Shown here: positions 1-64,000 of the stretch, in pieces
How positions within the stretch are numbered: the stretch's first letter is position 1
How the letters are laid out: every line of letters begins with the position of its first letter
From: Micromonospora halotolerans
GTDB taxonomy: Bacteria; Actinomycetota; Actinomycetes; Mycobacteriales; Micromonosporaceae
Direction of reading: 5' to 3'
Assembly: GCF_032108445.1 (NCBI RefSeq)
Contig: NZ_CP134876.1
Location: forward strand, 1,240,001-1,304,000
Length of the DNA: 64,000 bases
Made by a program: the position numbers and the translations under genes
The notes under the pieces: model-generated
What the model was told of the DNA's origin: nothing
Databases searched by the model: none
The model's input: the letters and a program-made list of their open reading frames with translations, nothing else

Positions 1-434
1 GCTGCGCATTCACCGGCCGCAAGAAGCTTCCTAAGAACATCAACCGGCGTCTCGCCGCGTGGACCAAAGGGGTCACCGCCGAGGCCCTGAAGAACGTGTC
101 GGAGCGCAGAGGTTCTGCGCTCGTGCACGTCAACGCCGCCTACACCTCACAAGCCTGTCACCGCTGCGGCTGGCTCGGCCGACGTAGTGGGGACCGGTTT
201 CACTGCGCCTCGTGCGGGGTGGTGTGGCAGGCCGACGTGAACGCCGCGATCAACATCCTGCACCGAGCCGGCGACCCCGACATTGCCCTGCACACCCCAC
301 ACCACAAGGTGAAGCAGATCCTGCAGGATAGGACCGATCGCCACCGGACCAGACTGCCGGTCCAGGACTCCAACCCAGCCACCGCCGGGCGGAGAGCGAA
401 TCATCCGAACCGCTCAACTATGAGCAATAAGTAG
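1..434 (+). CDS. tnpB: IS200/IS605-family TnpB (OrfB), C-terminal part
   Basis: The frame is open from the left edge of the window (codons start at base 3), so only the C-terminal ~143 residues are present. It shows the TnpB zinc ribbon, two Cys pairs (CHRCG and CASCG), followed by QADVNAAINIL, which in this family holds the third RuvC-like acidic residue. TnpB is the RNA-guided nuclease accessory of IS200/IS605 elements. The extension after the zinc ribbon (~45 residues, rich in Arg, Thr and Pro) is typical of actinomycete copies. Whether the gene is intact depends on sequence left of the window. No tnpA is visible. The omega RNA in such elements overlaps the 3' end of tnpB, so it would lie around 300-450. 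The identity is firm; activity is unknown. Confidence 0.85.
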   Translation, partial: CAFTGRKKLPKNINRRLAAWTKGVTAEALKNVSERRGSALVHVNAAYTSQACHRCGWLGRRSGDRFHCASCGVVWQADVNAAINILHRAGDPDIALHTPHHKVKQILQDRTDRHRTRLPVQDSNPATAGRRANHPNRSTMSNK

Positions 435-448
435 GAAGCAGGATCCCG

Positions 449-988
449 ATGAACCGCTACGTCGCCCTGCTGCGTGGGGTCAACGTCGGCGCCACCCGGC
501 TCGCCATGGCCGACCTGCGCCGCATCGTCAGCGACCTCGGGCACGAGGACGTCAAGACCTACCTGCAGAGCGGCAACGTGGTGTTCAGCAGCCCGCCGAC
601 GAAGGACGACCTCCTGGCCGAGGGCATCGCCCGCCGGCTCGCCGACGAGCTGGACCTGCGCGTGCCGGTGCTGGTGCGCAGCGGCGACGAACTGGCGGCG
701 GTCGCCGCGGCCAGCCCGTACGCCGGGAAGCAGGACGACCCGACCCGGGTGCTGGTGGCCTTCCTCTCGGCCGCGCCGAGCAAGGCCCGGGTCAAGGAGC
801 TGGCCGCGCCGGCCGGGGAGAACCTGGAGTTCACGGTCGACGGCCGCGAGATCCACCTGCACTTCCCCGACGGCGGCTACGGGCGGACCAAGTTCACCAA
901 CGCCCACCTGGAGAAGAAGCTGGGCGTGGTGGCGACCACCCGCAACTGGAAGTCGGTGCTGGCCCTGCGCGACCTGACCGCCGGCTGA
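449..988 (+). CDS. DUF1697 family protein
   Basis: This 179-residue protein has the usual length and N-terminus of DUF1697 (YALLRGVNVG, then a LQSGNVVFSS segment). The family is common in soil bacteria and has no established biochemical function. The start follows an AGGA-containing stretch just after the tnpB stop codon. It is a single cytoplasmic domain with no signal or membrane segment. It is transcribed toward the metallo-hydrolase gene, from which a strong hairpin separates it. The family call is confident; no function is offered. Confidence 0.88.
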   Translation: MNRYVALLRGVNVGATRLAMADLRRIVSDLGHEDVKTYLQSGNVVFSSPPTKDDLLAEGIARRLADELDLRVPVLVRSGDELAAVAAASPYAGKQDDPTRVLVAFLSAAPSKARVKELAAPAGENLEFTVDGREIHLHFPDGGYGRTKFTNAHLEKKLGVVATTRNWKSVLALRDLTAG

Positions 989-989
989 A

Positions 990-1023
990 CGGAGGGGCCG
1001 GCCCCCGTGACCCGGCCCCTCCG
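990..1023. terminator. bidirectional hairpin terminator
   Basis: A perfect 12-bp inverted repeat (CGGAGGGGCCGG / CCGGCCCCTCCG) with a 10-nt loop lies between the convergent DUF1697 and metallo-hydrolase genes. There is no U-tract, as is usual for actinomycete terminators. Confidence 0.7.
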
Positions 1024-1033
1024 CCACCGGTTC

Positions 1034-2014
1034 CTAGAAGTGGTACGCCGTGTGGTACTCCGGCACCAGCACGCGGCTGCGCGGCGACACCCTGCGCACC
1101 GCGGCGATCAGGTCGTCGAGGCGCTTGCGGTCGTTCGGCGCGACCGTCGGCGGGTTGGTCAGCGGCGTCTCGAAGTTGTCCCAGTGCACCGGCACCACGA
1201 CCCTCGGATAGTCGAGGGCGGCCATCAGCCGGGGCACGTAGTCGGCGGTCGAGGTGGTCGCGGCGGAGGCCACCATCGCCACGTCGGGAGCCAGCCCGGC
1301 CAGGTTGCGCTCGGCGAAGTCGCTGGCCCCCATGAAGAACACCGACGGGCCGCCGTCGACGCGGATCTGGTACGCCAGGGTGTCGCCCTCGGGCAGGTCG
1401 GAGATCTTCTCCGGCCTCGGCGGCCGGCTGACCCGCACCCCCGGGAAGGCCATCGACCAGGAGCCGTTGCGGCTGTGCAGCGAGCTGACCACCTCGACCG
1501 TGTACGCGCCGAAGTCGAGCACCTCGCCGCCCCGGACCGGCGCGAGCTGCCCGCTCGGCAGCCCGTACGCCAACCCGAGGTGGTAGGCGCTCAGCGTGCC
1601 GACGACCCGGGCGCCGGTGCGGCCCGCGATGTGGGGGACGTCGTTGAAGTGGTCCCAGTGGGTGTGCGTGACCAGGATGTTCTCGGCCCGCTCCACCAGC
1701 CGGTCCACGACGGCGGTGTCCACCGTCAGCGGGGTGTTCTCGTTGAACCCGCCCGTGAACAGGCCGGTGTCGTAGCGGCTCAGGTACGGGTCGACCAGCA
1801 CGGTGCGGTCGCCGATGTCGATCCGCCAGCCGGAGGTACCCCACCAGCGGAAGCTGACCGCGCCGGAGCGCCGGGGCCCGGCGGCGGCGACCGGGGCGGC
1901 CTGGGCCGGCGCGGCGGATGCGCCGGCGACCAGGCCGGCGGTGGACACGGCGGCGGTGCCGACGGCGGCATCGCGCAGGAAGCGGCGGCGGTCGTAGGGC
2001 CGTTTGTCGAGCAT
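1034..2014 (-). CDS. Tat-exported metallo-beta-lactamase-fold hydrolase
   Basis: This 326-residue protein starts with a twin-arginine signal (RRRFLRDAAVG plus an Ala-rich hydrophobic stretch), so it should be folded before export. The MBL-fold signature THTHWDHF supplies metal ligands, and the C-terminal part has a conserved-looking PVHWDNFE. The layout resembles the UlaG/YcbL-like 'Zn-dependent hydrolase of the beta-lactamase fold' group rather than true beta-lactamases. The ATG at 2014 was chosen over an upstream in-frame start because GGGGAGGA sits 6-7 nt before it and the signal peptide then begins at residue 1. The substrate is unknown. Confidence 0.82.
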   Translation of the reverse strand: MLDKRPYDRRRFLRDAAVGTAAVSTAGLVAGASAAPAQAAPVAAAGPRRSGAVSFRWWGTSGWRIDIGDRTVLVDPYLSRYDTGLFTGGFNENTPLTVDTAVVDRLVERAENILVTHTHWDHFNDVPHIAGRTGARVVGTLSAYHLGLAYGLPSGQLAPVRGGEVLDFGAYTVEVVSSLHSRNGSWSMAFPGVRVSRPPRPEKISDLPEGDTLAYQIRVDGGPSVFFMGASDFAERNLAGLAPDVAMVASAATTSTADYVPRLMAALDYPRVVVPVHWDNFETPLTNPPTVAPNDRKRLDDLIAAVRRVSPRSRVLVPEYHTAYHF

Positions 2015-2169
2015 GAAGCGTCCTCCCCGTGCGGGACAGGTTGATCGGTCCGCCCACCCCACCACCGGTCGCCCGCCGGTGTCCAAGATCAGCGGGCGGA
2101 AGGCGCGATACGCGTTCCGATATCACCGCAGGTCACGACCGGCGGCGCGGGCCGTTCCCGGCCGGGAGA

Positions 2170-3051
2170 TCAGCCGGCGCGCAACGCCTCGACGGCGGCC
2201 CGCGCGGCCTCGCCCATGGCCAGGTCCACGTCGATCCGGCGGGTGCTGAGCCGCTCGGTGCGGGCGAGGACCGCGACCGCGTACCGGCCGCCGTCGGGAT
2301 ATTCGACGACCCCGGCCTCCAGGTGCAGGCCGGGCAGGGTGCCGGTCTTCCCGGCGACCCGGACGCCGGGCGGGAAGCCGGCGGCGAGCCGGGTCCAGAA
2401 GAGCTGCCGGGCCATCAGCTCGCGGACCATCGCGCAGGCGGCCGGCGGCCCCGCCTCGTCCCGCCAGATGAGGCCGAGCAACCGGGTCAGCTCCCGGGCC
2501 GTGCTGGAGGTGGTGTGCTCCGGGTCGAACACCCGCATGGCCCGGACCCGCTCCGGCGGCAGGGTGGGGAAGATCCGCGCGAAGTCGGCCTCGGTGCGGG
2601 CCCCCACGTCGGCGAGCATCGTCTCGACCAGCTGACGCGGGCCGCCGACGATCCGGGTACGCGGCAGGCCCAGCTCGGCGGCGAGCATCGGCAGCACGTC
2701 CGGGCCGACCCGGCGCAGCAGCAGGTCAGCGGCGGTGTTGTCGCTGACCGACATGGCGAAGTAGGCCAGGTCGCGCAGGGACACCTCGACGTCGTCGGCG
2801 CAGCCGGCGACGCCCCAGCCGCCGAGCCGGTCGGCCGCGCCGACCAGCACCCGCTCGACGGGGTCGAGCTGGCCGGCGACGGCCTGCCGGGCGAACTCCA
2901 GCACCAGCAGGATCTTGAACACGGAGGCGATCACCACCTGCTCGTCGGCCCGCAGCGCCACCTCCCGCCCCGGCGCGTCGACGTCCTCGACGTGCAGGCA
3001 GCCGCTGATCCCGGCCCGCCCGAAGATCTCCTCGATCCGCTCCCCGCTCAC
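2170..3051 (-). CDS. class A beta-lactamase-like serine hydrolase
   Basis: This 293-residue protein has the three active-site motifs of serine beta-lactamases: SVFK (Ser43, Lys46), SDN (103-105) and KTG (235-237). No ExxLN-type Omega-loop glutamate is evident, and there is no signal peptide. The gene therefore looks like a cytoplasmic relative of the family, and real beta-lactamase activity should not be assumed. It is divergent from a LysR regulator with only about 50 bp between the starts, the classic arrangement in which the regulator controls its neighbour (for example bla genes in Streptomyces cacaoi). The fold is certain; the substrate is not. Confidence 0.82.
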   Translation of the reverse strand: MSGERIEEIFGRAGISGCLHVEDVDAPGREVALRADEQVVIASVFKILLVLEFARQAVAGQLDPVERVLVGAADRLGGWGVAGCADDVEVSLRDLAYFAMSVSDNTAADLLLRRVGPDVLPMLAAELGLPRTRIVGGPRQLVETMLADVGARTEADFARIFPTLPPERVRAMRVFDPEHTTSSTARELTRLLGLIWRDEAGPPAACAMVRELMARQLFWTRLAAGFPPGVRVAGKTGTLPGLHLEAGVVEYPDGGRYAVAVLARTERLSTRRIDVDLAMGEAARAAVEALRAG

Positions 3052-3099
3052 CCCGACACGCTAACCAGCGGCGACCGGGGCGGGCGTAGGGTGCCCGTC

Positions 3100-4074
3100 G
3101 TGGACCTGCTGCGACACCTGCGGCACTTCGTGGTGGTGGCCCGGGAGCTGCACTTCGGGCGGGCGGCCGAGGTGCTGGGCATGGCGCAGCCGCCGCTGAG
3201 CCAGTCGATCCAGCGGCTGGAACGCGAGCTGGGCGCCACCCTGTTCGACCGGTCGCAGCGCCAGGTCCGGCTCACCACGGCCGGCCAGCTCCTGCTCGGC
3301 GAGGCCGACGAGCTGCTCGCCGTGGAACGCCGGCTGCGCAACCTGGTCGACCAGGTCCGCCGGGGCGCGCTCGGCGTGCTGCGTGCCGGCGTACCCCCGG
3401 AGACCCCGGCCGTGACGCTGCGCGCGCTGCTCGACGGGCTCGCCGCGCGGGCCCCCGGTCTCGACCTGGACCTGCACGAGCTGACCAGCGCCGAGCAGCG
3501 GCGGATGCTGGCCGAGGGGCGGCTCGACGTGGGCCTGCTGCACCACCCGGTGGAGGAGGCCGGGCTGCGCTTCGGCCCCGCCGTGGACGCGCCGGTCGGG
3601 GTGCTGCTGCCCCGGGCCGCCCCGGCGGCCCGGGCCCGCGAGGTTCGACTGGCCGACCTGGCCGGCCTGGACCTGGTCACCGCGCCGCCGGCCACCGCGC
3701 CCGGCTGGCACGGGCACCTGCTGGCGGTCTGCCGCCGGCACGGCTTCGCGCCGGCCCGGGTCCGGCCCGCCCGCAACCCGGAGTTCCTGTTCGGGTTGCT
3801 GCTGGCCGGTGGCGCGGTCGCGCTGGAACCGGAGCCGGTGGCCCGCCGCGAGCCGCGGATCGCCTGGCGGCCGCTGGTCGACGCGCCGCTGGTCAAGCGG
3901 ACCTCGGCGGCCTGGCCGGCGCGGGCCGGGCACCCCGCGGCCCCGATGTTCGGGCAGCTCGCGGCCCAGGTGCTGGCGGCCGCGGAGCCGCCACCGGCGA
4001 CCGCGGCGCTCGCGTCGGCCGCCCGGCCCTGGCCGGTGCTCTTCGAGGCCGGTGAGCAGCCACAGGTGGGCTGA
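3100..4074 (+). CDS. LysR-family transcriptional regulator
   Basis: This protein of about 324 residues has the N-terminal LysR winged HTH (LHFGRAAEVLGMAQPPLSQ, then LERELGATLFDRS) and a LysR substrate-binding domain. I prefer the GTG at 3100, which puts the family's usual short lead (LLRHLRHFVVVA) at the N-terminus; a GTG at 3091 is also in frame. It is divergent from the serine hydrolase gene, so it probably controls that gene and itself from the shared ~50-bp region. The effector is unknown. The C-terminal ~30 residues (Ala/Pro-rich) are longer than usual. Confidence 0.88.
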   Translation: MDLLRHLRHFVVVARELHFGRAAEVLGMAQPPLSQSIQRLERELGATLFDRSQRQVRLTTAGQLLLGEADELLAVERRLRNLVDQVRRGALGVLRAGVPPETPAVTLRALLDGLAARAPGLDLDLHELTSAEQRRMLAEGRLDVGLLHHPVEEAGLRFGPAVDAPVGVLLPRAAPAARAREVRLADLAGLDLVTAPPATAPGWHGHLLAVCRRHGFAPARVRPARNPEFLFGLLLAGGAVALEPEPVARREPRIAWRPLVDAPLVKRTSAAWPARAGHPAAPMFGQLAAQVLAAAEPPPATAALASAARPWPVLFEAGEQPQVG

Positions 4075-4215
4075 ACGCGCCTCAGGGCGGCACAGATCAC
4101 CCCGACGGCGGCCGTGACGAGCCGGGTCGAGCGGGTAGAGAAGCCTGGTGGCAAGGCCCGGCGCCGCGCGTGGAAGCGTTCCCCCGGGCACCCGGACGAT
4201 CGGAGATGAGGCTTC

Positions 4216-5070
4216 ATGGCCCCGAACAGCGTTCCCGACATCTCGCTCAACGACGGCAACACCATCCCGCAGCTCGGCTTCGGGGTCTTCCAGATCGACC
4301 CGAAGGACACCGTGCAGGCCGTCCGCACTGCGCTGGAGGTCGGCTACCGGCACATCGACACGGCCGAGATGTACGGCAACGAGGCCGAGGTCGGGCAGGC
4401 CGTGCGCACCTCCGGGCTGGACCGCAGCGAGGTCTTCGTCACCAGCAAACTGAGCAACGCGTTCCACCGCCCGGACGACGCCCGCAAGGCGTTCGAGTCG
4501 ACCCTCGCCGAGTTGAAGTTCGACTACCTCGACCTGTTCCTGATCCACTGGCCGCTGCCCACCCGCTACGACGGTGACTTCGTGTCCACCTGGCGGGTGC
4601 TGGAGGAGCTGCAGCGCGACGGCCGGATCAGGTCGATCGGCGTCTCCAACTTCCAGGTGGCGCACCTGGAGCGGCTGGCCGCCGAGACGGAGATCGCGCC
4701 CGCGGTGAACCAGATCGAGGTGCACCCCTACTTCGCCAACGAGGAGGTGCGTGCCTACGGCAAGGCCCACAACATCCTCACCGAGGCCTGGTCGCCGATC
4801 GCGCAGGGCAAGGTGCTGGACGACCCGACCGTCGTCGACATCGCCGAGGAGGTCGGGCGGACCCCGGCCCAGGTGGTGCTGCGCTGGCACGTGCAGCGCG
4901 GCGACATCGTCTTCCCGAAGTCGACCACGCCGAGCCGGATCGAGGAGAACTTCCGGATCTTCGACTTCGAGCTGGACGGCGCGACCGTGGACCGGCTCAA
5001 CGGCCTGGACATGGGCGAGGCGGGCCGGCAGGGGCCCAACCCGGACACCTTCGACTACATCCCGGACTGA
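4216..5070 (+). CDS. aldo/keto reductase
   Basis: This 284-residue protein has the AKR tetrad in place: Asp48 and Tyr53 in HIDTAEMYGNE, Lys78 in VTSKLS and His111 in LIHWP. The sequence pattern fits the AKR5-like 2,5-diketo-gluconate/prostaglandin-F-synthase-type reductases, cytoplasmic NADPH-dependent carbonyl reductases of broad specificity. The start is preceded by GGAGATGAGGCTTC. It is monocistronic, with a hairpin terminator right after the stop. Confidence 0.9.
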   Translation: MAPNSVPDISLNDGNTIPQLGFGVFQIDPKDTVQAVRTALEVGYRHIDTAEMYGNEAEVGQAVRTSGLDRSEVFVTSKLSNAFHRPDDARKAFESTLAELKFDYLDLFLIHWPLPTRYDGDFVSTWRVLEELQRDGRIRSIGVSNFQVAHLERLAAETEIAPAVNQIEVHPYFANEEVRAYGKAHNILTEAWSPIAQGKVLDDPTVVDIAEEVGRTPAQVVLRWHVQRGDIVFPKSTTPSRIEENFRIFDFELDGATVDRLNGLDMGEAGRQGPNPDTFDYIPD

Positions 5071-5078
5071 GCCGCCAC

Positions 5079-5113
5079 CGCGACCGGGGGCCGGGCGGCC
5101 GGCCCCGGTCGCG
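5079..5113. terminator. bidirectional hairpin terminator
   Basis: A 15-bp stem with one bulged G and a 4-nt loop (right arm CCGGCCCCGGTCGCG) lies between the convergent aldo/keto reductase and MmyB-like regulator genes. Confidence 0.7.
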
Positions 5114-5116
5114 GGC

Positions 5117-5953
5117 TCAGGAGCCGACGCGTTCGGCGGCCCGGCGGAACGCGGCCTGCGTCGGCGACCCCGGCTCGGGGACGTAGACGATCAGCCTCTG
5201 GTCGGTCTCCGGCACGTGCAGCACCCGGCACTCGAACTCCAGCGGGCCCAGCTCCGGGTGGGCGACCCGCTTGACGGTCGGGCGCTGCTCCCCCACCTCG
5301 TGCTCGGCCCACAGCGCGGCGAACCGCGGGGAGAGCCCGAGCAGCTCGGTCACCAGCCCGGCCAGCGCCGGATCGGCCGGGTAGCGGCCGTACGCGGCCC
5401 GCAGGTCGGCCACCGTGGTCCGGGCGAAGCGCAGCACCTCCGGGTCGGCCCAGTGCGACTCGGGCACCGTGCGGCCGAACATCCAGCGGACCATGCTGCG
5501 CTCGCCGGCCGGCACCGCCGACAGGTCGCCCACGAACCAGGCGGCCAGCCGGTTCCAGGCCAGCACCTCGTACGCGGCGTCGACCAGGTAGGCGGGCGTC
5601 TCCGTCATGGCGTCGAGCAGGTGCCGCAGCCCGGCCGGCACCTCCCGGGACGGGCCGACCGCGTCCGGTGGGCTCTCCCCCGCGACCCGGAACAGGTACG
5701 CCCGCTCGTCGCGGCTGAGCAGCAGCGCCCGGGCCAGCGCGGCGAGCACCTGCCGGGACGGGTGCGGCCCGCGCCCCTGCTCCAGCCGGATGTAGTAGTC
5801 GATGGACATCCCCGCGAGCTGGGCCACCTCCTGGCGGCGCAGGCCCGGCGTGCGGCGGCGTACCCCCTCGGGGAGGCCGACCTCGGCGGGGCGCAACCGG
5901 GCGCGGCGGGTGCGCAGGAACCCCGCCAGCTCGTCGCGGCGCAGTGTGCTCAT
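5117..5953 (-). CDS. XRE-family regulator with MmyB-like ligand domain
   Basis: This 278-residue regulator has an N-terminal XRE HTH (RRQEVAQLAGMSIDYYIRLE) followed by the MmyB-like ligand-binding domain (DERAYLFRVAGE, later LGPLEFECRVLHVPE). The ATG at 5953 follows a G-rich ribosome binding site. It is divergent from an SDR gene, with a perfect 31-bp palindrome in the 103-bp gap. This is the common actinomycete layout in which the regulator represses the dehydrogenase and itself. A related regulator/SDR pair lies at 25.5-27.2 kb. The natural ligand is unknown; a lipid or small hydrophobic molecule would fit the domain family. Confidence 0.9.
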   Translation of the reverse strand: MSTLRRDELAGFLRTRRARLRPAEVGLPEGVRRRTPGLRRQEVAQLAGMSIDYYIRLEQGRGPHPSRQVLAALARALLLSRDERAYLFRVAGESPPDAVGPSREVPAGLRHLLDAMTETPAYLVDAAYEVLAWNRLAAWFVGDLSAVPAGERSMVRWMFGRTVPESHWADPEVLRFARTTVADLRAAYGRYPADPALAGLVTELLGLSPRFAALWAEHEVGEQRPTVKRVAHPELGPLEFECRVLHVPETDQRLIVYVPEPGSPTQAAFRRAAERVGS

Positions 5954-5981
5954 GCCCCCCAGCCTGCCGCACGGCCGGCTC

Positions 5982-6012
5982 CCGAGGCTGGTACCGCCGG
6001 TACCAGCCTCGG
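5982..6012. promoter_or_regulatory. perfect palindromic operator between regulator and SDR
   Basis: The arms CCGAGGCTGGTACC and GGTACCAGCCTCGG are exact reverse complements (14 bp each) around a GCC spacer. The site is central in the divergent intergenic region, so it is the probable binding site of the MmyB-like regulator, covering both promoters. The symmetry is seen directly; the binding partner is inferred. Confidence 0.7.
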
Positions 6013-6056
6013 CGGGCCTCTCCCACCGCCGGGCGCCGGGCGGCAGCCTCGACGGC

Positions 6057-6806
6057 ATGACGACGACGATCGCCCTGATCACCGGGGCCAACAAGGGAAT
6101 CGGGCTGGCCACCGCCCGGCAGCTCGGCGCGCGCGGGATGACCGTGCTGGTCGGCGCGCGGGACGCCGTGCGGGGCCGCGAGGCGGCGGACAAGCTGCGC
6201 GCCGAGGGGGCGGACGCCCACTTCGTGCCGCTGGAGGTCACCGACGCGGCGTCGGTCGCCGCCGCGGCCGAGCTGGTCGAGCGGGAGTACGGCCACCTGG
6301 ACGTGCTGGTCAACAACGCCGGCATCATCCGCGCCGACGGCGCCGGGCTGCCCAGCGAGACGACGCTCGACACGCTGCGCGAGGTGTACGAGACGAACGT
6401 GTTCGGCGTGGTCGCGGTGACCAACGCGCTGCTGCCGCTGCTGCGCCGGGCGCCGGCCGCCCGGATCGTCAACGTCTCCAGCGAGGTCGGCTCGATCGCG
6501 GTGATGACCGACCCGGGGGGCGCCCTGTTCGCGCTGACCTCGATCCCCTACCCGTCCTCGAAGACCGCGCTGAACATGGTCACCGCCATGTACGCCAAGG
6601 AGCTGCGGGACACCCCGATCAAGGTGAACGCGGCCAACCCCGGCTACTGCGCCACGGACCTCAACCACCACAGCGGCTTCCGCACCGCGGAGGAGGGCGC
6701 CGAGGTGAGCGTGCACCTGGCCACCCTGCCGGCGGACGGGCCCAGCGGCCTGCTCTGGGGCTACCAGATGGACGCCGGCGGCGGCTACGGGGTGCTCCCC
6801 TGGTGA
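6057..6806 (+). CDS. short-chain dehydrogenase/reductase (SDR)
   Basis: This 249-residue classical SDR has a TGANKGIG nucleotide-binding motif (residues 9-16), NNAG (86-89), catalytic Ser near 141 and YPSSK (Tyr165, Lys169). It resembles the plant/bacterial carbonyl-reductase-like SDRs. The ATG at 6057 puts the Rossmann strand at the very N-terminus. It is divergent from the MmyB-like regulator and probably controlled through the palindrome 45-75 bp upstream. The substrate is unknown. Confidence 0.9.
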   Translation: MTTTIALITGANKGIGLATARQLGARGMTVLVGARDAVRGREAADKLRAEGADAHFVPLEVTDAASVAAAAELVEREYGHLDVLVNNAGIIRADGAGLPSETTLDTLREVYETNVFGVVAVTNALLPLLRRAPAARIVNVSSEVGSIAVMTDPGGALFALTSIPYPSSKTALNMVTAMYAKELRDTPIKVNAANPGYCATDLNHHSGFRTAEEGAEVSVHLATLPADGPSGLLWGYQMDAGGGYGVLPW

Positions 6807-6869
6807 GGTTTGACTTCGCGCGCACTCGAAGGTGGAGGGTGAGGGCAACGTTCTGACGGGGAGGAACCC

Positions 6870-7853
6870 ATGCGTTACCGCACCATCGGCACCGACCCGG
6901 CCACCCGGCGCGAGGTCAGCGTGCTCAGCCTCGGCGCGATGCTCTTCGGCACCGCCACCGACGAGGCCACCTCGTACGCGATCCTCGACCGGTACGTCGA
7001 GGCCGGCGGCACGTTCATCGACACCTCGGACAACTACGCGTTCTGGCAGAACGGCGGCCAGGGCGGGGAGAGCGAGGAGCTGCTCGGCCGCTGGCGGCGC
7101 AGCCGCGGGATCGGCGGCGAGGTGGTCATCGCCACCAAGCTCGGCGCCCGTCCCCTCGCCCCGGGCACCAGTTACCTGGACAACGCCGAGGGCCTGTCCG
7201 CCAAGGTGATCCGCGAGTCGGCCGAGCGCAGCCGGGAACGGCTCGGCGTGGAGAAGCTCGACCTGCTCTACGCGCACATCGAGGACCGGACCGTGCCGCT
7301 GGAGGAGACGGTCCAGGGCTTCGCCGAGCTGGTGGCCGAGGGCACGGTCGGGCTGCTCGGCGGCAGCAACCACCGCGCCTGGCGGGTCGAGCGGGCCCGG
7401 TCGCTCGCCGCCGCGGCCGGCCTGCCCGGGTACGAGGTGCTCCAGTACCACCGCAGCTACCTGGCCCGGCGACCGGACGTGCCGAGCGACCTGGACCCGG
7501 ACGGCGACGTCGGCTGGGTCGGCCCCGACCTGGCCAGCTACCTGCGAGCCGAGCCGCAGCTCACCCTGGTGGCGTACTCGCCGCTGCTCAAGGGCGCCTA
7601 CGCGAAGCCGGAACGGCTCGCCGAGGATTACGCCCTGCCGAGCACCCCGGCCCGGCTCGCCGCGCTGCGGGAGGTCGCCGACGAGATCGGGGCGACCGTC
7701 AACCAGGTGGTGCTCGCCTGGTTGCTGGGCGGGGACGTGCCGGCGATCCCGCTGGTCGGGTTCTCCTCCGTGGCGCAGCTGGAGGAGAGCCTCGCGGCGG
7801 TCGACCTGGAGCTGACCGCGGAGCAGCGGACCCGGCTGGACACCGCCCGCTGA
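6870..7853 (+). CDS. aldo/keto reductase (AKR11/12-like)
   Basis: This 327-residue reductase has the catalytic Asp51 and Tyr56 (FIDTSDNYAFW) and Lys90 (IATK); the His position is in LLYAHIED. Length and pattern fit the larger NADPH-dependent AKRs annotated as oxidoreductases or sugar-ketoreductase-like. It starts 63 bp after the SDR stop with a GGGGAGGA ribosome site, so it may be co-transcribed with the SDR under the same MmyB-like regulator. The reaction partner is unknown. Confidence 0.88.
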   Translation: MRYRTIGTDPATRREVSVLSLGAMLFGTATDEATSYAILDRYVEAGGTFIDTSDNYAFWQNGGQGGESEELLGRWRRSRGIGGEVVIATKLGARPLAPGTSYLDNAEGLSAKVIRESAERSRERLGVEKLDLLYAHIEDRTVPLEETVQGFAELVAEGTVGLLGGSNHRAWRVERARSLAAAAGLPGYEVLQYHRSYLARRPDVPSDLDPDGDVGWVGPDLASYLRAEPQLTLVAYSPLLKGAYAKPERLAEDYALPSTPARLAALREVADEIGATVNQVVLAWLLGGDVPAIPLVGFSSVAQLEESLAAVDLELTAEQRTRLDTAR

Positions 7854-7859
7854 CGCGCG

Positions 7860-7891
7860 CTGGCCGGGCGTGCCTCGGCACGCCCGGCCAG
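7860..7891. terminator. bidirectional hairpin terminator
   Basis: A perfect inverted repeat (CTGGCCGGGCGTGC / GCACGCCCGGCCAG) with a 4-nt loop lies between the convergent aldo/keto reductase and secreted-protein genes. Confidence 0.75.
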
Positions 7892-7905
7892 GACGGTCCC
7901 CCTGC

Positions 7906-9450
7906 TCAGCCCGCCGGGAACGGGCGCAGCCCGATGTCGACCGTCAGCGTGCCGCTGGCGGGAACGGTGACCCGCTTCGCGCCGCCGGCGTCGGCGACGC
8001 CGTCGTACCAGCCGGCGTAGTGGGCGAACCCGCCCCACTGCCAGTCGACCGTGACGGTCTGCCGGCCGAGCACCCGCGTCTCGTACCGCCCGTCGTAGTC
8101 CCACGTCGACCCGACCACCTCACCGGTGGCGGCGTTGTGGAACGTCAGCACGGCGCTGACCGGGCGCCCCGCGGGGTTGGTCAGCCCGCCGGTCACCAGC
8201 GTGCCGCGCTTCAGCGCCGGGCTGTAGGAGGTGCTGCCACCGGCCCGGACGGTGACCGGCTTCGCCTGGCCCCGGACCGGGACCCCGCCCGACCACTGGA
8301 GGGCGTGGTCGGTGGTGGTGAACAGGAGCGGCCAGCGGTAGGGGCCGAGCCAGTCGATCCGGTAGGTGCCCTGACCGTCCAGGTAGGTGCCCCAGCTGAG
8401 GTAGGACAGGCCCGAGGAGTGGGCGAGCGAGACCTCACCCGAGGTCACCGGCGCGCCGGTGGCGGCGCTGGTCACGGTGCCGGTGATGGTCCCGGCCCGG
8501 TCGAGGCGGACCGGCGGGACCGTGACGGTCCGTCCGGCGGCCACGGTGACGGTACGGGCCCTTGTCGGGTCACCCGTGCCGCCGGTGGAGCCGACCCACT
8601 GCGCCCCGTACGGCGAGTCGCCCGTCGGACGCACGAACAGGTTCCAGGCGCCGGCCTCGACGGAGTCGAGGCGGAGGCGCCCGGTCCCGTCGGAGCAGGC
8701 CAGCGGGCCGACGCTCGGCAGCTCGCCGGTGCCGGCCGGCGCCACCGTCGCGCAGGCGCCCGCGACCGGCGCGCCGGTGGCGGCGTCGACCACCGTCGTC
8801 TCCAGGTGGGCGGCGGGCGTCAGGTCGACCAGCGCGGTGGCGGTGCCGCCCTCGACCACGGTCACCTCGGCGTCGGTGGCCAGGTGGTTGCCGTCCTCGG
8901 TGTAGACGCGGATCGTCTGCGGGCCCGGCACGAGCCGGGGAATGGTCAGCTCGGTGTCGTCGCAGGTGCCGCCACGGCCGTCGGCGTACGCGCAGACCCG
9001 GGTGATCGGCGCACCCGTGATCGCGTCCCGCGCCCGCACGGTGAGCGGGCTCGGCGGGAGCAGCCGCTCGGTGACGTCCGTCGTGCCCCCCGCGGTCACG
9101 CGGAACGCCTGGGCCTGGGCGTAACCGGTCTTCCCGGGCACCCACTGCCGCAGCCCGTCGTCCGGCTGGTCGGGGTCGACGTACGCCGGAGTGATCCTGA
9201 TCTTGTAGTCGTTGGCGGGCACCTCCACGCTGAGCTGCCCGGACTCGTCGAGTTGCAGGAATTCGGAGTGGCTGTCGTCGGTGGCGGCGAGGTCGACGCT
9301 GCCCCGGGCGGCGGTGCCGTCGGGCTGGGTGACGGTGAGCCGGAGCAGCCCGACGTCCTGCTCCGGTGCGGCGGAGGCGGCGGTGGCCGGTAGGGCGGCG
9401 GCCAGAACCGCGACGGTGAACGCGGCGAGACTTCGACGTGCGACGGACAC
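7906..9450 (-). CDS. secreted protein with carboxypeptidase-regulatory-like / Ig-like repeats
   Basis: This 514-residue protein starts with a Sec signal (VARRSLAAFTVAVLAAALP, cleavage near ASAAP). The body has repeated beta-sandwich units, each marked by a segment such as DAITGAPITRVCAY, DAATGAPVAGACAT or SAATGAPVTSGEVS. These are typical of carboxypeptidase-regulatory-like and other surface Ig-like domains. No catalytic motif is visible, so a binding or structural role at the cell surface is the likeliest reading. The GTG at 9450 was chosen because it makes the signal peptide terminal and follows GGAGAGGGG. Confidence 0.78.
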   Translation of the reverse strand: MSVARRSLAAFTVAVLAAALPATAASAAPEQDVGLLRLTVTQPDGTAARGSVDLAATDDSHSEFLQLDESGQLSVEVPANDYKIRITPAYVDPDQPDDGLRQWVPGKTGYAQAQAFRVTAGGTTDVTERLLPPSPLTVRARDAITGAPITRVCAYADGRGGTCDDTELTIPRLVPGPQTIRVYTEDGNHLATDAEVTVVEGGTATALVDLTPAAHLETTVVDAATGAPVAGACATVAPAGTGELPSVGPLACSDGTGRLRLDSVEAGAWNLFVRPTGDSPYGAQWVGSTGGTGDPTRARTVTVAAGRTVTVPPVRLDRAGTITGTVTSAATGAPVTSGEVSLAHSSGLSYLSWGTYLDGQGTYRIDWLGPYRWPLLFTTTDHALQWSGGVPVRGQAKPVTVRAGGSTSYSPALKRGTLVTGGLTNPAGRPVSAVLTFHNAATGEVVGSTWDYDGRYETRVLGRQTVTVDWQWGGFAHYAGWYDGVADAGGAKRVTVPASGTLTVDIGLRPFPAG

Positions 9451-9634
9451 AGGAGGTCCCCTCTCCGGTCGGTGTGCGCACGGGGACCCGCGGGGCAGCC
9501 GACGAGACACGCCCCCGTGCGTCATGTGCCGTCGGCAGCGTAGGGCGACCAGGTCGTCGCGCACTGTCCGCGATCCGGCATCCGGCGGCGGTGCCGCACC
9601 TCCCGCGCGAAGAGGCATATCGGTCGTGCCCGCC

Positions 9635-10141
9635 TCATCCCTCTCGCGTCAGCTCGATGCGCCAGTCGTTGGAGCGCATGAGGTGCCCCGGCGGGTATTC
9701 GAACTCCGTCTCGCCCAGCAGCGTGAACCCGGCCTTGCGGCACACCGCGTTCGACGCCGGGTGCTCCACCGACGGGTAGGCGTGCGCGAAACACCGGTCG
9801 CCGTGCGCCGCGGCCTCCGCGATCAGGGCGCGCACCGCCGCGCTCGCCAGCCCCCGCCCCTGGTACGCCGGCAGCACCGCCCAGCCCATCTCGTAGACCG
9901 GCTCGCCGCGCCACTCCCGCGCCCAGTAACCGACACTGCCCACCTTCGTCCCGTCGGGCAGCCCGACGGTGAACATGTGTCCGCTGCGCGGGCCGGGGCC
10001 GCGCAGGTAGCGCTCGTGCCGGGCGAGCACCTGCTCGTCGGTCTCCGGGCCGCCGGTGTGCGCCCGCACCTCCGGCGCGTTGAGCTGCCGCAGCAGCGCC
10101 AGGTCGTCGGCGCTCCACCGCGCGAGGCGTACCTCGGTCAT
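9635..10141 (-). CDS. GNAT-family N-acetyltransferase
   Basis: This 168-residue protein has the GNAT acetyl-CoA loop region (VLPAYQGRGLASAAVRALI) and the family's C-terminal NAVCRKAGF segment. It resembles RimJ/RimL-type acetyltransferases acting on small molecules or protein N-termini. The ATG at 10141 follows GGGGGAGGGC. It is divergent from the FMN reductase with about 130 bp between them. The substrate cannot be read from the sequence. Confidence 0.88.
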   Translation of the reverse strand: MTEVRLARWSADDLALLRQLNAPEVRAHTGGPETDEQVLARHERYLRGPGPRSGHMFTVGLPDGTKVGSVGYWAREWRGEPVYEMGWAVLPAYQGRGLASAAVRALIAEAAAHGDRCFAHAYPSVEHPASNAVCRKAGFTLLGETEFEYPPGHLMRSNDWRIELTREG

Positions 10142-10272
10142 GCCCTCCCCCTCTTCTCCGACGCCGATTGAAGCAGCCGACCCCGACACCGGTCCGCCAG
10201 ATCGGATCTGGCGGGTCGCCGGTCCGCGTCTGGCGCCTGCGGGGTGAGGCCCGACACCAGCGGGAGGGGAGC

Positions 10273-10827
10273 ATGACGCCGTTGCGGCTCGCTGTGATCA
10301 TCGGCAGCACCCGGGAGGGACGGATCGGCGACCGGATCGGTCGCTGGTTCGTCGCGCAGGCACGCCGTCGCGACGGGCTCGCGGTGACCGTGCTCGACCT
10401 CGCCGGGTACAACTTCCCGGCCAGCCTGCCGGCCGAGCCCACGGCGGCCATGCGGTCGTTCGCGGGGGAGGTGAACCGGGCGGACGCGTTCGTGGTGGTC
10501 ACCCCGGAGTACAACCACAGCTTCCCGGCGTCGTTGAAACAGGCGATCGACTACGCGTACGACGAGTGGCAGGCCAAGCCGGTCGGCTTCGTGTCGTACG
10601 GCTGCCGGTCGGTCGGCCTGCACGCGGTCGACCAGCTCCGGACCGTGTTCACCGCCCTGCACGCGACGACCGTGCGCGACACCGTCGGCGTCGACCTGCT
10701 CGACGGCGAGCCGACGGGGCGGGCCGAGGAGCGGCTCCGGCAGGACGCCCGGGTGCTCCTCGACGAGCTCTGCTGGTGGGGCCTGGCGCTGCGCGAGGGC
10801 CGCGCGGCGCGCCCGTACGTCTCCTGA
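10273..10827 (+). CDS. NADPH-dependent FMN reductase
   Basis: This 184-residue flavodoxin-fold protein has [14 protein letters not shown] for FMN phosphate binding and [12 protein letters not shown], the hallmark of the SsuE/YwqN-like NAD(P)H:FMN reductases. It would supply reduced flavin or reduce quinones in the cytoplasm. The start follows GGGAGGGGAGC. It sits 23 bp upstream of the ABC exporter genes and is probably in the same transcript. Confidence 0.9.
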
Positions 10828-10850
10828 GAACACGAAGAGAGGTAGTGATC

Positions 10851-11864
10851 ATGAGTAACCGGAACACCGGCCTGGCCGTCGAGGCCGACGGCCTGGTCCG
10901 GTCGTTCGGCTCGACCCGCGCGCTGGACGGCCTGGACCTCCAGGTCCCCGCCGGCACCGTCTACGGCCTGCTCGGGCCGAACGGCGCCGGCAAGACCACC
11001 GCGGTGCGGGTGCTGGCCACGCTCCTGCGCCCGGACGGCGGGCGGGCCCGCGTCTTCGGCCACGACGTCGTCGCCGAGGCGGACGCGGTCCGCGCCCGGG
11101 TCAGCCTGACCGGCCAGTATGCCTCGCTCGACGAGGACCTGACCGGCGCGGAGAACCTGGTCCTGCTGGGCCGGCTGCTCGGCCTGGGCCGGCCGGCGGC
11201 CCGGCAGCGGGCCGACCGCCTGCTCGCCGCGTTCGGGCTGACCGAGGCGGCCGGGCGGCAGGTGAAGAAGTACTCGGGCGGGATGCGGCGGCGGATCGAC
11301 ATCGCGGCGAGCATCCTCAACACCCCGGACCTGCTCTTCCTCGACGAGCCGACGACCGGGCTGGACCCGCGCAGCCGCAACCAGGTGTGGGAGATCATCC
11401 GGGCGGTGGTCGCCCACGGCACCACCGTGCTGCTGACGACGCAATACCTGGACGAGGCCGACCAGCTCGCCGGCCGGATCGCGGTGGTCGACCACGGCCG
11501 GGTGATCGCGGAGGGCACCCCGGGCGAGCTGAAGTCGTCGGTCGGCTCGGGCACCGTCCACGTGCGACTGCGCGACGCCGGGGATCGGCCCCGGGCCGAG
11601 CAGGTGCTGCGGACGGCGCTGGGCGTGCCGGTGCAGCTGGCGGCGGACCCGGTGGCGCTCACCGCCCGGGTCGGCGAGGACGGCACCGATCTGGAGGCCG
11701 GCGAGCAGGCCGCGCGCGCCCTCGGCGAGCTGGCCCGGGCCGGCATCGTGGTGGACGACTTCTCCCTCGGCCAGCCGAGCCTGGACGAGGTGTTCCTGGC
11801 CCTGACCGACCACCCCGCCGTCGGGACCGACGAGCGGGACGACGAACTGGAGGCGGCCCGATGA
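10851..11864 (+). CDS. DrrA-like ABC transporter ATP-binding protein
   Basis: This 337-residue ATPase has Walker [10 protein letters not shown], signature YSGGMRRR, Walker [11 protein letters not shown] and the C-terminal extension typical of DrrA-type daunorubicin-resistance exporters. It pairs with the permease that follows, and its stop overlaps that start (ATGA). Such exporters move hydrophobic drugs or lipids outward. The start follows GAAGAGAGGTAGTGATC. No biosynthetic cluster is adjacent, so a general efflux role is as likely as self-resistance. Confidence 0.92.
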
Positions 11865-12715
11865 GCGACACCGCGACCACGACCGGGCGGCCGCCGTCCG
11901 TCTACGTGCCGTCCGCCGAGGCGCTGGCCACGGTCCTCGCCCCGGGCGAGCGGCCGCCGAGGCCGGGCGCGCTGGCCGCGTCGCTGACCTTCGGCTGGCG
12001 GGCCATGCTGAAGATCAAGCACGTGCCCGAGCAGCTGTTCGACGTGACCGCGTTCCCGATCATCATGGTGCTGATGTTCACGTACCTGTTCGGCGGCGCC
12101 CTCGCCGACAGCCCGCGGGACTACCTGCAGTTCTTCCTGCCCGGCATCATGGTGACCAGCGTCGTGATGATCACCATGTACACCGGTGTCGGGCTGAACA
12201 ACGACATCGAGAAGGGCGTCTTCGACCGCATCCGCACCCTGCCGGTCTGGCGGCCCGCCGCGCTGGTCGGCATGATCTTCGGCGACGTGCTGCGCTACGT
12301 GCTCGCCGCGGTGGTCATCCTCGGCGTGGGGCTGGCGCTCGGGTTCCGGCCCGCCGGCGGGCCCGTCGGCGTCGTGGCCGGCATCGGCCTGCTGGTGATC
12401 TTCTCGTTCGCGTTCTCCTGGGTGTGGACGTTCTTCGGCCTGGTGCTGCGCAGCGAGAAGTCGGTGATGGGGGTCAGCATGATGGTGCTGTTCCCGCTGA
12501 CCTTCCTGAGCAACGTCTTCGTCGACCCGGCCACCATGCCGGGCTGGCTGCAGGCCTTCGTCAAGGCCAACCCGGTCACCCACCTGGTCGCGGCCGTACG
12601 CGCCGCCATGGCCGGGTCGTCGGACGCGACGAACACCATGTGGCTGCTGTTGTGGAGCGCCGGGTTCGTGGCCGTCTTCGGCACGCTGACCATGTACCGC
12701 TACAACCGCCGCTGA
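11861..12715 (+). CDS. ABC-2 type (DrrB-like) transporter permease
   Basis: This 284-residue membrane protein has about six hydrophobic segments and the ABC-2 pattern (for example [16 protein letters not shown] before the third segment). It overlaps the ATPase gene by 4 bp and forms the membrane half of the exporter. The N-terminal ~45 residues are a polar cytoplasmic lead. A strong terminator follows. Confidence 0.92.
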
Positions 12716-12725
12716 CCCGACTGGC

Positions 12726-12760
12726 CGACGGGGGTATCGCCACGGGCGATACCCCCGTCG
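12726..12760. terminator. bidirectional hairpin terminator
   Basis: A perfect 16-bp stem (CGACGGGGGTATCGCC / GGCGATACCCCCGTCG) with a 3-nt loop lies between the convergent permease and hypothetical-protein genes. Confidence 0.8.
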
Positions 12761-12771
12761 TCGTCCCGCCC

Positions 12772-13770
12772 CTATCGGACGCGGTTCGCCCACCGCCAGT
12801 TGTGCACGAAGCCGTGCTTGACACCGCCGAAGAAGTACGCCCACACGGGGCTCGTGGCGTACGGGCCGATCTCGTCGAACATGGCCTTCGCCTCGTCGCG
12901 GCGGTCGGACAGCGAGTAGGCGAGGGCGAGCCAGTTGCGGCACACCATCGCGTCGCCGTGCCGGGGCGGGCCGGCCGCTCGCCACTTCGCCGCGCAGGCG
13001 TCGTACTCCTGCCGCACCTCGGGGCGCTGGAAGTACCGGCGGCAGGCCAGCACCCCTTCCGGAGTGGGGGTGCCCCAGTTGAACTCGCGCATGGCGTACT
13101 CGAAGTGCGCGAACAGGGGAAGCAGGGTGACCGCCGTCCCGGGCGGGGCGGCGGCCGCGGTGGCCCGGGCCAGGCCGAACATCTCCTCGTGCGAGCCGTA
13201 CCACTTCTCGCAGAGGAAGCTCACCGCCGCCAGGTGGATCCCCAGGTTGAACGGGTCACGGCGCCGCGCCTCGGTGAACGCCTGGTGGAACTCCGCCTGC
13301 CGCGAGCGGCCGTCAGAGAACATCGCCCACAGCACGTCGATCCACGGCACGGGATCGTGGGGCGCGAGGGCGATGGCCCGGCGCGCGGCGAGCGCGGCCT
13401 GGGCCGACAGCTCGGCGAACCCCTGGAACTGCTCCTGGGTCGTCTGGTCGGCCGGGGCCGAACCCCGCGCCCGGCCCGCTCGTTCCGCGAGCGTCGCGGC
13501 GAGGAGGACGGCGGCGGTCGGATCGTCGGGAGCGGACACCAGCCAGGCGTCCAGCCACGTGTCCTCCGCGGCGGCGTCGCTGAGGACGGAGACCCGGCGG
13601 GCCCGGCGCTCCCAGTCGGAGCCGGCAGCCTCGATCATGTCGCGGGCGGCACGCCAGTCCGCGGACGCCTTGTCCCGCGCGGCACGCAGCTCCAGGTCGT
13701 CGAGGGCTCGGTCCAGGTCGACGGCCGGCTCGGCCGGCCGCTGACCACGGCTGAAGAGGTTCCGGAACAT
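12772..13770 (-). CDS. hypothetical protein, TPR-like alpha-helical
   Basis: I do not recognise this 332-residue protein. It is rich in Ala/Trp/Arg helices with a spacing suggestive of tetratricopeptide-like repeats (DPVPWIDVLWAMFSDGR, DPFNLGIHLAAVSFLCEKW, CRNWLALAYSLSDRRDEA). It has no signal peptide or membrane segment. The ATG at 13770 was preferred to an upstream frame extension because MFRNLFSRG starts a compact domain and GAGGGG lies about 12 nt upstream. It lies downstream of the STAND ATPase on the same strand with a 107-bp gap and may be co-transcribed. Confidence 0.7.
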   Translation of the reverse strand: MFRNLFSRGQRPAEPAVDLDRALDDLELRAARDKASADWRAARDMIEAAGSDWERRARRVSVLSDAAAEDTWLDAWLVSAPDDPTAAVLLAATLAERAGRARGSAPADQTTQEQFQGFAELSAQAALAARRAIALAPHDPVPWIDVLWAMFSDGRSRQAEFHQAFTEARRRDPFNLGIHLAAVSFLCEKWYGSHEEMFGLARATAAAAPPGTAVTLLPLFAHFEYAMREFNWGTPTPEGVLACRRYFQRPEVRQEYDACAAKWRAAGPPRHGDAMVCRNWLALAYSLSDRRDEAKAMFDEIGPYATSPVWAYFFGGVKHGFVHNWRWANRVR

Positions 13771-13877
13771 CGGGGGAGCATAGGCCCCTCGGCCCGGTCG
13801 TGGTGGCCGGCCGGTCCGGCAGTTGATCATCCGTCGATCCCGGGCCGTGGCCTCAGCGGCCAGCTGCCTCACCAGGC

Positions 13878-16800
13878 TCAGAGGCGCCAGGGCACCGGCT
13901 CGGTGGGGAGGTAGCGGCAGGAGCTGCCGGTGGAGACGGCGGCACGCAGATGTTCGGCGAGCGCCGGATGCCGATCGTCCAGCCGGCGCAGCGTGTCACG
14001 GATCCGGGCTGTCACCGCCTTGCGGGCCCGCTCGGCCTCGTCGCCGAGCCGGCGGGTGCGCCCCGCCAACCCCGCCGCGGCGCGCAGCTCGGCCAGCAAC
14101 GCGGTGCGTTCAACGTCCAGGGCGGCCACCTTCCGGTCGTCGCCGCGGGCGGCGGCCCGGTCGATCTCGTCGTCGAGCCGTTGCAGGTGGCGCCGGTAGC
14201 GGGCCTTGGCCTCGTCGTCGAGGACCGGGTCACCACCGAGCCGCCGGGCGGCGACCAGCTCCGGCCCGGCGGCCGGGTCGAGCAGCTCGACCGCGGGCAC
14301 GTCGACGCCGGGCCGGCTCAGCAGCAGGCGCAGGTCGTGCAGGCCCTTGGCGTCGGGCAGGTGCGCCACCGTGCCCCCGTACGCGAGCCGCCACACGGCC
14401 CCGTCCCGCCGGAACTCAGGCTCGGCGTCGGCCTCCGTCTCACCGGCCCGGTCACCGCCCACGACGCCCGAACCGGCCGCGGCCAGGTGACCCGCTCCAG
14501 CCGGCACCGCGACGACGTGACCCGCTCCGGCCGGTGCCGGCAGCAGGGCGGCGTGGCCCGCTGCGACCGGTGCCGGCGGCGGGACGGTGAGGTCCGCGTC
14601 CGGTGGTCGTGCCACGGTTGCGGGGGCGACGGGAACCGGCGCGTCCACCTCGCCCAGGCGGTGCAGCACCTGGGTCATGCCGAGTGCCCGCGCCTCGGCC
14701 GCCGTGTCGGCGCGCAGCCGGGCCGCGCCGGCCGCGTCGCCGGGCCGCCCGCGTGCGGTCAGGGCGGCCACCAGCCCGGCCCGGCTGAGCAGCGACCACG
14801 GCCGGGCACCCATCCGGTCGGCGGCGTCGCGGGCGGCCTCGTAGCCGGCCACGGCGTCGTCCCAGCGCTGCTCGGCGGCGTCCACGGCGGCCAGCCAGAG
14901 GTCGACCGGGCCGCTGATGTCGCAGCCGAAGAACGCCGCCATCCACCGGCCCCGGTGCGGCTCCAGCGCCACCCGCACCTCGGCGCAGCGGCCGGGGTCG
15001 GCGCTCGCGGCCGCCGACTGCGCCCGCAGCCGCAGCCACAGCGGCGACACCGGCCGCGGGTACGTGGTGCCGGCCGCCTCGATCCCGGCCGTGAGCCGCA
15101 CGGCGGTGTCCGCGTCGCCCCGCTCGGCGGCCGTGATGGCCCGGAGCAGCTCCCGCTGCGGGTGACCTGCCGCCACCGGCTCGTCGAGCAGGGCGTCCGC
15201 CTCGGCGAGGCGACCCCGCAGCAGCAGCAGGCACCAGCGCAGGTGCTGACCCATGAAGGCGTGGTCGGAGTGCTCCCACTCCCCGTACCCGTCCATCTCG
15301 GCGAAGTGCGCCTCGGCGGCGGCGAAGTCGCCGCGGAAGCCGGCGATGATGCCGCTGTCGATGGCCGCCGCCATCCGCTGGCGGGCGACCTCGCCCTGCC
15401 GGCAGCCGGTGACGAAGGCGGTCAGCTCGTCGTGGAAGCGCGGGTCGCCGAGCTCCAGCAGCGCGACCCAGCGCAACGAGGTGGCCCACAGCTCGGTCTC
15501 CCGGTCGCCGGTGCGGCGGGCCACCTCCCGGATCTCCGCGGTGACCACCGCCCGGTCCTCGGCGGTGCCGAGCCCCCAGGTGGTGTCGTGCCGGGCCCAC
15601 AGGCTGAAGGTGAGCGCCTCGTCGTCGCGGCCGTGTCGGGCCAGCGTCTCGGTGGCGGTGATCAGGTCGGTGACCAGCGCGCTCGTCGTCCGGCCGGGCT
15701 CGGGCTCACCGATCAGCCGCCCGTACGCCTCGCGCACCAGCTCGGCGGCGCCCGTGCGGCGGTGGGCCGCCACGTCCTGCCGGTGGGCGGTGAGCGCGAC
15801 GCGGGCCAGCACGGCCGGCTCGTCCAGCGGGCGGGCCAGCGCCGCGGCGTCCACGAGCAGGCGTTCGGCCTCGTCCGGCGTGCCGACGTGCTGCAGCTGC
15901 TGGGCCAGCTCCAGCATGAGCTTGACCCGGCGGGCCGGCTCCTCGGCGACCTCCAGCGCGCGGCGGAAGTGCTGCACCGACTCCTCCACGGCCAGCCGCC
16001 CGCCGGCGTCCCGGGCGGCGGCGACCAGCAGCTCGACGGTGCGCGCCGGGCCCAGGTCGGCGCCGGCGAGCCAGGCGTGGCGGGCCAGGTCGGCCGGGAT
16101 GAGCCGCTCGGCCAGCGCCGCCGACCGGTCGACGGCGCGGACCACGGCGGCATGGCGGGCACGCCGCTCGGCGTCGGTCAACCCGTCGTAGAGGGTCTCC
16201 CGGACCAGGTCGTGGGCGAAGGCGAACCGGCCGCCGCCCCGCGCCAGCACGAGCCGGGCGGAGGCGGCGCGGTCGAGCAGCCGGTCCACCTGCGCGACGG
16301 GACCGGGTACGCAGGCCGCGAGGACCTGCCGGTGGAAGTCCCGGCCGAGCACGGCGGCCACGGTGAGCGCCTCGACCACCGGGGCGGGCAACTGGTCGAG
16401 CCGGCGGCGCACCGCCGCGCGCACGCCGGGCGCGATGGTGGTGGCCAGGCCGTCGGTGTGCCAGAGCCGGGCGGTCTGCTCGACGAAGAACGGGTTGCCG
16501 CCGGTGCGCCGGTGCACCTCGTCGACGAGGTCGTCGGCCGGGTCCCGGCCTGCGGTGCGGCGGATCAGCGCGGCCACCTCGTCGCGGGCCAGGCCGGTCA
16601 GCGTGATGGTGGTGGCCTTGGCGGTCAGCGGCAGCAGCAGCGGCCGGAGCCGGTGCTCGCCGGACTCGACCTCGGCGTCGCGGTAGGTGCCGACCAGCAG
16701 CAGCCGTTCGAACCAGGTGTGCTGGGTGGCGAACTGGAGCAGCCGCATCGAGGCCGGATCGGCCCAGTGCAGGTCGTCGAGGACGACCACGACCGGCCGG

Positions 16801-17237
16801 TGCTGGGCGACGGCCACCAGCGCGGTGGTCACGGCGTCGTGCAGGGCGAACTCGGCCCGGCCGCCGTCGTCGCCCGGCTCCTCCCCGACCGGCTCGGCGC
16901 GGGTGCCCTCGCCGAGCAGCGCCGCGAGCCCGGGCCCGGCGGCGTCCTGCGCCCGGGCCCACTCGTCGGGATGGCGGCCCAGGCGGCGCAACACCTGCAC
17001 CCAGGGCCAGTAGCCGGGAGCGCTGTCGGAGTCCCAGCAGGCCGCGCCGAGCACCAGCGCCCCGCGCCGCCGGGCCTCGTCGGCGGCCGCGCTCACCAGC
17101 GTGGTCTTGCCGATGCCCGGCTCGCCCGTGACGAGGACGAGGCCACCGTGGCTGGTGGTCACCCGGTCCACTTCGGCGCGCAGCAGGGCCGCGGGGTGCT
17201 CCCGCCCGATGATCGCCTCGCCGAACCGCGGCTCCAT
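13878..17237 (-). CDS. large STAND-type AAA ATPase (LuxR/MalT-like architecture without C-terminal HTH)
   Basis: This 1119-residue protein begins with an AAA/STAND module: Walker A GEPGIGKTT near residue 40 and Walker B VVVVLDDLHWAD near 135, the 'LHWAD' form seen in bacterial LuxR-type LAL regulators. A long helical TPR-like middle follows. The last ~200 residues are a Pro-rich linker and a charged helical domain (CRYLPTEPVPWRL at the end), not a LuxR HTH. It may sense a ligand or protein partner and signal by oligomerising; DNA binding is not evident. It is divergent from the small basic protein and GYD-domain genes. Confidence 0.75.
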   Translation of the reverse strand: MEPRFGEAIIGREHPAALLRAEVDRVTTSHGGLVLVTGEPGIGKTTLVSAAADEARRRGALVLGAACWDSDSAPGYWPWVQVLRRLGRHPDEWARAQDAAGPGLAALLGEGTRAEPVGEEPGDDGGRAEFALHDAVTTALVAVAQHRPVVVVLDDLHWADPASMRLLQFATQHTWFERLLLVGTYRDAEVESGEHRLRPLLLPLTAKATTITLTGLARDEVAALIRRTAGRDPADDLVDEVHRRTGGNPFFVEQTARLWHTDGLATTIAPGVRAAVRRRLDQLPAPVVEALTVAAVLGRDFHRQVLAACVPGPVAQVDRLLDRAASARLVLARGGGRFAFAHDLVRETLYDGLTDAERRARHAAVVRAVDRSAALAERLIPADLARHAWLAGADLGPARTVELLVAAARDAGGRLAVEESVQHFRRALEVAEEPARRVKLMLELAQQLQHVGTPDEAERLLVDAAALARPLDEPAVLARVALTAHRQDVAAHRRTGAAELVREAYGRLIGEPEPGRTTSALVTDLITATETLARHGRDDEALTFSLWARHDTTWGLGTAEDRAVVTAEIREVARRTGDRETELWATSLRWVALLELGDPRFHDELTAFVTGCRQGEVARQRMAAAIDSGIIAGFRGDFAAAEAHFAEMDGYGEWEHSDHAFMGQHLRWCLLLLRGRLAEADALLDEPVAAGHPQRELLRAITAAERGDADTAVRLTAGIEAAGTTYPRPVSPLWLRLRAQSAAASADPGRCAEVRVALEPHRGRWMAAFFGCDISGPVDLWLAAVDAAEQRWDDAVAGYEAARDAADRMGARPWSLLSRAGLVAALTARGRPGDAAGAARLRADTAAEARALGMTQVLHRLGEVDAPVPVAPATVARPPDADLTVPPPAPVAAGHAALLPAPAGAGHVVAVPAGAGHLAAAGSGVVGGDRAGETEADAEPEFRRDGAVWRLAYGGTVAHLPDAKGLHDLRLLLSRPGVDVPAVELLDPAAGPELVAARRLGGDPVLDDEAKARYRRHLQRLDDEIDRAAARGDDRKVAALDVERTALLAELRAAAGLAGRTRRLGDEAERARKAVTARIRDTLRRLDDRHPALAEHLRAAVSTGSSCRYLPTEPVPWRL

Positions 17238-17475
17238 GATTTCCCGACGGTAGTCGACCGGTCCGACAACGGTGGGAACTCCGCTCGTGGGCTTCGGCGG
17301 CCCCAGCGCGGTGCGCCGCTCAGTCGCGCTGGGAGGGCGGAACCGCGCTCACCCTCGTACCTGAGGGGCGCGACGATCCGGCGCCGGCGCTGGACACCGC
17401 ACCACGCCCGTGCCACGGACCGAGCCCAGGTCCGGGGCCAGGACTAGCGGTGGGGGCAGCGGGTAACCGCGGCCC

Positions 17476-17697
17476 ATGGGTAGCCACAAGCAGAACAAGC
17501 ACGATCCGGGCGGCGAGTCGGCGCGGGCGGGGCGGAATTCAGGCACCGGTGCGCCGGGCCGCCAGGGCTCGGGGATGGAACGCACGGGTAAGCGGCACCA
17601 GTTGCACACCGCGACGGGCGCCGGCGGCAGCGAGCGGGATCACGGCCGGGCCAAGGTCGAGGGCGCGCAACGCGTGCAGCGGCAGGGCAACAGCTGA
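17476..17697 (+). CDS. small basic, disordered hypothetical protein
   Basis: This 73-residue protein is almost free of hydrophobic residues and rich in Gly, Arg, Lys, Gln and His (starts MGSHKQNKHDPGG). It has no recognisable domain. Support for it being real: its stop is one base before the ATG of the GYD-domain gene, so the two look translationally coupled. Possible roles (nucleic-acid binding, stress protection) are guesses from composition only. Confidence 0.5.
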   Translation: MGSHKQNKHDPGGESARAGRNSGTGAPGRQGSGMERTGKRHQLHTATGAGGSERDHGRAKVEGAQRVQRQGNS

Positions 17698-17698
17698 G

Positions 17699-18019
17699 AT
17701 GCCCGCGTTCCTGCTGCGCTCCGTCTACACCGTGGAGGGCATCGACGGGCTGACCCGGGACGGCGGCACCAAGCGCGCCGAGGTGGTCCGGAAGCTGGTC
17801 GAGGAGGCCGGCGGGCGGTTGCTGTCGATGCACTTCGCCTTTACGGACGACGACACCTACGTGCTGTGCGACCTGCCCGACCACCGCACGGCCGCCGCCC
17901 TGGCGATCCGCATCGGCGCCGCGGGCGGGCTGCGGACCCGGGTCACCCCGCTGCTGACCCCGGCCGAGGTCGACGAGGCGACCCGGACGCAGACCGACTA
18001 CACGCCCCCGGGCGACTGA
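17699..18019 (+). CDS. GYD-domain protein
   Basis: This 106-residue protein has the GYD-family pattern (TRDGGTKRAEVVRKLVEEAGG, split here by a polar turn, then YVLCDLPDH), a ferredoxin-like alpha/beta fold that usually forms dimers. The biochemical role of the family is not established. Its start is one base after the preceding small gene. It ends 3 bp from the convergent Cys-rich gene. Confidence 0.85.
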   Translation: MPAFLLRSVYTVEGIDGLTRDGGTKRAEVVRKLVEEAGGRLLSMHFAFTDDDTYVLCDLPDHRTAAALAIRIGAAGGLRTRVTPLLTPAEVDEATRTQTDYTPPGD

Positions 18020-18022
18020 GCC

Positions 18023-18427
18023 TCAGCGCGCGTCGGTGACCACGTGCGAGCAGGCCGGGCAGGCCGCCGGGCCCTGCTCGGCGAACCACCGGCAGGTACG
18101 CCGGATCGCACACTTCGGCAACTGCTCCTCGCCCGGTTCGGCCGTCTCCGCGTAGGAGGCGGCCATCCGTGCGCCCAGGCCGCAGTGCTCGCCGGTCCAG
18201 AAGCCGCAGGACGACGTGACGCACGGGCCGGCCAGCCGGAAGCGGGACTCCACCGGGGCGCCGGAGTCGCCGGCCGCGGCGAGCGCCACCTCGGCCGGCA
18301 CGGCCGGCGTGACGTAGGCGACCCGACCCGCCGGAGTGATCATGCCGAGGAACACCGTGGCGTTCGCCGCCGGCGTGCTCGGACACATCCGCTGCGGCGG
18401 GTCGGTACGCCCGGCGGCGTCGGTCAC
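18023..18427 (-). CDS. Cys-rich conserved hypothetical protein
   Basis: This 134-residue protein has nine cysteines in a fixed-looking pattern: GPCVTSSCGFW, GEHCGLG, LPKCAIRRTCRWF and AACPACSH. I recall similar actinomycete proteins, often labelled only hypothetical. The spacing suggests metal or Fe-S binding, but this is inferred. The GTG at 18427 overlaps the stop of the upstream 86-residue gene by 4 bp (GTGA), so they are one operon. It is the third gene of a Tat-protein / small peptide / Cys-rich-protein unit. Confidence 0.7.
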   Translation of the reverse strand: MTDAAGRTDPPQRMCPSTPAANATVFLGMITPAGRVAYVTPAVPAEVALAAAGDSGAPVESRFRLAGPCVTSSCGFWTGEHCGLGARMAASYAETAEPGEEQLPKCAIRRTCRWFAEQGPAACPACSHVVTDAR

Positions 18428-18684
18428 CGCTGCATCCAGAAGCCGATGTCGTTGATCTTCTGGCCGAGGTCCTGGGCGAACGGGCCGTCGAGCACCCAGA
18501 GGCCGTACCACTCGGGGCGCAGCTTGAGGTTGCCGTGACCGACGGTGAGCGGGTTGGTGAGCCGGGCGTTGGCGGTGCCGAGGGCGGCCAGGCCGGCCTT
18601 CTGGATCTCGCCGGCGATGAGGGTCTGCTGCTCGGGGGTCAGGTCGACGCCGTCGACCACGAACCGGAACTCGTTGCGGGACAT
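18424..18684 (-). CDS. small conserved hypothetical protein (possible peptide precursor)
   Basis: This 86-residue protein starts FRFVVDGVDLTPEQQTLIAG. The first half reads like a short amphipathic recognition helix and the second half is Gly/Trp-containing (LRPEWYGLWVLDGPF). The ATG at 18684 follows a consensus GGAGGT. The lead-plus-core look makes a ribosomally made peptide or a small partner subunit possible, but I cannot confirm either. It lies 13 bp after the Tat-protein gene and overlaps the Cys-rich gene. Confidence 0.62.
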   Translation of the reverse strand: MSRNEFRFVVDGVDLTPEQQTLIAGEIQKAGLAALGTANARLTNPLTVGHGNLKLRPEWYGLWVLDGPFAQDLGQKINDIGFWMQR

Positions 18685-18697
18685 GTACTACCTCCGG

Positions 18698-19405
18698 TCA
18701 CTCGTACGATTCGGTGCCCAGCCCGCGGCGCAGGCTGATCCGGGTGAAGGCCGCCCAGCCGGCGTGCGAGGCGGCGTCGGCCGGCTGTCCGGCCCGGGCG
18801 AGCGCCCGACCGGCGTGCTCCGCCCAGCGGGCGGCGGTGGCGTCGCCGTCGCCCCACAGCTCCCGGCAGGCGGCGACCGCGAAGGCGACCTGCCCGGACG
18901 CGCCGGTGAACCCGGCGGGCCCGTCGCCGACCCGGACCGCCCCGTCCGGCCGGACGCGCACGCTCGGGAAGTGGTGGTGCAGGCTGGCCACCGTCGCCGC
19001 GTGGCTGGCGTCCCGCCGAGCCGCCGCGAAGCCCGCGCGCAGCTCGTCGTCGCAGCGGTAGCGGATGGCGTACAGGCTGAGGGCGCCGCCGGCCGGGGCG
19101 ACCCGGCCGACGACCTGGACCGGGGCGCTCCAGGCGCGGGGCGAGTTCGCCGACCAGAAGGCCAGCCAGGCGGCCAGCCGGGCGTGGAAGTCCGCCTGGA
19201 AGGCGACCGCCGCCGCGGTGCCGTCGGGCGCGCGCAGCGCCGCGGTGGCGATCCGGTCCCGGGTGACCAGCGGCGTGGTGGCGCGGACGGGGGTCGCCGT
19301 GGCGGCGGTCGGGGCGGCGGCCACGCCGGTCACGGTGACCGCCGAGGCCGCCGCCGCGCCGGCGAGCAGGCGCCGGCGCGAGAACGGGTACGGGTTGTCG
19401 TTCAT
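18698..19405 (-). CDS. Tat-signal hypothetical protein
   Basis: This 235-residue protein has a clear twin-arginine signal (FSRRRLLAGAAAASAVTVTG). The mature part is Ala-rich and helical, with a HHHFPSVRV segment that could bind metal. I recognise no family. It is first in the three-gene operon 19405-18023. The start follows GAAAGG. Export with bound cofactor is suggested by the Tat signal only. Confidence 0.68.
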   Translation of the reverse strand: MNDNPYPFSRRRLLAGAAAASAVTVTGVAAAPTAATATPVRATTPLVTRDRIATAALRAPDGTAAAVAFQADFHARLAAWLAFWSANSPRAWSAPVQVVGRVAPAGGALSLYAIRYRCDDELRAGFAAARRDASHAATVASLHHHFPSVRVRPDGAVRVGDGPAGFTGASGQVAFAVAACRELWGDGDATAARWAEHAGRALARAGQPADAASHAGWAAFTRISLRRGLGTESYE

Positions 19406-19573
19406 CGTCGGCCTTTCGTCGACGGCCAGTGCACTGACGCTATCGACGGAGACGGATCAGATGAACACTCTGAGTGACGGTAGGCCGACAGGAAAGCCGG
19501 GAATCCCCGGCGGCGTGAACCACCATTCGTGTGCCGCCCGGAATCCATTCACGGCGGCCTCGGTGGCGGTTCC

Positions 19574-20824
19574 TCAGCCGCGCGCCGCGGCGGGCAGCGT
19601 CCGCGCCGGTTGGGCCGGGACCGCCGCACCCAGGGGTGGCAGGGTCACCGTCACGACCAGTCCCCCGCCGTCGCGGGGGTGGGCGTGCACGGCGCCGCCG
19701 TGCGCCTGGGCCACCGCCCGCACGATCGACAGGCCCAGCCCGAAGCCCCGCCCGGCACCGGCCCGGTCCTGCGCGCCGCTCCGCCCGGGAGCGGCCACCC
19801 GGTCGTGGTGAAGCCGCCGGAACGGCTGGAAGATCGCCTCGATCTCGTAGCCGGGCACCACGGGCCCGGTGTTGACCACCACCAGGGTGGCGCGGCCGTC
19901 GACGGTTCCGGTGCTCACGTCGATCTCGCCGCCGGCCGGCAGGTTGTGCCGGACCGCGTTCTCCACCAGGTTCTGGGTCAGCCGCTCCAGCAGCACCGGG
20001 TCACCGGCCGTGGCGGCGGGCGCGAGCCGCCGGCGTACGGTCAGCCCCGGTGTGCCGGCCACCTGGTCGAGGAGGTGGCCGGCGATCTCGGCGAGGTCGA
20101 CCGGGGTCCGTTCGACCACCCGCTGCTCCGAGTCGGCCAGGGTGAGCAGGCCGTCGATGAGCCGTTCATGCCGTTCGTTGACCGCCATCAGCGTCTCCCC
20201 GAGCTGCCGCAGTTCGGCGGAGGCACCCGGCCGGGACATCGCCACCTCCAGCAGCGACCGGTTGAGCGCGAGCGGCGTACGCAGCTCGTGGGACGCGTTC
20301 GCCACGAACCGCCGCTGCCCGTCGAAGGACCGGTCCAGCCGCTCCAGCATCAGGTCGAAGGTGTCGGCCAGCTCCTTCACCTCGTCCCGCGGCCCCCGCA
20401 GCGCGATCCGCTCGTGCAGGCCCCGCCCGCCCGCGTCGGCGGCGGCGATCCGCCGGGCGGTGCCGGTGATCTGGTGCAGCGGCTGCAACGCCCGCCCCGC
20501 GATCAGCCAGCCGAAGCCGAGGGCCACCATCGAGATCAGCAGCAGCGCCACCCCGCCCTGGGTCAGCAGCGACTCCAGCGCGTTCCGCTTCGCCTCGTCC
20601 TGGGCCTCCTGCAGCAGGAACCGCACCTGTTCGGCCGCACCGGGGGTGGGGAGCTTGCCGAACGGTGCCTTGACGATGTCGGCCTTGGCGATCACGCCCG
20701 TCAACGGCTCCCGCATCCGCTGGTCGACCAGCACGTACGTGACGGCGAGCAGGACCACGCCGGCGAGCAGCAGGAGCCCGCCGTGCACCAGGGTCAGCCG
20801 CGCCCGGATGGTCAGTCGTTTCAC
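19574..20824 (-). CDS. two-component sensor histidine kinase
   Basis: This 416-residue kinase has two membrane segments (near 12-34 and 88-112) flanking a short extracytoplasmic loop. A HAMP region follows, then the H-box FVANASHELRTPLAL, N-box LVENAVRH and G-box GFGLGLSIV. It is partner to the response regulator, whose stop overlaps its GTG start by 4 bp. The sensed signal is unknown. The pair is divergent from a lipoprotein/MacB-type export operon and probably controls it. Confidence 0.93.
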   Translation of the reverse strand: MKRLTIRARLTLVHGGLLLLAGVVLLAVTYVLVDQRMREPLTGVIAKADIVKAPFGKLPTPGAAEQVRFLLQEAQDEAKRNALESLLTQGGVALLLISMVALGFGWLIAGRALQPLHQITGTARRIAAADAGGRGLHERIALRGPRDEVKELADTFDLMLERLDRSFDGQRRFVANASHELRTPLALNRSLLEVAMSRPGASAELRQLGETLMAVNERHERLIDGLLTLADSEQRVVERTPVDLAEIAGHLLDQVAGTPGLTVRRRLAPAATAGDPVLLERLTQNLVENAVRHNLPAGGEIDVSTGTVDGRATLVVVNTGPVVPGYEIEAIFQPFRRLHHDRVAAPGRSGAQDRAGAGRGFGLGLSIVRAVAQAHGGAVHAHPRDGGGLVVTVTLPPLGAAVPAQPARTLPAAARG

Positions 20825-21486
20825 GGAATTTGATACCCCACTCCCGGCACCGTCTCGACCACCTGCGGGTCGCCGAGCTTGCGGCGCAGCTTCATCACGG
20901 TCACCCGCACCACGTTGGTGAACGGGTCGATGTGCTCGTCCCAGACCCGGTCCAGCAACTCCTCGGCGGAGACCACCGCCCCGCCGGCCCGGACCAGCTC
21001 CGCCAGTACCGCGAACTCCTTGCGGGACAGCGCGACGTACCGGCCGTCGCGGTAGACCTCCCGGCGGGCCGGGTCGACCACCACACCGGCCCGGCTCAGC
21101 CTGGGCGGTGCCGCCGGCCGGGCGCGCCGGGCCAGCGCGTGCACCCGGGCGGAGAGTTCGACCAACGCGAACGGTTTGACCAGGTAGTCGTCGGCGCCGA
21201 GGGCCAGTCCGGCCACCCGTTCCCGCACGGCCGCAGCGGCGGTCAGCATCAGCACCCGCGTCTCGGCGCCGCTGTCCACCACCGCCCGGCAGACGTCGTC
21301 GCCGTGCACCACCGGCAGGTCCCGGTCGAGCACCACGACGTCGTAGTCGGTGACGCCGAGCCGTTCCAGCGCCGCGTCCCCGTCGTACGCCACGTCCACG
21401 GCGAACGCCTCCCGGCGCAGCCACTCCGCGATGGAGTCGGCCAGCAGCGTCTCGTCCTCGACCACCAGTACTCGCACGTCCCCCAT
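20821..21486 (-). CDS. OmpR-family response regulator
   Basis: This 221-residue regulator has a receiver domain with the phospho-acceptor Asp in VVVLDRDLP and the Lys in DYLVKPFAL, followed by an OmpR/PhoB winged helix (NVVRVTVMKLRRKLG, VPGVGYQ). It is the first gene of the two-component operon. The 123-bp gap to the divergent lipoprotein gene is the likely site of its action. Confidence 0.94.
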   Translation of the reverse strand: MGDVRVLVVEDETLLADSIAEWLRREAFAVDVAYDGDAALERLGVTDYDVVVLDRDLPVVHGDDVCRAVVDSGAETRVLMLTAAAAVRERVAGLALGADDYLVKPFALVELSARVHALARRARPAAPPRLSRAGVVVDPARREVYRDGRYVALSRKEFAVLAELVRAGGAVVSAEELLDRVWDEHIDPFTNVVRVTVMKLRRKLGDPQVVETVPGVGYQIP

Positions 21487-21609
21487 GGTGCCGCGCCAGT
21501 GGATAACGGCGGCGTTAACGCCGGTGGTTACGCCCGGGATACCGCCGCTGCGGTCGACTCGTCCGTATCGGCTGGCGATCGGCGCCGGCCGGGAGGAAGG
21601 AGTTGTGCC

Positions 21610-22164
21610 ATGCGCCGACGAATGTCGGGCACACTGCTCGTCCTGCCCCTGCTCCTGGGTCTGGCGGTCACCGGCTGCGCGGGTGCCGACCGGGACGCGG
21701 AGCGGGTGGCCACGGCCGGCGGCGGGGCGGGCGGCGCGTCGCCCAGCGCCGGCGTCGCCCCGGTCAGCGACGAGGACCGGCAGCGCGAGTTCGCCCAGTG
21801 CATGCGGGAGAACGGGGTGCCGGACTTCCCGGACCCGGAACCCGGCGAGGGCGGCGGGTTCCGCATCCGGATGCCCGCGGGCACCGACAAGGCGAAGGTC
21901 CAGGCGGCCATGGAGCAGTGCCGCAGCCTGATGCCGGGCGGCGGCAAGGCGCTCAAGCTCGACCCCGAGCAGGTGGAGAAGGTACGGAAGCTGGCCCGGT
22001 GCATGCGGGAGAACGGGGTGCCGGACTTCCCGGACCCGGGTCCCGACGGTTCCATCGAGCTCAAGGGCGGCGCCGGCATCGACCCGGAGAACCCGACCAC
22101 CCGGGCCGCGCTGGAGAAGTGCCGTGAGGGCGACGCGCCGCTGCTGATGAAGAGGGCGTCGTGA
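21610..22164 (+). CDS. lipoprotein with duplicated Cys-containing motif
   Basis: This 184-residue protein has a lipoprotein signal with lipobox LAVTGC. It contains two near-identical copies of CMRENGVPDFPDP (around residues 61-73 and 131-143), each ending a half of the protein. Similar proteins sit next to MacB-type exporters in actinomycetes. It is the first gene of the operon with the fusion protein, ATPase and permease. The start follows GGAAGGAG. The stop overlaps the next GTG. Confidence 0.82.
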   Translation: MRRRMSGTLLVLPLLLGLAVTGCAGADRDAERVATAGGGAGGASPSAGVAPVSDEDRQREFAQCMRENGVPDFPDPEPGEGGGFRIRMPAGTDKAKVQAAMEQCRSLMPGGGKALKLDPEQVEKVRKLARCMRENGVPDFPDPGPDGSIELKGGAGIDPENPTTRAALEKCREGDAPLLMKRAS

Positions 22165-22340
22165 GCGCGAGGAGCGAGCCGGGGTTCGCGAGCCCCGCAG
22201 TCGCTAACAATGGCGACCCCGTGAGCGCGAGGAGCGAGCCGGGGTTCGCGAGCCCCGCAGTCGCGAGCAATGGCGACCCCGTGAGCGCGAGGAGCGAGCC
22301 GGGTCTGGCGAGCCCCGCAGGCGCGGACAACGGTGGCCCG
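22161..22340 (+). repeat. three tandem 60-bp repeats (Micromonospora-type dispersed repeat)
   Basis: Three consecutive 60-bp units (22161-22220, 22221-22280, 22281-22340) each begin GTGAGCGCGAGGAGCGAGCC and contain the near-palindrome GGGGTTCGCGAGCCCC. Units 1 and 2 differ at only two positions. Unit 3 is more diverged. Each keeps the frame open and offers a GTG with GGAG nearby. I recall this unit as a dispersed repeat in Micromonospora-type genomes; that is recall, not a search. Confidence 0.8.
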
Positions 22341-23480
22341 GTGAGCGCGGGCACGGCACCGGTCGCGGCGGCCACCACGCCGCCGCCGGGCGCCGGGCGC
22401 GGCCGTCGCCGCCGGGCGCGTACCCCGCTGGTGGTGGCCTCGGCGGTGGTGGTCGCCGCCGCGGCCGGCATCACGGCCGCGGTGGCGGCCGGTGGCCGCG
22501 ACGGGGGTACGGCGGCCGGCGGCAGCCTGCCTCCGGCGACCACCCAGGTCACCCGGCAGACCCTGGTCGACGCGGAGAGCTTCGACGGGACACTCGGCTA
22601 CGGCGCCAGCCACCGCGCGGCGCCGCGCGGTGGCGGCACGGTCACCTGGCTGGCCGCCACCGGCGCCCAGGTCACCCGGGGCAGGCCGCTGTACGCGGTC
22701 GACGACGGCGAGGTCGTGCTGCTGTACGGGAAGCTGCCGGCGTACCGGACCCTGGGTCCCGGCACGTCCGGCGACGACGTGCGGCAGTTCGAGCGGAACC
22801 TGGCCGCGCTCGGCTATTCGGGGTTCACCGTCGACGACGAGTACACCTCGGCCACCGCGGACGCGGTGCGGGACTGGCAGGAGGACCTCGGCCTGCCCCA
22901 GACCGGCCGGGTGGAGCCGGACCGGGTGGTCTACGCCGACGGCGCGGTCCGGGTGGAGAGCCACGACGCGGAACCCGGCGATCCGGCGCAGCCCGGGCAG
23001 GCGGTGCTGACCTGGACCGGCACCACCCGGGTGGTGACCGTGTCCCTCGACGTCGACGACGAGCGGCTGGCGAAGAAGGGTGCCAAGGTGACCGTCTCGC
23101 TGCCCGACGGCAAGGAGGTCCCCGGCACCGTCGCCGACACGGAAACGGTGATCGAGACCGGCACCGACGGCGGGGCGGGCGCTCAGGGCAACCCGGAGAC
23201 GAAGATCGAGGTCACCGTGACGGCGGCCGACCCCAAGGCGCTGACCGGGTTCGACCAGGCCTCGGCCAAGGTGGCGTTCACCGCCGCCGAGCGCCGCGAC
23301 GTGCTGACCGTGCCGGTCGCCGCGCTGCTGGCGCTGGCCGAGGGCGGATACGGGGTGCAGCTCGTCGAGGGCGCCGCCACCCGGATCGTCGCCGTGCAGA
23401 CCGGCTTGTTCGCCTCCGGCCGGGTGGAGATCTCCGGCGCGGGGCTCACCGAGGGAGCGACCGTGGGGATGCCGACATGA
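22161..23480 (+). CDS. membrane-fusion (HlyD/MacA-like) efflux protein with peptidoglycan-binding domain
   Basis: Up to 439 residues. After a cytoplasmic lead and one membrane segment ([20 protein letters not shown]) come a peptidoglycan-binding-like stretch ([32 protein letters not shown]) and the C-terminal beta domains of HlyD/MacA adaptors. It should link the MacB-type permease to the cell exterior. The first 60 codons are three tandem 20-residue repeats encoded by a 60-bp DNA repeat. In-frame GTG codons at 22161, 22221, 22281 and 22341 are all possible starts. 22161 overlaps the previous stop (GTGA). The C-terminus overlaps the ATPase start by 4 bp. Confidence 0.85.
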
Positions 23481-24172
23481 CCGGCGACACGGTGGTCGAG
23501 CTGACCGACGTGACAAGGGTCTACCCGGGTGGCGTACGGGCCCTGGACGGGGTGTCGCTGACCGTCCGGTCCGGCGAACTGGTCGCCATCGTCGGCCCCT
23601 CCGGGTCGGGCAAGTCCACGATGCTGCACCTCATCGGCACCCTGGACCGTCCGTCCACCGGCCGGGTACGCATCGACGGGCACGACGTGGCCGCGCTCGG
23701 CGACCGGCAGCTCTCCGCGCTGCGGTCCAGCCGGATCGGCTTCGTCTTCCAGCAGTTCCACCTCGCTCCCAACGTGCCGGTGCGCGACAACGTCGCCGAC
23801 GGGCTGCTCTACGCGGGCGTACCCCTGCGGGAGCGGCGGCGGCGGGCGGAGGCCGCGCTGGCCCGGGTCGGGCTGGGGCACCGCCTCGACCACCGGCCGC
23901 ACGAGCTGTCCGGCGGCGAGCGGCAGCGGGTGGCGATCGCCCGCGCCGTGGTGGGGGCGCCCGCGCTGCTGCTGGCCGACGAGCCGACCGGCAACCTGGA
24001 CTCGGCGTCCGGCGCCGGGGTGCTGGCGCTGCTGCGCGACCTGCACGCCGCCGGGACCACCATCGTGGTGATCACCCACGACCTGGAGGTCGCGGCGGGC
24101 CTGCCCCGCCGGGTCCAGATGCGCGACGGCCGGATCACGGCCGACCACCGGCCCGTGGGGGTGCCGGCATGA
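23477..24172 (+). CDS. MacB-type ABC transporter ATP-binding protein
   Basis: This 231-residue ATPase has Walker [10 protein letters not shown], signature LSGGERQR and Walker [12 protein letters not shown], with the FVFQQFHL Q-loop of the LolD/MacB subfamily. It couples to the FtsX-like permease gene that follows (ATGA overlap). Such ATPases power extrusion or mechanotransmission with an adaptor, here the preceding fusion protein. Confidence 0.94.
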
Positions 24173-25377
24173 GGGGGCCGGTCCGGCTGGCGCCCGCCCG
24201 GCTCCGCCCCCGGGACGTCGTGCGGGTCGGCGGCGTCGGGCTGCGCACCCGGCCGCTGCGGGCCTTCCTGTCGGCGCTGGGCATCGCGATCGGGATCGCC
24301 GCCATGGTGTCGGTGGTCGGGATCTCCGCGTCGTCCCGGGCGGAGCTGGACCGCACGCTCGCCGAACTCGGCACCAACCTGCTCACCGTGGGTCCGGGCA
24401 ACACGCTCTTCGGCGACGACGCCCAACTGCCGGCGGAGTCGGTGGCGATGATCGGGCGGATCGGGCCGGTACGGGAGGTCGCCGCCACCGGGCTGCTGTC
24501 GGACGCGCGGGTGTACCGCTCCGACCTGATCTCGCGGGGCGAGAGCGGAGGGATCGCCGCCCGTGCCGCCGGCCTGGAACTGCGCGACACGGTCGGGCTG
24601 GAGGTGGTCAGCGGCACCTGGCTGAACGCCGCCACGGCCCGTTACCCGGCGGTGGTGCTCGGCGCCACCACGGCCCGGCGGCTCGGCATCGGCGCCGCCG
24701 GACCGGACGTCCGGGTCCAGGTCGGCGGGCGCTGGTTCACCGTGGTGGGCATCCTGGCGCCGGCGCCGCTCGCGCCGGAGCTGGACCTGTCCGCGCTGGT
24801 CGGCTGGGACGCCGCGAGGTCGTACCTCGACTTCGACGGGCACCCGACCACGGTCTACACCCGGACGTCGGAGACCGCGGTCGAGGCGGTCCGCGCGGTG
24901 CTCGCCGCCACGGCGAACCCGGAGGCGCCGAACGAGGTCAAGGTGGCGCGCCCCTCGGACGCGCTCGCCGCGAAGCAGGCCACCGACGAGGCGTTCACCG
25001 GGCTGCTGCTCGGCCTCGGCGCGGTCGCCCTGCTGGTGGGGGGCGTGGGGGTGGCGAACACCATGGTGATCTCGGTGCTGGAGCGGCGTCCGGAGATCGG
25101 CCTGCGCCGGTCGCTCGGGGCCACCCGCGGGCAGATCCGCACCCAGTTCCTGGCCGAGTCGCTGCTGCTGTCCGCCCTCGGCGGGCTCGGTGGGGTGCTG
25201 CTGGGCAGCGGGGTCACGGCCGGCTACGCGTTCTCCCGGTCCTGGCCGGCGGTGGTGCCGACCTGGGCGCTGGGCGGCGGGGTGGGCGTGACCCTGCTGA
25301 TCGGTGCTCTGGCCGGGCTCTACCCGGCGATCCGCGCGGCGCGGCTCGCGCCGACCGAGGCGCTCGCCACGCCGTGA
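24169..25377 (+). CDS. FtsX/MacB-like ABC permease
   Basis: This 402-residue permease has one N-terminal membrane segment (near [20 protein letters not shown]), a large extracytoplasmic MacB-core-like domain, and three C-terminal segments with the conserved [19 protein letters not shown] loop. It is the last gene of the exporter operon (lipoprotein, fusion protein, ATPase, permease) and is followed by a hairpin terminator. Confidence 0.93.
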
Positions 25378-25381
25378 GCGT

Positions 25382-25426
25382 CGGCCGGCGGATGGTGACC
25401 GGTCACCGGCCACCACCCGCCGGCCG
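25382..25426. terminator. hairpin terminator
   Basis: A long stem with three internal mismatches (outer arms GGCCGGCGG / CCGCCGGCC) is followed by GTTT on the plus strand. It lies between the convergent permease and MmyB-like regulator genes. Confidence 0.65.
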
Positions 25427-25458
25427 TTTCCGCGACCCGCGCCGGGTATCAGCCTTGA

Positions 25459-26304
25459 TCAGGTGCTGGCCGGGAAGCGCTCGTTTCCCAGCACGGCGAG
25501 CAGCCGCAGCTTCTCGTAGCCCTCGCTGCGCGGCGGCGCGGTGAGCACGAGCAGGGCCTGGGACTGGTCCTCGGTGAACAGCACCTGGCAGTCCAGCTCG
25601 ATCGGGCCGAGCTCGGGATGGATCAGCGTCTTGTGGTCGGCGAAGCGCTGGGCGACCTCGTGCCGCTCCCACAGCTCGGCGAACTCGGGGCTGATCTTCT
25701 GCAGCGCCCGCACCAGCTCGCCGGCCCGCGACCGGGGGCCCATCGACCCGTACGCGGCGCGCAGGTTGGCGACCTGGGCGCGGCTCTGCCGCTCGCGGTC
25801 CTCCTCGGGGTAGCGGGACCGCTCGGCCGGGTCGGTGAACCACCGGTAGATCTCGCTGCGGGCCAGCCCCGTGTGGCCGGATCGGTCCCCGAACAGGGCC
25901 TCGGCCATCCGGTTCTGCACGAGGATCTCGCCGAGGTTGGACAGGATGAGCGCGGGTGTGTCCGCCAGCCGGTCCAGCACCCGCAGCAGCGCCGGCGCGA
26001 CATGCGTCGCCGCGGACACCGGGGATGGCGGGTTGTGCCCCGCCACCCGGAAGAGGTAGTCGCGCTCGTCGCCGGTCAGCCGCAGCGCCCGGGCCAGCGC
26101 GGCCAGCAGCTGCGGGCTCGGCTGCGGGCCGCGCTGCTGTTCGAGGCGGGTGTAGTAGTCGGTCGACATGGTGGCGAGGGCGGCCACCTCCTCGCGCCGC
26201 AGCCCGGGCGCGCGCCGCCGGGCGCCCGTGGCCAGCCCGACGTCCGCGGGCTGCAGCGCCTCACGGCGGCGGCGGAGGAAGTCGGCCAGGGCTGCGCGGT
26301 CCAT
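25459..26304 (-). CDS. XRE-family regulator with MmyB-like ligand domain
   Basis: This 281-residue protein has the same architecture as the regulator at 5.1 kb: an N-terminal HTH (LRREEVAALATMSTDYYTRLE) and an MmyB-like domain (DERDYLFRVAGH, LGPIELDCQVLFTED). It is divergent from an SDR gene 100 bp away and very probably controls it. The two regulator/SDR pairs in this window are paralogous arrangements rather than copies. No recognisable copy of the 31-bp palindrome is present here. Confidence 0.9.
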   Translation of the reverse strand: MDRAALADFLRRRREALQPADVGLATGARRRAPGLRREEVAALATMSTDYYTRLEQQRGPQPSPQLLAALARALRLTGDERDYLFRVAGHNPPSPVSAATHVAPALLRVLDRLADTPALILSNLGEILVQNRMAEALFGDRSGHTGLARSEIYRWFTDPAERSRYPEEDRERQSRAQVANLRAAYGSMGPRSRAGELVRALQKISPEFAELWERHEVAQRFADHKTLIHPELGPIELDCQVLFTEDQSQALLVLTAPPRSEGYEKLRLLAVLGNERFPAST

Positions 26305-26338
26305 GATCCCAGTATCCGCCCGCCGTCCGGCCCAACCA

Positions 26339-26353
26339 GGGATTGCCGATCCC
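26339..26353. promoter_or_regulatory. short inverted repeat, candidate operator
   Basis: GGGAT-TGCCG-ATCCC lies in the gap between the MmyB-like regulator and its SDR. The arms are only 5 bp, extendable with mismatches, so this is a candidate regulator site supported mainly by position. Confidence 0.4.
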
Positions 26354-26404
26354 CCGATAACCGGTCTCTGCCCCCGAACCGCGACGGTGGGCCAGTCTCA
26401 AGGC

Positions 26405-27169
26405 ATGAACATCTCCGGAAACACCATCTTCGTCCCCGGCTCCACCAGCGGGATCGGCCTGGCCCTCGCCCTCGAGCTCAAGGCCCGGGGCAACACCGTC
26501 ATCATCGGCGGCCGGCGCACCGACCTGCTCGAGAAGGTCGCCGCGGAGCACCCCGACATCGACACCGTGGCGATCGACACGGCGGACCCGGCGAGCATCG
26601 CCTCGGCCGCCGCGCAGGTGCTGGCCAAGCACCCGGACCTCAACGTCCTCGTCACCATGGCGGGCATCATGCGCGTCGAGGACTGGCACCAGCCCGAGTC
26701 GTTCCTCGACTCGGCCGAGGCGACCGTGACGACCAACCTGCTCGGCCCGATCCGCCTGATCGCCGCGTTCATCGAGCACCTGCGGGCGCAGCCGGACGCC
26801 ACGATCATGACGGTCTCCTCGGGCCTCGCGTTCGCGCCGCTCAGGGTCACCCCGAGCTACAACGCGTCGAAGGCCGCCATCCACATGCTCAGCGAGTCGC
26901 TGCGGCTGCAGCTCGCCGACACGAGCGTGAAGGTCGTGGAGCTGGAGCCGCCGTCGGTGCGTACGGCGCTGATGCCCGGGCAGGAGAGCAGCGAGATCGC
27001 CATGCCGCTCGACGAGTTCGTGAGCGAGGTCGTCGCGCTGATCGAGGCGCAGCCCGACGCCACGGAGATCCAGGTCGAGCGGGTGAAATTCCTCCGGTAC
27101 GGCGAGGCGCGCGGCGACTACGACCAGGTGGTCGCGACCCTCAACGCGCACGACCCGCACGGCAAGTAG
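26405..27169 (+). CDS. short-chain dehydrogenase (DltE-like)
   Basis: This 254-residue SDR has PGSTSGIG (residues 11-18) as the nucleotide-binding loop, catalytic Ser near 138-139 and YNASK (Tyr152, Lys156). The ELEPPSVRTAL segment after the active site is typical of the DltE/YvrD-like oxidoreductase group. The ATG at 26405 places the Rossmann strand near the N-terminus. It is likely regulated by the divergent MmyB-like protein. Confidence 0.9.
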   Translation: MNISGNTIFVPGSTSGIGLALALELKARGNTVIIGGRRTDLLEKVAAEHPDIDTVAIDTADPASIASAAAQVLAKHPDLNVLVTMAGIMRVEDWHQPESFLDSAEATVTTNLLGPIRLIAAFIEHLRAQPDATIMTVSSGLAFAPLRVTPSYNASKAAIHMLSESLRLQLADTSVKVVELEPPSVRTALMPGQESSEIAMPLDEFVSEVVALIEAQPDATEIQVERVKFLRYGEARGDYDQVVATLNAHDPHGK

Positions 27170-27194
27170 CCGTCATCGGCCCGGGACCGGTTCC

Positions 27195-27219
27195 GGCCGC
27201 CGACCGGCGTCGGCGGGCC
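27195..27219. terminator. bidirectional hairpin terminator
   Basis: A stem GGCCGCCGAC / GTCGGCGGGCC (one bulged G) with a CGGC loop lies between the convergent SDR and NACHT-type ATPase genes. Confidence 0.6.
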
Positions 27220-27247
27220 GGGCCGCTCGGCGCGGACCGGTGGGCAC

Positions 27248-29638
27248 TCAGTCGAAGGTCGCGGTCGTCGGGTTCTCCTGAACGACGTGCGCACACCCCT
27301 CCACCCGGCAGGTGTCCTCCAGGAGCGAGCGGATGGCCGGGGTCACCCGCAGGTTCTGGGCGAACCCCACCATGTCCGCGTAGAGCTGGCTGTGCGTGCG
27401 TTCGTACCGGCGGCGCTTCGGGATGGCGGTGAGGAAGCCGGCTCGCACCGCGCCGCTGAGCACGGAGGCCGGATCGACGATGCGCCGTCCCGACAGCAGG
27501 CCCTTCTCGTCGAGGGAGTCACGACGGTAGTGGCCGTCCGGCCGGACGAACTTCAGGAACAGGAACCGCAGTTGAAGGGCGGTGGGGCACGGGCCGACGA
27601 AGGGGTGCTCCCGGCGTCCGTCCGCGCCCAGCAGCTTGACGAAGTCCGCGACGTCCTCGATCGGGGTGCGCGAGTCGATCTCCACGGAGACGAAGCCGGT
27701 GAGGTGCCCGAAGTCGGCCTCGGCCAGGGTGGGCAGGCAGGCGTCGAACCGGGTGCCGTGCAACGTCGCGTCGGACAGGTCGCAGCCGGTCATGACGCAG
27801 TTGTGGAAGCGGGTCGACTCCAGGTTCGCGCCGCGAAAGCTCACGCCGGCCAGCGACAGGCCCGAGAAGGTGAGCCCGGAGAGGTCCTGGCGTTCCAGCG
27901 GAGCGTGGATCAGCAGCCGGGCGCAGTCGGGAAGCCCGAGGAGCACCTGGAGGATGTTGCGGAACGCCGTGGGGGTCGCGGTGGCGCTGGACAGCCGGGT
28001 GAGCAGCTCCTCGCCGGCGGCGAGTTCCCTGATCCGGGCGCACAGCACCCGCAGGGCGAAGGAGTCGGGCGGGAACGGGCGGCAGTCCAGCAGCTGCGCG
28101 AACCGCACCGGATTGACGGCGAAGTACTGGGCGGCGCGGATGCCGATCTGGTGCTCGAAGATCACATCCTGCGCGAAGCGCACCCGCTGCCGCTCCGACG
28201 CGGCCCGGAAGACCGGCAGGCGGCAGATGGCCGCGGTGCACCGCTCGCGCTCGGGGTCGGACAGGTCCGAGGGAATCACGAACTCGGCGAGCTGGCCGAT
28301 CTCGTCGATCGGCACGCCGCGGTTGTCGTTCTCCAGCTCGGCGACGGCGACGTGACTGATGACGTCGAGCAGGTCGTGCCGGGAGACGACGTGCTCCTGC
28401 AACTGCTCCTTCTTGTACTCGCGATCCATGATCGCGTCGACGGCGTCGTGGACCAGATCCATCTCGGAGTAGTCGTTCGGTATGCCGTCGGTCTTGCCCT
28501 CGTCGACGCGCTCGGCGAGCAGCTCGGCGTAGTACGGGGTGCCGCAGAGCTTCATCAGCTGCGGCTTCGCGTCGAGGATCGAGAGCAGCTCGCGGTCCTT
28601 GTCCTGCAGGCGGATACGCGCGAAGGTGGTGATCGACTCGGGTCGCCAGGGCAGCAGGCGGAACTCCTCGACGTACTCGTGGGCCACCGTGAGGAAGTCC
28701 CGCAGCGCCTGGTTGGAGCTGAGCAGCGAATCCCGTACGCAGAGCAGGATGCGCGGGGTCGTCGGGTTGTCCGGCCGCGCGACGATCTCGTGGATGTACT
28801 CGAAGAAGCCGGGGTCCTGGGCGATGACCTCGTCCAGCCCGTCCAGCAGCCAGCTCGCGAACCCCCGCGTGAGCATCCACTGGAAGGTCGGCTGCTTGAC
28901 CGGCCGCGCGACCTCGGTCTGCAGCAGCGCGTCGACCATGGGGCCCAGCGCGGGCGCGCTCGCCAGCGCGGCATAGTCCGGCAGGAGCGGCAGCGGCCGG
29001 TAGGCCCGCCGTAGCTGCTTCTTCGCCTTCTGGAAGTTGGTGTACAGCGTCGCGAACAGCGACTCGAACAGGACGCTCTTGCCGTACCCCGCCGGCGCGG
29101 TCACCAGCACGATCGGTCGGTCCCAGCCGGCCGGGCTGTCGAAGCGGCGAGCCAGCTCGGTGAGCAGGTCGGTGCCCACCACTCCGGTGCCCACCGCCTC
29201 GAACGGCTGCGGGGTACGCCGGCGCGCCGCCGTCTCCCCGTCGCGACGGAGCTGCTGCGCGGCCGTGCCCGCCAGGGCCGACACCAGCGTGTCGTCCCAC
29301 TTGAACCGGGCGTCGAAGAACTGGATCGGGACCCGGATGTCGACGTTGTACTCGTGCTTGGCGACTCGCCGGAACTCCGTCGACAGCCCCTGGGTGGACT
29401 CGACCAGCAGGAACTTCGCGCCCGGAGTGCGCGCTTCCTCCGCGAACCGCTGCAGGAGGGTCGCCTCGCGGCGCTGCAGCTCCTCGGCGTCCGGCGCGGC
29501 CGGGCACCACACCGTCATGTGCTCGCTGTTGTCCGCGTACGCCGCCCGCCTCGCCCGGACGACCTCGCCCCGCAGTTCGCCCGGAACCGACCAGCCTTCC
29601 GACTCCAGGAAAGTGACAGCCTCGTCGTACAGCGTCAT
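27248..29638 (-). CDS. NACHT-like STAND NTPase with pentapeptide repeats (defence-like)
   Basis: This 796-residue protein has three parts. Residues 1-~130 are an unassigned alpha/beta domain (GAKFLLVESTQGLSTEF). A P-loop NTPase follows with Walker A TAPAGYGKSVLF near 186 and Walker B SWLLDGLDEV near 264, whose 'LLDGLDE' form is NACHT-like. Near 580-645 is a run of pentapeptide repeats (LSGLTFSGLSLAGVSFRGAN). The last ~150 residues contain a winged-helix-like stretch and end with a possible CxxxGC site. Its start overlaps the stop of the NERD-helicase gene (ATGA), so they form one operon. NACHT proteins in bacteria are frequent anti-phage sensors; the role here is inferred. Confidence 0.78.
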   Translation of the reverse strand: MTLYDEAVTFLESEGWSVPGELRGEVVRARRAAYADNSEHMTVWCPAAPDAEELQRREATLLQRFAEEARTPGAKFLLVESTQGLSTEFRRVAKHEYNVDIRVPIQFFDARFKWDDTLVSALAGTAAQQLRRDGETAARRRTPQPFEAVGTGVVGTDLLTELARRFDSPAGWDRPIVLVTAPAGYGKSVLFESLFATLYTNFQKAKKQLRRAYRPLPLLPDYAALASAPALGPMVDALLQTEVARPVKQPTFQWMLTRGFASWLLDGLDEVIAQDPGFFEYIHEIVARPDNPTTPRILLCVRDSLLSSNQALRDFLTVAHEYVEEFRLLPWRPESITTFARIRLQDKDRELLSILDAKPQLMKLCGTPYYAELLAERVDEGKTDGIPNDYSEMDLVHDAVDAIMDREYKKEQLQEHVVSRHDLLDVISHVAVAELENDNRGVPIDEIGQLAEFVIPSDLSDPERERCTAAICRLPVFRAASERQRVRFAQDVIFEHQIGIRAAQYFAVNPVRFAQLLDCRPFPPDSFALRVLCARIRELAAGEELLTRLSSATATPTAFRNILQVLLGLPDCARLLIHAPLERQDLSGLTFSGLSLAGVSFRGANLESTRFHNCVMTGCDLSDATLHGTRFDACLPTLAEADFGHLTGFVSVEIDSRTPIEDVADFVKLLGADGRREHPFVGPCPTALQLRFLFLKFVRPDGHYRRDSLDEKGLLSGRRIVDPASVLSGAVRAGFLTAIPKRRRYERTHSQLYADMVGFAQNLRVTPAIRSLLEDTCRVEGCAHVVQENPTTATFD

Positions 29639-31236
29639 GAGCCATCCTCCATCAGGAATCGAAAGGGTTCCCACCGGTCCGGGCGGCCGACGACGTGCAG
29701 GAAGGCGCAGGCCCGGCTGACCGCGATGTAGCTGGTCGTCCAGTCCTCCTCGCCGTCGTCGGCGTAGACCACGGCCGGCGCCTCGCAGCCGTGGAACTGC
29801 CGCACCGTGCAGACCGCCAGCTCGTCGCCGCGGAGCCCGTTCATCGTCCGCACGCCCCGGTCGGCCAGGGTCCGGCGGATCGCGGCCTGGTTGGCCGTCG
29901 TCGACGTCAGCAGGACCAGCTGGGAGGCCGGCAGGTCCTTGAGGATCTTCAGGACGGCGTCGGCGCACGCCGCCGCGAGGTCCGCGGCGCCGCCGCTGAG
30001 GCGTGGCGGCCGCCCGGCCGGCCCGGTGACGGGCGTGTGCGCTCCCGAGATCCGTGCGACGAGCTTCGCGATCGGCAGGACGTTGCGGCAGTTCTCGGTC
30101 AGCCAGAACTCGTTGAACGACCCGTCGGGGCGTGGGCGCCACGTCCCCGAGGAGTCACGCTGGTACGGGTCGGCGAACAGCACCACCGAGCCGTCGGGGC
30201 GGACGAGTTCCCGGAGGGCGTCCAGCAGGTCCTCGTCGTGACTCTGCGCCTCGTCGACGATGAGGCAGTCCAGCGGCTTGCCGTACGCCTCGGCGAGGGC
30301 CAGCACGGTGACCCACAGCTGCTCGCCCTCGTACTCGCGCAGGCGATCGGCGCCGTACAGGTCGCACAGCACGTCCTCCGGTTCACCCGAGCTGACGCCC
30401 TCCACGCGTAACCTGCGCCGGATCTCCAGGCGGAGGTTGCGCTGTTGTCCGATCACGGCGACCCGCAGCCCCCGGGCCGCCAACTCGCGGGCCCGCTCCT
30501 GAGCGAGGACCGTCTTGCCCGTGCCGGCCGCACCGAGGACCAGCGAGGCGCGCTTCTTGGAGGTCCCCTCCAGCACCTCCAGCTGGCGATTCGTCAGGCG
30601 GATCTGCCGCTGGGTCAGGCGGGCGAGGTCGTCGGATGCCAGATCGACGTCGTAGCGGAGGGTGCGGGCGACGACGGCGGTCGGCGCGAACGCCTCCAGG
30701 GCCTTCCCGAAATCCGACTGGCTGGCCCAGCCGTGCTGGTCCCAGTGCGCCATGACGCGCTCCACGACCATCGGCGCGTGCTCCAACGCCGCCGCGGTCA
30801 ACACGATCGTGTCCGGCGCGTGCGGACCGAGATTGCCCGAGGGCCGGCCGTCGGCGAAGACGACGCAGTGCCCGGCCGGGACGTGCCGGATGCCGGCGGT
30901 ATCGCGCAGCCACCCGGTCAGGGCGTACTTGTTCCGAACGGCCTGGTCGAACGGGTCGGCGTTCAGCGGCACGTCACCGCTGCGGCGCTGGGCGAACCAC
31001 TGCCGGCCCTCGACCCGGTAGGAACCGTCCTTGACCTCCATGATCAGCAGGCCGCGCCCGGGGTGAAGCAGGACGAAGTCGGCCTCGCCCATCCGCCACC
31101 TCGGCCGGCCCGCGTCGAAGAACGAGAGGCTGTGCAGCACGAACCACGAGTCGTTCAGGGACCGGAGCTTGTCGAACACGACCCGTTCCCCGCGAGTGGC
31201 GTTCGCTCGCAGGTGCTTGGGATAGAAGCGCGCCAC
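29635..31236 (-). CDS. NERD-domain nuclease fused to UvrD-like SF1 helicase
   Basis: This 533-residue protein has an N-terminal NERD (nuclease-related) domain (conserved Glu in GERVVF, Asp in MGEADFVLLH, E-V-K in IMEVKDG). A superfamily-1 helicase core follows with Walker A GAAGTGKTVLA near 235, DEAQ in CLIVDEAQSHDE near 330, and C-terminal motifs QFHGCEAPAVVY and YIAVSRA. The GTG at 31236 was chosen over an upstream in-frame start because GGGGAGGCGGACT precedes it. It is first in the operon with the NACHT-type gene. NERD-helicases occur in defence and plasmid contexts. Confidence 0.85.
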   Translation of the reverse strand: MARFYPKHLRANATRGERVVFDKLRSLNDSWFVLHSLSFFDAGRPRWRMGEADFVLLHPGRGLLIMEVKDGSYRVEGRQWFAQRRSGDVPLNADPFDQAVRNKYALTGWLRDTAGIRHVPAGHCVVFADGRPSGNLGPHAPDTIVLTAAALEHAPMVVERVMAHWDQHGWASQSDFGKALEAFAPTAVVARTLRYDVDLASDDLARLTQRQIRLTNRQLEVLEGTSKKRASLVLGAAGTGKTVLAQERARELAARGLRVAVIGQQRNLRLEIRRRLRVEGVSSGEPEDVLCDLYGADRLREYEGEQLWVTVLALAEAYGKPLDCLIVDEAQSHDEDLLDALRELVRPDGSVVLFADPYQRDSSGTWRPRPDGSFNEFWLTENCRNVLPIAKLVARISGAHTPVTGPAGRPPRLSGGAADLAAACADAVLKILKDLPASQLVLLTSTTANQAAIRRTLADRGVRTMNGLRGDELAVCTVRQFHGCEAPAVVYADDGEEDWTTSYIAVSRACAFLHVVGRPDRWEPFRFLMEDGS

Positions 31237-31509
31237 AGTCCGCCTCCCCGACACGGGCCGTGCGAGGACTGCGGTGACGGCCCAGGAATCCACATTGTCC
31301 GCTCGCTCGCGCCTTGTCGCGCTCCACCGGACTTGTGGTCTTCTGTGGACGATCGGTCATCTGCAGGTCACGCACAGCAAGCCGAACGCCCCGGCGACCC
31401 CACGCAAGCGATGAACATCGTGGCCGAACGGATGACGAAGCAGGGTGGGGACACGGAGGCAGAATTCGGATATCAACCGCGCCTCGATGAGCTCACAGAG
31501 GAGCCGCAG

Positions 31510-32967
31510 ATGGCCGTCGGAAACAAAGGTGTCCTGCTGGTCGACTGGGACAACCTGGCCGGCGCGATCATCGGTCGCGGCCACCTGGTGGAGCGAGGCA
31601 TCGTCGACGCCCTCTGGAGCGACGCGACGAACCGGTGCGGCGGCCACCTCCAGTACAAGCACATGGCGGCGACGAAGTTCGACGGCAGCATCTCGACGGC
31701 GATGGCGGAGCACCTCATCGACGACGATGTGGTGGGCAGCGCCAAGGAGCAGGCCGACATCCATCTGACCGTGCTGGCGATGGACTACCTCCACCAGGAC
31801 TGCGGCCAGTTCGTCCTGGTGACCGGCGACCAGGATTTCATCCCGCTGATCCGCCGCCTGCTGCGCGACGGCTGCCGGGTCACCGTCGTGTACGGCGACA
31901 GGGGCCGGCTCTCCCCCCAGTTCCGTGGCATTCTCACGCTGCCCGGTCTGGACTCCCTCTGCATCGACGACATCTACACCCTGCAGAAGCCTCCGCCGGC
32001 CACCTGCCGGGCGCTGCTCGGCCTGCTCGAACTGCAGCGTCGCGGCGTCATCCTGGGCGGCAAGGAACAGGCCGAGCGCACCACCACCCTGGCCCGCTGG
32101 GGCATCCTGGAGAACGAGGACGAGAGCCGATACTGGGCGCTCATCGAGTCCCTCGGGCACAAGGTCGCCCGCACCGACGCGGCGGTACGGGTCAAGGAGC
32201 AGTTCCTGCCGGTCAACCGCACCCGCACCTACGTCGACGTCGGCTCCGGCCGGTTCGCCGACGTGCTGGCCATCGACTACGTGGTCCGCCGGCTCGCCGC
32301 CCGATCCAAGGGCCTGACGGTCACGGAACTGCGCGCCGGCCCCCTCCAGGCGGACAACGGCTCCCGCCTGCTGCGCGCGCTCGACGCGCTGACCGCCGTG
32401 CAGCTCGTCCGCAGGGGTGCGGACGACGCGTACGCGGTGACCGTGGACGACCTCGCTCAGGGATACCTCGAACCGCTGTGGCGGGTGCACGCCGGCCTCA
32501 CCATGGAGTGCTTCCGCACCCAGAGCCGGACCATCCCGTACCGCCGCCTTCCCGGTCTGCTCAGCGCGACCGGCGTCGGGCAGGGCCCGGAAAAGTTCAA
32601 CGCCGGGCTGGTCAACCGGGTCCTCAAGTACGCGAGCTCGGCAGGCGTCGTGGACGCGGTCGCGGTCGACGGCGCCCGCCACGCGCTCGCCACGAACTCG
32701 CCGTTCGCCCGTCCCATCGAAGACGCCTATCACGAGCTCTACCGCGCCTTCGTCGGGCGGGCTCCGAGCCCGATACCGGAGAGCGAGATCCTCGAGTACA
32801 TGGCGGTCAAGGACCGCACGCGGGCCGAGCCGGTCTTCGGTTACGACCAGCGTGACCGGCACCGCATCCTGCGCGTCCTGGCCCAGTCCCGCGCCATCAC
32901 CTGGCGGAGCGAGAAGGTCACCATCCCGCAGACCCGGTGGGGCGACGCCGGCTCGTCGTTCGCCTAG
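31510..32967 (+). CDS. NYN/PIN-like nuclease-domain protein (LabA-type) with C-terminal winged-helix region
   Basis: This 485-residue protein has the NYN fold acidic residues in place: LLVDWDNLAG near the N-terminus, then DIHLTVLAMDYL and VLVTGDQDFIPLIRRL. This is a probable Mg-dependent RNase or DNase. The C-terminal two thirds is less clear and could hold winged-helix/OST-HTH-type modules. The ATG at 31510 is preferred because GAGGAG lies 7 nt upstream; an ATG at 31411 is also in frame but lacks a good site. It is divergent from the NERD-helicase operon across ~270 bp, suggesting one functional unit or shared control. Confidence 0.8.
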   Translation: MAVGNKGVLLVDWDNLAGAIIGRGHLVERGIVDALWSDATNRCGGHLQYKHMAATKFDGSISTAMAEHLIDDDVVGSAKEQADIHLTVLAMDYLHQDCGQFVLVTGDQDFIPLIRRLLRDGCRVTVVYGDRGRLSPQFRGILTLPGLDSLCIDDIYTLQKPPPATCRALLGLLELQRRGVILGGKEQAERTTTLARWGILENEDESRYWALIESLGHKVARTDAAVRVKEQFLPVNRTRTYVDVGSGRFADVLAIDYVVRRLAARSKGLTVTELRAGPLQADNGSRLLRALDALTAVQLVRRGADDAYAVTVDDLAQGYLEPLWRVHAGLTMECFRTQSRTIPYRRLPGLLSATGVGQGPEKFNAGLVNRVLKYASSAGVVDAVAVDGARHALATNSPFARPIEDAYHELYRAFVGRAPSPIPESEILEYMAVKDRTRAEPVFGYDQRDRHRILRVLAQSRAITWRSEKVTIPQTRWGDAGSSFA

Positions 32968-32975
32968 GAACGCGC

Positions 32976-33083
32976 GTGCTGCGCCGGACCTGGACCGGGC
33001 TGCGCGGCGCCGGCAGGTACGGGCTGGCGGTGCTGCGCCGGACCTGGACCTGGCTGCGCGGCGCCGGTAAGTACGGGCTGGTG
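32976..33083 (+). repeat. 54-bp tandem duplication in the membrane-protein gene
   Basis: Bases 32976-33029 and 33030-33083 are near-identical copies, in frame, each starting GTGCTGCGCCGGACCTGGAC. The duplication either lengthens the N-terminus by 18 residues or creates a second start site. Confidence 0.8.
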
Positions 33084-33770
33084 CTCGCTGGGGCGCTGGC
33101 GGTCTGCGCCGCCGGCGCGGCCCTCGTGGTGGCCTTCACCTGGCGGGCCCAGCGGGCGGCCGCGGTCGCCGGCTCCTTCGCCGCCATCGCGTCCACCATC
33201 GGCGTGCTGGCGGCGATCTACCTCTCCCGGCAGGCGCTGTCCCGGACCGACCGGCAGCTCACCGAAACCCGCCGCGCCCTGGTGCTGAGCCGGTACCCGC
33301 TCCTGCTGCCGGTCCACCAGTCCGTGGCGTTCCCGGACTCCGGCGGCATGCTGGCCCAGCACCCACCCGCCCAGGAGCGCTTCGCGCTGACCTCCGCACC
33401 CGCCCCGGCGTACGCGTTCCTCGCGGTCGCCAAGGACCGGTTCCTCATCCCGGTGGAGAACGTCGGTGAGGGGCCGGCGCTGCGCGTTCGCGGGACGTTG
33501 TGGTGCTCGGACGGGCGTAACGGCGCGGTCGACGGCGTGGCGGCCCTGGGAGCGGGGCGGACCGGCGTGATGGCGGCCGTGATCCGGGCGGACGGACGGC
33601 CGCTGCCGGAGGCGTTCCGCTCGTTTTCCGAGCACGACGGCGTCACCTACTGGCTCGACCTCGAATACGCCGACGTCTTCGCGTACCCGCGCCGGACGGT
33701 GGCGTTGTTCGACCCCCGCGGGATCGGCGCCTGGCACTACGTGCGGGGACACGAGCCGGGCACGCTCTGA
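32976..33770 (+). CDS. membrane protein with N-terminal duplication
   Basis: This 264-residue protein starts at GTG 32976, 9 bp after the NYN gene stop (GGAA upstream). It begins with two copies of an 18-residue segment (VLRRTWTGLRGAGRYGLA and a near-identical copy), then two membrane segments (YGLVLAGALAVCAAGAALVV and an IASTIGVLAAIYL stretch), then an extramembrane domain of ~170 residues with no recognisable motif. A second in-frame GTG at 33030 starts the second copy, so the true start is uncertain. Close linkage to the NYN gene suggests co-transcription. Confidence 0.65.
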   Translation: MLRRTWTGLRGAGRYGLAVLRRTWTWLRGAGKYGLVLAGALAVCAAGAALVVAFTWRAQRAAAVAGSFAAIASTIGVLAAIYLSRQALSRTDRQLTETRRALVLSRYPLLLPVHQSVAFPDSGGMLAQHPPAQERFALTSAPAPAYAFLAVAKDRFLIPVENVGEGPALRVRGTLWCSDGRNGAVDGVAALGAGRTGVMAAVIRADGRPLPEAFRSFSEHDGVTYWLDLEYADVFAYPRRTVALFDPRGIGAWHYVRGHEPGTL

Positions 33771-33802
33771 CCGCGCCGGCCGTCCCTGCGGGCAAAATGA
33801 AA

Positions 33803-33824
33803 GCCCCAGCACGAAGGCTGGGGC
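33803..33824. terminator. hairpin terminator
   Basis: GCCCCAGC / GCTGGGGC with a 6-nt loop lies after the membrane-protein gene and before the convergent SF1 helicase. The following ~190 bp (33825-34016) hold no gene I can support. Confidence 0.65.
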
Positions 33825-34016
33825 CGGGTATTGAGACAGATCGAACGATGACTACGTTTCAGCTCATCATCGCCAGCCACCATCTCCCCTATGAGTAGAG
33901 GCTACGGACACGCTCCGCGAGCGTCAACTCGGCCACCCGTCCGTGTCTGCACACCGATCAGCCATCGAAGACCGCGATTCGACGCCGGCCACCGGCCATG
34001 AGTCGAGCCGCGTACC

Positions 34017-35339
34017 TCACGGGGCGCGGTGCGCGGCGAGGTGGGCGAGAATCGTGTGATTGGCCTCCCAGCCGTCCGGGAACTTCACCGGCACGTCCAG
34101 GTGCACCCGCTCGGTCGACGGGTGCGCGTCGAGCAGCTCGGTGATCCCCGCCCGCGCCACCACCACACACGCGTGCCGGTGCCGGGACGCCAGCACGCAG
34201 AGCCGCCCCGACTCCAGGTGGAACGCGGTCGCGTCCCGCCGGCCGGAGAGCGGGTGCAGGACGATCGTCACGTCGTACTCCCGGCCCTGGAGCCGGTTGG
34301 CGGTGTCGACGGTGATGCCCGCGCCGGCCGCGCCCAGGTGCGACCGGATGGCCGCCACCTGGTCGCGGTGCGCGGCCCCGACGGCGATCCGGTCCGCGGT
34401 CACCGGCACGCCGCCGGGCGCCTGCTCGGAGAACCCGACCGGTCCACGGTCCAGGAATCGCCGGGCGAGGGCGGCGCAGGCCGCCGCGGCCTCGGAGTCG
34501 GTACGCGGCGTGTGCCGGGCGGGCAGCTCGTGCAGCGCCCAGCCGGCCGCAGCGGCCACCTCGACCGTCGCGTCGAAGCGGTCGCCCGGCCCCGGCTCGG
34601 TGAGGGCCAGCGCCCGATCGGCCGGCCCGGTGCCGGCGCGGAACCCGGTGAACGGGTAGAACGCGGCGGCCACCACCGGCGCGGCGGTGACCGGCAGCCG
34701 CCAGGACACCGGCAGCCGGTGCACCGGCAGCTCGGGGTTGTGCCGCAGCAGGGTGGCCACCGCCGACTGCATCGGATCCCAGGTCAACCCGGTCCACCGC
34801 GCGGTCTCGACGGTGGAGAACGGGTCGAGCTGCCCCGGGTCGCCCACGAACAGCGCCCGCTCGAACCGCCCGGCCACGCGCAGCAGGGCGTCCGACCGCA
34901 TCTGGTACGCCTCGTCCACGATCGCCCAGGGCCAGACGCCCTCGGCCACGGTGGCCCACTTCGCCGCCGTACCGACGATGACGGCCGCGCCGCCGAGGTC
35001 GGCGACCTTGGCGGCGACCCGGACCGTCGCATGGCCCTTCACCCGGCCGGTGGGCTGGTAGTCGGTGGCGGAGAGCCGGCCGATGGGCAGCTCGGGGGCC
35101 TTGCGGGCGAGCCGGTCGATGAGGTCGTCGACCTGCTCGTTGGTCTGCGCCACGACGATCAGCGGCTCGCCGGCGGCGGCGAGCTCGACGGCGGCGCGGA
35201 CCACGAGGGTGGACTTGCCGGCGCCCGGCGGCGAGTCGACCACCACGCCCCGGTGATCGCCGGAGCGCAGGTCGGCCAGCACGGCGGTGATCACCCGCTC
35301 GGCCTCGACGGCCGGCGGTGCTGCCAGTTCCGCGAGCAT
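34017..35339 (-). CDS. SF1-type AAA helicase/ATPase
   Basis: This 440-residue protein has Walker A DSPPGAGKSTLVVRA near residues 35-50, Walker B WAIVDEAYQM, the SF1 motif III-like FVGDPGQLDPF and a C-terminal TANRLQGREYDVTIVLHP that fits motif V/VI. It belongs with the Upf1/DNA2-like SF1B group; no nuclease domain is attached. It lies 67 bp downstream of the OGG-fold gene on the same strand. Role: ATP-dependent strand or protein-complex remodelling; the defence link is by neighbourhood only. Confidence 0.8.
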   Translation of the reverse strand: MLAELAAPPAVEAERVITAVLADLRSGDHRGVVVDSPPGAGKSTLVVRAAVELAAAGEPLIVVAQTNEQVDDLIDRLARKAPELPIGRLSATDYQPTGRVKGHATVRVAAKVADLGGAAVIVGTAAKWATVAEGVWPWAIVDEAYQMRSDALLRVAGRFERALFVGDPGQLDPFSTVETARWTGLTWDPMQSAVATLLRHNPELPVHRLPVSWRLPVTAAPVVAAAFYPFTGFRAGTGPADRALALTEPGPGDRFDATVEVAAAAGWALHELPARHTPRTDSEAAAACAALARRFLDRGPVGFSEQAPGGVPVTADRIAVGAAHRDQVAAIRSHLGAAGAGITVDTANRLQGREYDVTIVLHPLSGRRDATAFHLESGRLCVLASRHRHACVVVARAGITELLDAHPSTERVHLDVPVKFPDGWEANHTILAHLAAHRAP

Positions 35340-35406
35340 GGATCTCCCTCCCGAGCCGACTGCCGCGCCCCCGACACCATACGAGCCGGGTCCGTCAGCT
35401 CCCCGG

Positions 35407-36048
35407 TCAGCTCCAGCGGTCGTGGAACAGCGCCATCTCCACCTCGTCGGGCTCGATGCCCCGGCGGTGCGCCTGATCGGCCGCCCAGCCCAGGTAGGCC
35501 AGCCACTCCTCCGGCACCCAGCCGGACTCGCGTCGCACGCCGGCCTCGACGGGCAGCCGGCGCCGGACGACGCTGTCGAGGATCAGCGGTTGGAGGCCGC
35601 CCGCGTCGCGCCGGTAGCCGGCGAAGTAGAGAAGCTTGGTGAAGAACGCGGGGCCGAGCCGGGGCAGCCGCGACTCCTTCGGGTCACGCAGGCGCTGGTA
35701 GGCGGTGCGCAGGGCGTCCTCGTCCGGCGCGGGCGCGCGCAGGCCGTCGAGCGCGTGTGCCAGCCGCTTGCCGTCCGGGTCACCCTCCAGGGACCGCGCG
35801 GTGCGCCACGGGCCGTAGCCGATCGGGCCGTAACCCCACATGAGCACCGCGCTCAGCAGTTGCCGCGGCGTGGCCTCGCCGTCGCGCCAGGCGCCGGCGA
35901 CGGCGAAGACGTCGCGCCGCCACACCTCGCCGGTCTCGGGGAACGCCTCGGGCCAGGCATCTGGCGGGAGCGCCGCGCGCCACCGGTCCGGGTGAATGGT
36001 GACGGGCTTCAACTCGCCGGGCAGTGCGGGGCTGGGCGGCTGGCTCAC
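35407..36048 (-). CDS. 8-oxoguanine DNA glycosylase-like (OGG-fold) protein
   Basis: This 213-residue protein has GPAFFTKLLYFAG followed by PLILDSVVRRRL. The Lys of FTK and the Asp of ILD are 20 residues apart, as expected for the catalytic Lys/Asp pair of helix-hairpin-helix OGG glycosylases (Lys249/Asp268 in human OGG1). Actinomycete members are known as 'OGG-fold' proteins of unknown substrate. At least one HhH glycosylase family (Brig1) is anti-phage, so an immune role is possible. The GTG at 36048 follows GAGGAGGACGCC. An Asp-to-other or Lys-to-other change would refute the catalytic reading; both residues are present. Confidence 0.65.
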   Translation of the reverse strand: MSQPPSPALPGELKPVTIHPDRWRAALPPDAWPEAFPETGEVWRRDVFAVAGAWRDGEATPRQLLSAVLMWGYGPIGYGPWRTARSLEGDPDGKRLAHALDGLRAPAPDEDALRTAYQRLRDPKESRLPRLGPAFFTKLLYFAGYRRDAGGLQPLILDSVVRRRLPVEAGVRRESGWVPEEWLAYLGWAADQAHRRGIEPDEVEMALFHDRWS

Positions 36049-36310
36049 GGCGTCCTCCTCGCTGTGGTCGGATGCCCGAACGCTATTGGCGGTGCCAGGG
36101 CTCCGGCCGCCCCGAACCCGGCAGGTGGCGGTATCCCGTCGCGTCTTGGTTCGGCGCTCCGGTCTGGGTGGGCGGTTGAGGTGCCGGTCACCCGTCCACC
36201 CGAAAGGTGACTTGTTTTCCGATTTGACCGACGGTCGGGTTAGCCGCCATACGCTCGCCGGAGCGCCCCACGCTGTCGTGCGTCGGCCTGATGGAGCTGC
36301 GGAGGGGGAC

Positions 36311-37063
36311 ATGGCACCGAGCCGTACACTTCGGACACTGGCGGCGGCCGTCGGCGGCTTGATCGCCATCGCCGTGACCGGGCCGGCCATGGCGATGGTC
36401 CCATCACTTGCCCGCACGACACCGGCCGCGGCCCCCTCGCTTCCCGGCGCGGCCCTGGCGGGCGGCTTCACACCCGCCCCACCGGAAGAGCCACGGCCCC
36501 CGCTGCTCCCAGCGGACTTCCAGGGGGCGGGCCGGTACATCGTCCGCGACCTCGGCATCGATGTCCCCTTCACCTGGCAGGGACGCAACGGCAACAGCCA
36601 GATGATCGCCGGAGGCCCGGAGTACCCGATCTGGTTCACCAACCTGATCTACGACAACACGCTCTACACGCTCACCTACAAGTGGCCGGGCATTCCGCCA
36701 GACCCGCCGCAGCCCTGCCATCAGGTCGGGTTCTTCAACCGGCAGATGTTCAACGACCTGCTGAAGACCGCACGATTCGTCGGACCGGAGATCCTGCAGG
36801 GGAACAACAGTCGGTACGTCGACCACTGGCGCGTCGGCGTGGTTGCGGGCTTCACGCAGCCGGGAGAGTTTCCCCGGCTTCCGCTCGCGCTCGGCGACGT
36901 CTACGTCGACCAGAGGGATCCGAGCCGGTGGGCGCAGGTGCTGCATTTCGGCATCCAGAACCTCTACGACCCCGCGCTGGATGGGTGGTTCACGTTGAAC
37001 ACGTTCTGGCACCAGCCGGGGCAGGTGATCCTCCCCGACAGCTGCCTCCCTTCATCAATCTGA
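36311..37063 (+). CDS. secreted hypothetical protein
   Basis: This 250-residue protein has a Sec signal (LRTLAAAVGGLIAIAVTG, cleavage near AMA) and a Pro-rich linker. The ~190-residue mature domain is rich in Trp/Tyr/Asn (VPFTWQGRNGNSQMIAGG, WRVGVVAGFTQPGEFPR). Two cysteines (PCHQVG and DSCLPSS) could form a disulfide. I recognise no family. The start follows GGAGGGGGAC. It stands alone between the OGG-fold gene and the VOC gene. Confidence 0.7.
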   Translation: MAPSRTLRTLAAAVGGLIAIAVTGPAMAMVPSLARTTPAAAPSLPGAALAGGFTPAPPEEPRPPLLPADFQGAGRYIVRDLGIDVPFTWQGRNGNSQMIAGGPEYPIWFTNLIYDNTLYTLTYKWPGIPPDPPQPCHQVGFFNRQMFNDLLKTARFVGPEILQGNNSRYVDHWRVGVVAGFTQPGEFPRLPLALGDVYVDQRDPSRWAQVLHFGIQNLYDPALDGWFTLNTFWHQPGQVILPDSCLPSSI

Positions 37064-37161
37064 TTTCTCAGGTAGCCCTTGGCGCTTGTCGACCCTGTCG
37101 ACGTCCGCGCTGGTGGACGGCGTCGAGTTGCTCCGGCACCCACCGGACTAGGGTCGGGCGC

Positions 37162-37527
37162 ATGAGTGTGCACGCCCGGGTCGTCGCCGGCGACTTCCCC
37201 GCCACCCTGCGCTTCTACTCCGACCTGCTCGGTGAGCCGGAAACGGTTGTCCGCGACGTCGAGTACGCCAGCTTCGACCAGGAGGGCGAGACGGTCCTCG
37301 CGATCCTCGGCCGCCGCGCGGCGGAGGCGGTGCTGCCGGTGGGTCGGGGAGACGGCGGGGTGCTCGTGGTGATTCCCGTACCCGATGTGGACGCCACCAT
37401 CGCCGCCCTTGATGCCGAGCTGGTGGTGGCCGAGGCCGCCGACCGCCCCGGGTGGGGCGTGCGCTCGGCCTACCTACGCGACCCGGAGGGCAACCTGGTC
37501 GAGGTGCAGACCTGGACGGCCCGCTGA
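37162..37527 (+). CDS. VOC-family (glyoxalase-like) protein
   Basis: This 121-residue single VOC domain starts RVVAGDFPATLRFYSDLLG and ends YLRDPEGNLVEVQTWTAR, with the metal-site Glu of the last strand in NLVEVQ. It fits glyoxalase/bleomycin-resistance-like dimeric proteins of undefined substrate. A second copy of its 3' end is present at 40059-40172. Confidence 0.88.
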   Translation: MSVHARVVAGDFPATLRFYSDLLGEPETVVRDVEYASFDQEGETVLAILGRRAAEAVLPVGRGDGGVLVVIPVPDVDATIAALDAELVVAEAADRPGWGVRSAYLRDPEGNLVEVQTWTAR

Positions 37528-37711
37528 GGGTACGGCCACCGTGCCGGCCGGGGAGGCCAGCCGGGCAACCTGCGGGTCGGTCCGGTCGGGCCGCGCGGGT
37601 AGCAGTCCGGCAGGGGTGGGCTAGCTGTGCGGACGACACACCGGCAGGCCATCACATGCCGGTCCGGTCGCTCGTCTACCGGGGTGACACCTGACGAAGG
37701 GAACCCCAGCC

Positions 37712-38638
37712 ATGAGAGTTCTGCTCGCGGGCGCCTCGGGCGCCGTCGGTCGGCCCCTCACCCGCCAACTCATCGCCGCCGGCCACCAGGTGGTCGGGAT
37801 CAGCCGTAGCCCGAGCAACGCCGAGCGGCTGCGTGACGCCGGGGCCGAGGCCGTGGTGGCCGACGTGATGAATCGAGAGAACCTGCTCGCCGCCGTAAGG
37901 GACGTGCGGGCCGACGCGGTCGTCCACGAGTTGACGGCGCTGGGCACCACGAAGATGGGCGAGGCGCTCCAGGGTACGAACGCCCTGCGTACCACCGGGA
38001 CGGCCAACCTGCTCGCGGCGGCCCGGGCGGTCGGCGCGCACCGCTTCGTCACCCAGTCGATCGTGCTGGGCTACGGCTACCGCGATCACGGCCCGCGCGT
38101 GATCACGGAGGACGACCCGTTCGCCGAGCCGGTGGGCGGCAAGCTCGGCGAGGCGGTGGCGGCGATCCGCGCCACCGAGGAGCAGGTGTACACGGCCGAC
38201 GAGATGGAAGGCGTCGCGCTGCGCTACGGCTTCTTCTACGGACAGGACCGCATGACCGACATGATCGTCAACCTGCTGCGCAAGCGCCGGCTGCCCGTGC
38301 CCTCCGGGGGCGGCTTCGCCAACTTCATCTACCTGGAGGACGCCGCCGCGGCGACCGTGGCCGCCCTGGAGAAGGGGCGGGCCGGGCAGGCGTACAACAT
38401 CGTCGATGACGAGCCGGTGCGCTGGGCCGACTACCTGGACACCCTCGCCGCCGCGATCGGGGCGCGCCGGCCGTGGCGGGTCCCGAGCTGGATGCTGCGG
38501 CCCATCCCGTACGCCCACGCCATGATGACCACCTCGATGTGCGTCTCCAACGCCAAGGCCAAGCGCGAACTGGGCTGGGCTCCGGCAGTGCCGACCTACC
38601 GCGAGGGCATCCCGCTGATCGCGAGAGCGGCCCGCTGA
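37712..38638 (+). CDS. NAD-dependent epimerase/dehydratase family protein
   Basis: This 308-residue extended-SDR protein has a GASGAVGRPLTRQL nucleotide-binding loop at the N-terminus and YGFFYGQDR in the active-site region (no classic YxxxK is obvious, as in many atypical family members). It ends TYREGIPLIARAAR. Function is probably a nucleotide-sugar or small-molecule oxidoreductase. A short copy of its 3' end survives at 42006-42050. Confidence 0.82.
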   Translation: MRVLLAGASGAVGRPLTRQLIAAGHQVVGISRSPSNAERLRDAGAEAVVADVMNRENLLAAVRDVRADAVVHELTALGTTKMGEALQGTNALRTTGTANLLAAARAVGAHRFVTQSIVLGYGYRDHGPRVITEDDPFAEPVGGKLGEAVAAIRATEEQVYTADEMEGVALRYGFFYGQDRMTDMIVNLLRKRRLPVPSGGGFANFIYLEDAAAATVAALEKGRAGQAYNIVDDEPVRWADYLDTLAAAIGARRPWRVPSWMLRPIPYAHAMMTTSMCVSNAKAKRELGWAPAVPTYREGIPLIARAAR

Positions 38639-38682
38639 GCCCCGTGCCATCGTTGAGGCGGCGGCGCACCTGGTGTGGCCCG

Positions 38683-39546
38683 TCAGGCGAGGACGTTCAG
38701 TTCGGTCAGCGCGTCGTCGGGGAGGGCCAGCGCGGCGGCGGCGACGTTCTCGCGCAGGTGCGCCACCGACGAGGTGCCGGGGATGAGCAGGATGTTCGGG
38801 GACCGGTGCAGCAGCCACGCCAGCGCGACCGCCAGCGGGGTGGTCTCCAGGCGGGCGGCGACGGCCTGCAGTTCCTCGGACTGCAGCGGGGTGAAGCCGC
38901 CGAGCGGGAAGTAGGGCACGAAGGCGATGCCCTGCGCCGCGAGGGAGTCGATGAGCGGGTCGTCGTCGCGGTTGGCGATGTTGTAGAAGTTCTGCACACA
39001 CACCACCGGCGCGATGGACTGCGCCTCGGCGACCTGCTCGGCGTTGACGGTGCTGAGCCCGAGGTGCTTGATCAGGCCCTGCTGTTGCAGCTCCGCGAGG
39101 ACCGTGAACGGCTCCTCGATCGAGCCGGGGGTGGGCCGGTCGAACCCGCCGACGCGCAGGTTGACCACGTCGAGCACGTCGAGGCCGAGGCGGCGCAGGT
39201 TGTCGTGTACGGCCTGCCGAAGCTGCTCCGGGGCGAGGGCCTGCGGCCAGTTGCCCTCGGCGTCGCGCAGCGCCCCGACCTTGGTGACGATGTGCAGGTC
39301 GTCGGGGTACGGGTGCAGGGCCTCCCGGATGATCTCGTTGGTGACGTACGGGCCGTAGTAGTCGGACGTGTCGATGTGATTGATGCCGAGATTGACGACC
39401 TCGCGCAGCACGGCGACGGCCGCGTCGCGGTCGGCCGGTGGCCCGAAGACGTGCGGGCCGGCCAACTGCATCGCGCCGTACCCCATCCGGGTGACCGTCA
39501 GATTCCCCATGCGGAACGTGCCGCCGGGCAGGCTGGTCGACGTCAT
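38683..39546 (-). CDS. aldo/keto reductase (pyridoxal-reductase-like)
   Basis: This 287-residue AKR has Asp and Tyr in HIDTSDYYGPY and Lys in IVTKVG. The usual His position reads DVVNLRVGG, a variant common in actinomycete pyridoxal-reductase-like AKRs. The ATG at 39546 follows GAGAGGAAG. It is the third AKR of the window and is not a copy of the others. It is convergent with the epimerase gene (44 bp between stops). Confidence 0.88.
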   Translation of the reverse strand: MTSTSLPGGTFRMGNLTVTRMGYGAMQLAGPHVFGPPADRDAAVAVLREVVNLGINHIDTSDYYGPYVTNEIIREALHPYPDDLHIVTKVGALRDAEGNWPQALAPEQLRQAVHDNLRRLGLDVLDVVNLRVGGFDRPTPGSIEEPFTVLAELQQQGLIKHLGLSTVNAEQVAEAQSIAPVVCVQNFYNIANRDDDPLIDSLAAQGIAFVPYFPLGGFTPLQSEELQAVAARLETTPLAVALAWLLHRSPNILLIPGTSSVAHLRENVAAAALALPDDALTELNVLA

Positions 39547-39724
39547 GCGGCTTCCTCTCGCTGTGGTGGCAAACCCGCGGGTTTCCCGCCGGCCCGGCCA
39601 CCAAACTACGGGGGTCCGGCCGGTGAGGCGGGCGTCCTCGTCAACCACGTCGTCCTGGTTCACGGTGGCCACGATGGGCACTGAGGTGTGAGGATTTTCC
39701 GTGGCAACCAGAAGGGAGCCTGTG

Positions 39725-40057
39725 GTGGCGAGATTCGTGACGATCGGATACGGGGACCGGGAAGGCTACGACAGTACCGACGCTGCGGTACTCGACGAGG
39801 CGCACGCCCATGACATGCGCCTGCGCGAGGCCGGGACCGTGATGGGTATGGCCGACTCCCCCGTACAGGTGCGGAACCTCAACGGCGCCGGCATGACCGT
39901 GCAGAGCGGCTCGTTCCTGTCCTCGGCGCTGCCGGTGGCTGGATTCGCGGTCATCGAGGCGGAGACGCTGGAGGAAGCCATCCAGATAGCGTCGAGGACG
40001 CCATGTGCCGTCGCGCAGGGAGTCGTCGAGGTGTGGCCGCTGCGGGAGGCACCGTAG
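39725..40057 (+). CDS. YCII/dimeric alpha-beta-barrel family protein
   Basis: This 110-residue protein starts VARFVTIGYGDREGYD, typical of the YCII-like/DGPF dimeric ferredoxin-fold proteins found near ECF sigma factors. The GTG at 39725 was chosen because GGGAG lies 6 nt upstream and the family begins at this point; a GTG at 39701 would add 8 residues. The enzymatic role is unknown. The VOC 3'-end remnant begins 2 bp after its stop. Confidence 0.75.
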   Translation: MARFVTIGYGDREGYDSTDAAVLDEAHAHDMRLREAGTVMGMADSPVQVRNLNGAGMTVQSGSFLSSALPVAGFAVIEAETLEEAIQIASRTPCAVAQGVVEVWPLREAP

Positions 40058-40058
40058 G

Positions 40059-40172
40059 GCCGAGGTGGTGGTGGCCGCGGCCGCCGACCGCCCCGGGTGG
40101 GGCGTGCGCTCGGCCTACCTGCGCGACCCGGAGGGCCACCTCGTCGAGGTGCAAACCTGGACGGCCCGCTGA
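40059..40172 (+). pseudogene. 3' end remnant of the VOC gene
   Basis: The 114 bases translate in frame to AEVVVAAAADRPGWGVRSAY and on to VEVQTWTAR followed by TGA, almost identical at DNA level to the last ~110 bp of the VOC gene ending at 37527. No start or N-terminal part is present. It is a decayed partial duplicate. Confidence 0.85.
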
Positions 40173-40182
40173 GGGTCAGGCG

Positions 40183-40731
40183 TCAGCGGGGATGCTGGTC
40201 GGTCGACGGCTGTGCCGCCAGCCGGGGTTCCACATCCTCCGGCAGCTCGGCACCGCAGAGCGCGCAGACGTAGTCGTCGTCCCGGATCAGGTTGCGCTCG
40301 CCGCAGTCGAGGCAGCGCCGGAAGACGACGGCCACGGTGAAGCCGTCCGGGCGGTCGATGCCCGCGCGGTCGAGGGCGCCCGCCACCGCCGTCCATGAGG
40401 TGGGATCGGGGCAGTATCCGGTGGAGTGGTTGCTCACCTCCGTGACGACCCAGCCGCCCCGCTCACCGGCGAAGCCGATCTCCCCGGCACCGAGGACCTC
40501 CCCGCCGCCGGCGCAGGCGACGTGCTCGCTGCGTCTCGGCGCGAGCCGTAACGTACCGCCGGTGTCGACGACGTAGGTGAACGGCTCGTCACGGTCGCGC
40601 GGATCCGCGGCCGCCAGGTAGGTGTCGAGATCGCCCGGTGATCGGACGGGCCAGCCCTCGGGCGCGCCGGCGACGGACGCCCGCACGTCCGCCCGGCCGA
40701 CGTAGCGGTATCGACGCTCCGCCCCTACCAC
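40183..40731 (-). CDS. conserved hypothetical protein with C-terminal zinc ribbon
   Basis: This 182-residue protein starts RRYRYVGRADVRASVAG. It has a middle domain with WVVTEVSNHSTGYCPDPTSW and ends in CLDCGERNLIRDDDYVCALCGAEL, two CxxC pairs that should bind Zn. I recall similar actinomycete proteins of unknown role. A GTG at 40731 is the best start (VVGAERRYRY). Confidence 0.72.
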   Translation of the reverse strand: MVGAERRYRYVGRADVRASVAGAPEGWPVRSPGDLDTYLAAADPRDRDEPFTYVVDTGGTLRLAPRRSEHVACAGGGEVLGAGEIGFAGERGGWVVTEVSNHSTGYCPDPTSWTAVAGALDRAGIDRPDGFTVAVVFRRCLDCGERNLIRDDDYVCALCGAELPEDVEPRLAAQPSTDQHPR

Positions 40732-40858
40732 GCTGCAGACCCTACGCCGGTGCGGCCACCGTCGTGGACGAGCACGGCGCAGCGCCGCGGTCCAGCGGGT
40801 GAGAGTCGCGAGGAAGGGGCCGGGCAGGACCCGGTGGTCCTGCCCGGACGCCCGGTTG

Positions 40859-41773
40859 TCAATGGTGCGTGCCGCGGGTGTCAAGCACGATGGCGGCGGT
40901 GATCAGCCCGGCGCCGACCAGCCCGGTCGAGCTGAGACGGTCGCCGAAGAGCAGCGCCGCCAGGAGCGTGGCGACGAGGGGTTCCAGCAGCGCGATCAGT
41001 GCTGCCGTACCGGCTGCGGTGGTGCGCAGGCCCCGGAAGTACAGGGCGTAGGCCACTGCGGTGGGTGCGGTGCCCAGCAGCAACAGCAACCCCACGGACG
41101 CCGGGGTCGGGACGAAGTCCATCCCGGACGTCACGATGGCCGCGGGGGCGAGCACGGCGCCGCCGATCGCGAAGCTCACGCCGGTGGCGGTGACATCGTT
41201 GAGGCCGGCGACGGGCCGGGTTCCGACGAATGTCATGGTGGCGAAGCCGGCTGCCGACAGCAGCGCGAATCCAGCTCCGGCGAGCGCGTTCGTGGTCGCG
41301 ATGCCCCCGGCTGGCGTGCCGACGAGCAGGACCAGACCGCTGACGGCCAGCGCCACGGTGGCGAGCATTACCGCGCTGACCCGCCGCCGTCCGGCGATCG
41401 CTTCAGCGGACAGGACGAGGGCTGGTGACGCGCCGATGGTGACCAGGGTGGCGAGGCTGACGCCGGTCCGTGCCACCGCGGCGAAGAAGCAGGCCTGGAA
41501 GACCGCGGCGAGCAGCCCGTTCACGACCATCCGGGCCCAGGCGCGCCGGCTGCGTGGCAGTGGTTGCCGGATCAGGCAGAGCCAGACGATGACGAGCATG
41601 CCGCCGGCGGCGAGCCGGTAGGCGGCCACAGCCAGCGGTGCCAGCCCCGTTTCGTGGGCGAGGAGGCTGCCGGTGGGGCCACCGGTGCCCCACAGCACGC
41701 CGGCGAGGACAAGTGACCACAGGCCGGTGGTGGGGCGCCGGGCGGCGGCCACCGGGTGTTGGGTGACAAGCAT
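40859..41773 (-). CDS. EamA/DMT-superfamily transporter
   Basis: This 304-residue protein has ten membrane segments in two EamA repeats (starts VLAGVLWGTGGPTGSLLAHE; the second half has ALIALLEPLVATLLAALLFG, a typical repeat end). It belongs to the drug/metabolite exporter superfamily. The substrate is unknown. It begins ~390 bp from the next gene, the longest gene-free region nearby. Confidence 0.92.
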   Translation of the reverse strand: MLVTQHPVAAARRPTTGLWSLVLAGVLWGTGGPTGSLLAHETGLAPLAVAAYRLAAGGMLVIVWLCLIRQPLPRSRRAWARMVVNGLLAAVFQACFFAAVARTGVSLATLVTIGASPALVLSAEAIAGRRRVSAVMLATVALAVSGLVLLVGTPAGGIATTNALAGAGFALLSAAGFATMTFVGTRPVAGLNDVTATGVSFAIGGAVLAPAAIVTSGMDFVPTPASVGLLLLLGTAPTAVAYALYFRGLRTTAAGTAALIALLEPLVATLLAALLFGDRLSSTGLVGAGLITAAIVLDTRGTHH

Positions 41774-42005
41774 AAGGAATCGCTCCTGCGACGAGGGAAG
41801 TGAGGGTCGCGGAAGCGGGGCGTGCCGGACTCAGCGCTGGGTGAACCGCGTGTCCGCCCGAGGCAGGCTGGACACGATGAGCGGAGGCGCCCCGCTCAGG
41901 AGCGCGGCGGGGTGATGATGTCGAAGGTCCGGTCCATGAGCCGATCCTATTCGCGGGTGCTGGACGACACGAACCGCATTTCGCGGCAAGCCGTGTGCCA
42001 CGCAC
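41774..42005. other. gene-free region, promoter side of the EamA gene
   Basis: I see no supported gene in these 232 bp. The last part abuts the epimerase-like 3'-end remnant. No clear promoter consensus or RNA structure is visible. Confidence 0.5.
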
Positions 42006-42050
42006 AGCTACCGCGAGGGTGTCCCGCTGATGGCGGAGGCCAGCCGCTGA
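42006..42050 (+). pseudogene. 3' end remnant of the epimerase gene
   Basis: It translates to SYREGVPLMAEASR then TGA, matching the last codons of the epimerase (TYREGIPLIARAAR, ends 38638) with clear DNA similarity. It is short and has no upstream homology I can see, so it is a decayed duplicate end. Confidence 0.65.
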
Positions 42051-42062
42051 GCGACCGCCTCC

Positions 42063-42092
42063 TGTGCAGGGCTTCGATCCTCGCCCTGCACA
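42063..42092. terminator. perfect 10-bp hairpin
   Basis: TGTGCAGGGC / GCCCTGCACA with a 10-nt loop follows the epimerase remnant. It may be the terminator once belonging to that duplicated gene end. Confidence 0.55.
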
Positions 42093-42107
42093 GCGGGTCC
42101 GGAATCG

Positions 42108-42141
42108 GCCCGGCGGCCGGCCGGTTGGCCGGCCGCCGGGC
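42108..42141. terminator. strong hairpin terminator of the acylase gene
   Basis: GCCCGGCGGCCGGCC / GGCCGGCCGCCGGGC, a perfect 15-bp stem with a GGTT loop, lies just downstream of the acylase stop (minus strand). Confidence 0.8.
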
Positions 42142-42162
42142 TCGGAGTCTCCGCCGGGGCGG

Positions 42163-44505
42163 TCAGTGGCGCCGCTCCCCCACCCGGTAGGTGACCAGGT
42201 TGGGGTCGGCCCGCAGCTGCTTCTCGGTGAACTTGATGGTGTCCCAGCCCTTGCCCGAGTACAGCCGGGTCTGGTCGGCGTACCAGGGTGAGTTCGGGTT
42301 GGCTGACTGGGAGTAGGTGAGGATCTGCCTGCCCGACGGCCCGTTGCGGCCCAGCTCGACGGCCATCACGAACGACGAGCCGTGTTGCACCTTCGAGTAG
42401 CCGACGCCGGGCTGCAGCACCCCGATGATCATGTTGAAGACGCCGGCTTCCGCGCGCCCGCCGTGGATCGGGATGCGCTCGGCGCCGCGCGGCTCGGTCT
42501 GGATGTCGCCGAGGCGGGCGTCGAGCGGGATGCCGTTCAGCTTGCGGACGGCATTGGCGAGGGCGGTGCGTACCCTCGGGTCGTCGACGGCGAGCCGGCT
42601 CGGCGTGGTGAGCGGGGCGGCCGGGTCGAACGCGTCGGCGAAGCGCAGGCCGCCGGCCAGGGCGAACTCGGTGAACAGGTGCGCGCCCCGGCTGTCGAGG
42701 TTGACCTTCAGGTCCCAGCCGCGCAGGGCGGCGCAGGCTGCGGTCAGGTCGACGGTGGTGCCGTCGGAGGCGGTGGCGGTCGGCTGCGCCTCGCAGACCC
42801 GGACCAGGTCGTCGCGGACCAGCTCGCCCCCGTACGCCCGGTCACCGAACGTCACGTCCCACAGCTTGCCGGTGGTGAAGCCCTTGCCGGGAAGCCCGTC
42901 GGTGCCCGCGATCCGCTGCTGCACCTGGTGCACGCCGAGCCGGGTCCGCAGGCTGCGCGGGGTCCGCTCGTCGCCGATGATGCGCGAATACCCCTCCAGC
43001 GGGCGGGCCGGGTTGGCCAGCCAGTAGCTGTCGTTGGAGTTGGTCACGTAGTCGCCGCGGACCAGCGCGGGCAGGTTGCCCGGGCCGAGGATGCCGGGCA
43101 CCGCGGCGTCCGGGTCCCGGCCCAGCTCACAGGCGGAGCGGGAGCCGTCGAGGACGGCCTGGCCGCTGCTGGCGTACAGGGGCTGGAAGGGCGCCGGGAT
43201 ACAGGCGGCCGCGAGGGAGCCGGTGACCCGGGGCACGACGGAGTGGTCGGCGTAGAGGGCGTTGCCGTCGCGGTCGGCGGCGATGACGTTGACCCAGGGC
43301 AGGAACTGCCGCCGGTCCAGCACCGCCCGCAGGTCACCCACCGACGTCGCCCGTCCCATAGCGAGCCAGCCGTCGAGGGCGCGGTTGTTGGCGGCGTTGA
43401 CGTCGGTGATCGCGTACGCGGCCTGCGCCGTCCAGTCGAAGGTGCCCGGCACCACGACGACCGGGCCGAAGTGGGTGTCGTAGAAGGTACGGGTGACCGG
43501 GCCGTCCGGCGTCTGGACGGTGACGGTGCGGGCGGTCATCTTCCGGGGCTGGCCGTCGTAGAGGTAGCTGGTCGGGTCACCGGGCACCAGAGCCAGCCGG
43601 TGCCAGACGAAGCGGCGGGCGGTGGAGACGGTGTGCGACCAGGCGATCCGGTCGTTGTGGCCGATCTCCACGATCGGATCGCCGACCAGGGTCGCGCCCT
43701 CCACGTCGTACCGGCCGGGCACCTTCAGGTGCATCCGGTAGAAGCGCTCGCCGCCGTCCCACGGGAAGTGCGGGTTGGCCAGCAGCATGCCGGCGCCGCT
43801 GGCGGTGGCGTCGCGGCCCAGGCCGTACGCGTTGCTGCCCACCCCGGCCGGTGCGCCGTCCCGGGCGGCGACGATGGCCTCCGCCTGCGGGGCGCTCGCC
43901 GGCACGCTGGTCCCGTCGGCGCGGGGCGGCGCGGCGGCGACGATGCCGTCGGCGAGCGCGCCGGAGCTGGCCCGGACCATCCGCGTCCAGTTCGCCCGCC
44001 ACACGTCCAGCTCGGTGATCGGGCGTACCCAGTCCTTCCCCTTGCAGGCCGGGTCGGTGATCTTGTTCTTGGCGCCGCGGAGGTACGCGTTGTAGCCGGC
44101 GACGAAGCCGCGGATCTGGTCGCGTACCTCGTTGGAGGGTGCGTGGATGCCGTCGTGCGGGCCCGCCAGCCAGCGCTCGGCGGCGCGGGCGTCGATGGCC
44201 TTCTGGTGGAACAGGTCGCTGGTGACGTTGCTGGCTTGCGCGCCGAACCAGCGGGACCGTTCGGCCCGGACGGTCACCATCTGCTCCGCGATCAGGCAGA
44301 TGTTGTCCTCGGCCTGGGCGTAGCCGACGCCGTAGCCGAGGCTGGCGAAGTTGCGGGCGGTGATGTGCGGTACGCCGTACGAGGCGCGCTGGATCAGGGC
44401 GGAGTAGCCGGGGCCCTGAGCGACGGCGGTGCCGCCGTTGATGGTGAGGCCGGCGGCGACCAGGACGGTGGCCGTCGCCGCGGCGGCAAGTGGGCGCGCC
44501 CTCAT
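42163..44505 (-). CDS. penicillin-acylase-family Ntn hydrolase (aculeacin A / acyl-homoserine lactone acylase-like)
   Basis: This 780-residue secreted precursor (signal LAAAATATVLVAAGLTINGG) closely resembles, as I recall the sequence, aculeacin-A acylase of Actinoplanes utahensis. The predicted autoproteolytic site is Gly|Ser224 in GVGSNAYGLG, making Ser224 the beta-subunit N-terminal nucleophile. Further family motifs are LLANPHFPWDGGERFYRMH, WSHTVSTARRFVWH and NSNDSYW. Such enzymes remove fatty-acyl chains from cyclic lipopeptides (aculeacin, echinocandin, deacylation of daptomycin-like drugs) and from N-acyl-homoserine lactones, outside the cell. It has its own strong terminator. It follows a lipoprotein/beta-propeller pair on the same strand with a ~170-bp gap. 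Confidence 0.9.
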   Translation of the reverse strand: MRARPLAAAATATVLVAAGLTINGGTAVAQGPGYSALIQRASYGVPHITARNFASLGYGVGYAQAEDNICLIAEQMVTVRAERSRWFGAQASNVTSDLFHQKAIDARAAERWLAGPHDGIHAPSNEVRDQIRGFVAGYNAYLRGAKNKITDPACKGKDWVRPITELDVWRANWTRMVRASSGALADGIVAAAPPRADGTSVPASAPQAEAIVAARDGAPAGVGSNAYGLGRDATASGAGMLLANPHFPWDGGERFYRMHLKVPGRYDVEGATLVGDPIVEIGHNDRIAWSHTVSTARRFVWHRLALVPGDPTSYLYDGQPRKMTARTVTVQTPDGPVTRTFYDTHFGPVVVVPGTFDWTAQAAYAITDVNAANNRALDGWLAMGRATSVGDLRAVLDRRQFLPWVNVIAADRDGNALYADHSVVPRVTGSLAAACIPAPFQPLYASSGQAVLDGSRSACELGRDPDAAVPGILGPGNLPALVRGDYVTNSNDSYWLANPARPLEGYSRIIGDERTPRSLRTRLGVHQVQQRIAGTDGLPGKGFTTGKLWDVTFGDRAYGGELVRDDLVRVCEAQPTATASDGTTVDLTAACAALRGWDLKVNLDSRGAHLFTEFALAGGLRFADAFDPAAPLTTPSRLAVDDPRVRTALANAVRKLNGIPLDARLGDIQTEPRGAERIPIHGGRAEAGVFNMIIGVLQPGVGYSKVQHGSSFVMAVELGRNGPSGRQILTYSQSANPNSPWYADQTRLYSGKGWDTIKFTEKQLRADPNLVTYRVGERRH

Positions 44506-44678
44506 CGGGCGCTCTGGTGGTGGCGTGGACGGAACATTGGACGTCCTCCCCGAGTAGTGACTGTCCAGGTCCGACCGACGCTAGTAGTGAATGTTGCTCA
44601 AGTCACCTGTCGATCACCGCCGACGATGCGGGGCGGTTGAGTAAGCACCGCACGGGTCGCGGTCGTGGTACGTCCGCG

Positions 44679-45497
44679 TCAGCGCGGTACGGTCACCTGC
44701 TGCTCCGGGGTCGGCTTGCCGGCGCCCGGGAAGTGCACCTCGGTGTCGAAGGCGAGCACGCCGTAGTAACCGCCTGAGGTGTATCCGCTGAACCGGATCG
44801 TGTAGGCGTCGCCGCCTGTCGTCGGGGTGACGGCGTGCGGCACCTGCCGGCCGCAGGACGCGGTGTGCCCGGGCCCGTTCCCGCTCGGTGAGGTGGCGGT
44901 GAGGGAGTAGTCCTGCTCGCCCGCGTGGATGACCCGGCAGGTGATGGTCAGGCTCAGCGGCTCACGCGAGTCCGGGAGCCATCGGCCGCCGTCGAGGAAG
45001 AACGGCTCGACGAAGACGTACGGGTTGAGGTAGTAGTCGCCCGTGTCGTTCTTGCGCAGCCGTTGGGTGCAGAAGCGGAAATTGCCCTTCGTCTTGCCGC
45101 TGCGCGAGACGTACACCTGCTGGCCGACCTGCAGGGTGCAGGTCTGCGACAGCAGGGTGTAGCCGCGGGGAAATTCCGGGGCCGGGGTGGCCCGGGCCGC
45201 CGGGGCCGGCGGCGGGATGGCGGCCGAGCCGCCCCGCGCTGCCCCCGTCGGGCGCGGTTTCGGCTTGGGGGAGGCGCTCGCAGACACCTTGCTCGGCGTT
45301 GGTGTCGCCGCCGCACCCGTCGTCGGCGCTGCGGCACTCGCCGTCGCTGCGGCGGTGGGCGCCGAGGTGTCCCAGACGGCGCCGCCGGCTCCGGCGGCAC
45401 CGGGTCGGGCGCAACTCGCAACGCCGGTGGTGAGCAGCAGCAACGTCAGTACGCCGCGACGGACGAGCGGCCAGCGCCGCCAGGTCGGCGCGCTCAC
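44679..45497 (-). CDS. putative lipoprotein, secreted hypothetical
   Basis: This 272-residue protein has a lipoprotein-like lead (LVRRGVLTLLLLTTGVASCA), a long Ala/Thr/Pro linker (residues ~35-95) and a C-terminal domain with four cysteines (QTCTLQVG, FRFCTQRL, ITCRVIH, TASCGRQ). I recognise no family. The GTG at 45497 overlaps the beta-propeller gene stop by 4 bp, so these two are one operon. Confidence 0.72.
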   Translation of the reverse strand: MSAPTWRRWPLVRRGVLTLLLLTTGVASCARPGAAGAGGAVWDTSAPTAAATASAAAPTTGAAATPTPSKVSASASPKPKPRPTGAARGGSAAIPPPAPAARATPAPEFPRGYTLLSQTCTLQVGQQVYVSRSGKTKGNFRFCTQRLRKNDTGDYYLNPYVFVEPFFLDGGRWLPDSREPLSLTITCRVIHAGEQDYSLTATSPSGNGPGHTASCGRQVPHAVTPTTGGDAYTIRFSGYTSGGYYGVLAFDTEVHFPGAGKPTPEQQVTVPR

Positions 45498-46849
45498 CGC
45501 TGCAGCACCGCGGTTGCGTAGCCGTCCGGGTAGAACTGCCAGTAGTCGCGGTACCGGACCGTGAAGGTGCTGGTGCCGCGGGGCAGCGAGTAGGTGAGGG
45601 CGTACCTGCCGCTGGCGTCCATCTTGCCGCGCCAGAACTCCCGCTCGGCCCCGCCGTTGGTCAACGCGGTGATCCACCAGTAGTTGTCGTCGCCGATCGG
45701 CGAGCTCCAGGTCACGGTGAGCTGCGCGGTGCCCTTGTCCTTGCCGGTCCCCACCTGGGCGGCGACGGCCAGGTCGGTGACCGGCGGCTGCGGCGGGTGC
45801 GCCGGCCCGAAGGAGTGCAGCAGCTGCGTTTCCTGGTAGGGGTCGGTCGAGCTGACCGCCCAGGCCCGGGTGCCGTCCCGGTTGACCAGCAGCGTGCCCT
45901 CCCAGAGGCTGTCGCCGTTGCGGAAGTCGACGGCGTACGTCGGGACCGTGCTGCCCTTGGCGTAGAGGTAGACGTCGGCGTCACCGGTGGCGGTCGAGGC
46001 GCGGCCGATGGCGACGGTGGAGCCGTCCCCGGACCAGGCGGCGTCCTGCGGGTAGACGCCGCTGGGGTAGACGGTGGCGTCGGCGAGATCCGGCAGCCGG
46101 TAGGAGTGATGCTCGTACGGGTGGCCGACCGTCTCCACCACCTCGGTGCCGTCCGGGCTCACGGCGTAGTCGATGAGGTTGCTGCCGGTGTTGTCCCGCC
46201 GGGCGGCGATCCTCGGGCTGTCCCCGGAGACGTCGATGACGTACGTGGTGACGGGCGAATACCCGGTGTCGCCGGCGACGAGGAGACCGGGCGCGCCAGG
46301 GCTGGCGTCGATGATCGGGTGGTAGTTGGGGCCCTCGGTGTAGACCACCGGCGGCACGCCGGGCGCCGACCAGATCAGCAGACCACCGGAGCCGATGCCG
46401 GCGTCGATGAACCCGCCGACGACCTTCTCGCCGGTCGGTTCGACGGTGTACAGGTGGGCGCCGGGGGGCGCGGGGTAGCTGGCGATGATGGTGAGCGTGG
46501 CGGCGTCCAGCGCGATGACCCGGTTGAAGCCCTGCGCTGCGTACAGGGTGCGCCCGTCGTCGCTGAGGACGAGGTCGGAGATGTCGGCGACGGCCGTTAC
46601 TCGGTTCAGCAGCCGGCCGTCGAGGTCGGTCACCACCAGCGGCAGCCCGCCACCGACCCCCTGGGCGATGTAGAGGCGGCCGCGCGCCTCATCGAGCTCG
46701 ATCGCCCGCAGGTCGTCCACCGGCAGCTGGGTGCCGACGCTCTTCAGCGGGGCTGCCTCGGCGGCGGCCGGCGCTGCTCTCAGTAGGTCACCGGCGGTGA
46801 GCCCGATCGCCGTGAACATCCCGGACGCCAGCAGTTGACGACGCCGCAT
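45494..46849 (-). CDS. secreted YncE/WD40-like beta-propeller protein
   Basis: This 451-residue exported protein has a signal MRRRQLLASGMFTAIGLTAG, either Tat-like or Sec. Propeller-type repeats follow, each with a pattern like DDLRAIELDEARGRLYIAQG, VADISDLVLSDDGRTLYAAQ and DYAVSPDGTEVVETVG. A C-terminal fibronectin-III-like region closes it (TAQLTVTWSSPIGDDNYWW). Start ATG 46849 follows GGGGAGGTGTC. It is the first gene of a two-gene operon with the lipoprotein and probably acts at the cell surface. Confidence 0.75.
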   Translation of the reverse strand: MRRRQLLASGMFTAIGLTAGDLLRAAPAAAEAAPLKSVGTQLPVDDLRAIELDEARGRLYIAQGVGGGLPLVVTDLDGRLLNRVTAVADISDLVLSDDGRTLYAAQGFNRVIALDAATLTIIASYPAPPGAHLYTVEPTGEKVVGGFIDAGIGSGGLLIWSAPGVPPVVYTEGPNYHPIIDASPGAPGLLVAGDTGYSPVTTYVIDVSGDSPRIAARRDNTGSNLIDYAVSPDGTEVVETVGHPYEHHSYRLPDLADATVYPSGVYPQDAAWSGDGSTVAIGRASTATGDADVYLYAKGSTVPTYAVDFRNGDSLWEGTLLVNRDGTRAWAVSSTDPYQETQLLHSFGPAHPPQPPVTDLAVAAQVGTGKDKGTAQLTVTWSSPIGDDNYWWITALTNGGAEREFWRGKMDASGRYALTYSLPRGTSTFTVRYRDYWQFYPDGYATAVLQR

Positions 46850-47664
46850 GACACCTCCCCGTGTCGGCCAGCCGCCGTACCGACGGCCAGGCGAAACCCT
46901 AGTACCGGGCTCGCGGGGTTTGGAAGCAGCGCGATGACGTGATCTGGCGAAAGGACCAGGGCACCTGTCGCCGGTCTGCCGGCGGGTGCCCTGCCGGATT
47001 GCACTCCACCGGACTGGCGTCACGGCTCGTGACTGAGCTGCCCGGAAATCGGGGTTGACTCGGCGGGTGTTCCCGGGGCGTACTCGATATACGCACCCGC
47101 ACCGCCGGCTGGCGCGGTCGCCAGAAAGAGGCCGCAGGCATCTCAGGACGGGTGCCGGCTGTTGCTCGCGCGGGCGTTGGGGGACGTCGAGAGATGGGAG
47201 GTCCCACATGAAGGATCACTCGTCGGCAAGTTGAGCTGCACCACTGTGGCGCTTGTCGAGCGCTGCCGGTGGCGAGCGTTGCGACCGCTTGTGGCTCGGC
47301 TTGGCCGCCCCGTGTCCGCTCGTTGACCTCAGCCTGCAGTACGGGTTGTGGCGGCACCTGCTGCCCGGCTGCCCACCCCTGCGCGGGGCCTGGATTGTTC
47401 GTTGGCTCGATCACAGTGAGGTAATGGCCGACCTCTGCACGCACAAGGGGTGCGCCTTGCCGGGCAACCCCGGCAGGGTCGCGCCCGCCCGCGAACTGGC
47501 CCTGTGTGGTTAGGGCGCGACCTGGACGGCATCCCCCTTGAATCCCTACAAACGAAGCTGGAGCACGAACATGACCTCGGCTTTCATCAATACGAATAGG
47601 CTGGCGGCTGCCTTCTCGGTTCGCCGGCCAAGGATGACGCCATTCGAGGCTCTACCCGGACGAC
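46850..47664. other. 815-bp region without a supported gene
   Basis: No full gene is visible. Short open stretches exist: an ATG at 47208 after GGGAGGT encodes only 7 codons, and an ATG at 47424 encodes MADLCTHKGCALPGNPGR and 11 more residues, with a GAGG in front. Codon bias looks weaker than in neighbours. The region marks the left side of the integrative-element remnant, so it may hold decayed mobile-element or attachment sequence. I see no tRNA. Confidence 0.4.
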
Positions 47665-48552
47665 GTGTCGGCAGGTGGTGGGCCGTTGGCACCACTTGAG
47701 CAGCGGCCGCCTGACCTGCCCAACGAGATGCGGTCGGGGCGGGAGCGGCTGGAGAACCTCATCCAGGTGCTGATCATGCTGTTGATCGGCGGCGCGGCCG
47801 GCGCAGCCTCGTTCCGTCACGTCCACGACGTCGCGGCGGCGCACGGCCAGCCGGGCTGGCTCGCCTGGGCCGACGCGGTGGTCCTGGAACTGGCCTCAAT
47901 CGCCGCCGGTCTGGAACTGCGCCGCAACCGGCGCCTAGGAAAGAGCGTCGCGTTCCCGGCGACCGTGCTGACAGTGGCGGTGTTCCTGTCCCTGTCGGCC
48001 CAGGTCGTGGAGGCGGAAGCGTCGGTGATCGGCTGGGTCGCCGCCGCGTTGCCGGCGCTCGGCTTCCTGACGATGGTGAAGATCGCCCTCGGCCGCGCCG
48101 ACCCCGCCCCACCCGACCAGACCGCCCGACCCACACCGGGCGAGCCAGGACCGCCGCTGATCGTGGACGCCGCGGTCCCGGACACCCACGAGCCGGTCCC
48201 CGGACCGCCGCTGCCGGTCCCCACGCTCACTGTCCCGGTCCGGGACTGCACCACCGCGGTCCCGGCTGCGGCGGGCCAGGACCCGGCGGTCCCGGACCGC
48301 CGCGACAGCGGCCCACCGGTCCGGGACCGCGGCCCGGAGATCAGCGCGCTGGTCCCGGCCGCCCGGACCGCCGCCCACACGCTCGCCACCCACGGGACAC
48401 CCCTGTCCCGCAAGGAACTCGCCCGGCAACTGCGCGCAGACGGGCATCACCTGTCCAACGCCACCGCCTCAGCACTCGTGCGCGTCCTCCGCTCCGAGGC
48501 CACCCCACCGGCCCCGGCCACGCCGGACCTGTCACGTCAGGAGGCCGCGTGA
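47665..48552 (+). CDS. DUF2637 / Spd-like integrative-element membrane protein
   Basis: This 295-residue protein has the DUF2637 signature (HDVAAAHGQPGWLAWADAVV, then ELASIAAGLELRRNRR) with about four membrane segments in the first ~140 residues. A Pro/Ala-rich linker and a small winged-helix-like C-terminus follow (PLSRKELARQLRADGHHLS). The family is a hallmark of actinomycete integrative and conjugative elements (plasmid spread / transfer genes). Start GTG 47665 is the best available; ATG 47728 is an alternative. Its stop overlaps the next GTG by 4 bp. Confidence 0.82.
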   Translation: MSAGGGPLAPLEQRPPDLPNEMRSGRERLENLIQVLIMLLIGGAAGAASFRHVHDVAAAHGQPGWLAWADAVVLELASIAAGLELRRNRRLGKSVAFPATVLTVAVFLSLSAQVVEAEASVIGWVAAALPALGFLTMVKIALGRADPAPPDQTARPTPGEPGPPLIVDAAVPDTHEPVPGPPLPVPTLTVPVRDCTTAVPAAAGQDPAVPDRRDSGPPVRDRGPEISALVPAARTAAHTLATHGTPLSRKELARQLRADGHHLSNATASALVRVLRSEATPPAPATPDLSRQEAA

Positions 48553-48653
48553 CAGAACCACAACCGGCGACTTCTGACAGAGCACACCGCCCCTGTCGGA
48601 CCAGCGCCTGTCAGGAAGCCCGCCTCCTGACAGAACCTGACCCGACCTGTCAG
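48528..48653 (+). repeat. seven iteron-like CTGACAG/CCTGTCAG motifs
   Basis: The short motif (CTGACAG or its reverse complement CCTGTCAG) occurs at about 48528, 48550, 48574, 48592, 48607, 48626 and 48646, alternating in direction. Copies 1, 3, 5, 6 and 7 match well. The spacing is 15-24 bp. The cluster lies inside a short Cys-rich reading frame between two mobile-element genes, so it may be an origin-like, transfer (clt-like) or regulator binding site. Confidence 0.55.
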
Positions 48654-49013
48654 AGCGAACACCGCCCCGCGCGCCACGGCGCTCGCCGCCAGTGCATCCA
48701 CTGCCCCTCCACCCGCACTCCGGTCTTTGAGCGAGCGACGAGCATGCTGATCCAGCTCAACGGCCCCCACCAGCGCCACCAGCGCTGTCACCGACCCGCA
48801 ACACCCGCCCTCTCACACCACGATTGCAGCGGTGCGACCGGCCATGCCGGTGTCGGTGTCGATCCCCGTCCCACTGTCCGCCTTGAGACCGACCCCCAAA
48901 CTGACCCCCGATACTCGCTGACAGCCCAGGTCAGGTCGGCTCTCACCGACCCCGAGTGGTTCCAGACACACCCTCATGCGTGGGGTGTCCCCCCAGGGGC
49001 CGCCCATGCGTAA
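48549..49013 (+). CDS. small hypothetical protein, mobile-element region
   Basis: This 154-residue frame starts with a GTG overlapping the DUF2637 gene stop and ends inside the start of the replication-relaxation gene. It is Thr/Pro/His-rich with seven cysteines, several in pairs (RQCIHCP, TSACQEA). The start-stop coupling on both sides supports it, but the composition is repetitive because the DNA motif cluster lies within it. It could be a fortuitous frame. No function is suggested. Confidence 0.4.
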   Translation: MTEPQPATSDRAHRPCRTSACQEARLLTEPDPTCQSEHRPARHGARRQCIHCPSTRTPVFERATSMLIQLNGPHQRHQRCHRPATPALSHHDCSGATGHAGVGVDPRPTVRLETDPQTDPRYSLTAQVRSALTDPEWFQTHPHAWGVPPGAAHA

Positions 49014-49944
49014 ACCGCTACCCGCGCCGGATCCGCTGCTGCGCCTGCAGGCCAGCATCACCGCCCGCGACGACCGCCTCCTCGGCTGGCTCTACGACCA
49101 CGGACTGCTGACCACCGACCAGATCGCCACCGCCCTGTTCCCATCCCTCGATTTCGCTCAGCGCCGGCTACGCCGCCTCACCGTCCTTCGGGCGGTGGAC
49201 CGGTTCCGGCCCAACAAACCCGACGGTGGCTCCTACCCGTACCACTACGTCTTGGACCAGCTCGGCTACAGCCACGTCCACGCCCAACGCGGACTCGGCC
49301 CGCCACGTCGGGACCAGGCCCGCCGTCGCAAACAGTCCCTCACGTCGCGCCCGGACCTGCCCCATCTGCTTGGCGGCAACCAGGTCTTCATCGACCTGGC
49401 CGCCCACGCCCGCAGCCACCCCAACAGCCGTCTGGACCGCTGGCAGCCCGCGTCCGCCTTCCACGACCCGGGCGTGTTCTACCGCAAAGGCGGAGACCCG
49501 CAGATCATGGCCCGCGGACCGAGCGGCCTGCCCCGCCCGGACGGCGCCGGGGTGTGGACCGAGCAGGACCGTGCGGTGCCGTTCTTCCTCGAATACGACA
49601 CCGGCCGCGAGCGCCTCGACATCCTCACCGAGAAGATCGCCAAGTACGAACGCTTGTACGCGATGAGCACCTGGGCATGGCCGGTCCTGTTCCACCTACC
49701 GTCGGCGCGACGGGAGGCGAACCTGCACCACCGCCTCACCGGCACCACGCCACGAGCGTTCATCGCCACCACCACCGCCGACCTACGCGCCGCCACCAGC
49801 GCGAGCCCCGCCGACCAGGTGTGGCACCTGGTTGGTCTCGGCGCCGGCCGTCGCCGCCTCATCGACCTGCCCTACAACGACACCCGCCACGACCAGGAGT
49901 TCCCTAGCCGCAGCGCGGCCCGGCCGCACGGGCGAGCATCCTGA
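49006..49944 (+). CDS. replication-relaxation family protein
   Basis: This 312-residue protein fits the Replic_Relax family of actinomycete mobile elements: an N-terminal winged helix (TARDDRLLGWLYDHGLLT) and the typical middle segment HVLGxN-like reading HLLGGNQVFIDLAAHA, then PFFLEYDTGRERLDIL. It is thought to assist plasmid or element replication (DNA relaxation). The ATG at 49006 follows CAGGGGCC. The integrase, Rep and Tra genes of a complete element are not seen, so this is a remnant. Confidence 0.82.
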   Translation: MRKPLPAPDPLLRLQASITARDDRLLGWLYDHGLLTTDQIATALFPSLDFAQRRLRRLTVLRAVDRFRPNKPDGGSYPYHYVLDQLGYSHVHAQRGLGPPRRDQARRRKQSLTSRPDLPHLLGGNQVFIDLAAHARSHPNSRLDRWQPASAFHDPGVFYRKGGDPQIMARGPSGLPRPDGAGVWTEQDRAVPFFLEYDTGRERLDILTEKIAKYERLYAMSTWAWPVLFHLPSARREANLHHRLTGTTPRAFIATTTADLRAATSASPADQVWHLVGLGAGRRRLIDLPYNDTRHDQEFPSRSAARPHGRAS

Positions 49945-49951
49945 TGGCCTT

Positions 49952-49994
49952 GACGGTGTGAGCAGCCCCGGTTGACCGGGCTGCTCACACCGTC
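49952..49994. terminator. long perfect hairpin terminator
   Basis: GACGGTGTGAGCAGCCC / GGGCTGCTCACACCGTC, a perfect 17-bp stem with a 9-nt loop, lies between the replication-relaxation gene and the convergent DivIVA-like gene. One arm contains an alternative shifted pairing. Confidence 0.8.
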
Positions 49995-50070
49995 TGTTCC
50001 GTAGCGGCGGGTGCGGGAGGACCGGAAGCCGGGCAGGCACCTTCGACCAAGCGGCGAGCCAGCCGTGAGG

Positions 50071-50325
50071 TCACGGAGCTTGGTACGTCCGCTGCTGCGA
50101 CTGCCACGCCCGTAGGGCACACTTGATGCGCTGGTTCTCCGCCCGCACGTCGTCCCGCTCGCGAGTACGCCGCTGCAGCTCGAAGGCAAGGCGGTGCAGC
50201 AGAGCATCGACTTCGTCGACCCGATAGCCGCGCCGCCCTCGTCGGGTCAACGGCAAAGGCAGCGCGGCGATCCGATCCGGGGTGAGCGGGCCGCGCAGGG
50301 CGTGCCGGCTGCGGTAGACGGTCAT
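50071..50325 (-). CDS. small DivIVA-domain protein
   Basis: This 84-residue protein has the DivIVA N-terminal helix motif RRGYRVDEVDALLHRLAFEL followed by a charged coiled-coil (TRERDDVRAENQRIKC). Full-length DivIVA proteins are longer, so this is a short variant of the kind seen beside actinomycete mobile elements. Its ATG overlaps the oxidoreductase stop (ATGA, 50322-50325). A role in membrane targeting or pole recognition is inferred. Confidence 0.75.
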   Translation of the reverse strand: MTVYRSRHALRGPLTPDRIAALPLPLTRRGRRGYRVDEVDALLHRLAFELQRRTRERDDVRAENQRIKCALRAWQSQQRTYQAP

Positions 50326-51479
50326 CGCCACGGGATCCGTTCCGGCAGGTGGATCCGTGCTGCGGGCACGCCGGCGGCGAGCAGCCGCAACCGCGCGCCG
50401 GCCAGCATCGCCGGCGGACCGCAGACGTACACCTGCTGGCCGGGACGATGGTGGTCGAGGGCGACGGTCAGCGCATCGCCCCGCTCCCCCGGCTCGGCCA
50501 GCGGATCATGGGAGAACGCCGGCACGACGGTCAGCCAGTCGTGGGCCTGCTGAAGCTTGTCGAGAGTGATCGCGTCGTACAGGCTCGCCACGTCACGGCT
50601 TCCGGCGATCAGCGTCACCTGTCGGCCGTCCGGGGCGGCGGCGACCTGCTCGACGATCGCGCACAGCGGCGCCAGCCCGGTGCCGCCGGCGATCAGCAGC
50701 AGGTCCCCGCAGTGCAGGCTCAGCCCGGTGTCCGTCGGCGGGCCGAGGTAGAGCAGCTCGCCGGGGCATACCTGATGGACCAGGCTGGTGGAGACGGCGC
50801 CGCCGCAGACCGCGCGGACGTGCAGCTCGACGGTGCCGTCCGGGCGCGACGCGTTCGCCGGGCACAGCCAACGCCACCGGCCGGGCCGGCGCGGCGTGCA
50901 GACCGGCACCGCCTGGCCCGGCCGGTAGGGCAGCCGCCGCCACGGCCGTACCGTGAGGATCGCGACCCCGTCGCAGGCCAGGTCGTGGTCGAGCACCTCC
51001 ACCGGCCACCAGGCCGGGCCGTCCCCTGCTCTTGTGGCTGCCCGCTCGACCTCATGCCAGGGCACGGTGGTCCGCAGCGCGTCGTCGATGACCGTCTGAT
51101 GCTCTGGTCGCAGGCCGAAGCGCCGGTACGCGCGGCCCAGGACGCTCAGCAGCGCCAGCTTCTCGGGGCGGTCCGGCCGGTCGGCGAGCCGGCGCACAGC
51201 GGCCTCGACCAGCGGGGCCTCCCGCTCCGGCAGCAGACCCGGGCAGCGGTCCTCGACCTCCTCCCAGAACGAGCGCCGCCGCAGGTAGCTCTCCGCGCGC
51301 CGGCGCTCGGCCTCCGACCAGCCCAGGTACGGCAGATCGGTGCCGGCGGCCAACGCTCTTGCCACCTGCTCCGTCAGCCGGTCCCGGTCCACCCCGATCA
51401 GGTACGGGGACAGTTCCACGTCCGCCGCGACGAGGCTGAGCCAGCGGGCGACCGCCTCGGGCGTCGCCTGTTCCGTCAC
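50322..51479 (-). CDS. flavohaemoglobin-like reductase with altered haem ligand
   Basis: This 385-residue protein has a ~120-residue N-terminal globin-like domain joined to an FAD-binding domain and a NAD(P) domain (LLLIAGGTGLAPLCAIVEQV, VYVCGPPAMLAG). The stretch GRAYRRFGLRPEHQTVID aligns with the proximal-His segment of flavohaemoglobins (QKHTSFQIKPEQ in E. coli Hmp), so the haem-binding His would be a Tyr here. This suggests lost or changed haem use. The GTG at 51479 overlaps the stop of the preceding 73-residue gene (GTGA). The alignment is by eye. Confidence 0.72.
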   Translation of the reverse strand: MTEQATPEAVARWLSLVAADVELSPYLIGVDRDRLTEQVARALAAGTDLPYLGWSEAERRRAESYLRRRSFWEEVEDRCPGLLPEREAPLVEAAVRRLADRPDRPEKLALLSVLGRAYRRFGLRPEHQTVIDDALRTTVPWHEVERAATRAGDGPAWWPVEVLDHDLACDGVAILTVRPWRRLPYRPGQAVPVCTPRRPGRWRWLCPANASRPDGTVELHVRAVCGGAVSTSLVHQVCPGELLYLGPPTDTGLSLHCGDLLLIAGGTGLAPLCAIVEQVAAAPDGRQVTLIAGSRDVASLYDAITLDKLQQAHDWLTVVPAFSHDPLAEPGERGDALTVALDHHRPGQQVYVCGPPAMLAGARLRLLAAGVPAARIHLPERIPWR

Positions 51480-51697
51480 GCCGGCTCCCCGAGCTGCTCC
51501 TCTGTGAGGCCGGCGGCGTAGATCGTGGCGTGGGCCCAGCGGGCCGGGCGGCACGGGTTCGGTACGCGTTCGCTCCGGCACAGCTGGCCCCACGGCCACG
51601 GCCCGGGAGCGTGGACGCGCACCGCGTGGACGGCGAGCGCCAGGTCCTCGTCGGTGACCGGGGTGAGCACGGGACTCTCGGCGAGTACGGCGGACAT
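51476..51697 (-). CDS. small hypothetical protein, first gene of the flavohaemoglobin-like operon
   Basis: This 73-residue protein (ESPVLTPVTDEDLALAVHAV, later ARWAHATIYAAGLTEEQL) has no signature I recognise. It starts at an ATG after GGAGGCGC and overlaps the next gene's GTG, so it is co-transcribed with the reductase and the DivIVA-like gene. The small size and coupling suggest an accessory or regulatory subunit. Confidence 0.6.
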   Translation of the reverse strand: MSAVLAESPVLTPVTDEDLALAVHAVRVHAPGPWPWGQLCRSERVPNPCRPARWAHATIYAAGLTEEQLGEPA

Positions 51698-51946
51698 CGG
51701 TGGGCGCCTCCGGCGGTGGGGTGCGTGGAGTGGCGCCGGGGCGGGCGGGGACGACCGCCGCCGTACGGGGGAACGACGCGGCCGGAGCCCAGCACCCGCC
51801 CCGGGCCATGCGTCTAGCCTCGGGCTCAGCCTGAGCAGGAACTACAGCGCCGGAGGAGCCTCCGTGACGCAGAAATGAGGCGTCTGCGTACCCGCCGGAT
51901 CGACGGGGTGTTACTACAGTGGCGGCAGAACGGAGGGAGATCGGGC

Positions 51947-53185
51947 GTGGCCCTGAAGCGGCACCGACTCTGTCAGCGACGCAAGGCCCTCGGGTTCAGC
52001 CAGGAGCGCCTGGCCGAGCTTCTCGGCGTGGAACGGTCGACCGTGGTGCGCTGGGAGAACGTCGAAACAGATCCTCAGCCGTGGCATCGAACTCGGATTG
52101 CCTTCGCGTTGGGAGTTACGCTCGAACAGCTCGACGACATGCTTGTTGACGTGTCGGTGGCAGCACATCGAGGGCAGGCCATGGGAGATGACGCTCGTAG
52201 TGCCGCCCCCAGCGCCGCACGGCTGGAGCTACTGAGCGGACTACGCACGTTCCTCACCAGCTACCTGACGGCGTCCGAGGGGCCGATGCCATCGCTTGTC
52301 GAGGTGCGGCGGGGCGTTGGCCGGGTACACAACCTCTACCAACGGGCGAGCTACACGTCGGCCGCTCGCCTGCTGCCGGACGTGCTCAGCCAGGCTACAG
52401 CCCTAACTGGCCACGCCAGCGGACTGCATCGCAGCAGCGCCTTTCGGCTGCTCGCTGCCGCCTACATCGCGGCATCGAAGCTGGCAGCCAAGGTCGGTGA
52501 CGGTGACACCGCCCTGCTGACCGCCGACCGGGCTTCCACCGCCGCCCGGCTGGCGGACGACCAGGCCTTGGCAGCCGTGGCCGCCTATCAGGCGGCATGC
52601 GGGCTCATGTTGCTGCCCGGGAGAGCGGGCGACGCCGAACAGATCGCGCTCACCAGCGTCAACCGCCTCGGTGCCGTTGACAACCCAGACCTGCTGTCTG
52701 CGCAGGGAGCGCTGGTACTGCTGGCTGCCGTGATGGCCGCTGGACAGCGCAGCTCTAAGGAAACGGGCCAGTTCCTTGCGCAGGCCGGAGACCTGGCGGC
52801 GGTGCTCGGCTCAGATCGCAACCGGCTCTGGACCGGATTTGGTCCGACGAATGTCGTCATCCACGCGGTCTCCGCTGCGGTTCGAGCCGGCAATGCGGAT
52901 CAGGCGCTGGAGATCGGGTCGCGGCTCGACACGTCGCGGTTGCCGGCGGTGCTGGTCGGTCGACGGGCCCAGGTACACGTCGACTTGGCGGCAGCGGCGT
53001 TCATGTCCGCCGGCGATCGATCGGTCTCCGTGCTGCACCTTCTTGAGGCAGAGCGGGTGGGCGCCGAGGTGGTTTACGCCAACGTGCAGGCGCAAGCGCT
53101 GCTGCTGGACCTGCTGGCCAAGGAACGACGGGCGCCTACGCCAGGGCTGCGGCCGCTGGCGGAGCGGGCTGGGCTGCTGGCATGA
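51947..53185 (+). CDS. XRE-family regulator with TPR-like domain
   Basis: This 412-residue protein has an N-terminal HTH (LGFSQERLAELLGVERSTVV, then RWENVETDPQPW) and a long alpha-helical C-terminus with TPR-like repeats (SAFRLLAAAYIAASKLAAKV), a common layout for actinomycete pathway and morphogenesis regulators. GTG 51947 follows GGAGGGAGA. It is coupled to the flavoprotein gene (ATGA) and lies ~725 bp upstream of the Dpd operon. Confidence 0.88.
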   Translation: MALKRHRLCQRRKALGFSQERLAELLGVERSTVVRWENVETDPQPWHRTRIAFALGVTLEQLDDMLVDVSVAAHRGQAMGDDARSAAPSAARLELLSGLRTFLTSYLTASEGPMPSLVEVRRGVGRVHNLYQRASYTSAARLLPDVLSQATALTGHASGLHRSSAFRLLAAAYIAASKLAAKVGDGDTALLTADRASTAARLADDQALAAVAAYQAACGLMLLPGRAGDAEQIALTSVNRLGAVDNPDLLSAQGALVLLAAVMAAGQRSSKETGQFLAQAGDLAAVLGSDRNRLWTGFGPTNVVIHAVSAAVRAGNADQALEIGSRLDTSRLPAVLVGRRAQVHVDLAAAAFMSAGDRSVSVLHLLEAERVGAEVVYANVQAQALLLDLLAKERRAPTPGLRPLAERAGLLA

Positions 53186-53676
53186 CTCAACGGGGTGTGC
53201 TGGCTCTGGTGGTCTGTGCCGCTCCTCCGGTGCTGCGGATCGGTGAGCTGATTGAACTGCTGCTCGCAGACGGGTGGGCCGTCTGCGTGACCGCTACGCC
53301 GACAGCAGCGACGTGGATTGATCGGGAGGCCTTGGCGCGCCAGACGAGGTATCCGGTGCGGGTGGAGTGGCGAATGCCCGGCGAGCCGGAACCGCACCCG
53401 TCGGCGGATGTCGTCGCCGTGGTGCCGGCGACCTTCAACGTGATCAACAAGTGGGCTGTCGGAATCAATGACACGCCTGCGCTCGGCGTCCTGCACGAGG
53501 CGCTCGGCGTTGGGATCCGGGTGTACGCATTTCCGAACGTCAAGGCGCAGCTTGCCGCCCATCCGAGCTACGACCAGCACCTACGCCTACTTCAGGATTC
53601 GGCCGTCATCGTGTCGCCGCTGCCTGCCGAGTTGGACTGGCCGATGGTCGCGGAGCAACTCAGGACGCCCGTGTAA
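53182..53676 (+). CDS. flavoprotein (PPC-decarboxylase-like fold)
   Basis: This 164-residue protein has the flavoprotein family look: a VLALVVCAAPPVLRIGELIE lead and DVVAVVPATFNVINKWAVGI in place of the usual FMN/substrate site (TFNTINK). The full dfp Lys/Cys pattern is not evident, so it is a flavoprotein of unknown reaction rather than phosphopantothenoylcysteine decarboxylase. The ATG overlaps the regulator stop (ATGA). The regulator-plus-flavoprotein pairing recurs in actinomycetes. Confidence 0.82.
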   Translation: MTQRGVLALVVCAAPPVLRIGELIELLLADGWAVCVTATPTAATWIDREALARQTRYPVRVEWRMPGEPEPHPSADVVAVVPATFNVINKWAVGINDTPALGVLHEALGVGIRVYAFPNVKAQLAAHPSYDQHLRLLQDSAVIVSPLPAELDWPMVAEQLRTPV

Positions 53677-53795
53677 CCCCTCCCGCAGCCGGCTCCGGCG
53701 GGCAGACTTCCCACCGGCTGAGCCAGACGGCCAGCCTGAGCCACTGCGACCGAACCGGTCACGACCGAGTGCGAAGGACACGCCCAGGTCACCTT

Positions 53796-53823
53796 TCGAC
53801 AACGCGCAGTACTCGGGTAACGT
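53796..53823 (+). promoter_or_regulatory. candidate promoter of the Dpd operon
   Basis: TCGACA and TAACGT, 16 bp apart, lie ~90 bp upstream of queC. The leader to the queC ATG contains a possible stem GCAGTA...TACTGC (about 53838-53874). Neither motif is strong; no preQ1-type riboswitch is recognised. Confidence 0.3.
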
Positions 53824-53909
53824 GACGCAACCTGCGAGCAGTAACTACGCATCACTGGCGGAGCAAGCTACTGCAGTTTCTCGACCATCGACGAAGCGAG
53901 GAGCCTCAG

Positions 53910-54611
53910 ATGTCGGCAGCCAAGCCCCAAGCGGTAGTACTGCTAAGCGGCGGTCTGGACTCGGCCACGGCCCTTGCAGTGGCCGTCAAGAAGGGGTTCG
54001 AGGCCAACGCCCTGAGCTTCCGCTACGGCCAGCGGCACACGGTAGAACTCGAAGCCGCCGCCCGGGTCGCTAAGGCCCTGGGGGCGACGCGGCACGTTGT
54101 TGCGGACATCGACCTTAGGGTGTTTGGCGGATCTGCCCTGACCGACGACGAACTCGCTGTGCCCCACCATGAGAGCGCCGAGGAGATCGGGAGCGAGATC
54201 CCCATCACCTACGTGCCCGCTCGAAACACCATCTTTTTGTCGTTCGCGCTTGCCTGGGCGGAGACCTTGGGGGCGTCCGATGTCTTTATCGGCGTAAGCG
54301 CCCTTGACTACAGCGGCTACCCGGACTGCCGACCGGAGTACATCGAGGCATACGAGCGGATGGCAAACCTCGCCACCAAGGCAGGCGTCGAGGGCACCCA
54401 GCGCATGAAGATTCACACACCTCTCATCGACCTAACGAAGGCAGACACCATCCGGCTGGGCCTCAGCCTTGGCGTCGACTACTCGCTCACCCACAGTTGC
54501 TACGACCCCGTCGAAGGCCGCCCCTGTGGCACATGCGACTCCTGCCTGCTCCGCACCCGAGGCTTCGCCGAACTCGGTATGTCAGACCCTGCCGTCGGCA
54601 GCACGGCATGA
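53910..54611 (+). CDS. queC: QueC, 7-cyano-7-deazaguanine (preQ0) synthase
   Basis: This 233-residue ATP-dependent enzyme converts 7-carboxy-7-deazaguanine to preQ0 (nitrile). The PP-loop motif [11 protein letters not shown] is at the N-terminus and the C-terminal zinc cysteines are in HSCYDP and CGTCDSC. Start ATG follows GAGGAG. No preQ1-forming QueF is adjacent, which fits DNA use of preQ0 (Dpd) rather than tRNA queuosine synthesis. Its stop overlaps the queE ATG. Confidence 0.96.
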
Positions 54612-55255
54612 GATCCGCGTACCGCATTAAAGAGATCTTCTACACCCTGCAGGGCGAAGGTACCCATGCTGGGCGGCCCGCGGTCTTCTGTCGGTTCACA
54701 AGCTGCAACCTCTGGACAGGCCGCGAGGCCGACCGTCATCGCGCCATATGCCAGTTCTGCGACACAGACTTCGTAGGTACTGATGGGCCAGGAGGGGGCC
54801 GCTTCCGGTCAGCTCAAGATCTGGCGGCAGCGGTGGCGAAGGCGTGGGCCGGTGCAGCCCACCCGAGGAGCAGACCATACGTTGTCTGCACTGGCGGAGA
54901 GCCGCTACTGCAACTCGATGCTGCTGCTGTCGACGCCCTTCATGACGAAGGCTTCGAGGTGGCTATCGAGACGAACGGGACGCGGCCCGCACCCGCTGGC
55001 ATCGATTGGATCTGCGTCAGCCCGAAGGCCGGCAGTGAACTGATTCTCACCGAGGGCGATGATCTCAAGCTTGTCTACCCCCAACCGGGGGCGGAACCTG
55101 AACGATTCGAAGGCCTGAACTTCGCCAACTTCCTCCTTCAGCCCATGGATGGGCCCGACCAGGCGGCGAACACTCGGGCAGCCATCAGTTATTGCCTCGC
55201 CCATCCTCAATGGTCCTTGAGCCTGCAGACACACAAGTACATCGGGATTGCTTGA
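54608..55255 (+). CDS. queE: QueE, 7-carboxy-7-deazaguanine synthase (radical SAM)
   Basis: This 215-residue radical-SAM enzyme has the CX14CX2C cluster motif (first Cys in SCNLW, then CQFC) seen in some QueE proteins instead of CX3CX2C. It keeps [22 protein letters not shown] and ETNGTR. It converts 6-carboxytetrahydropterin to 7-carboxy-7-deazaguanine. ATG overlaps queC by 4 bp and its TGA overlaps the next ATG by one base. Confidence 0.95.
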
Positions 55256-55614
55256 TGGAAATCTTCCGTGAGTTCACCTTCGAAGCTGCTCATCGCTTGC
55301 CGCACGTGCCCGAGGGGCACAAGTGCGCTCGCCTCCACGGGCACTCCTATCGCGTTGAGGTACACGTGCGCGGCGAGGTCGGAGCGTCATCCGGATGGGT
55401 CATGGACTTCGGCGACATCAAGGCAGCATTCCGGCCCCTCCTCGACCAACTAGACCACTACTACCTGAACGAGGTGCCGGGCCTCGAGAACCCGACCAGC
55501 GAAGTGCTGGCGCAATGGATCTGGGCGAGACTTGTCGATCAGCTGCCGCTGTCGGCCATCATGGTCAGGGAGACCTGCACCTCGGGCGCCGTCTACCGGG
55601 GCGATGCCTCGTGA
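55255..55614 (+). CDS. queD: QueD, 6-carboxytetrahydropterin synthase
   Basis: This 119-residue protein has the QueD motif CxxxHGH (CARLHGHSY, catalytic Cys), Zn ligands His in AAHRL, HGH, and an E in VRETCTSG. It makes 6-carboxytetrahydropterin from dihydroneopterin triphosphate. The GTP cyclohydrolase I step must come from elsewhere in the genome. It is the third preQ0 gene of the operon and overlaps the next GTG by 4 bp. Confidence 0.94.
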
Positions 55615-56615
55615 CGGAGGCGACGGCCGACGAGCGTTCGCCAGGTGTCCCTGCAGATAGCAACAGCCCGCCGCAGGCGCCAGCCCGCGTTCATATCGTC
55701 GTCACCTGCGCAAACCGCAAAAACCTGACAGTGCCTGCGGCGCTGCAGGTCAGAGCCCTGTCGAACTACCCACCCAGGCAAAAGCTCGCAGAGTGGACCC
55801 GCCGACTGTCCGAACCTAGCCAGCCTTCCACTGCCGCAACGTCGCTCTATGCTGGCGAGCACTGGGCCGTGGCACGTCAGCTGGTCAACCCGAGAAGCGT
55901 GGAGACGCAACTCTGGATCTGCTCCGCGGGGTACGGACTGGTCCCCGCCACCGCGCAGCTTCGCCCCTACGCCGCGACCTTCGCGTTGCGCGAAGCAGAC
56001 TCGGTCGGACAAGGTTCGACCGAGAACCGCGACTGGTGGCGGGGACTAAGCGAGTGGGTTGGCCCGGAACCCGGTACGCCCCGATCGTTCTACCACCTGG
56101 CCCGAACGAATCCCAACGACACGATCATCGCCGTCCTATCGGATACCTACCTTCGGGCGTGCAGTGATGACCTCCTGAGGGCGGCAGCGCGGCTACGCGA
56201 CCCGCAACGGCTGACAATCGTTGGGCCGGCTCAGGCGGACCCCGACTTGGACGAGCTGGTCGTCGGCGTGACCGCTCGCATGAGACCGGCAGTCGGCGGC
56301 AGTCTGCTCGCCCTTAACGTCCGCGTTGCGCAGCACCTCATGGGCCGAGTCACCGCCGAGCCTCGCACCCACCGCCGCTCGTACTTCCGGGCGCTCGCCC
56401 ACGAACTGGCAGCCGCCGCGCCCCCGCCGCCGCCTCCGACTCACCGTGAGCGCATGACCGACGACGAGGTTAAGGCCTTCATCCGGCCACTGGCGGAGGC
56501 CGGGCCAACCTCGGCAACCCGCCTGCTCAGACAACTACGGAACTCCGGCAAGTCATGTGAGCAGGCACGTTTTAAGCAGCTGTTCGATGAGATCTCGCTG
56601 GAAGTGCACTGCTGA
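55611..56615 (+). CDS. YaaA/UPF0246-like protein in the DpdC position
   Basis: This 334-residue protein has [14 protein letters not shown], later [13 protein letters not shown] and then [19 protein letters not shown], matching the YGLL-PxDxxxPY pattern of YaaA/DUF328-type proteins. The remainder is not recognisable. In known Dpd clusters DpdC converts the DNA preQ0 nitrile to an amide. I recall a YaaA-like fold being suggested for DpdC, so this gene is the best candidate for that step, but the link is inference. It is start-stop coupled on both sides. Confidence 0.55.
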
Positions 56616-57757
56616 TGGCGCCCTCACATGACTCGAAGAACATCGCACGCCGTGCGCTGCGAATCGCTCAGCCGGGCACTCCGGCCCTCTACCTCTTCGC
56701 ACTGCAGGCAGAAGAGGTACTCCAAATCGCAGACATCTCCCGCGTCAGCCGAGACGACGCCGGGAAGCTGATCGGCTACCAACGCCCCCAGGTACGGAAG
56801 CACATACAAGAAATCGTCGAGTACCTCGACACCGAGGCTGCCGTCTTCCCCAACCCCATCATCTTGGCCCTGTCGTCCAGCGTCCGGTTTCAGTCGAGCA
56901 GAGGGCCAGGTGCCGCGGATGGACTCGCGACCTCCGGGCTACTTAGCATTCCCCTGCCGCAATCCGGCAAGCCGAAGCCCGCATGGATCGTCGACGGACA
57001 GCAGCGAGCCCTAGCGCTTTCCCGTACCCAACGGCAGCAGTTTCCGGTACCAGTGACGGCGTTCGTGGCGGACAGCGTCGTTTTCCAGCGCGACCAGTTC
57101 CTACGCATCAACAACACGCGCCCACTGCCGCGGGGCCTCGTGACCGAACTTCTGCCGGAGGTCGACAGCCCGCTACCTCCTCGACTCGCAATCCGGAAGG
57201 CGCCCTCGGCGCTGTGCGACGTACTGAATGCCGACAAGGCGTCGCCGTTCTACGGGCTGATTAAGCGGGCGTCGACCAACCGGCAGCAGGCACCGAACGC
57301 TGTGATCACGGACACCGTCGTTGTCGAGATGATCCAAGAGAGCCTCACCTCGCCGGCGGGCTGCCTCTTCCCCTACCGCGACGTCACCCGCAACGAGACT
57401 GACTTCGACGGGATCCTCCAGGCACTCTGCACCTATTGGTCAGTAGTGCGTGACACGTTCCCCGAGGCCTGGGGCAAGCCGCCCACCAAGAGCCGCCTCA
57501 TGCATGGTGCCGGAATACGGGCTATGGGACGGCTGATGGATCGCGTGCTGGGCACGATTGATCCACGCCTCCCCGAGGCGCCCGAATTGATCAGCAAACA
57601 CCTCTCCGTGATCGCGCCGCATTGCCAATGGACGGGAGGAAGGTGGGACGAACTCAACCTTGGTTGGAACGAGATTGAGAACGTGTCCCGCCATGTGCAG
57701 GAATTGTCCAATTACCTCATCCGCGTCTACCTGAACGAACGGGCGGGAATTCGATGA
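56615..57757 (+). CDS. dpdB: DGQHR-domain protein, DpdB-like (copy 1)
   Basis: This 380-residue protein has the DGQHR-type motif as WIVDGQQRALAL near residue 125, YQRPQVRKH near 55, and WGKPPTKSRLMHGAGI near 290. These motifs mark the ParB/Srx-like DpdB family, an ATPase that works with DpdA in DNA base exchange. It shares all three motifs with the second copy, but overall identity is low. ATG overlaps the previous stop by one base and its TGA overlaps dpdA by 4 bp. Confidence 0.82.
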   Translation: MAPSHDSKNIARRALRIAQPGTPALYLFALQAEEVLQIADISRVSRDDAGKLIGYQRPQVRKHIQEIVEYLDTEAAVFPNPIILALSSSVRFQSSRGPGAADGLATSGLLSIPLPQSGKPKPAWIVDGQQRALALSRTQRQQFPVPVTAFVADSVVFQRDQFLRINNTRPLPRGLVTELLPEVDSPLPPRLAIRKAPSALCDVLNADKASPFYGLIKRASTNRQQAPNAVITDTVVVEMIQESLTSPAGCLFPYRDVTRNETDFDGILQALCTYWSVVRDTFPEAWGKPPTKSRLMHGAGIRAMGRLMDRVLGTIDPRLPEAPELISKHLSVIAPHCQWTGGRWDELNLGWNEIENVSRHVQELSNYLIRVYLNERAGIR

Positions 57758-58995
57758 AGTTCTTCTTCCCCGACAGCCAGGACCAGGTAGACCCCACCTT
57801 CGACTTTCAAACCGAGGAACGCGACCCGTTCCGAGTGCGTCAACGCGATGACCTGTACGCCCACGAAGTGTTGAAGCCGCCGCCGTTCAACGGTCTCTTG
57901 GTCTCCAAGGCAATCGTAGACGGGACTGCCGGCTCCAGCACCGGCAAGTACACCCTGCCCCAGCGCCACAGGCTCTACCGACAAGGGGCCCGTGAGTTCT
58001 TCCGCCTCGACAATGGCAGCGCGCCGTTAAAGATCATGGGTGACTGCGGAGCCTTCTCGTACGTCGGCGAGGAGTACCCCCCCTACACCGTCGAAGAGGT
58101 CGTCAGCTTCTACGAGGGGTGCGGGTTCGACTACGGCATCTCCGTCGACCACGTTATCTTCCAGTACGAGCCGAAGGTCCTTCGTACCGACGAGGCGGCC
58201 AAGGAGTGGGTCCGACGGCAACAGATCACCCTCGATCTCGCCGCAGAATTCTGGCAACGTTGTTCAGCCAGCGACGTTCACTTCACGCCTCTGGGAGTAA
58301 CTCAGGGTTGGAGCCCGGAGTCATACGCCTATGCAGTGGTGGAACTACAACGGATCGGGTACCGACGGATCGCGGTCGGTGGCATGGTGCCGCTGAAGAC
58401 GAAGGAGATCCTCGCCTGCCTCCGCGCCATCGACGATGTACGTGCGCCCGACACCCAGTTGCACCTCCTAGGTATCAGCCGCGTCGACGAAATTCCGACG
58501 TTCGCTGGCCACGGCGTAACGAGCTTCGATAGCACGTCGCCCTTCCGCCAGGCGTTCAAGGATGACCGGGACAACTACTACGCGCTCGACCGGACCTACG
58601 TGGCGCTTCGCGTCCCTCAGGTCGACGGGAACGCGAAGCTCAAGGCGCGGATTCGCTCCGGTGAGATCAGCCAAGGGCAGGCCATGCAGTTGGAGCGGGC
58701 CGCGCTGGCCCGCCTTCGCGAATTCGATAGGGGCGAGATCGCCCTTGACGCCGCCCTGGAGGCGTTGGACGCCTACAGCGCGGTGTGGGACGGTAAGGCA
58801 AACAGGAGCAGCCAGTACCGCGACACGCTCGAAAATCGGCCTTGGCAGGCCTGTGACTGCTCGATCTGCAAGAAGGTCGGCATCGAAACAATCATCTTCC
58901 GTGGGGCGGAGCGCAATAAGCGCCGCGGCTTCCACAACCTACACGTATTCGGGCAGCGACTGCGCCGGCAGCTTGGAGATGACGACCGTGACTAA
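57754..58995 (+). CDS. dpdA: DpdA, TGT-family DNA 7-deazaguanine transglycosylase
   Basis: This 413-residue protein is of the tRNA-guanine-transglycosylase superfamily. Catalytic-site residues are IMGDCGAFSYVGEE (Asp equivalent of the TGT nucleophile pair) and GISVDHVIFQYE, with VGGMVPLKTKEI for the phosphate/barrel part. A zinc site near the C-terminus is CDCSICKKVG plus HNLHVFG. In Salmonella, DpdA exchanges guanine for preQ0 in DNA. Here it sits between two DpdB-like genes directly after preQ0 synthesis genes, which fits the same role. ATG overlaps the first dpdB by 4 bp. Confidence 0.92.
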   Translation: MKFFFPDSQDQVDPTFDFQTEERDPFRVRQRDDLYAHEVLKPPPFNGLLVSKAIVDGTAGSSTGKYTLPQRHRLYRQGAREFFRLDNGSAPLKIMGDCGAFSYVGEEYPPYTVEEVVSFYEGCGFDYGISVDHVIFQYEPKVLRTDEAAKEWVRRQQITLDLAAEFWQRCSASDVHFTPLGVTQGWSPESYAYAVVELQRIGYRRIAVGGMVPLKTKEILACLRAIDDVRAPDTQLHLLGISRVDEIPTFAGHGVTSFDSTSPFRQAFKDDRDNYYALDRTYVALRVPQVDGNAKLKARIRSGEISQGQAMQLERAALARLREFDRGEIALDAALEALDAYSAVWDGKANRSSQYRDTLENRPWQACDCSICKKVGIETIIFRGAERNKRRGFHNLHVFGQRLRRQLGDDDRD

Positions 58996-60178
58996 GCAGG
59001 GAGACGAGAGCGCCGTGGCCGCGAGCTCTGGGAAGGTCCTACATCTTCCGGCTCTTGAGATCAGGCAGGGACCCAACCGCCGTCTGTACACGTTCGCGGT
59101 GGACGGCAAGCAAGTCCCATCGTTCGCCGCCGTCTCGCGCGTCCGCCGCGACAGTCAGCAGCAACTGCACGGCTACCAACGGCCTGAGGTCCTGGCGCAC
59201 GTGGCGGCCATCCGCCGGTACGTAGAATCCGACGACAGGCCTCTACTGCCGAACGCAATCGTCGTGGCCTTCGACGACCGGGTTCGCTTCCTCCCTGCCG
59301 ACACCGCCAGCGACGGACCTGGCTATGTCCGGATGGGAACCCTCGTGGTACCCGTGAGCGAGGACTGGGAGGACGCCGACAAGCCCGGCTTCATCGTGGA
59401 CGGCCAGCAGCGTTGCGCGGCCATCCGGGACGCGGAAGTTCCGGCCTTCCCTATCTGCGTCACCGCCTTCATCACCGCCGACCAAGCCGACCACCGGTCG
59501 CAGTTCATCCTCGTCAACTCCACCAAGCCACTACCCAAGGGCCTGATCCACGAGTTGCTCCCGGCCGCGTCTGGGCCGCTGCCGAATCAGCTACGCGTGC
59601 GGCAGCTCCCCGCGACGGTCCTTGAGCGGCTGAACTTCGAGGAGCGTTCGCCGCTACGTCACATGATCCAGACGCCAACCAATCCCGCGGGCGTCATCAA
59701 GGACAACTCCATGCTGCGCATGCTCGAGAACAGCATCTCGAATGGTGTCCTGTACCGGTTCCGCGGAAGCGACGGAACCCTGCCCAATATCGGACTGATG
59801 GTGACCGTATTGAGCGACTTCTGGACGGCGGTGCGGGAGGTCTTCGGTGAGAATGCGTGGGGCAAGCCTCCTCGCAAGTCGCGGCTAATGCACGGGGCCG
59901 GTATCATCAGCATGGGATACCTGATGGACGCCATCGCCGATACGAACAGCAGCGGCGAGGAGTTCCCGGACGTGCAGGGATTCGCCGCGGGGCTGAAGAC
60001 GGTGAAGGACTACTGCCGCTGGACCGAAGGCACCTGGGATCTGGGCGACGGCATTCCTCGGCGCTGGAACGACGTCCAGAACACTCCCCGCGACATCCAG
60101 CGGATCACCGACTTCCTGGTATCGACGTACTACGCCAAGCAGGGAAAGCGGCACGAGCGGTCGAGTAGGCTCTTCTAG
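58988..60178 (+). CDS. dpdB: DGQHR-domain protein, DpdB-like (copy 2)
   Basis: This 396-residue second DGQHR protein has YQRPEVLAHV, FIVDGQQRCAAIRD and WGKPPRKSRLMHGAGIISMG. It is a clear paralogue of the gene upstream of dpdA, not a recent copy. GTG 58988 with GGAG 9 nt before it is preferred; ATG 58979 is also in frame. It overlaps the dpdA 3' end. The operon then ends with a weak hairpin (AGCAG/CTGCT). Two DpdB-like proteins may form a heteromer or serve different steps. Confidence 0.8.
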   Translation: MTKQGDESAVAASSGKVLHLPALEIRQGPNRRLYTFAVDGKQVPSFAAVSRVRRDSQQQLHGYQRPEVLAHVAAIRRYVESDDRPLLPNAIVVAFDDRVRFLPADTASDGPGYVRMGTLVVPVSEDWEDADKPGFIVDGQQRCAAIRDAEVPAFPICVTAFITADQADHRSQFILVNSTKPLPKGLIHELLPAASGPLPNQLRVRQLPATVLERLNFEERSPLRHMIQTPTNPAGVIKDNSMLRMLENSISNGVLYRFRGSDGTLPNIGLMVTVLSDFWTAVREVFGENAWGKPPRKSRLMHGAGIISMGYLMDAIADTNSSGEEFPDVQGFAAGLKTVKDYCRWTEGTWDLGDGIPRRWNDVQNTPRDIQRITDFLVSTYYAKQGKRHERSSRLF

Positions 60179-60949
60179 CAGTAACGCCTGCTCTGGGCGA
60201 GCGCTGGGCCTGACACCTCAGGCGCACCCCCCGTCCCTCGGCGACCGGGCGTGGGACTGCGACGGGCCGCCCGCCGTCGCGGAGGCCGTAGAGCTCGCAC
60301 GGAAACTCCTCAGGCAGTGCCGCTCTGTGCCAGGGCGGCGGTTGCGGCAGGGACCAGCGAAGTCGGGGCCACTGCCGTCCGCCTCCCGGACGACAGTCAT
60401 CGGCCTGCTCCTGGATCGGATGAAGCTTATGGCCGCGTGAGTCGCACAACGCGTCGCGATAACGACGACATCAGCGGGCCGTACCCACTGCTTGAGCTGA
60501 CGGCCCGCGACGTGGTCGTGGCCGGCTCGTGACGACGTTGACCTGTGATGCGAGGGTCGCCAGTGCGAGGGCTACGCCGTCGAGAGCCTTTCGTGGGAGT
60601 AGGGGAGCACTCCCTGCGCCGGCACGTGTGACCATGCCGAGTCGGCTGCTTCCTCGGCCCGAGTAGGCCACGGAGTTCGACGCCGATCTCCGTGCTCAGT
60701 TGGGCTGCAAGCATCTTCGATCTGTCGCCCTCACGGACAGCCGCTGGGTTACGAGACGTCCCTAGGCTAAGGCCTTGCTCGGCCGGGCGGAGCCGGTCGC
60801 GGCAGAACTGCTGGACTGCCCGCAGATTTGGCGGACCAGTGCAGTAGGCCGCCGGCCGTACCGCGTGCGGCAACGTTTGATCGTTGCTAGATTACGAGTC
60901 GTCGGCAACCAGACAGAGCCTAAGCCCGTTCCATCACGATCGCTCAATA
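60179..60949. other. 771-bp region without a supported gene between convergent Dpd operons
   Basis: The region separates the modification operon from the facing DpdD/DpdK operon. Open frames exist on both strands, notably a minus-strand stretch reading PLLPRKALDGVALALATL around 60.5-60.6 kb, but they lack ribosome sites and appear broken by frameshifts. This may be a decayed gene. Nothing else is evident. Confidence 0.4.
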
Positions 60950-63154
60950 TCACTCGCAAAACCGCCCCAACTCGCGCAGCATTGCAGACGACCCTTTTGA
61001 GTGTACGTAAATGATGGGGCGCCCATTCCGTTTTTGCTCTATGAATTCGGTAGCCGCATGCTTAGCCGACGCTGTGGCGATCACGACGACATCCGCGTTC
61101 GTACTCATGTCTGCGAGGCGTTCGCTTCCCACGTGATCGGCCGTCGTGACGACATCGATCGAGGGAACGATTCGTCGCAGCGTCTCGGCGGCACGACGCG
61201 CGGCCGACTCCATTAGGGAATACAGCACGACGCGCCGGCCTGCCAAGCACCCGTACAACTCCGGCTCGGGAAGCAGGCCGGCTGCCCGGATCTGCTCTAG
61301 GTCGGCAGGGAGCGACAGGTCGAGAGATTCGCACACGGCCGCGACCGACTCGAGCGCGACAGAGTCGAGGGCCGTTCGTAGGCGCCGGAGATCATCAAGG
61401 GAACTGTACAAGTACCGCTGGCGGGCAGCATGCGCCTGCTTGGGAATGACGTGAAATGCGACCGTTTGCAAAAGATCGGTTTGCCAGTCAATGGAGCTAC
61501 TCGCAGCCATCGAGCCCCGGATTACATCGAGCCATTCGAGGGCCGCCTCGACCTGTTCACCTGATGGACCAGCCGCCAGCAACGTATCGATCAAGCTGAG
61601 CACCTGCACCTGAACACCTGCAGATGTCCTGCCGCTCAGCGCGAGTGCAGCAATCATCCGCTCCGCCACCGCTGCCTTTGCAGGACCGTCAAGGACGCCC
61701 GCATGAAGTGCCAAGAACCTACCTGCTACCAACCCCAAGACCTCGAGCGTAGCGTCAGAGGAGCTCCACATGCGCGCCTGGACCTCAGCTTGGGGTAGAG
61801 GCGTCCACTGGTCGGCGAGGTCGCTGATCCAACCGACTGCCTCGTCCTGCGCGACACCTGTCGCCACGCGATCGAACCACGAAGCCCAACCGTTCGGCCC
61901 GCCTGTCTCGATTAGTCCCTCAAGAACCGCAACCGCCGTCCTCCCCACGACGCCTGAGGCGAGTACTGCTGCGCGCAAAGCTTCTTCACCGGCAAGCATA
62001 TTTAGCGCGACGCGAGCGGCGTCGGGTGTACCGATGTCGGCTGCCGCGCTAACGGCTAAGCGGGCGGCAGCGAGACTTCCAGTCATCGTCACGGCGACTT
62101 CGAGGGCGCCGAGTGCGTCGCCACCGACGTAACGAGCCGTGGCTTCAGTCATCGGATCACGTGGAGGCCGTAATGGCACTACCGGCTCGGCCTCAGCCGC
62201 CGAGCGCAAACGCTTGAGGCGGCTTCGGAGCCCAATTTGAACGGCGTCAGCGTTGTCAAGGAGCCGTTCGATGAGGGCCGCTCGAGTGGACTCATCAGCT
62301 GCGATAGCAAACAAAAACTGGACCAGAAGTTCGGACCGGGACGCGGCTGGAGGACTCCCTGTTGTCAAGCCGGCGTATTGCTCGCTCACGTCCTCGAAGG
62401 CAGCGAGAAGAGCCCCGTCGCGCTCCTCGGCGTCGAGACTGGCCAGATGAACGCCATAAACGGCCTGCTGGATGGCGCGAGTGACCCCTGGGGGACGCCT
62501 CATGCCTAGAACGTCGGGGAGCGCGGGATCCTTGAGGACGTCTTGCCACTGTTCTAGTCCGGCGTGCACGCGGAAACGGACGAACGCCATGTTCGTCTCG
62601 TCCAGATCCCCACCCGAGCGCAACTCGACGAGCAAGGTCTGCGCGAGCCCACGATCTCCGGTGGACATCGCGTGCCCGAGATCCTCTAGCACCTCTCCTG
62701 AGGATCTAGTAGCTCGGAACTCAGAAGGGGGGCGACCGTCAAGGAGACGCACCATGCGCTTAAGGGCACTCCGCACCTCGAGTTTCGCTGGAGTGGCACC
62801 GGCGCCAGTTCTAGGCAGAACTTCGAAGCGTAGAATCGACGAAGGTCGTTCGGCGGCGAGAGTAGCGTCAAACGGATCCGACCTGTCGAGGCGCCCGCGG
62901 GAAGATGCCAAGTCGCTGGCGGTCGGCCCAACCCACGCGTCGAGTAGAGCCAGTAACTCCCGTCTAGACCTACTGTCCGGAGCCAAGCCGTACCACCAGA
63001 GGCGCCCCTGCCAGAGACGAGGCAGAAAGGCAATACCGGCACCCTCATCGGCCGCTCGCAGCCAAGGTTCGATGACATCCCGCAGTGATGCGGGAAGTTC
63101 CGAGACGTCAAGTTCGTTGCCCTGCCCAAAGAAGCGAGCGAGAAGACTGGTCAT
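60950..63154 (-). CDS. dpdD: DpdD-like protein (Dpd restriction arm)
   Basis: This 734-residue protein is long, Ala/Leu-rich and mostly helical, with no classic catalytic motif. The C-terminus ends in a Rossmann-like part (GCLAGRRVVLYSLMESAARR, NADVVVIATASAKHAA). Position and size fit DpdD of the Dpd cluster, whose function is unresolved but which is needed for the restriction phenotype set of genes. ATG 63154 overlaps the DpdK-like stop by one base; a TTG just upstream was rejected. The assignment rests on operon context and size. Confidence 0.6.
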   Translation of the reverse strand: MTSLLARFFGQGNELDVSELPASLRDVIEPWLRAADEGAGIAFLPRLWQGRLWWYGLAPDSRSRRELLALLDAWVGPTASDLASSRGRLDRSDPFDATLAAERPSSILRFEVLPRTGAGATPAKLEVRSALKRMVRLLDGRPPSEFRATRSSGEVLEDLGHAMSTGDRGLAQTLLVELRSGGDLDETNMAFVRFRVHAGLEQWQDVLKDPALPDVLGMRRPPGVTRAIQQAVYGVHLASLDAEERDGALLAAFEDVSEQYAGLTTGSPPAASRSELLVQFLFAIAADESTRAALIERLLDNADAVQIGLRSRLKRLRSAAEAEPVVPLRPPRDPMTEATARYVGGDALGALEVAVTMTGSLAAARLAVSAAADIGTPDAARVALNMLAGEEALRAAVLASGVVGRTAVAVLEGLIETGGPNGWASWFDRVATGVAQDEAVGWISDLADQWTPLPQAEVQARMWSSSDATLEVLGLVAGRFLALHAGVLDGPAKAAVAERMIAALALSGRTSAGVQVQVLSLIDTLLAAGPSGEQVEAALEWLDVIRGSMAASSSIDWQTDLLQTVAFHVIPKQAHAARQRYLYSSLDDLRRLRTALDSVALESVAAVCESLDLSLPADLEQIRAAGLLPEPELYGCLAGRRVVLYSLMESAARRAAETLRRIVPSIDVVTTADHVGSERLADMSTNADVVVIATASAKHAATEFIEQKRNGRPIIYVHSKGSSAMLRELGRFCE

Positions 63155-63669
63155 CAAGGCAACATCCCAAACCGCGCATGGTAGTCAAGGCGTGCACGAG
63201 ACAGGTCGTCCGCGTCTCCAGTCACCGTGATGCCCTCCTCGTTGACAGCGCGCCCATGGTGCGTGAAGTTCATGGAACCTTGGACATGGATTCGCGACGT
63301 TAGGAGGCCCTTGTCGTGGAGTTGATCGATGATCTGAACATCGACGGAGTCGGCCGCGCCTGGCGTTCCACGCAATCGATCCAGCACCGACTGGTGGCGG
63401 GGATCGTTTCGTGCAAGAACGTGGACATGCGATCCGCGCTTGGCTAACTCGAGCAGAACTTCAGTCAAACGCAAATGTCGCGCCGGCGCACCGGGGATGA
63501 GACTTATGACCTCTCCTCCCCGATTGTCCACGACGGGTATATCCGAGATCCAAGGCGACAACAGCCAGACGTCCGGCGACGGCGCAATAAGTTCCGAAAC
63601 AAACACTGTTTCGATGAGATTATCGAGAGTGCGAGTTGCACCGCCCCCCCGCGTTGTTAGCCGCCTCAA
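63154..63669 (-). CDS. dpdK: DpdK-like phospholipase D-fold protein
   Basis: This 171-residue protein has one HKD-type site: HDKGLLTSRIHVQGSMNF, where His-x-Lys and the following Gly-Ser-Met-Asn-Phe fit the PLD half-motif (the acidic position is not clear). One half-site per chain implies a dimer. PLD-fold proteins in defence systems are nucleases. The best start is a TTG at 63669 overlapping the upstream stop (TTGA). DpdK is the PLD-type member of the known Dpd cluster. Confidence 0.68.
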   Translation of the reverse strand: MRRLTTRGGGATRTLDNLIETVFVSELIAPSPDVWLLSPWISDIPVVDNRGGEVISLIPGAPARHLRLTEVLLELAKRGSHVHVLARNDPRHQSVLDRLRGTPGAADSVDVQIIDQLHDKGLLTSRIHVQGSMNFTHHGRAVNEEGITVTGDADDLSRARLDYHARFGMLP

Positions 63670-64000
63670 GATACGATCTCCGCCAGTTCCAAGCGCACGA
63701 GCGTGGCCCCATCCGCAGTATGCGTAACCTCAGCTATGTACGGATATATGTGAAGGAATTCAGTCTCGATTGGTTCCGTCATCAGGCCAACGAGCACGTC
63801 ACTGACTTCCGCCTCCTGACCTGGTCCGCCCCGCAAGCGGGCAGCGCCATCCGTTGAAAGCACGTGCCGCAGCCGCCCGGCAGCATCAGGGTCGCTGATG
63901 TCGACGGTGACGGTCCCATCGATAAGAATTGCCCTCAGCACCTCGGGTGCAGGGTCAGGGAGAACTGTGTACGGATTCCAAGACTGGAGGGCAGCCGAGC
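63666..64000 (-). CDS. C-terminal part of an unrecognised Dpd-linked protein (gene continues past the right edge)
   Basis: The frame is open from its stop to the window edge: after the GTG at 63941 it continues upstream as SWNPYTVLPDPAPEVLRAIL, so the start lies outside. The visible end is VDISDPDAAGRLRHVLSTDG ... ELAEIVS, acidic with no motif I recognise. By position it may be another restriction-arm gene such as DpdJ (a helicase) or DpdI; this cannot be decided here. It overlaps the DpdK-like gene by 4 bp. Confidence 0.6.
   Translation of the reverse strand, partial: SAALQSWNPYTVLPDPAPEVLRAILIDGTVTVDISDPDAAGRLRHVLSTDGAARLRGGPGQEAEVSDVLVGLMTEPIETEFLHIYPYIAEVTHTADGATLVRLELAEIVS

Follow-up and report, generated by a model that had tools for sequence, protein, structure and literature searches.

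Gene content of the island

The window analysed here is a stretch of 64,000 nucleotides from the genome of Micromonospora halotolerans, which is assembled into a single contig of 6.96 Mb. At its right end lies a 7-deazaguanine DNA modification (Dpd) island made of two facing operons. The marking operon (53,910–60,178, forward strand) has the order queC-queE-queD-dpdC-dpdB1-dpdA-dpdB2. It opens with the genes for preQ0 (7-cyano-7-deazaguanine) synthase (queC, 53,910–54,611; TIGR00364, 211.8 bits, cut-off 150.3), 7-carboxy-7-deazaguanine synthase (queE, 54,608–55,255; TIGR04508, 356.7 bits, cut-off 240) and 6-carboxytetrahydropterin synthase (queD, 55,255–55,614; TIGR03367, 117.4 bits, cut-off 89.25). 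These are followed by dpdC (55,611–56,615), which has a GTG start and matches the PADLOC DpdC profile with an E value of 1.8e-68; this is the gene left unnamed in a preliminary description of the same DNA. The TGT-like DNA transglycosylase gene dpdA (57,754–58,995; NF041059, 607 bits, cut-off 200) is flanked by two DGQHR paralogues, dpdB1 upstream (56,615–57,757; NF041060, 424 bits, cut-off 300) and dpdB2 downstream (58,979–60,178; NF041060, 475 bits, cut-off 300). A tRNA-Leu call by ARAGORN (55,077–55,152, reverse strand) falls within queE, antisense to the gene, and was treated as false, and no Rfam family, and thus no preQ1 riboswitch, was found at threshold in positions 44,000–64,000.

Across a spacer that holds mechanical open reading frames only (60,179–60,949), the restriction operon (60,950–79,251, reverse strand) has the order dpdD-K-J-I-H-G-F-E and reaches 15 kb beyond the window; coordinates above 64,000 extend the window numbering into the adjoining DNA of the same genome. 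It comprises dpdD (60,950–63,157; NF041061, 505.7 bits, cut-off 300), the PLD-like dpdK (63,154–63,669; NF041068, 164.7 bits, cut-off 100), dpdJ, for a helicase of 1500 amino acids (63,666–68,168, of which the window holds the 3′ part, to 64,000; NF041067, 1716 bits, cut-off 800), a dpdI-like gene (68,171–68,887) named from its position, its length and a weak NF041066 match, dpdH (68,884–71,913; 629 bits, NCBIfam cut-off 450), dpdG (71,910–72,845; 150 bits, cut-off 80), dpdF (72,845–75,460; 668 bits, cut-off 550) and dpdE (75,457–79,251; 1047 bits, cut-off 500).

Profiles from NCBIfam and PADLOC thus name 14 of the 15 island genes, dpdI being the exception: QueC, QueE, QueD, DpdA, both DpdB proteins and DpdD, E, F, G, H, J and K pass their NCBIfam cut-offs, and DpdC is recognised by PADLOC. 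Fourteen profile matches within one 25-kb stretch exclude chance, and, judged by its gene complement, the island is a complete member of the known Dpd restriction-modification family. The preliminary description had claimed an apparently complete Dpd locus continuing past the right edge, with queC-queE-queD, a TGT-family dpdA, two DGQHR genes and facing DpdD- and DpdK-like genes, mostly in start-stop coupling. Its assignments hold against the curated profiles, each gene passing its NCBIfam cut-off in place; the helicase and ATPase genes dpdE, F, H and J were found in the next 15 kb; and the search over the window and the DNA to its right, which it had proposed, recovered the Dpd proteins from A to K with the exception of DpdI, whose match stays below the cut-off. 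The coupling is likewise borne out, neighbouring genes overlapping by 1–17 bases in the marking operon and by 1–4 bases in the restriction operon, with one 2-base gap in the latter.

Sequence features of the Dpd proteins

DpdA carries the TGT-like D97, D259, CxCx2C and H394, and D97, D259, C367, C369, C372 and H394 are invariant across 29 aligned DpdA proteins; we take the roles of these residues to be those established in TGT biochemistry. Walker A, DEAH/DEIH and motif-VI-like strings were found in DpdE, DpdF and DpdJ, and a Walker A string in DpdH, all presumably with the roles known from helicase biochemistry. By motif alignment, DpdK has HxK and GSxN; it reads HDKGLLTS, the last place being D or E in 12 of 13 Micromonospora relatives and K in the Enterobacter copy. 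The PADLOC match of DpdC spans residues 26–328 of 334; the protein gave no NCBIfam match and a DUF6884 match under the Pfam cut-off. By analogy, DpdC should turn preQ0 that sits in DNA into its amide (ADG).

The DpdI-like protein (238 residues) scores 27.8 bits with NF041066 against a cut-off of 150, residues 1–234 aligning over profile positions 1–239, and has no match in PADLOC or Pfam. Its gene sits between dpdJ and dpdH, and the gene at the equivalent place in an Enterobacter plasmid is also unnamed; the two proteins do not match by blastp at E 1e-3.

Supply and fate of preQ0

The genome encodes a full preQ0 supply set: queC, queD and queE in the island and folE elsewhere, in two copies that both lie outside the island. 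QueC, of which a single copy passes the cut-off, is found in the island, as are both of the genome's DpdB proteins. QueC, QueD and QueE also serve the queuosine and toyocamycin pathways, which leaves room for the idea that preQ0 from the island goes to tRNA modification or to a deazapurine metabolite instead of DNA. However, neither TGT (PF01702; 14 of 14 control genomes positive, DpdA being too distant for this search) nor QueF (PF14489; 8 of 14 control genomes positive) has a match in the genome at E 1e-3, so that preQ0 from the island has no known tRNA outlet, and the que genes are coupled with dpdC-B-A-B in one operon. We regard this diversion of preQ0 as very improbable; use in DNA rather than tRNA, which the preliminary description had favoured from the gene layout, is supported by the genome-wide searches.

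Two families of DpdB

The order dpdB1-dpdA-dpdB2 is found in 69 of 81 loci, and the two copies occupy the same positions in all 4 plasmid loci of alphaproteobacteria that the DpdB tree includes. The DGQQR motif is kept in 70 of 70 DpdB1 and 78 of 81 DpdB2 proteins, the window's own included; DpdB-like pieces below 200 bits (loci L052, L059, L082, L087 and L098) were excluded from these counts and from the tree. Judged from the tree and gene order, dpdB1 and dpdB2 are ancient paralogues with fixed positions. In the tree, the lone DpdB of the Enterobacter plasmid sits with the window's dpdB2, and a Variovorax dpdB, with no dpdA in its stretch, clusters with the alphaproteobacterial downstream copies; a third DGQHR protein of Agrobacterium falls far outside both groups. 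The order is not universal: on an Acetobacter plasmid, dpdA lacks an annotated dpdB neighbour. This locus and one of Paenibacillus, whose stretches hold dpdA and no annotated dpdB, do not enter the tree. Among named homologues, the best matches to DpdB1 and DpdA come from Micromonospora.

A Foldseek search with the model of DpdB1 found nothing at E 1e-3, and only a second look with VIA-align points to ParB and sulfiredoxin (Srx); the N-domain of DpdB1 is a candidate ParB/sulfiredoxin-like domain and that of DpdB2 a candidate ParB-like one. Both paralogues match the DndB Pfam family, and DndB is reported to regulate phosphorothioate (PT) modification (PMC4507180), a precedent that raises the question of whether one DpdB is a regulator rather than part of the transglycosylation machine. 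Such a role appears unlikely, though it is the least unlikely of the alternatives weighed here: both genes lie inside the operon, flanking dpdA, and both proteins keep DGQQR and the same type of predicted N-domain. We infer instead, by analogy, that DpdB1 and DpdB2 work together around DpdA. Extra dpdB copies have been counted in earlier publications; the B1-A-B2 order, fixed in most of the loci compared, suggests that DpdB, a poorly understood protein, acts there as two distinct subunits.

Distribution and genomic setting

Of 160 genomes of the genus, 15 have DpdA above the cut-off, as do 2 of the 396 genomes in a phylum-wide sample, the source genome counted in both. In a phage collection, one record held a DpdA relative (43% identity, unannotated). 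For the family at large, a published survey gives 2,335 unique dpd windows, 333 of these in Actinomycetota (PMC11888242).

The genome G440, of the same species, has no DpdA match. Its synteny with the window stops at 44,616 and is regained at 82,784; about 21 kb of different DNA lie between these points, so that G440 does not provide an empty site for the island. The stretch that varies between the two genomes also holds a replication-relaxation gene (48,976–49,944) and an IS481-type transposase gene (80,886–81,884). The two operons have a GC content of 63.6% (marking) and 62.4% (restriction), lower than the 73.4% of a stretch further left and the 70.2% of one further right. We read the island as acquired.

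Probable exchange of restriction operons within Micromonospora

We compared the island of the window (WIN) with those of all 14 other Micromonospora genomes (G-numbers) in which DpdA passes the cut-off; L-numbers below denote loci of the 81-locus set. The genes dpdD, K, J, H, G, F and E were recognised in 12 of the 14, and dpdI was not recognised. In G451, dpdH is split into two reading frames, so not every cassette need be working. Among the 14 islands with visible restriction genes, the window included, the two operons are convergent in 9, the restriction operon lies downstream in the same direction in 4, and it lies upstream in one (G408).

The window's marking genes match those of its nearest relatives closely; its restriction genes do not. 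DpdA of the window is 97% identical to that of G521 and 98% to that of G451, as against 34 and 33% for DpdK, 38 and 36% for DpdJ, and 34 and 31% for DpdE; DpdD is 23–27% identical or has no alignment that spans a quarter of its length. By sequence, the restriction operons appear to form four lineages: the window alone; G521, G469 and G478, with the more distant G438, G412, G397, G460 and G482; G451 and G415, with the more distant G408; and G512 with G533. Between lineages, DpdJ is 25–41% identical, and DpdJ of the Enterobacter plasmid is 22–35% identical to these lineages. In the 81 loci, the nearest kin of the window's restriction genes are found outside the genus, in Terrabacter (L102, L106), Streptomyces (L071, L072, L074, L081) and Cellulomonas (L086), with restriction proteins 39–58% identical (DpdI 24%) and DpdA just 54–57%.

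DNA alignment of 10 island pairs makes the replacement visible: four pairs align on both flanks, with a restriction operon of about 18 kb replaced in between. In G415 and G512, the left flank and the marking operon are 93.2% identical to the end of dpdB2, no alignment of at least 150 bases is found within the restriction operon, and alignment returns at 90.7% from 375 and 765 bases upstream of dpdE onward. For G533 and G412, DNA identity is 97.1% as far as the dpdB2 stop; their restriction operons belong to different lineages and point opposite ways, and beyond them the two islands align once more, at 93.5%. G469 aligns with G415 and with G512 at 88–89% on the left and 80–82% on the right, only short scraps lying in between. 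Within one lineage, by contrast, the restriction operons of G412 and G438 align at 71%.

Trees of 13 islands (LG+G4), built from QueC, DpdB1, DpdA and DpdB2 for the marking side and from DpdK, J, F and E for the restriction side, conflict with each other; G514, where the island ends at a contig edge, and G408, where it is cut, were left out for absent or incomplete restriction genes, and the restriction tree drew a long-branch warning from the program. Under the marking data, the groups seen among restriction operons are rejected: G512+G533 (p-AU 3e-6), G521+G469+G478 (3e-75) and G451+G415 (2e-30). Under the restriction data, so are the groups seen among marking operons: WIN+G521+G451 (2e-5), G415+G512+G469 (7e-39) and G533+G412+G438 (5e-91). 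All values are descriptive, since the groups were picked after the identity table. Defence systems may have rapidly diverging restriction proteins, and very fast evolution in place, without any cassette exchange, might be invoked for the low identities. However, the restriction lineages cut across the marking tree, and the operons of G533 and G412 face opposite ways between aligned flanks; fast evolution in place as the sole cause is contradicted by these observations and is, in our view, the least credible of the alternatives.

Exchange probably occurs in Streptomyces as well. Among 15 pairs of the 81 loci with DpdA at least 95% identical, which are not independent of one another, 5 have DpdK at 32–44% and DpdJ at 38–52%; 2 of the 15 differ in layout and 8 agree. 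Four of the five discordant pairs are from Streptomyces, with a milder difference in DpdJ (50–52%); the fifth (L029/L030) apparently represents the same strains as G415/G512.

Putative boundaries of the exchanged region

A change-point test places the probable left-hand junction of the window's restriction cassette inside dpdB2. Compared with the sites on which G521 and G451 agree, the window shows 114 differences in 5515 sites up to position 59,776 and 41 in 369 from there on, a contrast reached by 0 of 500 permutations. The scan took each site of the real series and each 20th site of the permuted series, which gives the real ones a slight advantage. G512 and G415 have a comparable break in dpdB2 (0 of 500 permutations each); G451 has a change-point near the 5′ end instead. 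A fast-evolving end of dpdB2 does not account for this by itself, given that G521, set against the sites on which WIN and G451 agree, lacks such a break (91 of 500 permutations reach it). The putative recombination tract at the 3′ end of dpdB2 (59,776–60,178, forward strand) thus likely starts near 59,776 and arrived with the restriction cassette.

G451 offers a mosaic of its own. Over the last 60 columns of dpdB2 it is 92% identical to its restriction partner G415 and 77–85% identical to the other five sequences. Across the initial 1200 columns, which cover nearly all of dpdA, the values are 96% with the window and 81% with G415. The 3′ tip of dpdB2 goes with the restriction lineage in the G451–G415 pair, a rule that fails for G521, G469 and G478. 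As read from these alignments, recombination within the 3′ end of dpdB2 explains most of the junction pattern.

On the other side, the stretch near 79,590–79,794, upstream of dpdE, occurs in 4 of 6 relatives (67–79% identity) and in the island-less G440 (73%), and is a candidate for the right-hand end of the exchanged region. Immediately 5′ of dpdE lies a 395-bp copy of the 5′ part of the AAA gene at 34,017–35,339 of the window; the copy may have disturbed the promoter region of the restriction operon. Together with the weak DpdI match and the nearby IS481-type transposase gene, this partial copy would suit an island whose modification half works while its restriction half is silent or defective, so that it marks DNA only. 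We consider this improbable: the eight restriction genes are all open and closely coupled, the helicase motifs are kept, and some 200–500 bases at 79,289–79,794, 5′ of dpdE, are shared with the 4 relatives, although the island-less G440 has them too. An island with both halves at work is the reading that we retain.

Discussion

Taken as a whole, the locus is, with high confidence, a complete Dpd restriction-modification island that would mark its own DNA and restrict unmarked DNA, with a restriction operon that behaves as exchangeable; its DNA chemistry and restriction are inferred from the Dpd family. Points that weigh against this reading are the weak DpdI match, the last residue of the DpdK string, the partial gene copy next to dpdE, the split dpdH of G451 and the Acetobacter dpdA without a dpdB neighbour. 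FolE, encoded elsewhere, together with QueD, QueE and QueC would produce preQ0, which DpdA, aided by the putatively ParB-like DpdB1 and DpdB2, would put in place of guanine in DNA. DpdC would then convert the inserted preQ0 to the amide, and the helicase, ATPase and PLD machinery of DpdD–K would block or destroy unmarked DNA. This scheme follows what previous publications report, namely, insertion of preQ0 by DpdA and DpdB, formation of ADG by DpdC and restriction of unmarked DNA by DpdD–K (PMC6884629, PMC11888242, PMC12839542).

In itself, the island is one more Dpd system, and the points of interest are the exchange of restriction operons and the two DpdB families. We propose, as the probable reading, that in Micromonospora, and probably in Streptomyces, the eight-gene restriction operon is an exchangeable cassette. 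Its lineages, at least four in number and about as distant from each other as from the Enterobacter operon, would have taken one another's place through recombination that cuts into dpdB2 near its 3′ end, with the marking operons remaining up to 97% identical in DNA. Marking would be kept throughout, around a B1-A-B2 core with two non-redundant DpdB proteins, and replacement of the restriction side might provide an escape from phage inhibitors of restriction. No description of such exchange was found in the literature searched, a body of work from which most subscription papers fall outside.

Several restriction lineages are served by near-identical marking operons and must therefore share the ability to recognise the mark, which implies that restriction machines of very different sequence can read one mark or, at the least, put up with it. 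Pressure to change, exerted for example by phage inhibitors, would then act on the restriction side. The genus thus appears to offer a natural experiment in which presumably one DNA mark is combined with restriction machines sharing about a third of their residues, and paired strains such as G415 and G512 could reveal the restriction protein that does the reading, and whether marking by itself gives immunity.

Among known systems, the plasmid loci are informative on the core. Enterobacter cloacae plasmid pPOL9A (L128) resembles the window in having dpdA-dpdB convergent with dpdD-K-J-(unnamed)-H-G-F, the available stretch ending inside dpdF. It differs in its single annotated dpdB, of the B2 type by the tree, with DpdA 49% and DpdJ 35% identical to those of the window, and no que gene is among its listed features, the feature table being incomplete. 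Plasmids of the alphaproteobacteria Sinorhizobium, Agrobacterium, Caulobacter and Bradyrhizobium share the dpdB-dpdA-dpdB arrangement, with copies that group with DpdB1 and DpdB2. Unlike in the window, their que genes lie 3′ of dpdB2, and no dpdD–K is annotated within 6–12 kb on each side, with the exception of an Agrobacterium dpdD about 11 kb away.

DISARM and Druantia, to our knowledge, come without dpdA–C marking. What they and BRIGADE have in common with the island is a YprA-type helicase, as in DpdJ; BRIGADE also has a deazaguanine cluster and is reported there from halophilic archaea only (PMC12458937). Further close parallels are the Dpd systems of Salmonella Montevideo, Kineococcus and others, which likewise consist of dpdA–C and dpdD–K in synthesis and restriction operons on patchily occurring islands (PMC11888242). 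The island described here differs from them, Salmonella being compared by description rather than by sequence, in its two dpdB genes and in that its Micromonospora relatives pair the same marking operon with other restriction operons.

Genomic context of the Dpd island

Immediately to the left of the island, an XRE-type regulator gene followed by a flavoprotein-like gene (51,875–53,676) adjoins queC, and both also neighbor the Dpd islands of three other Micromonospora genomes, G451, G415 and G512. Further left lie genes for a replication-relaxation protein (48,976–49,944) and a DUF2637 protein (47,665–48,552), which suggests that this region holds remnants of a plasmid or an integrative element. 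Beyond the opposite end of the island, upstream of dpdE, positions 79,257–79,651 (window numbering extended rightward) duplicate, at 78% identity, the 5′ portion of the AAA/helicase-type gene at 34,017–35,339, an open reading frame located 44 kb to the left of its partial copy.

Gene content within the island

Within the marking operon, ARAGORN predicts a tRNA-Leu(CAG) at 55,077–55,152 on the minus strand, antisense within queE; this is probably a false call. In the restriction operon, DpdE (75,457–79,251, extended numbering) contains a match to a Topo-type zinc ribbon, scoring just under the Pfam cut-off, that precedes the helicase; the zinc-ribbon part is alignable in only 6 of the 29 related open reading frames of the compared loci. 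The dpdH gene is a single frame in G415 and is split over two overlapping reading frames in the G451 island (L147–L148), so that the gene is either genuinely broken there or affected by an error in the sequencing.

Dpd homologs on plasmids and in a phage record

Two actinobacterial plasmid loci (L131 and L132) carry orphan dpdB genes, with no annotated dpdA nearby; one is adjoined by a dnaE gene and the other by DNA cytosine methyltransferase genes. The phage record MT835580.1, which comes from human faecal samples and has no annotation, contains a DpdA relative (43%).
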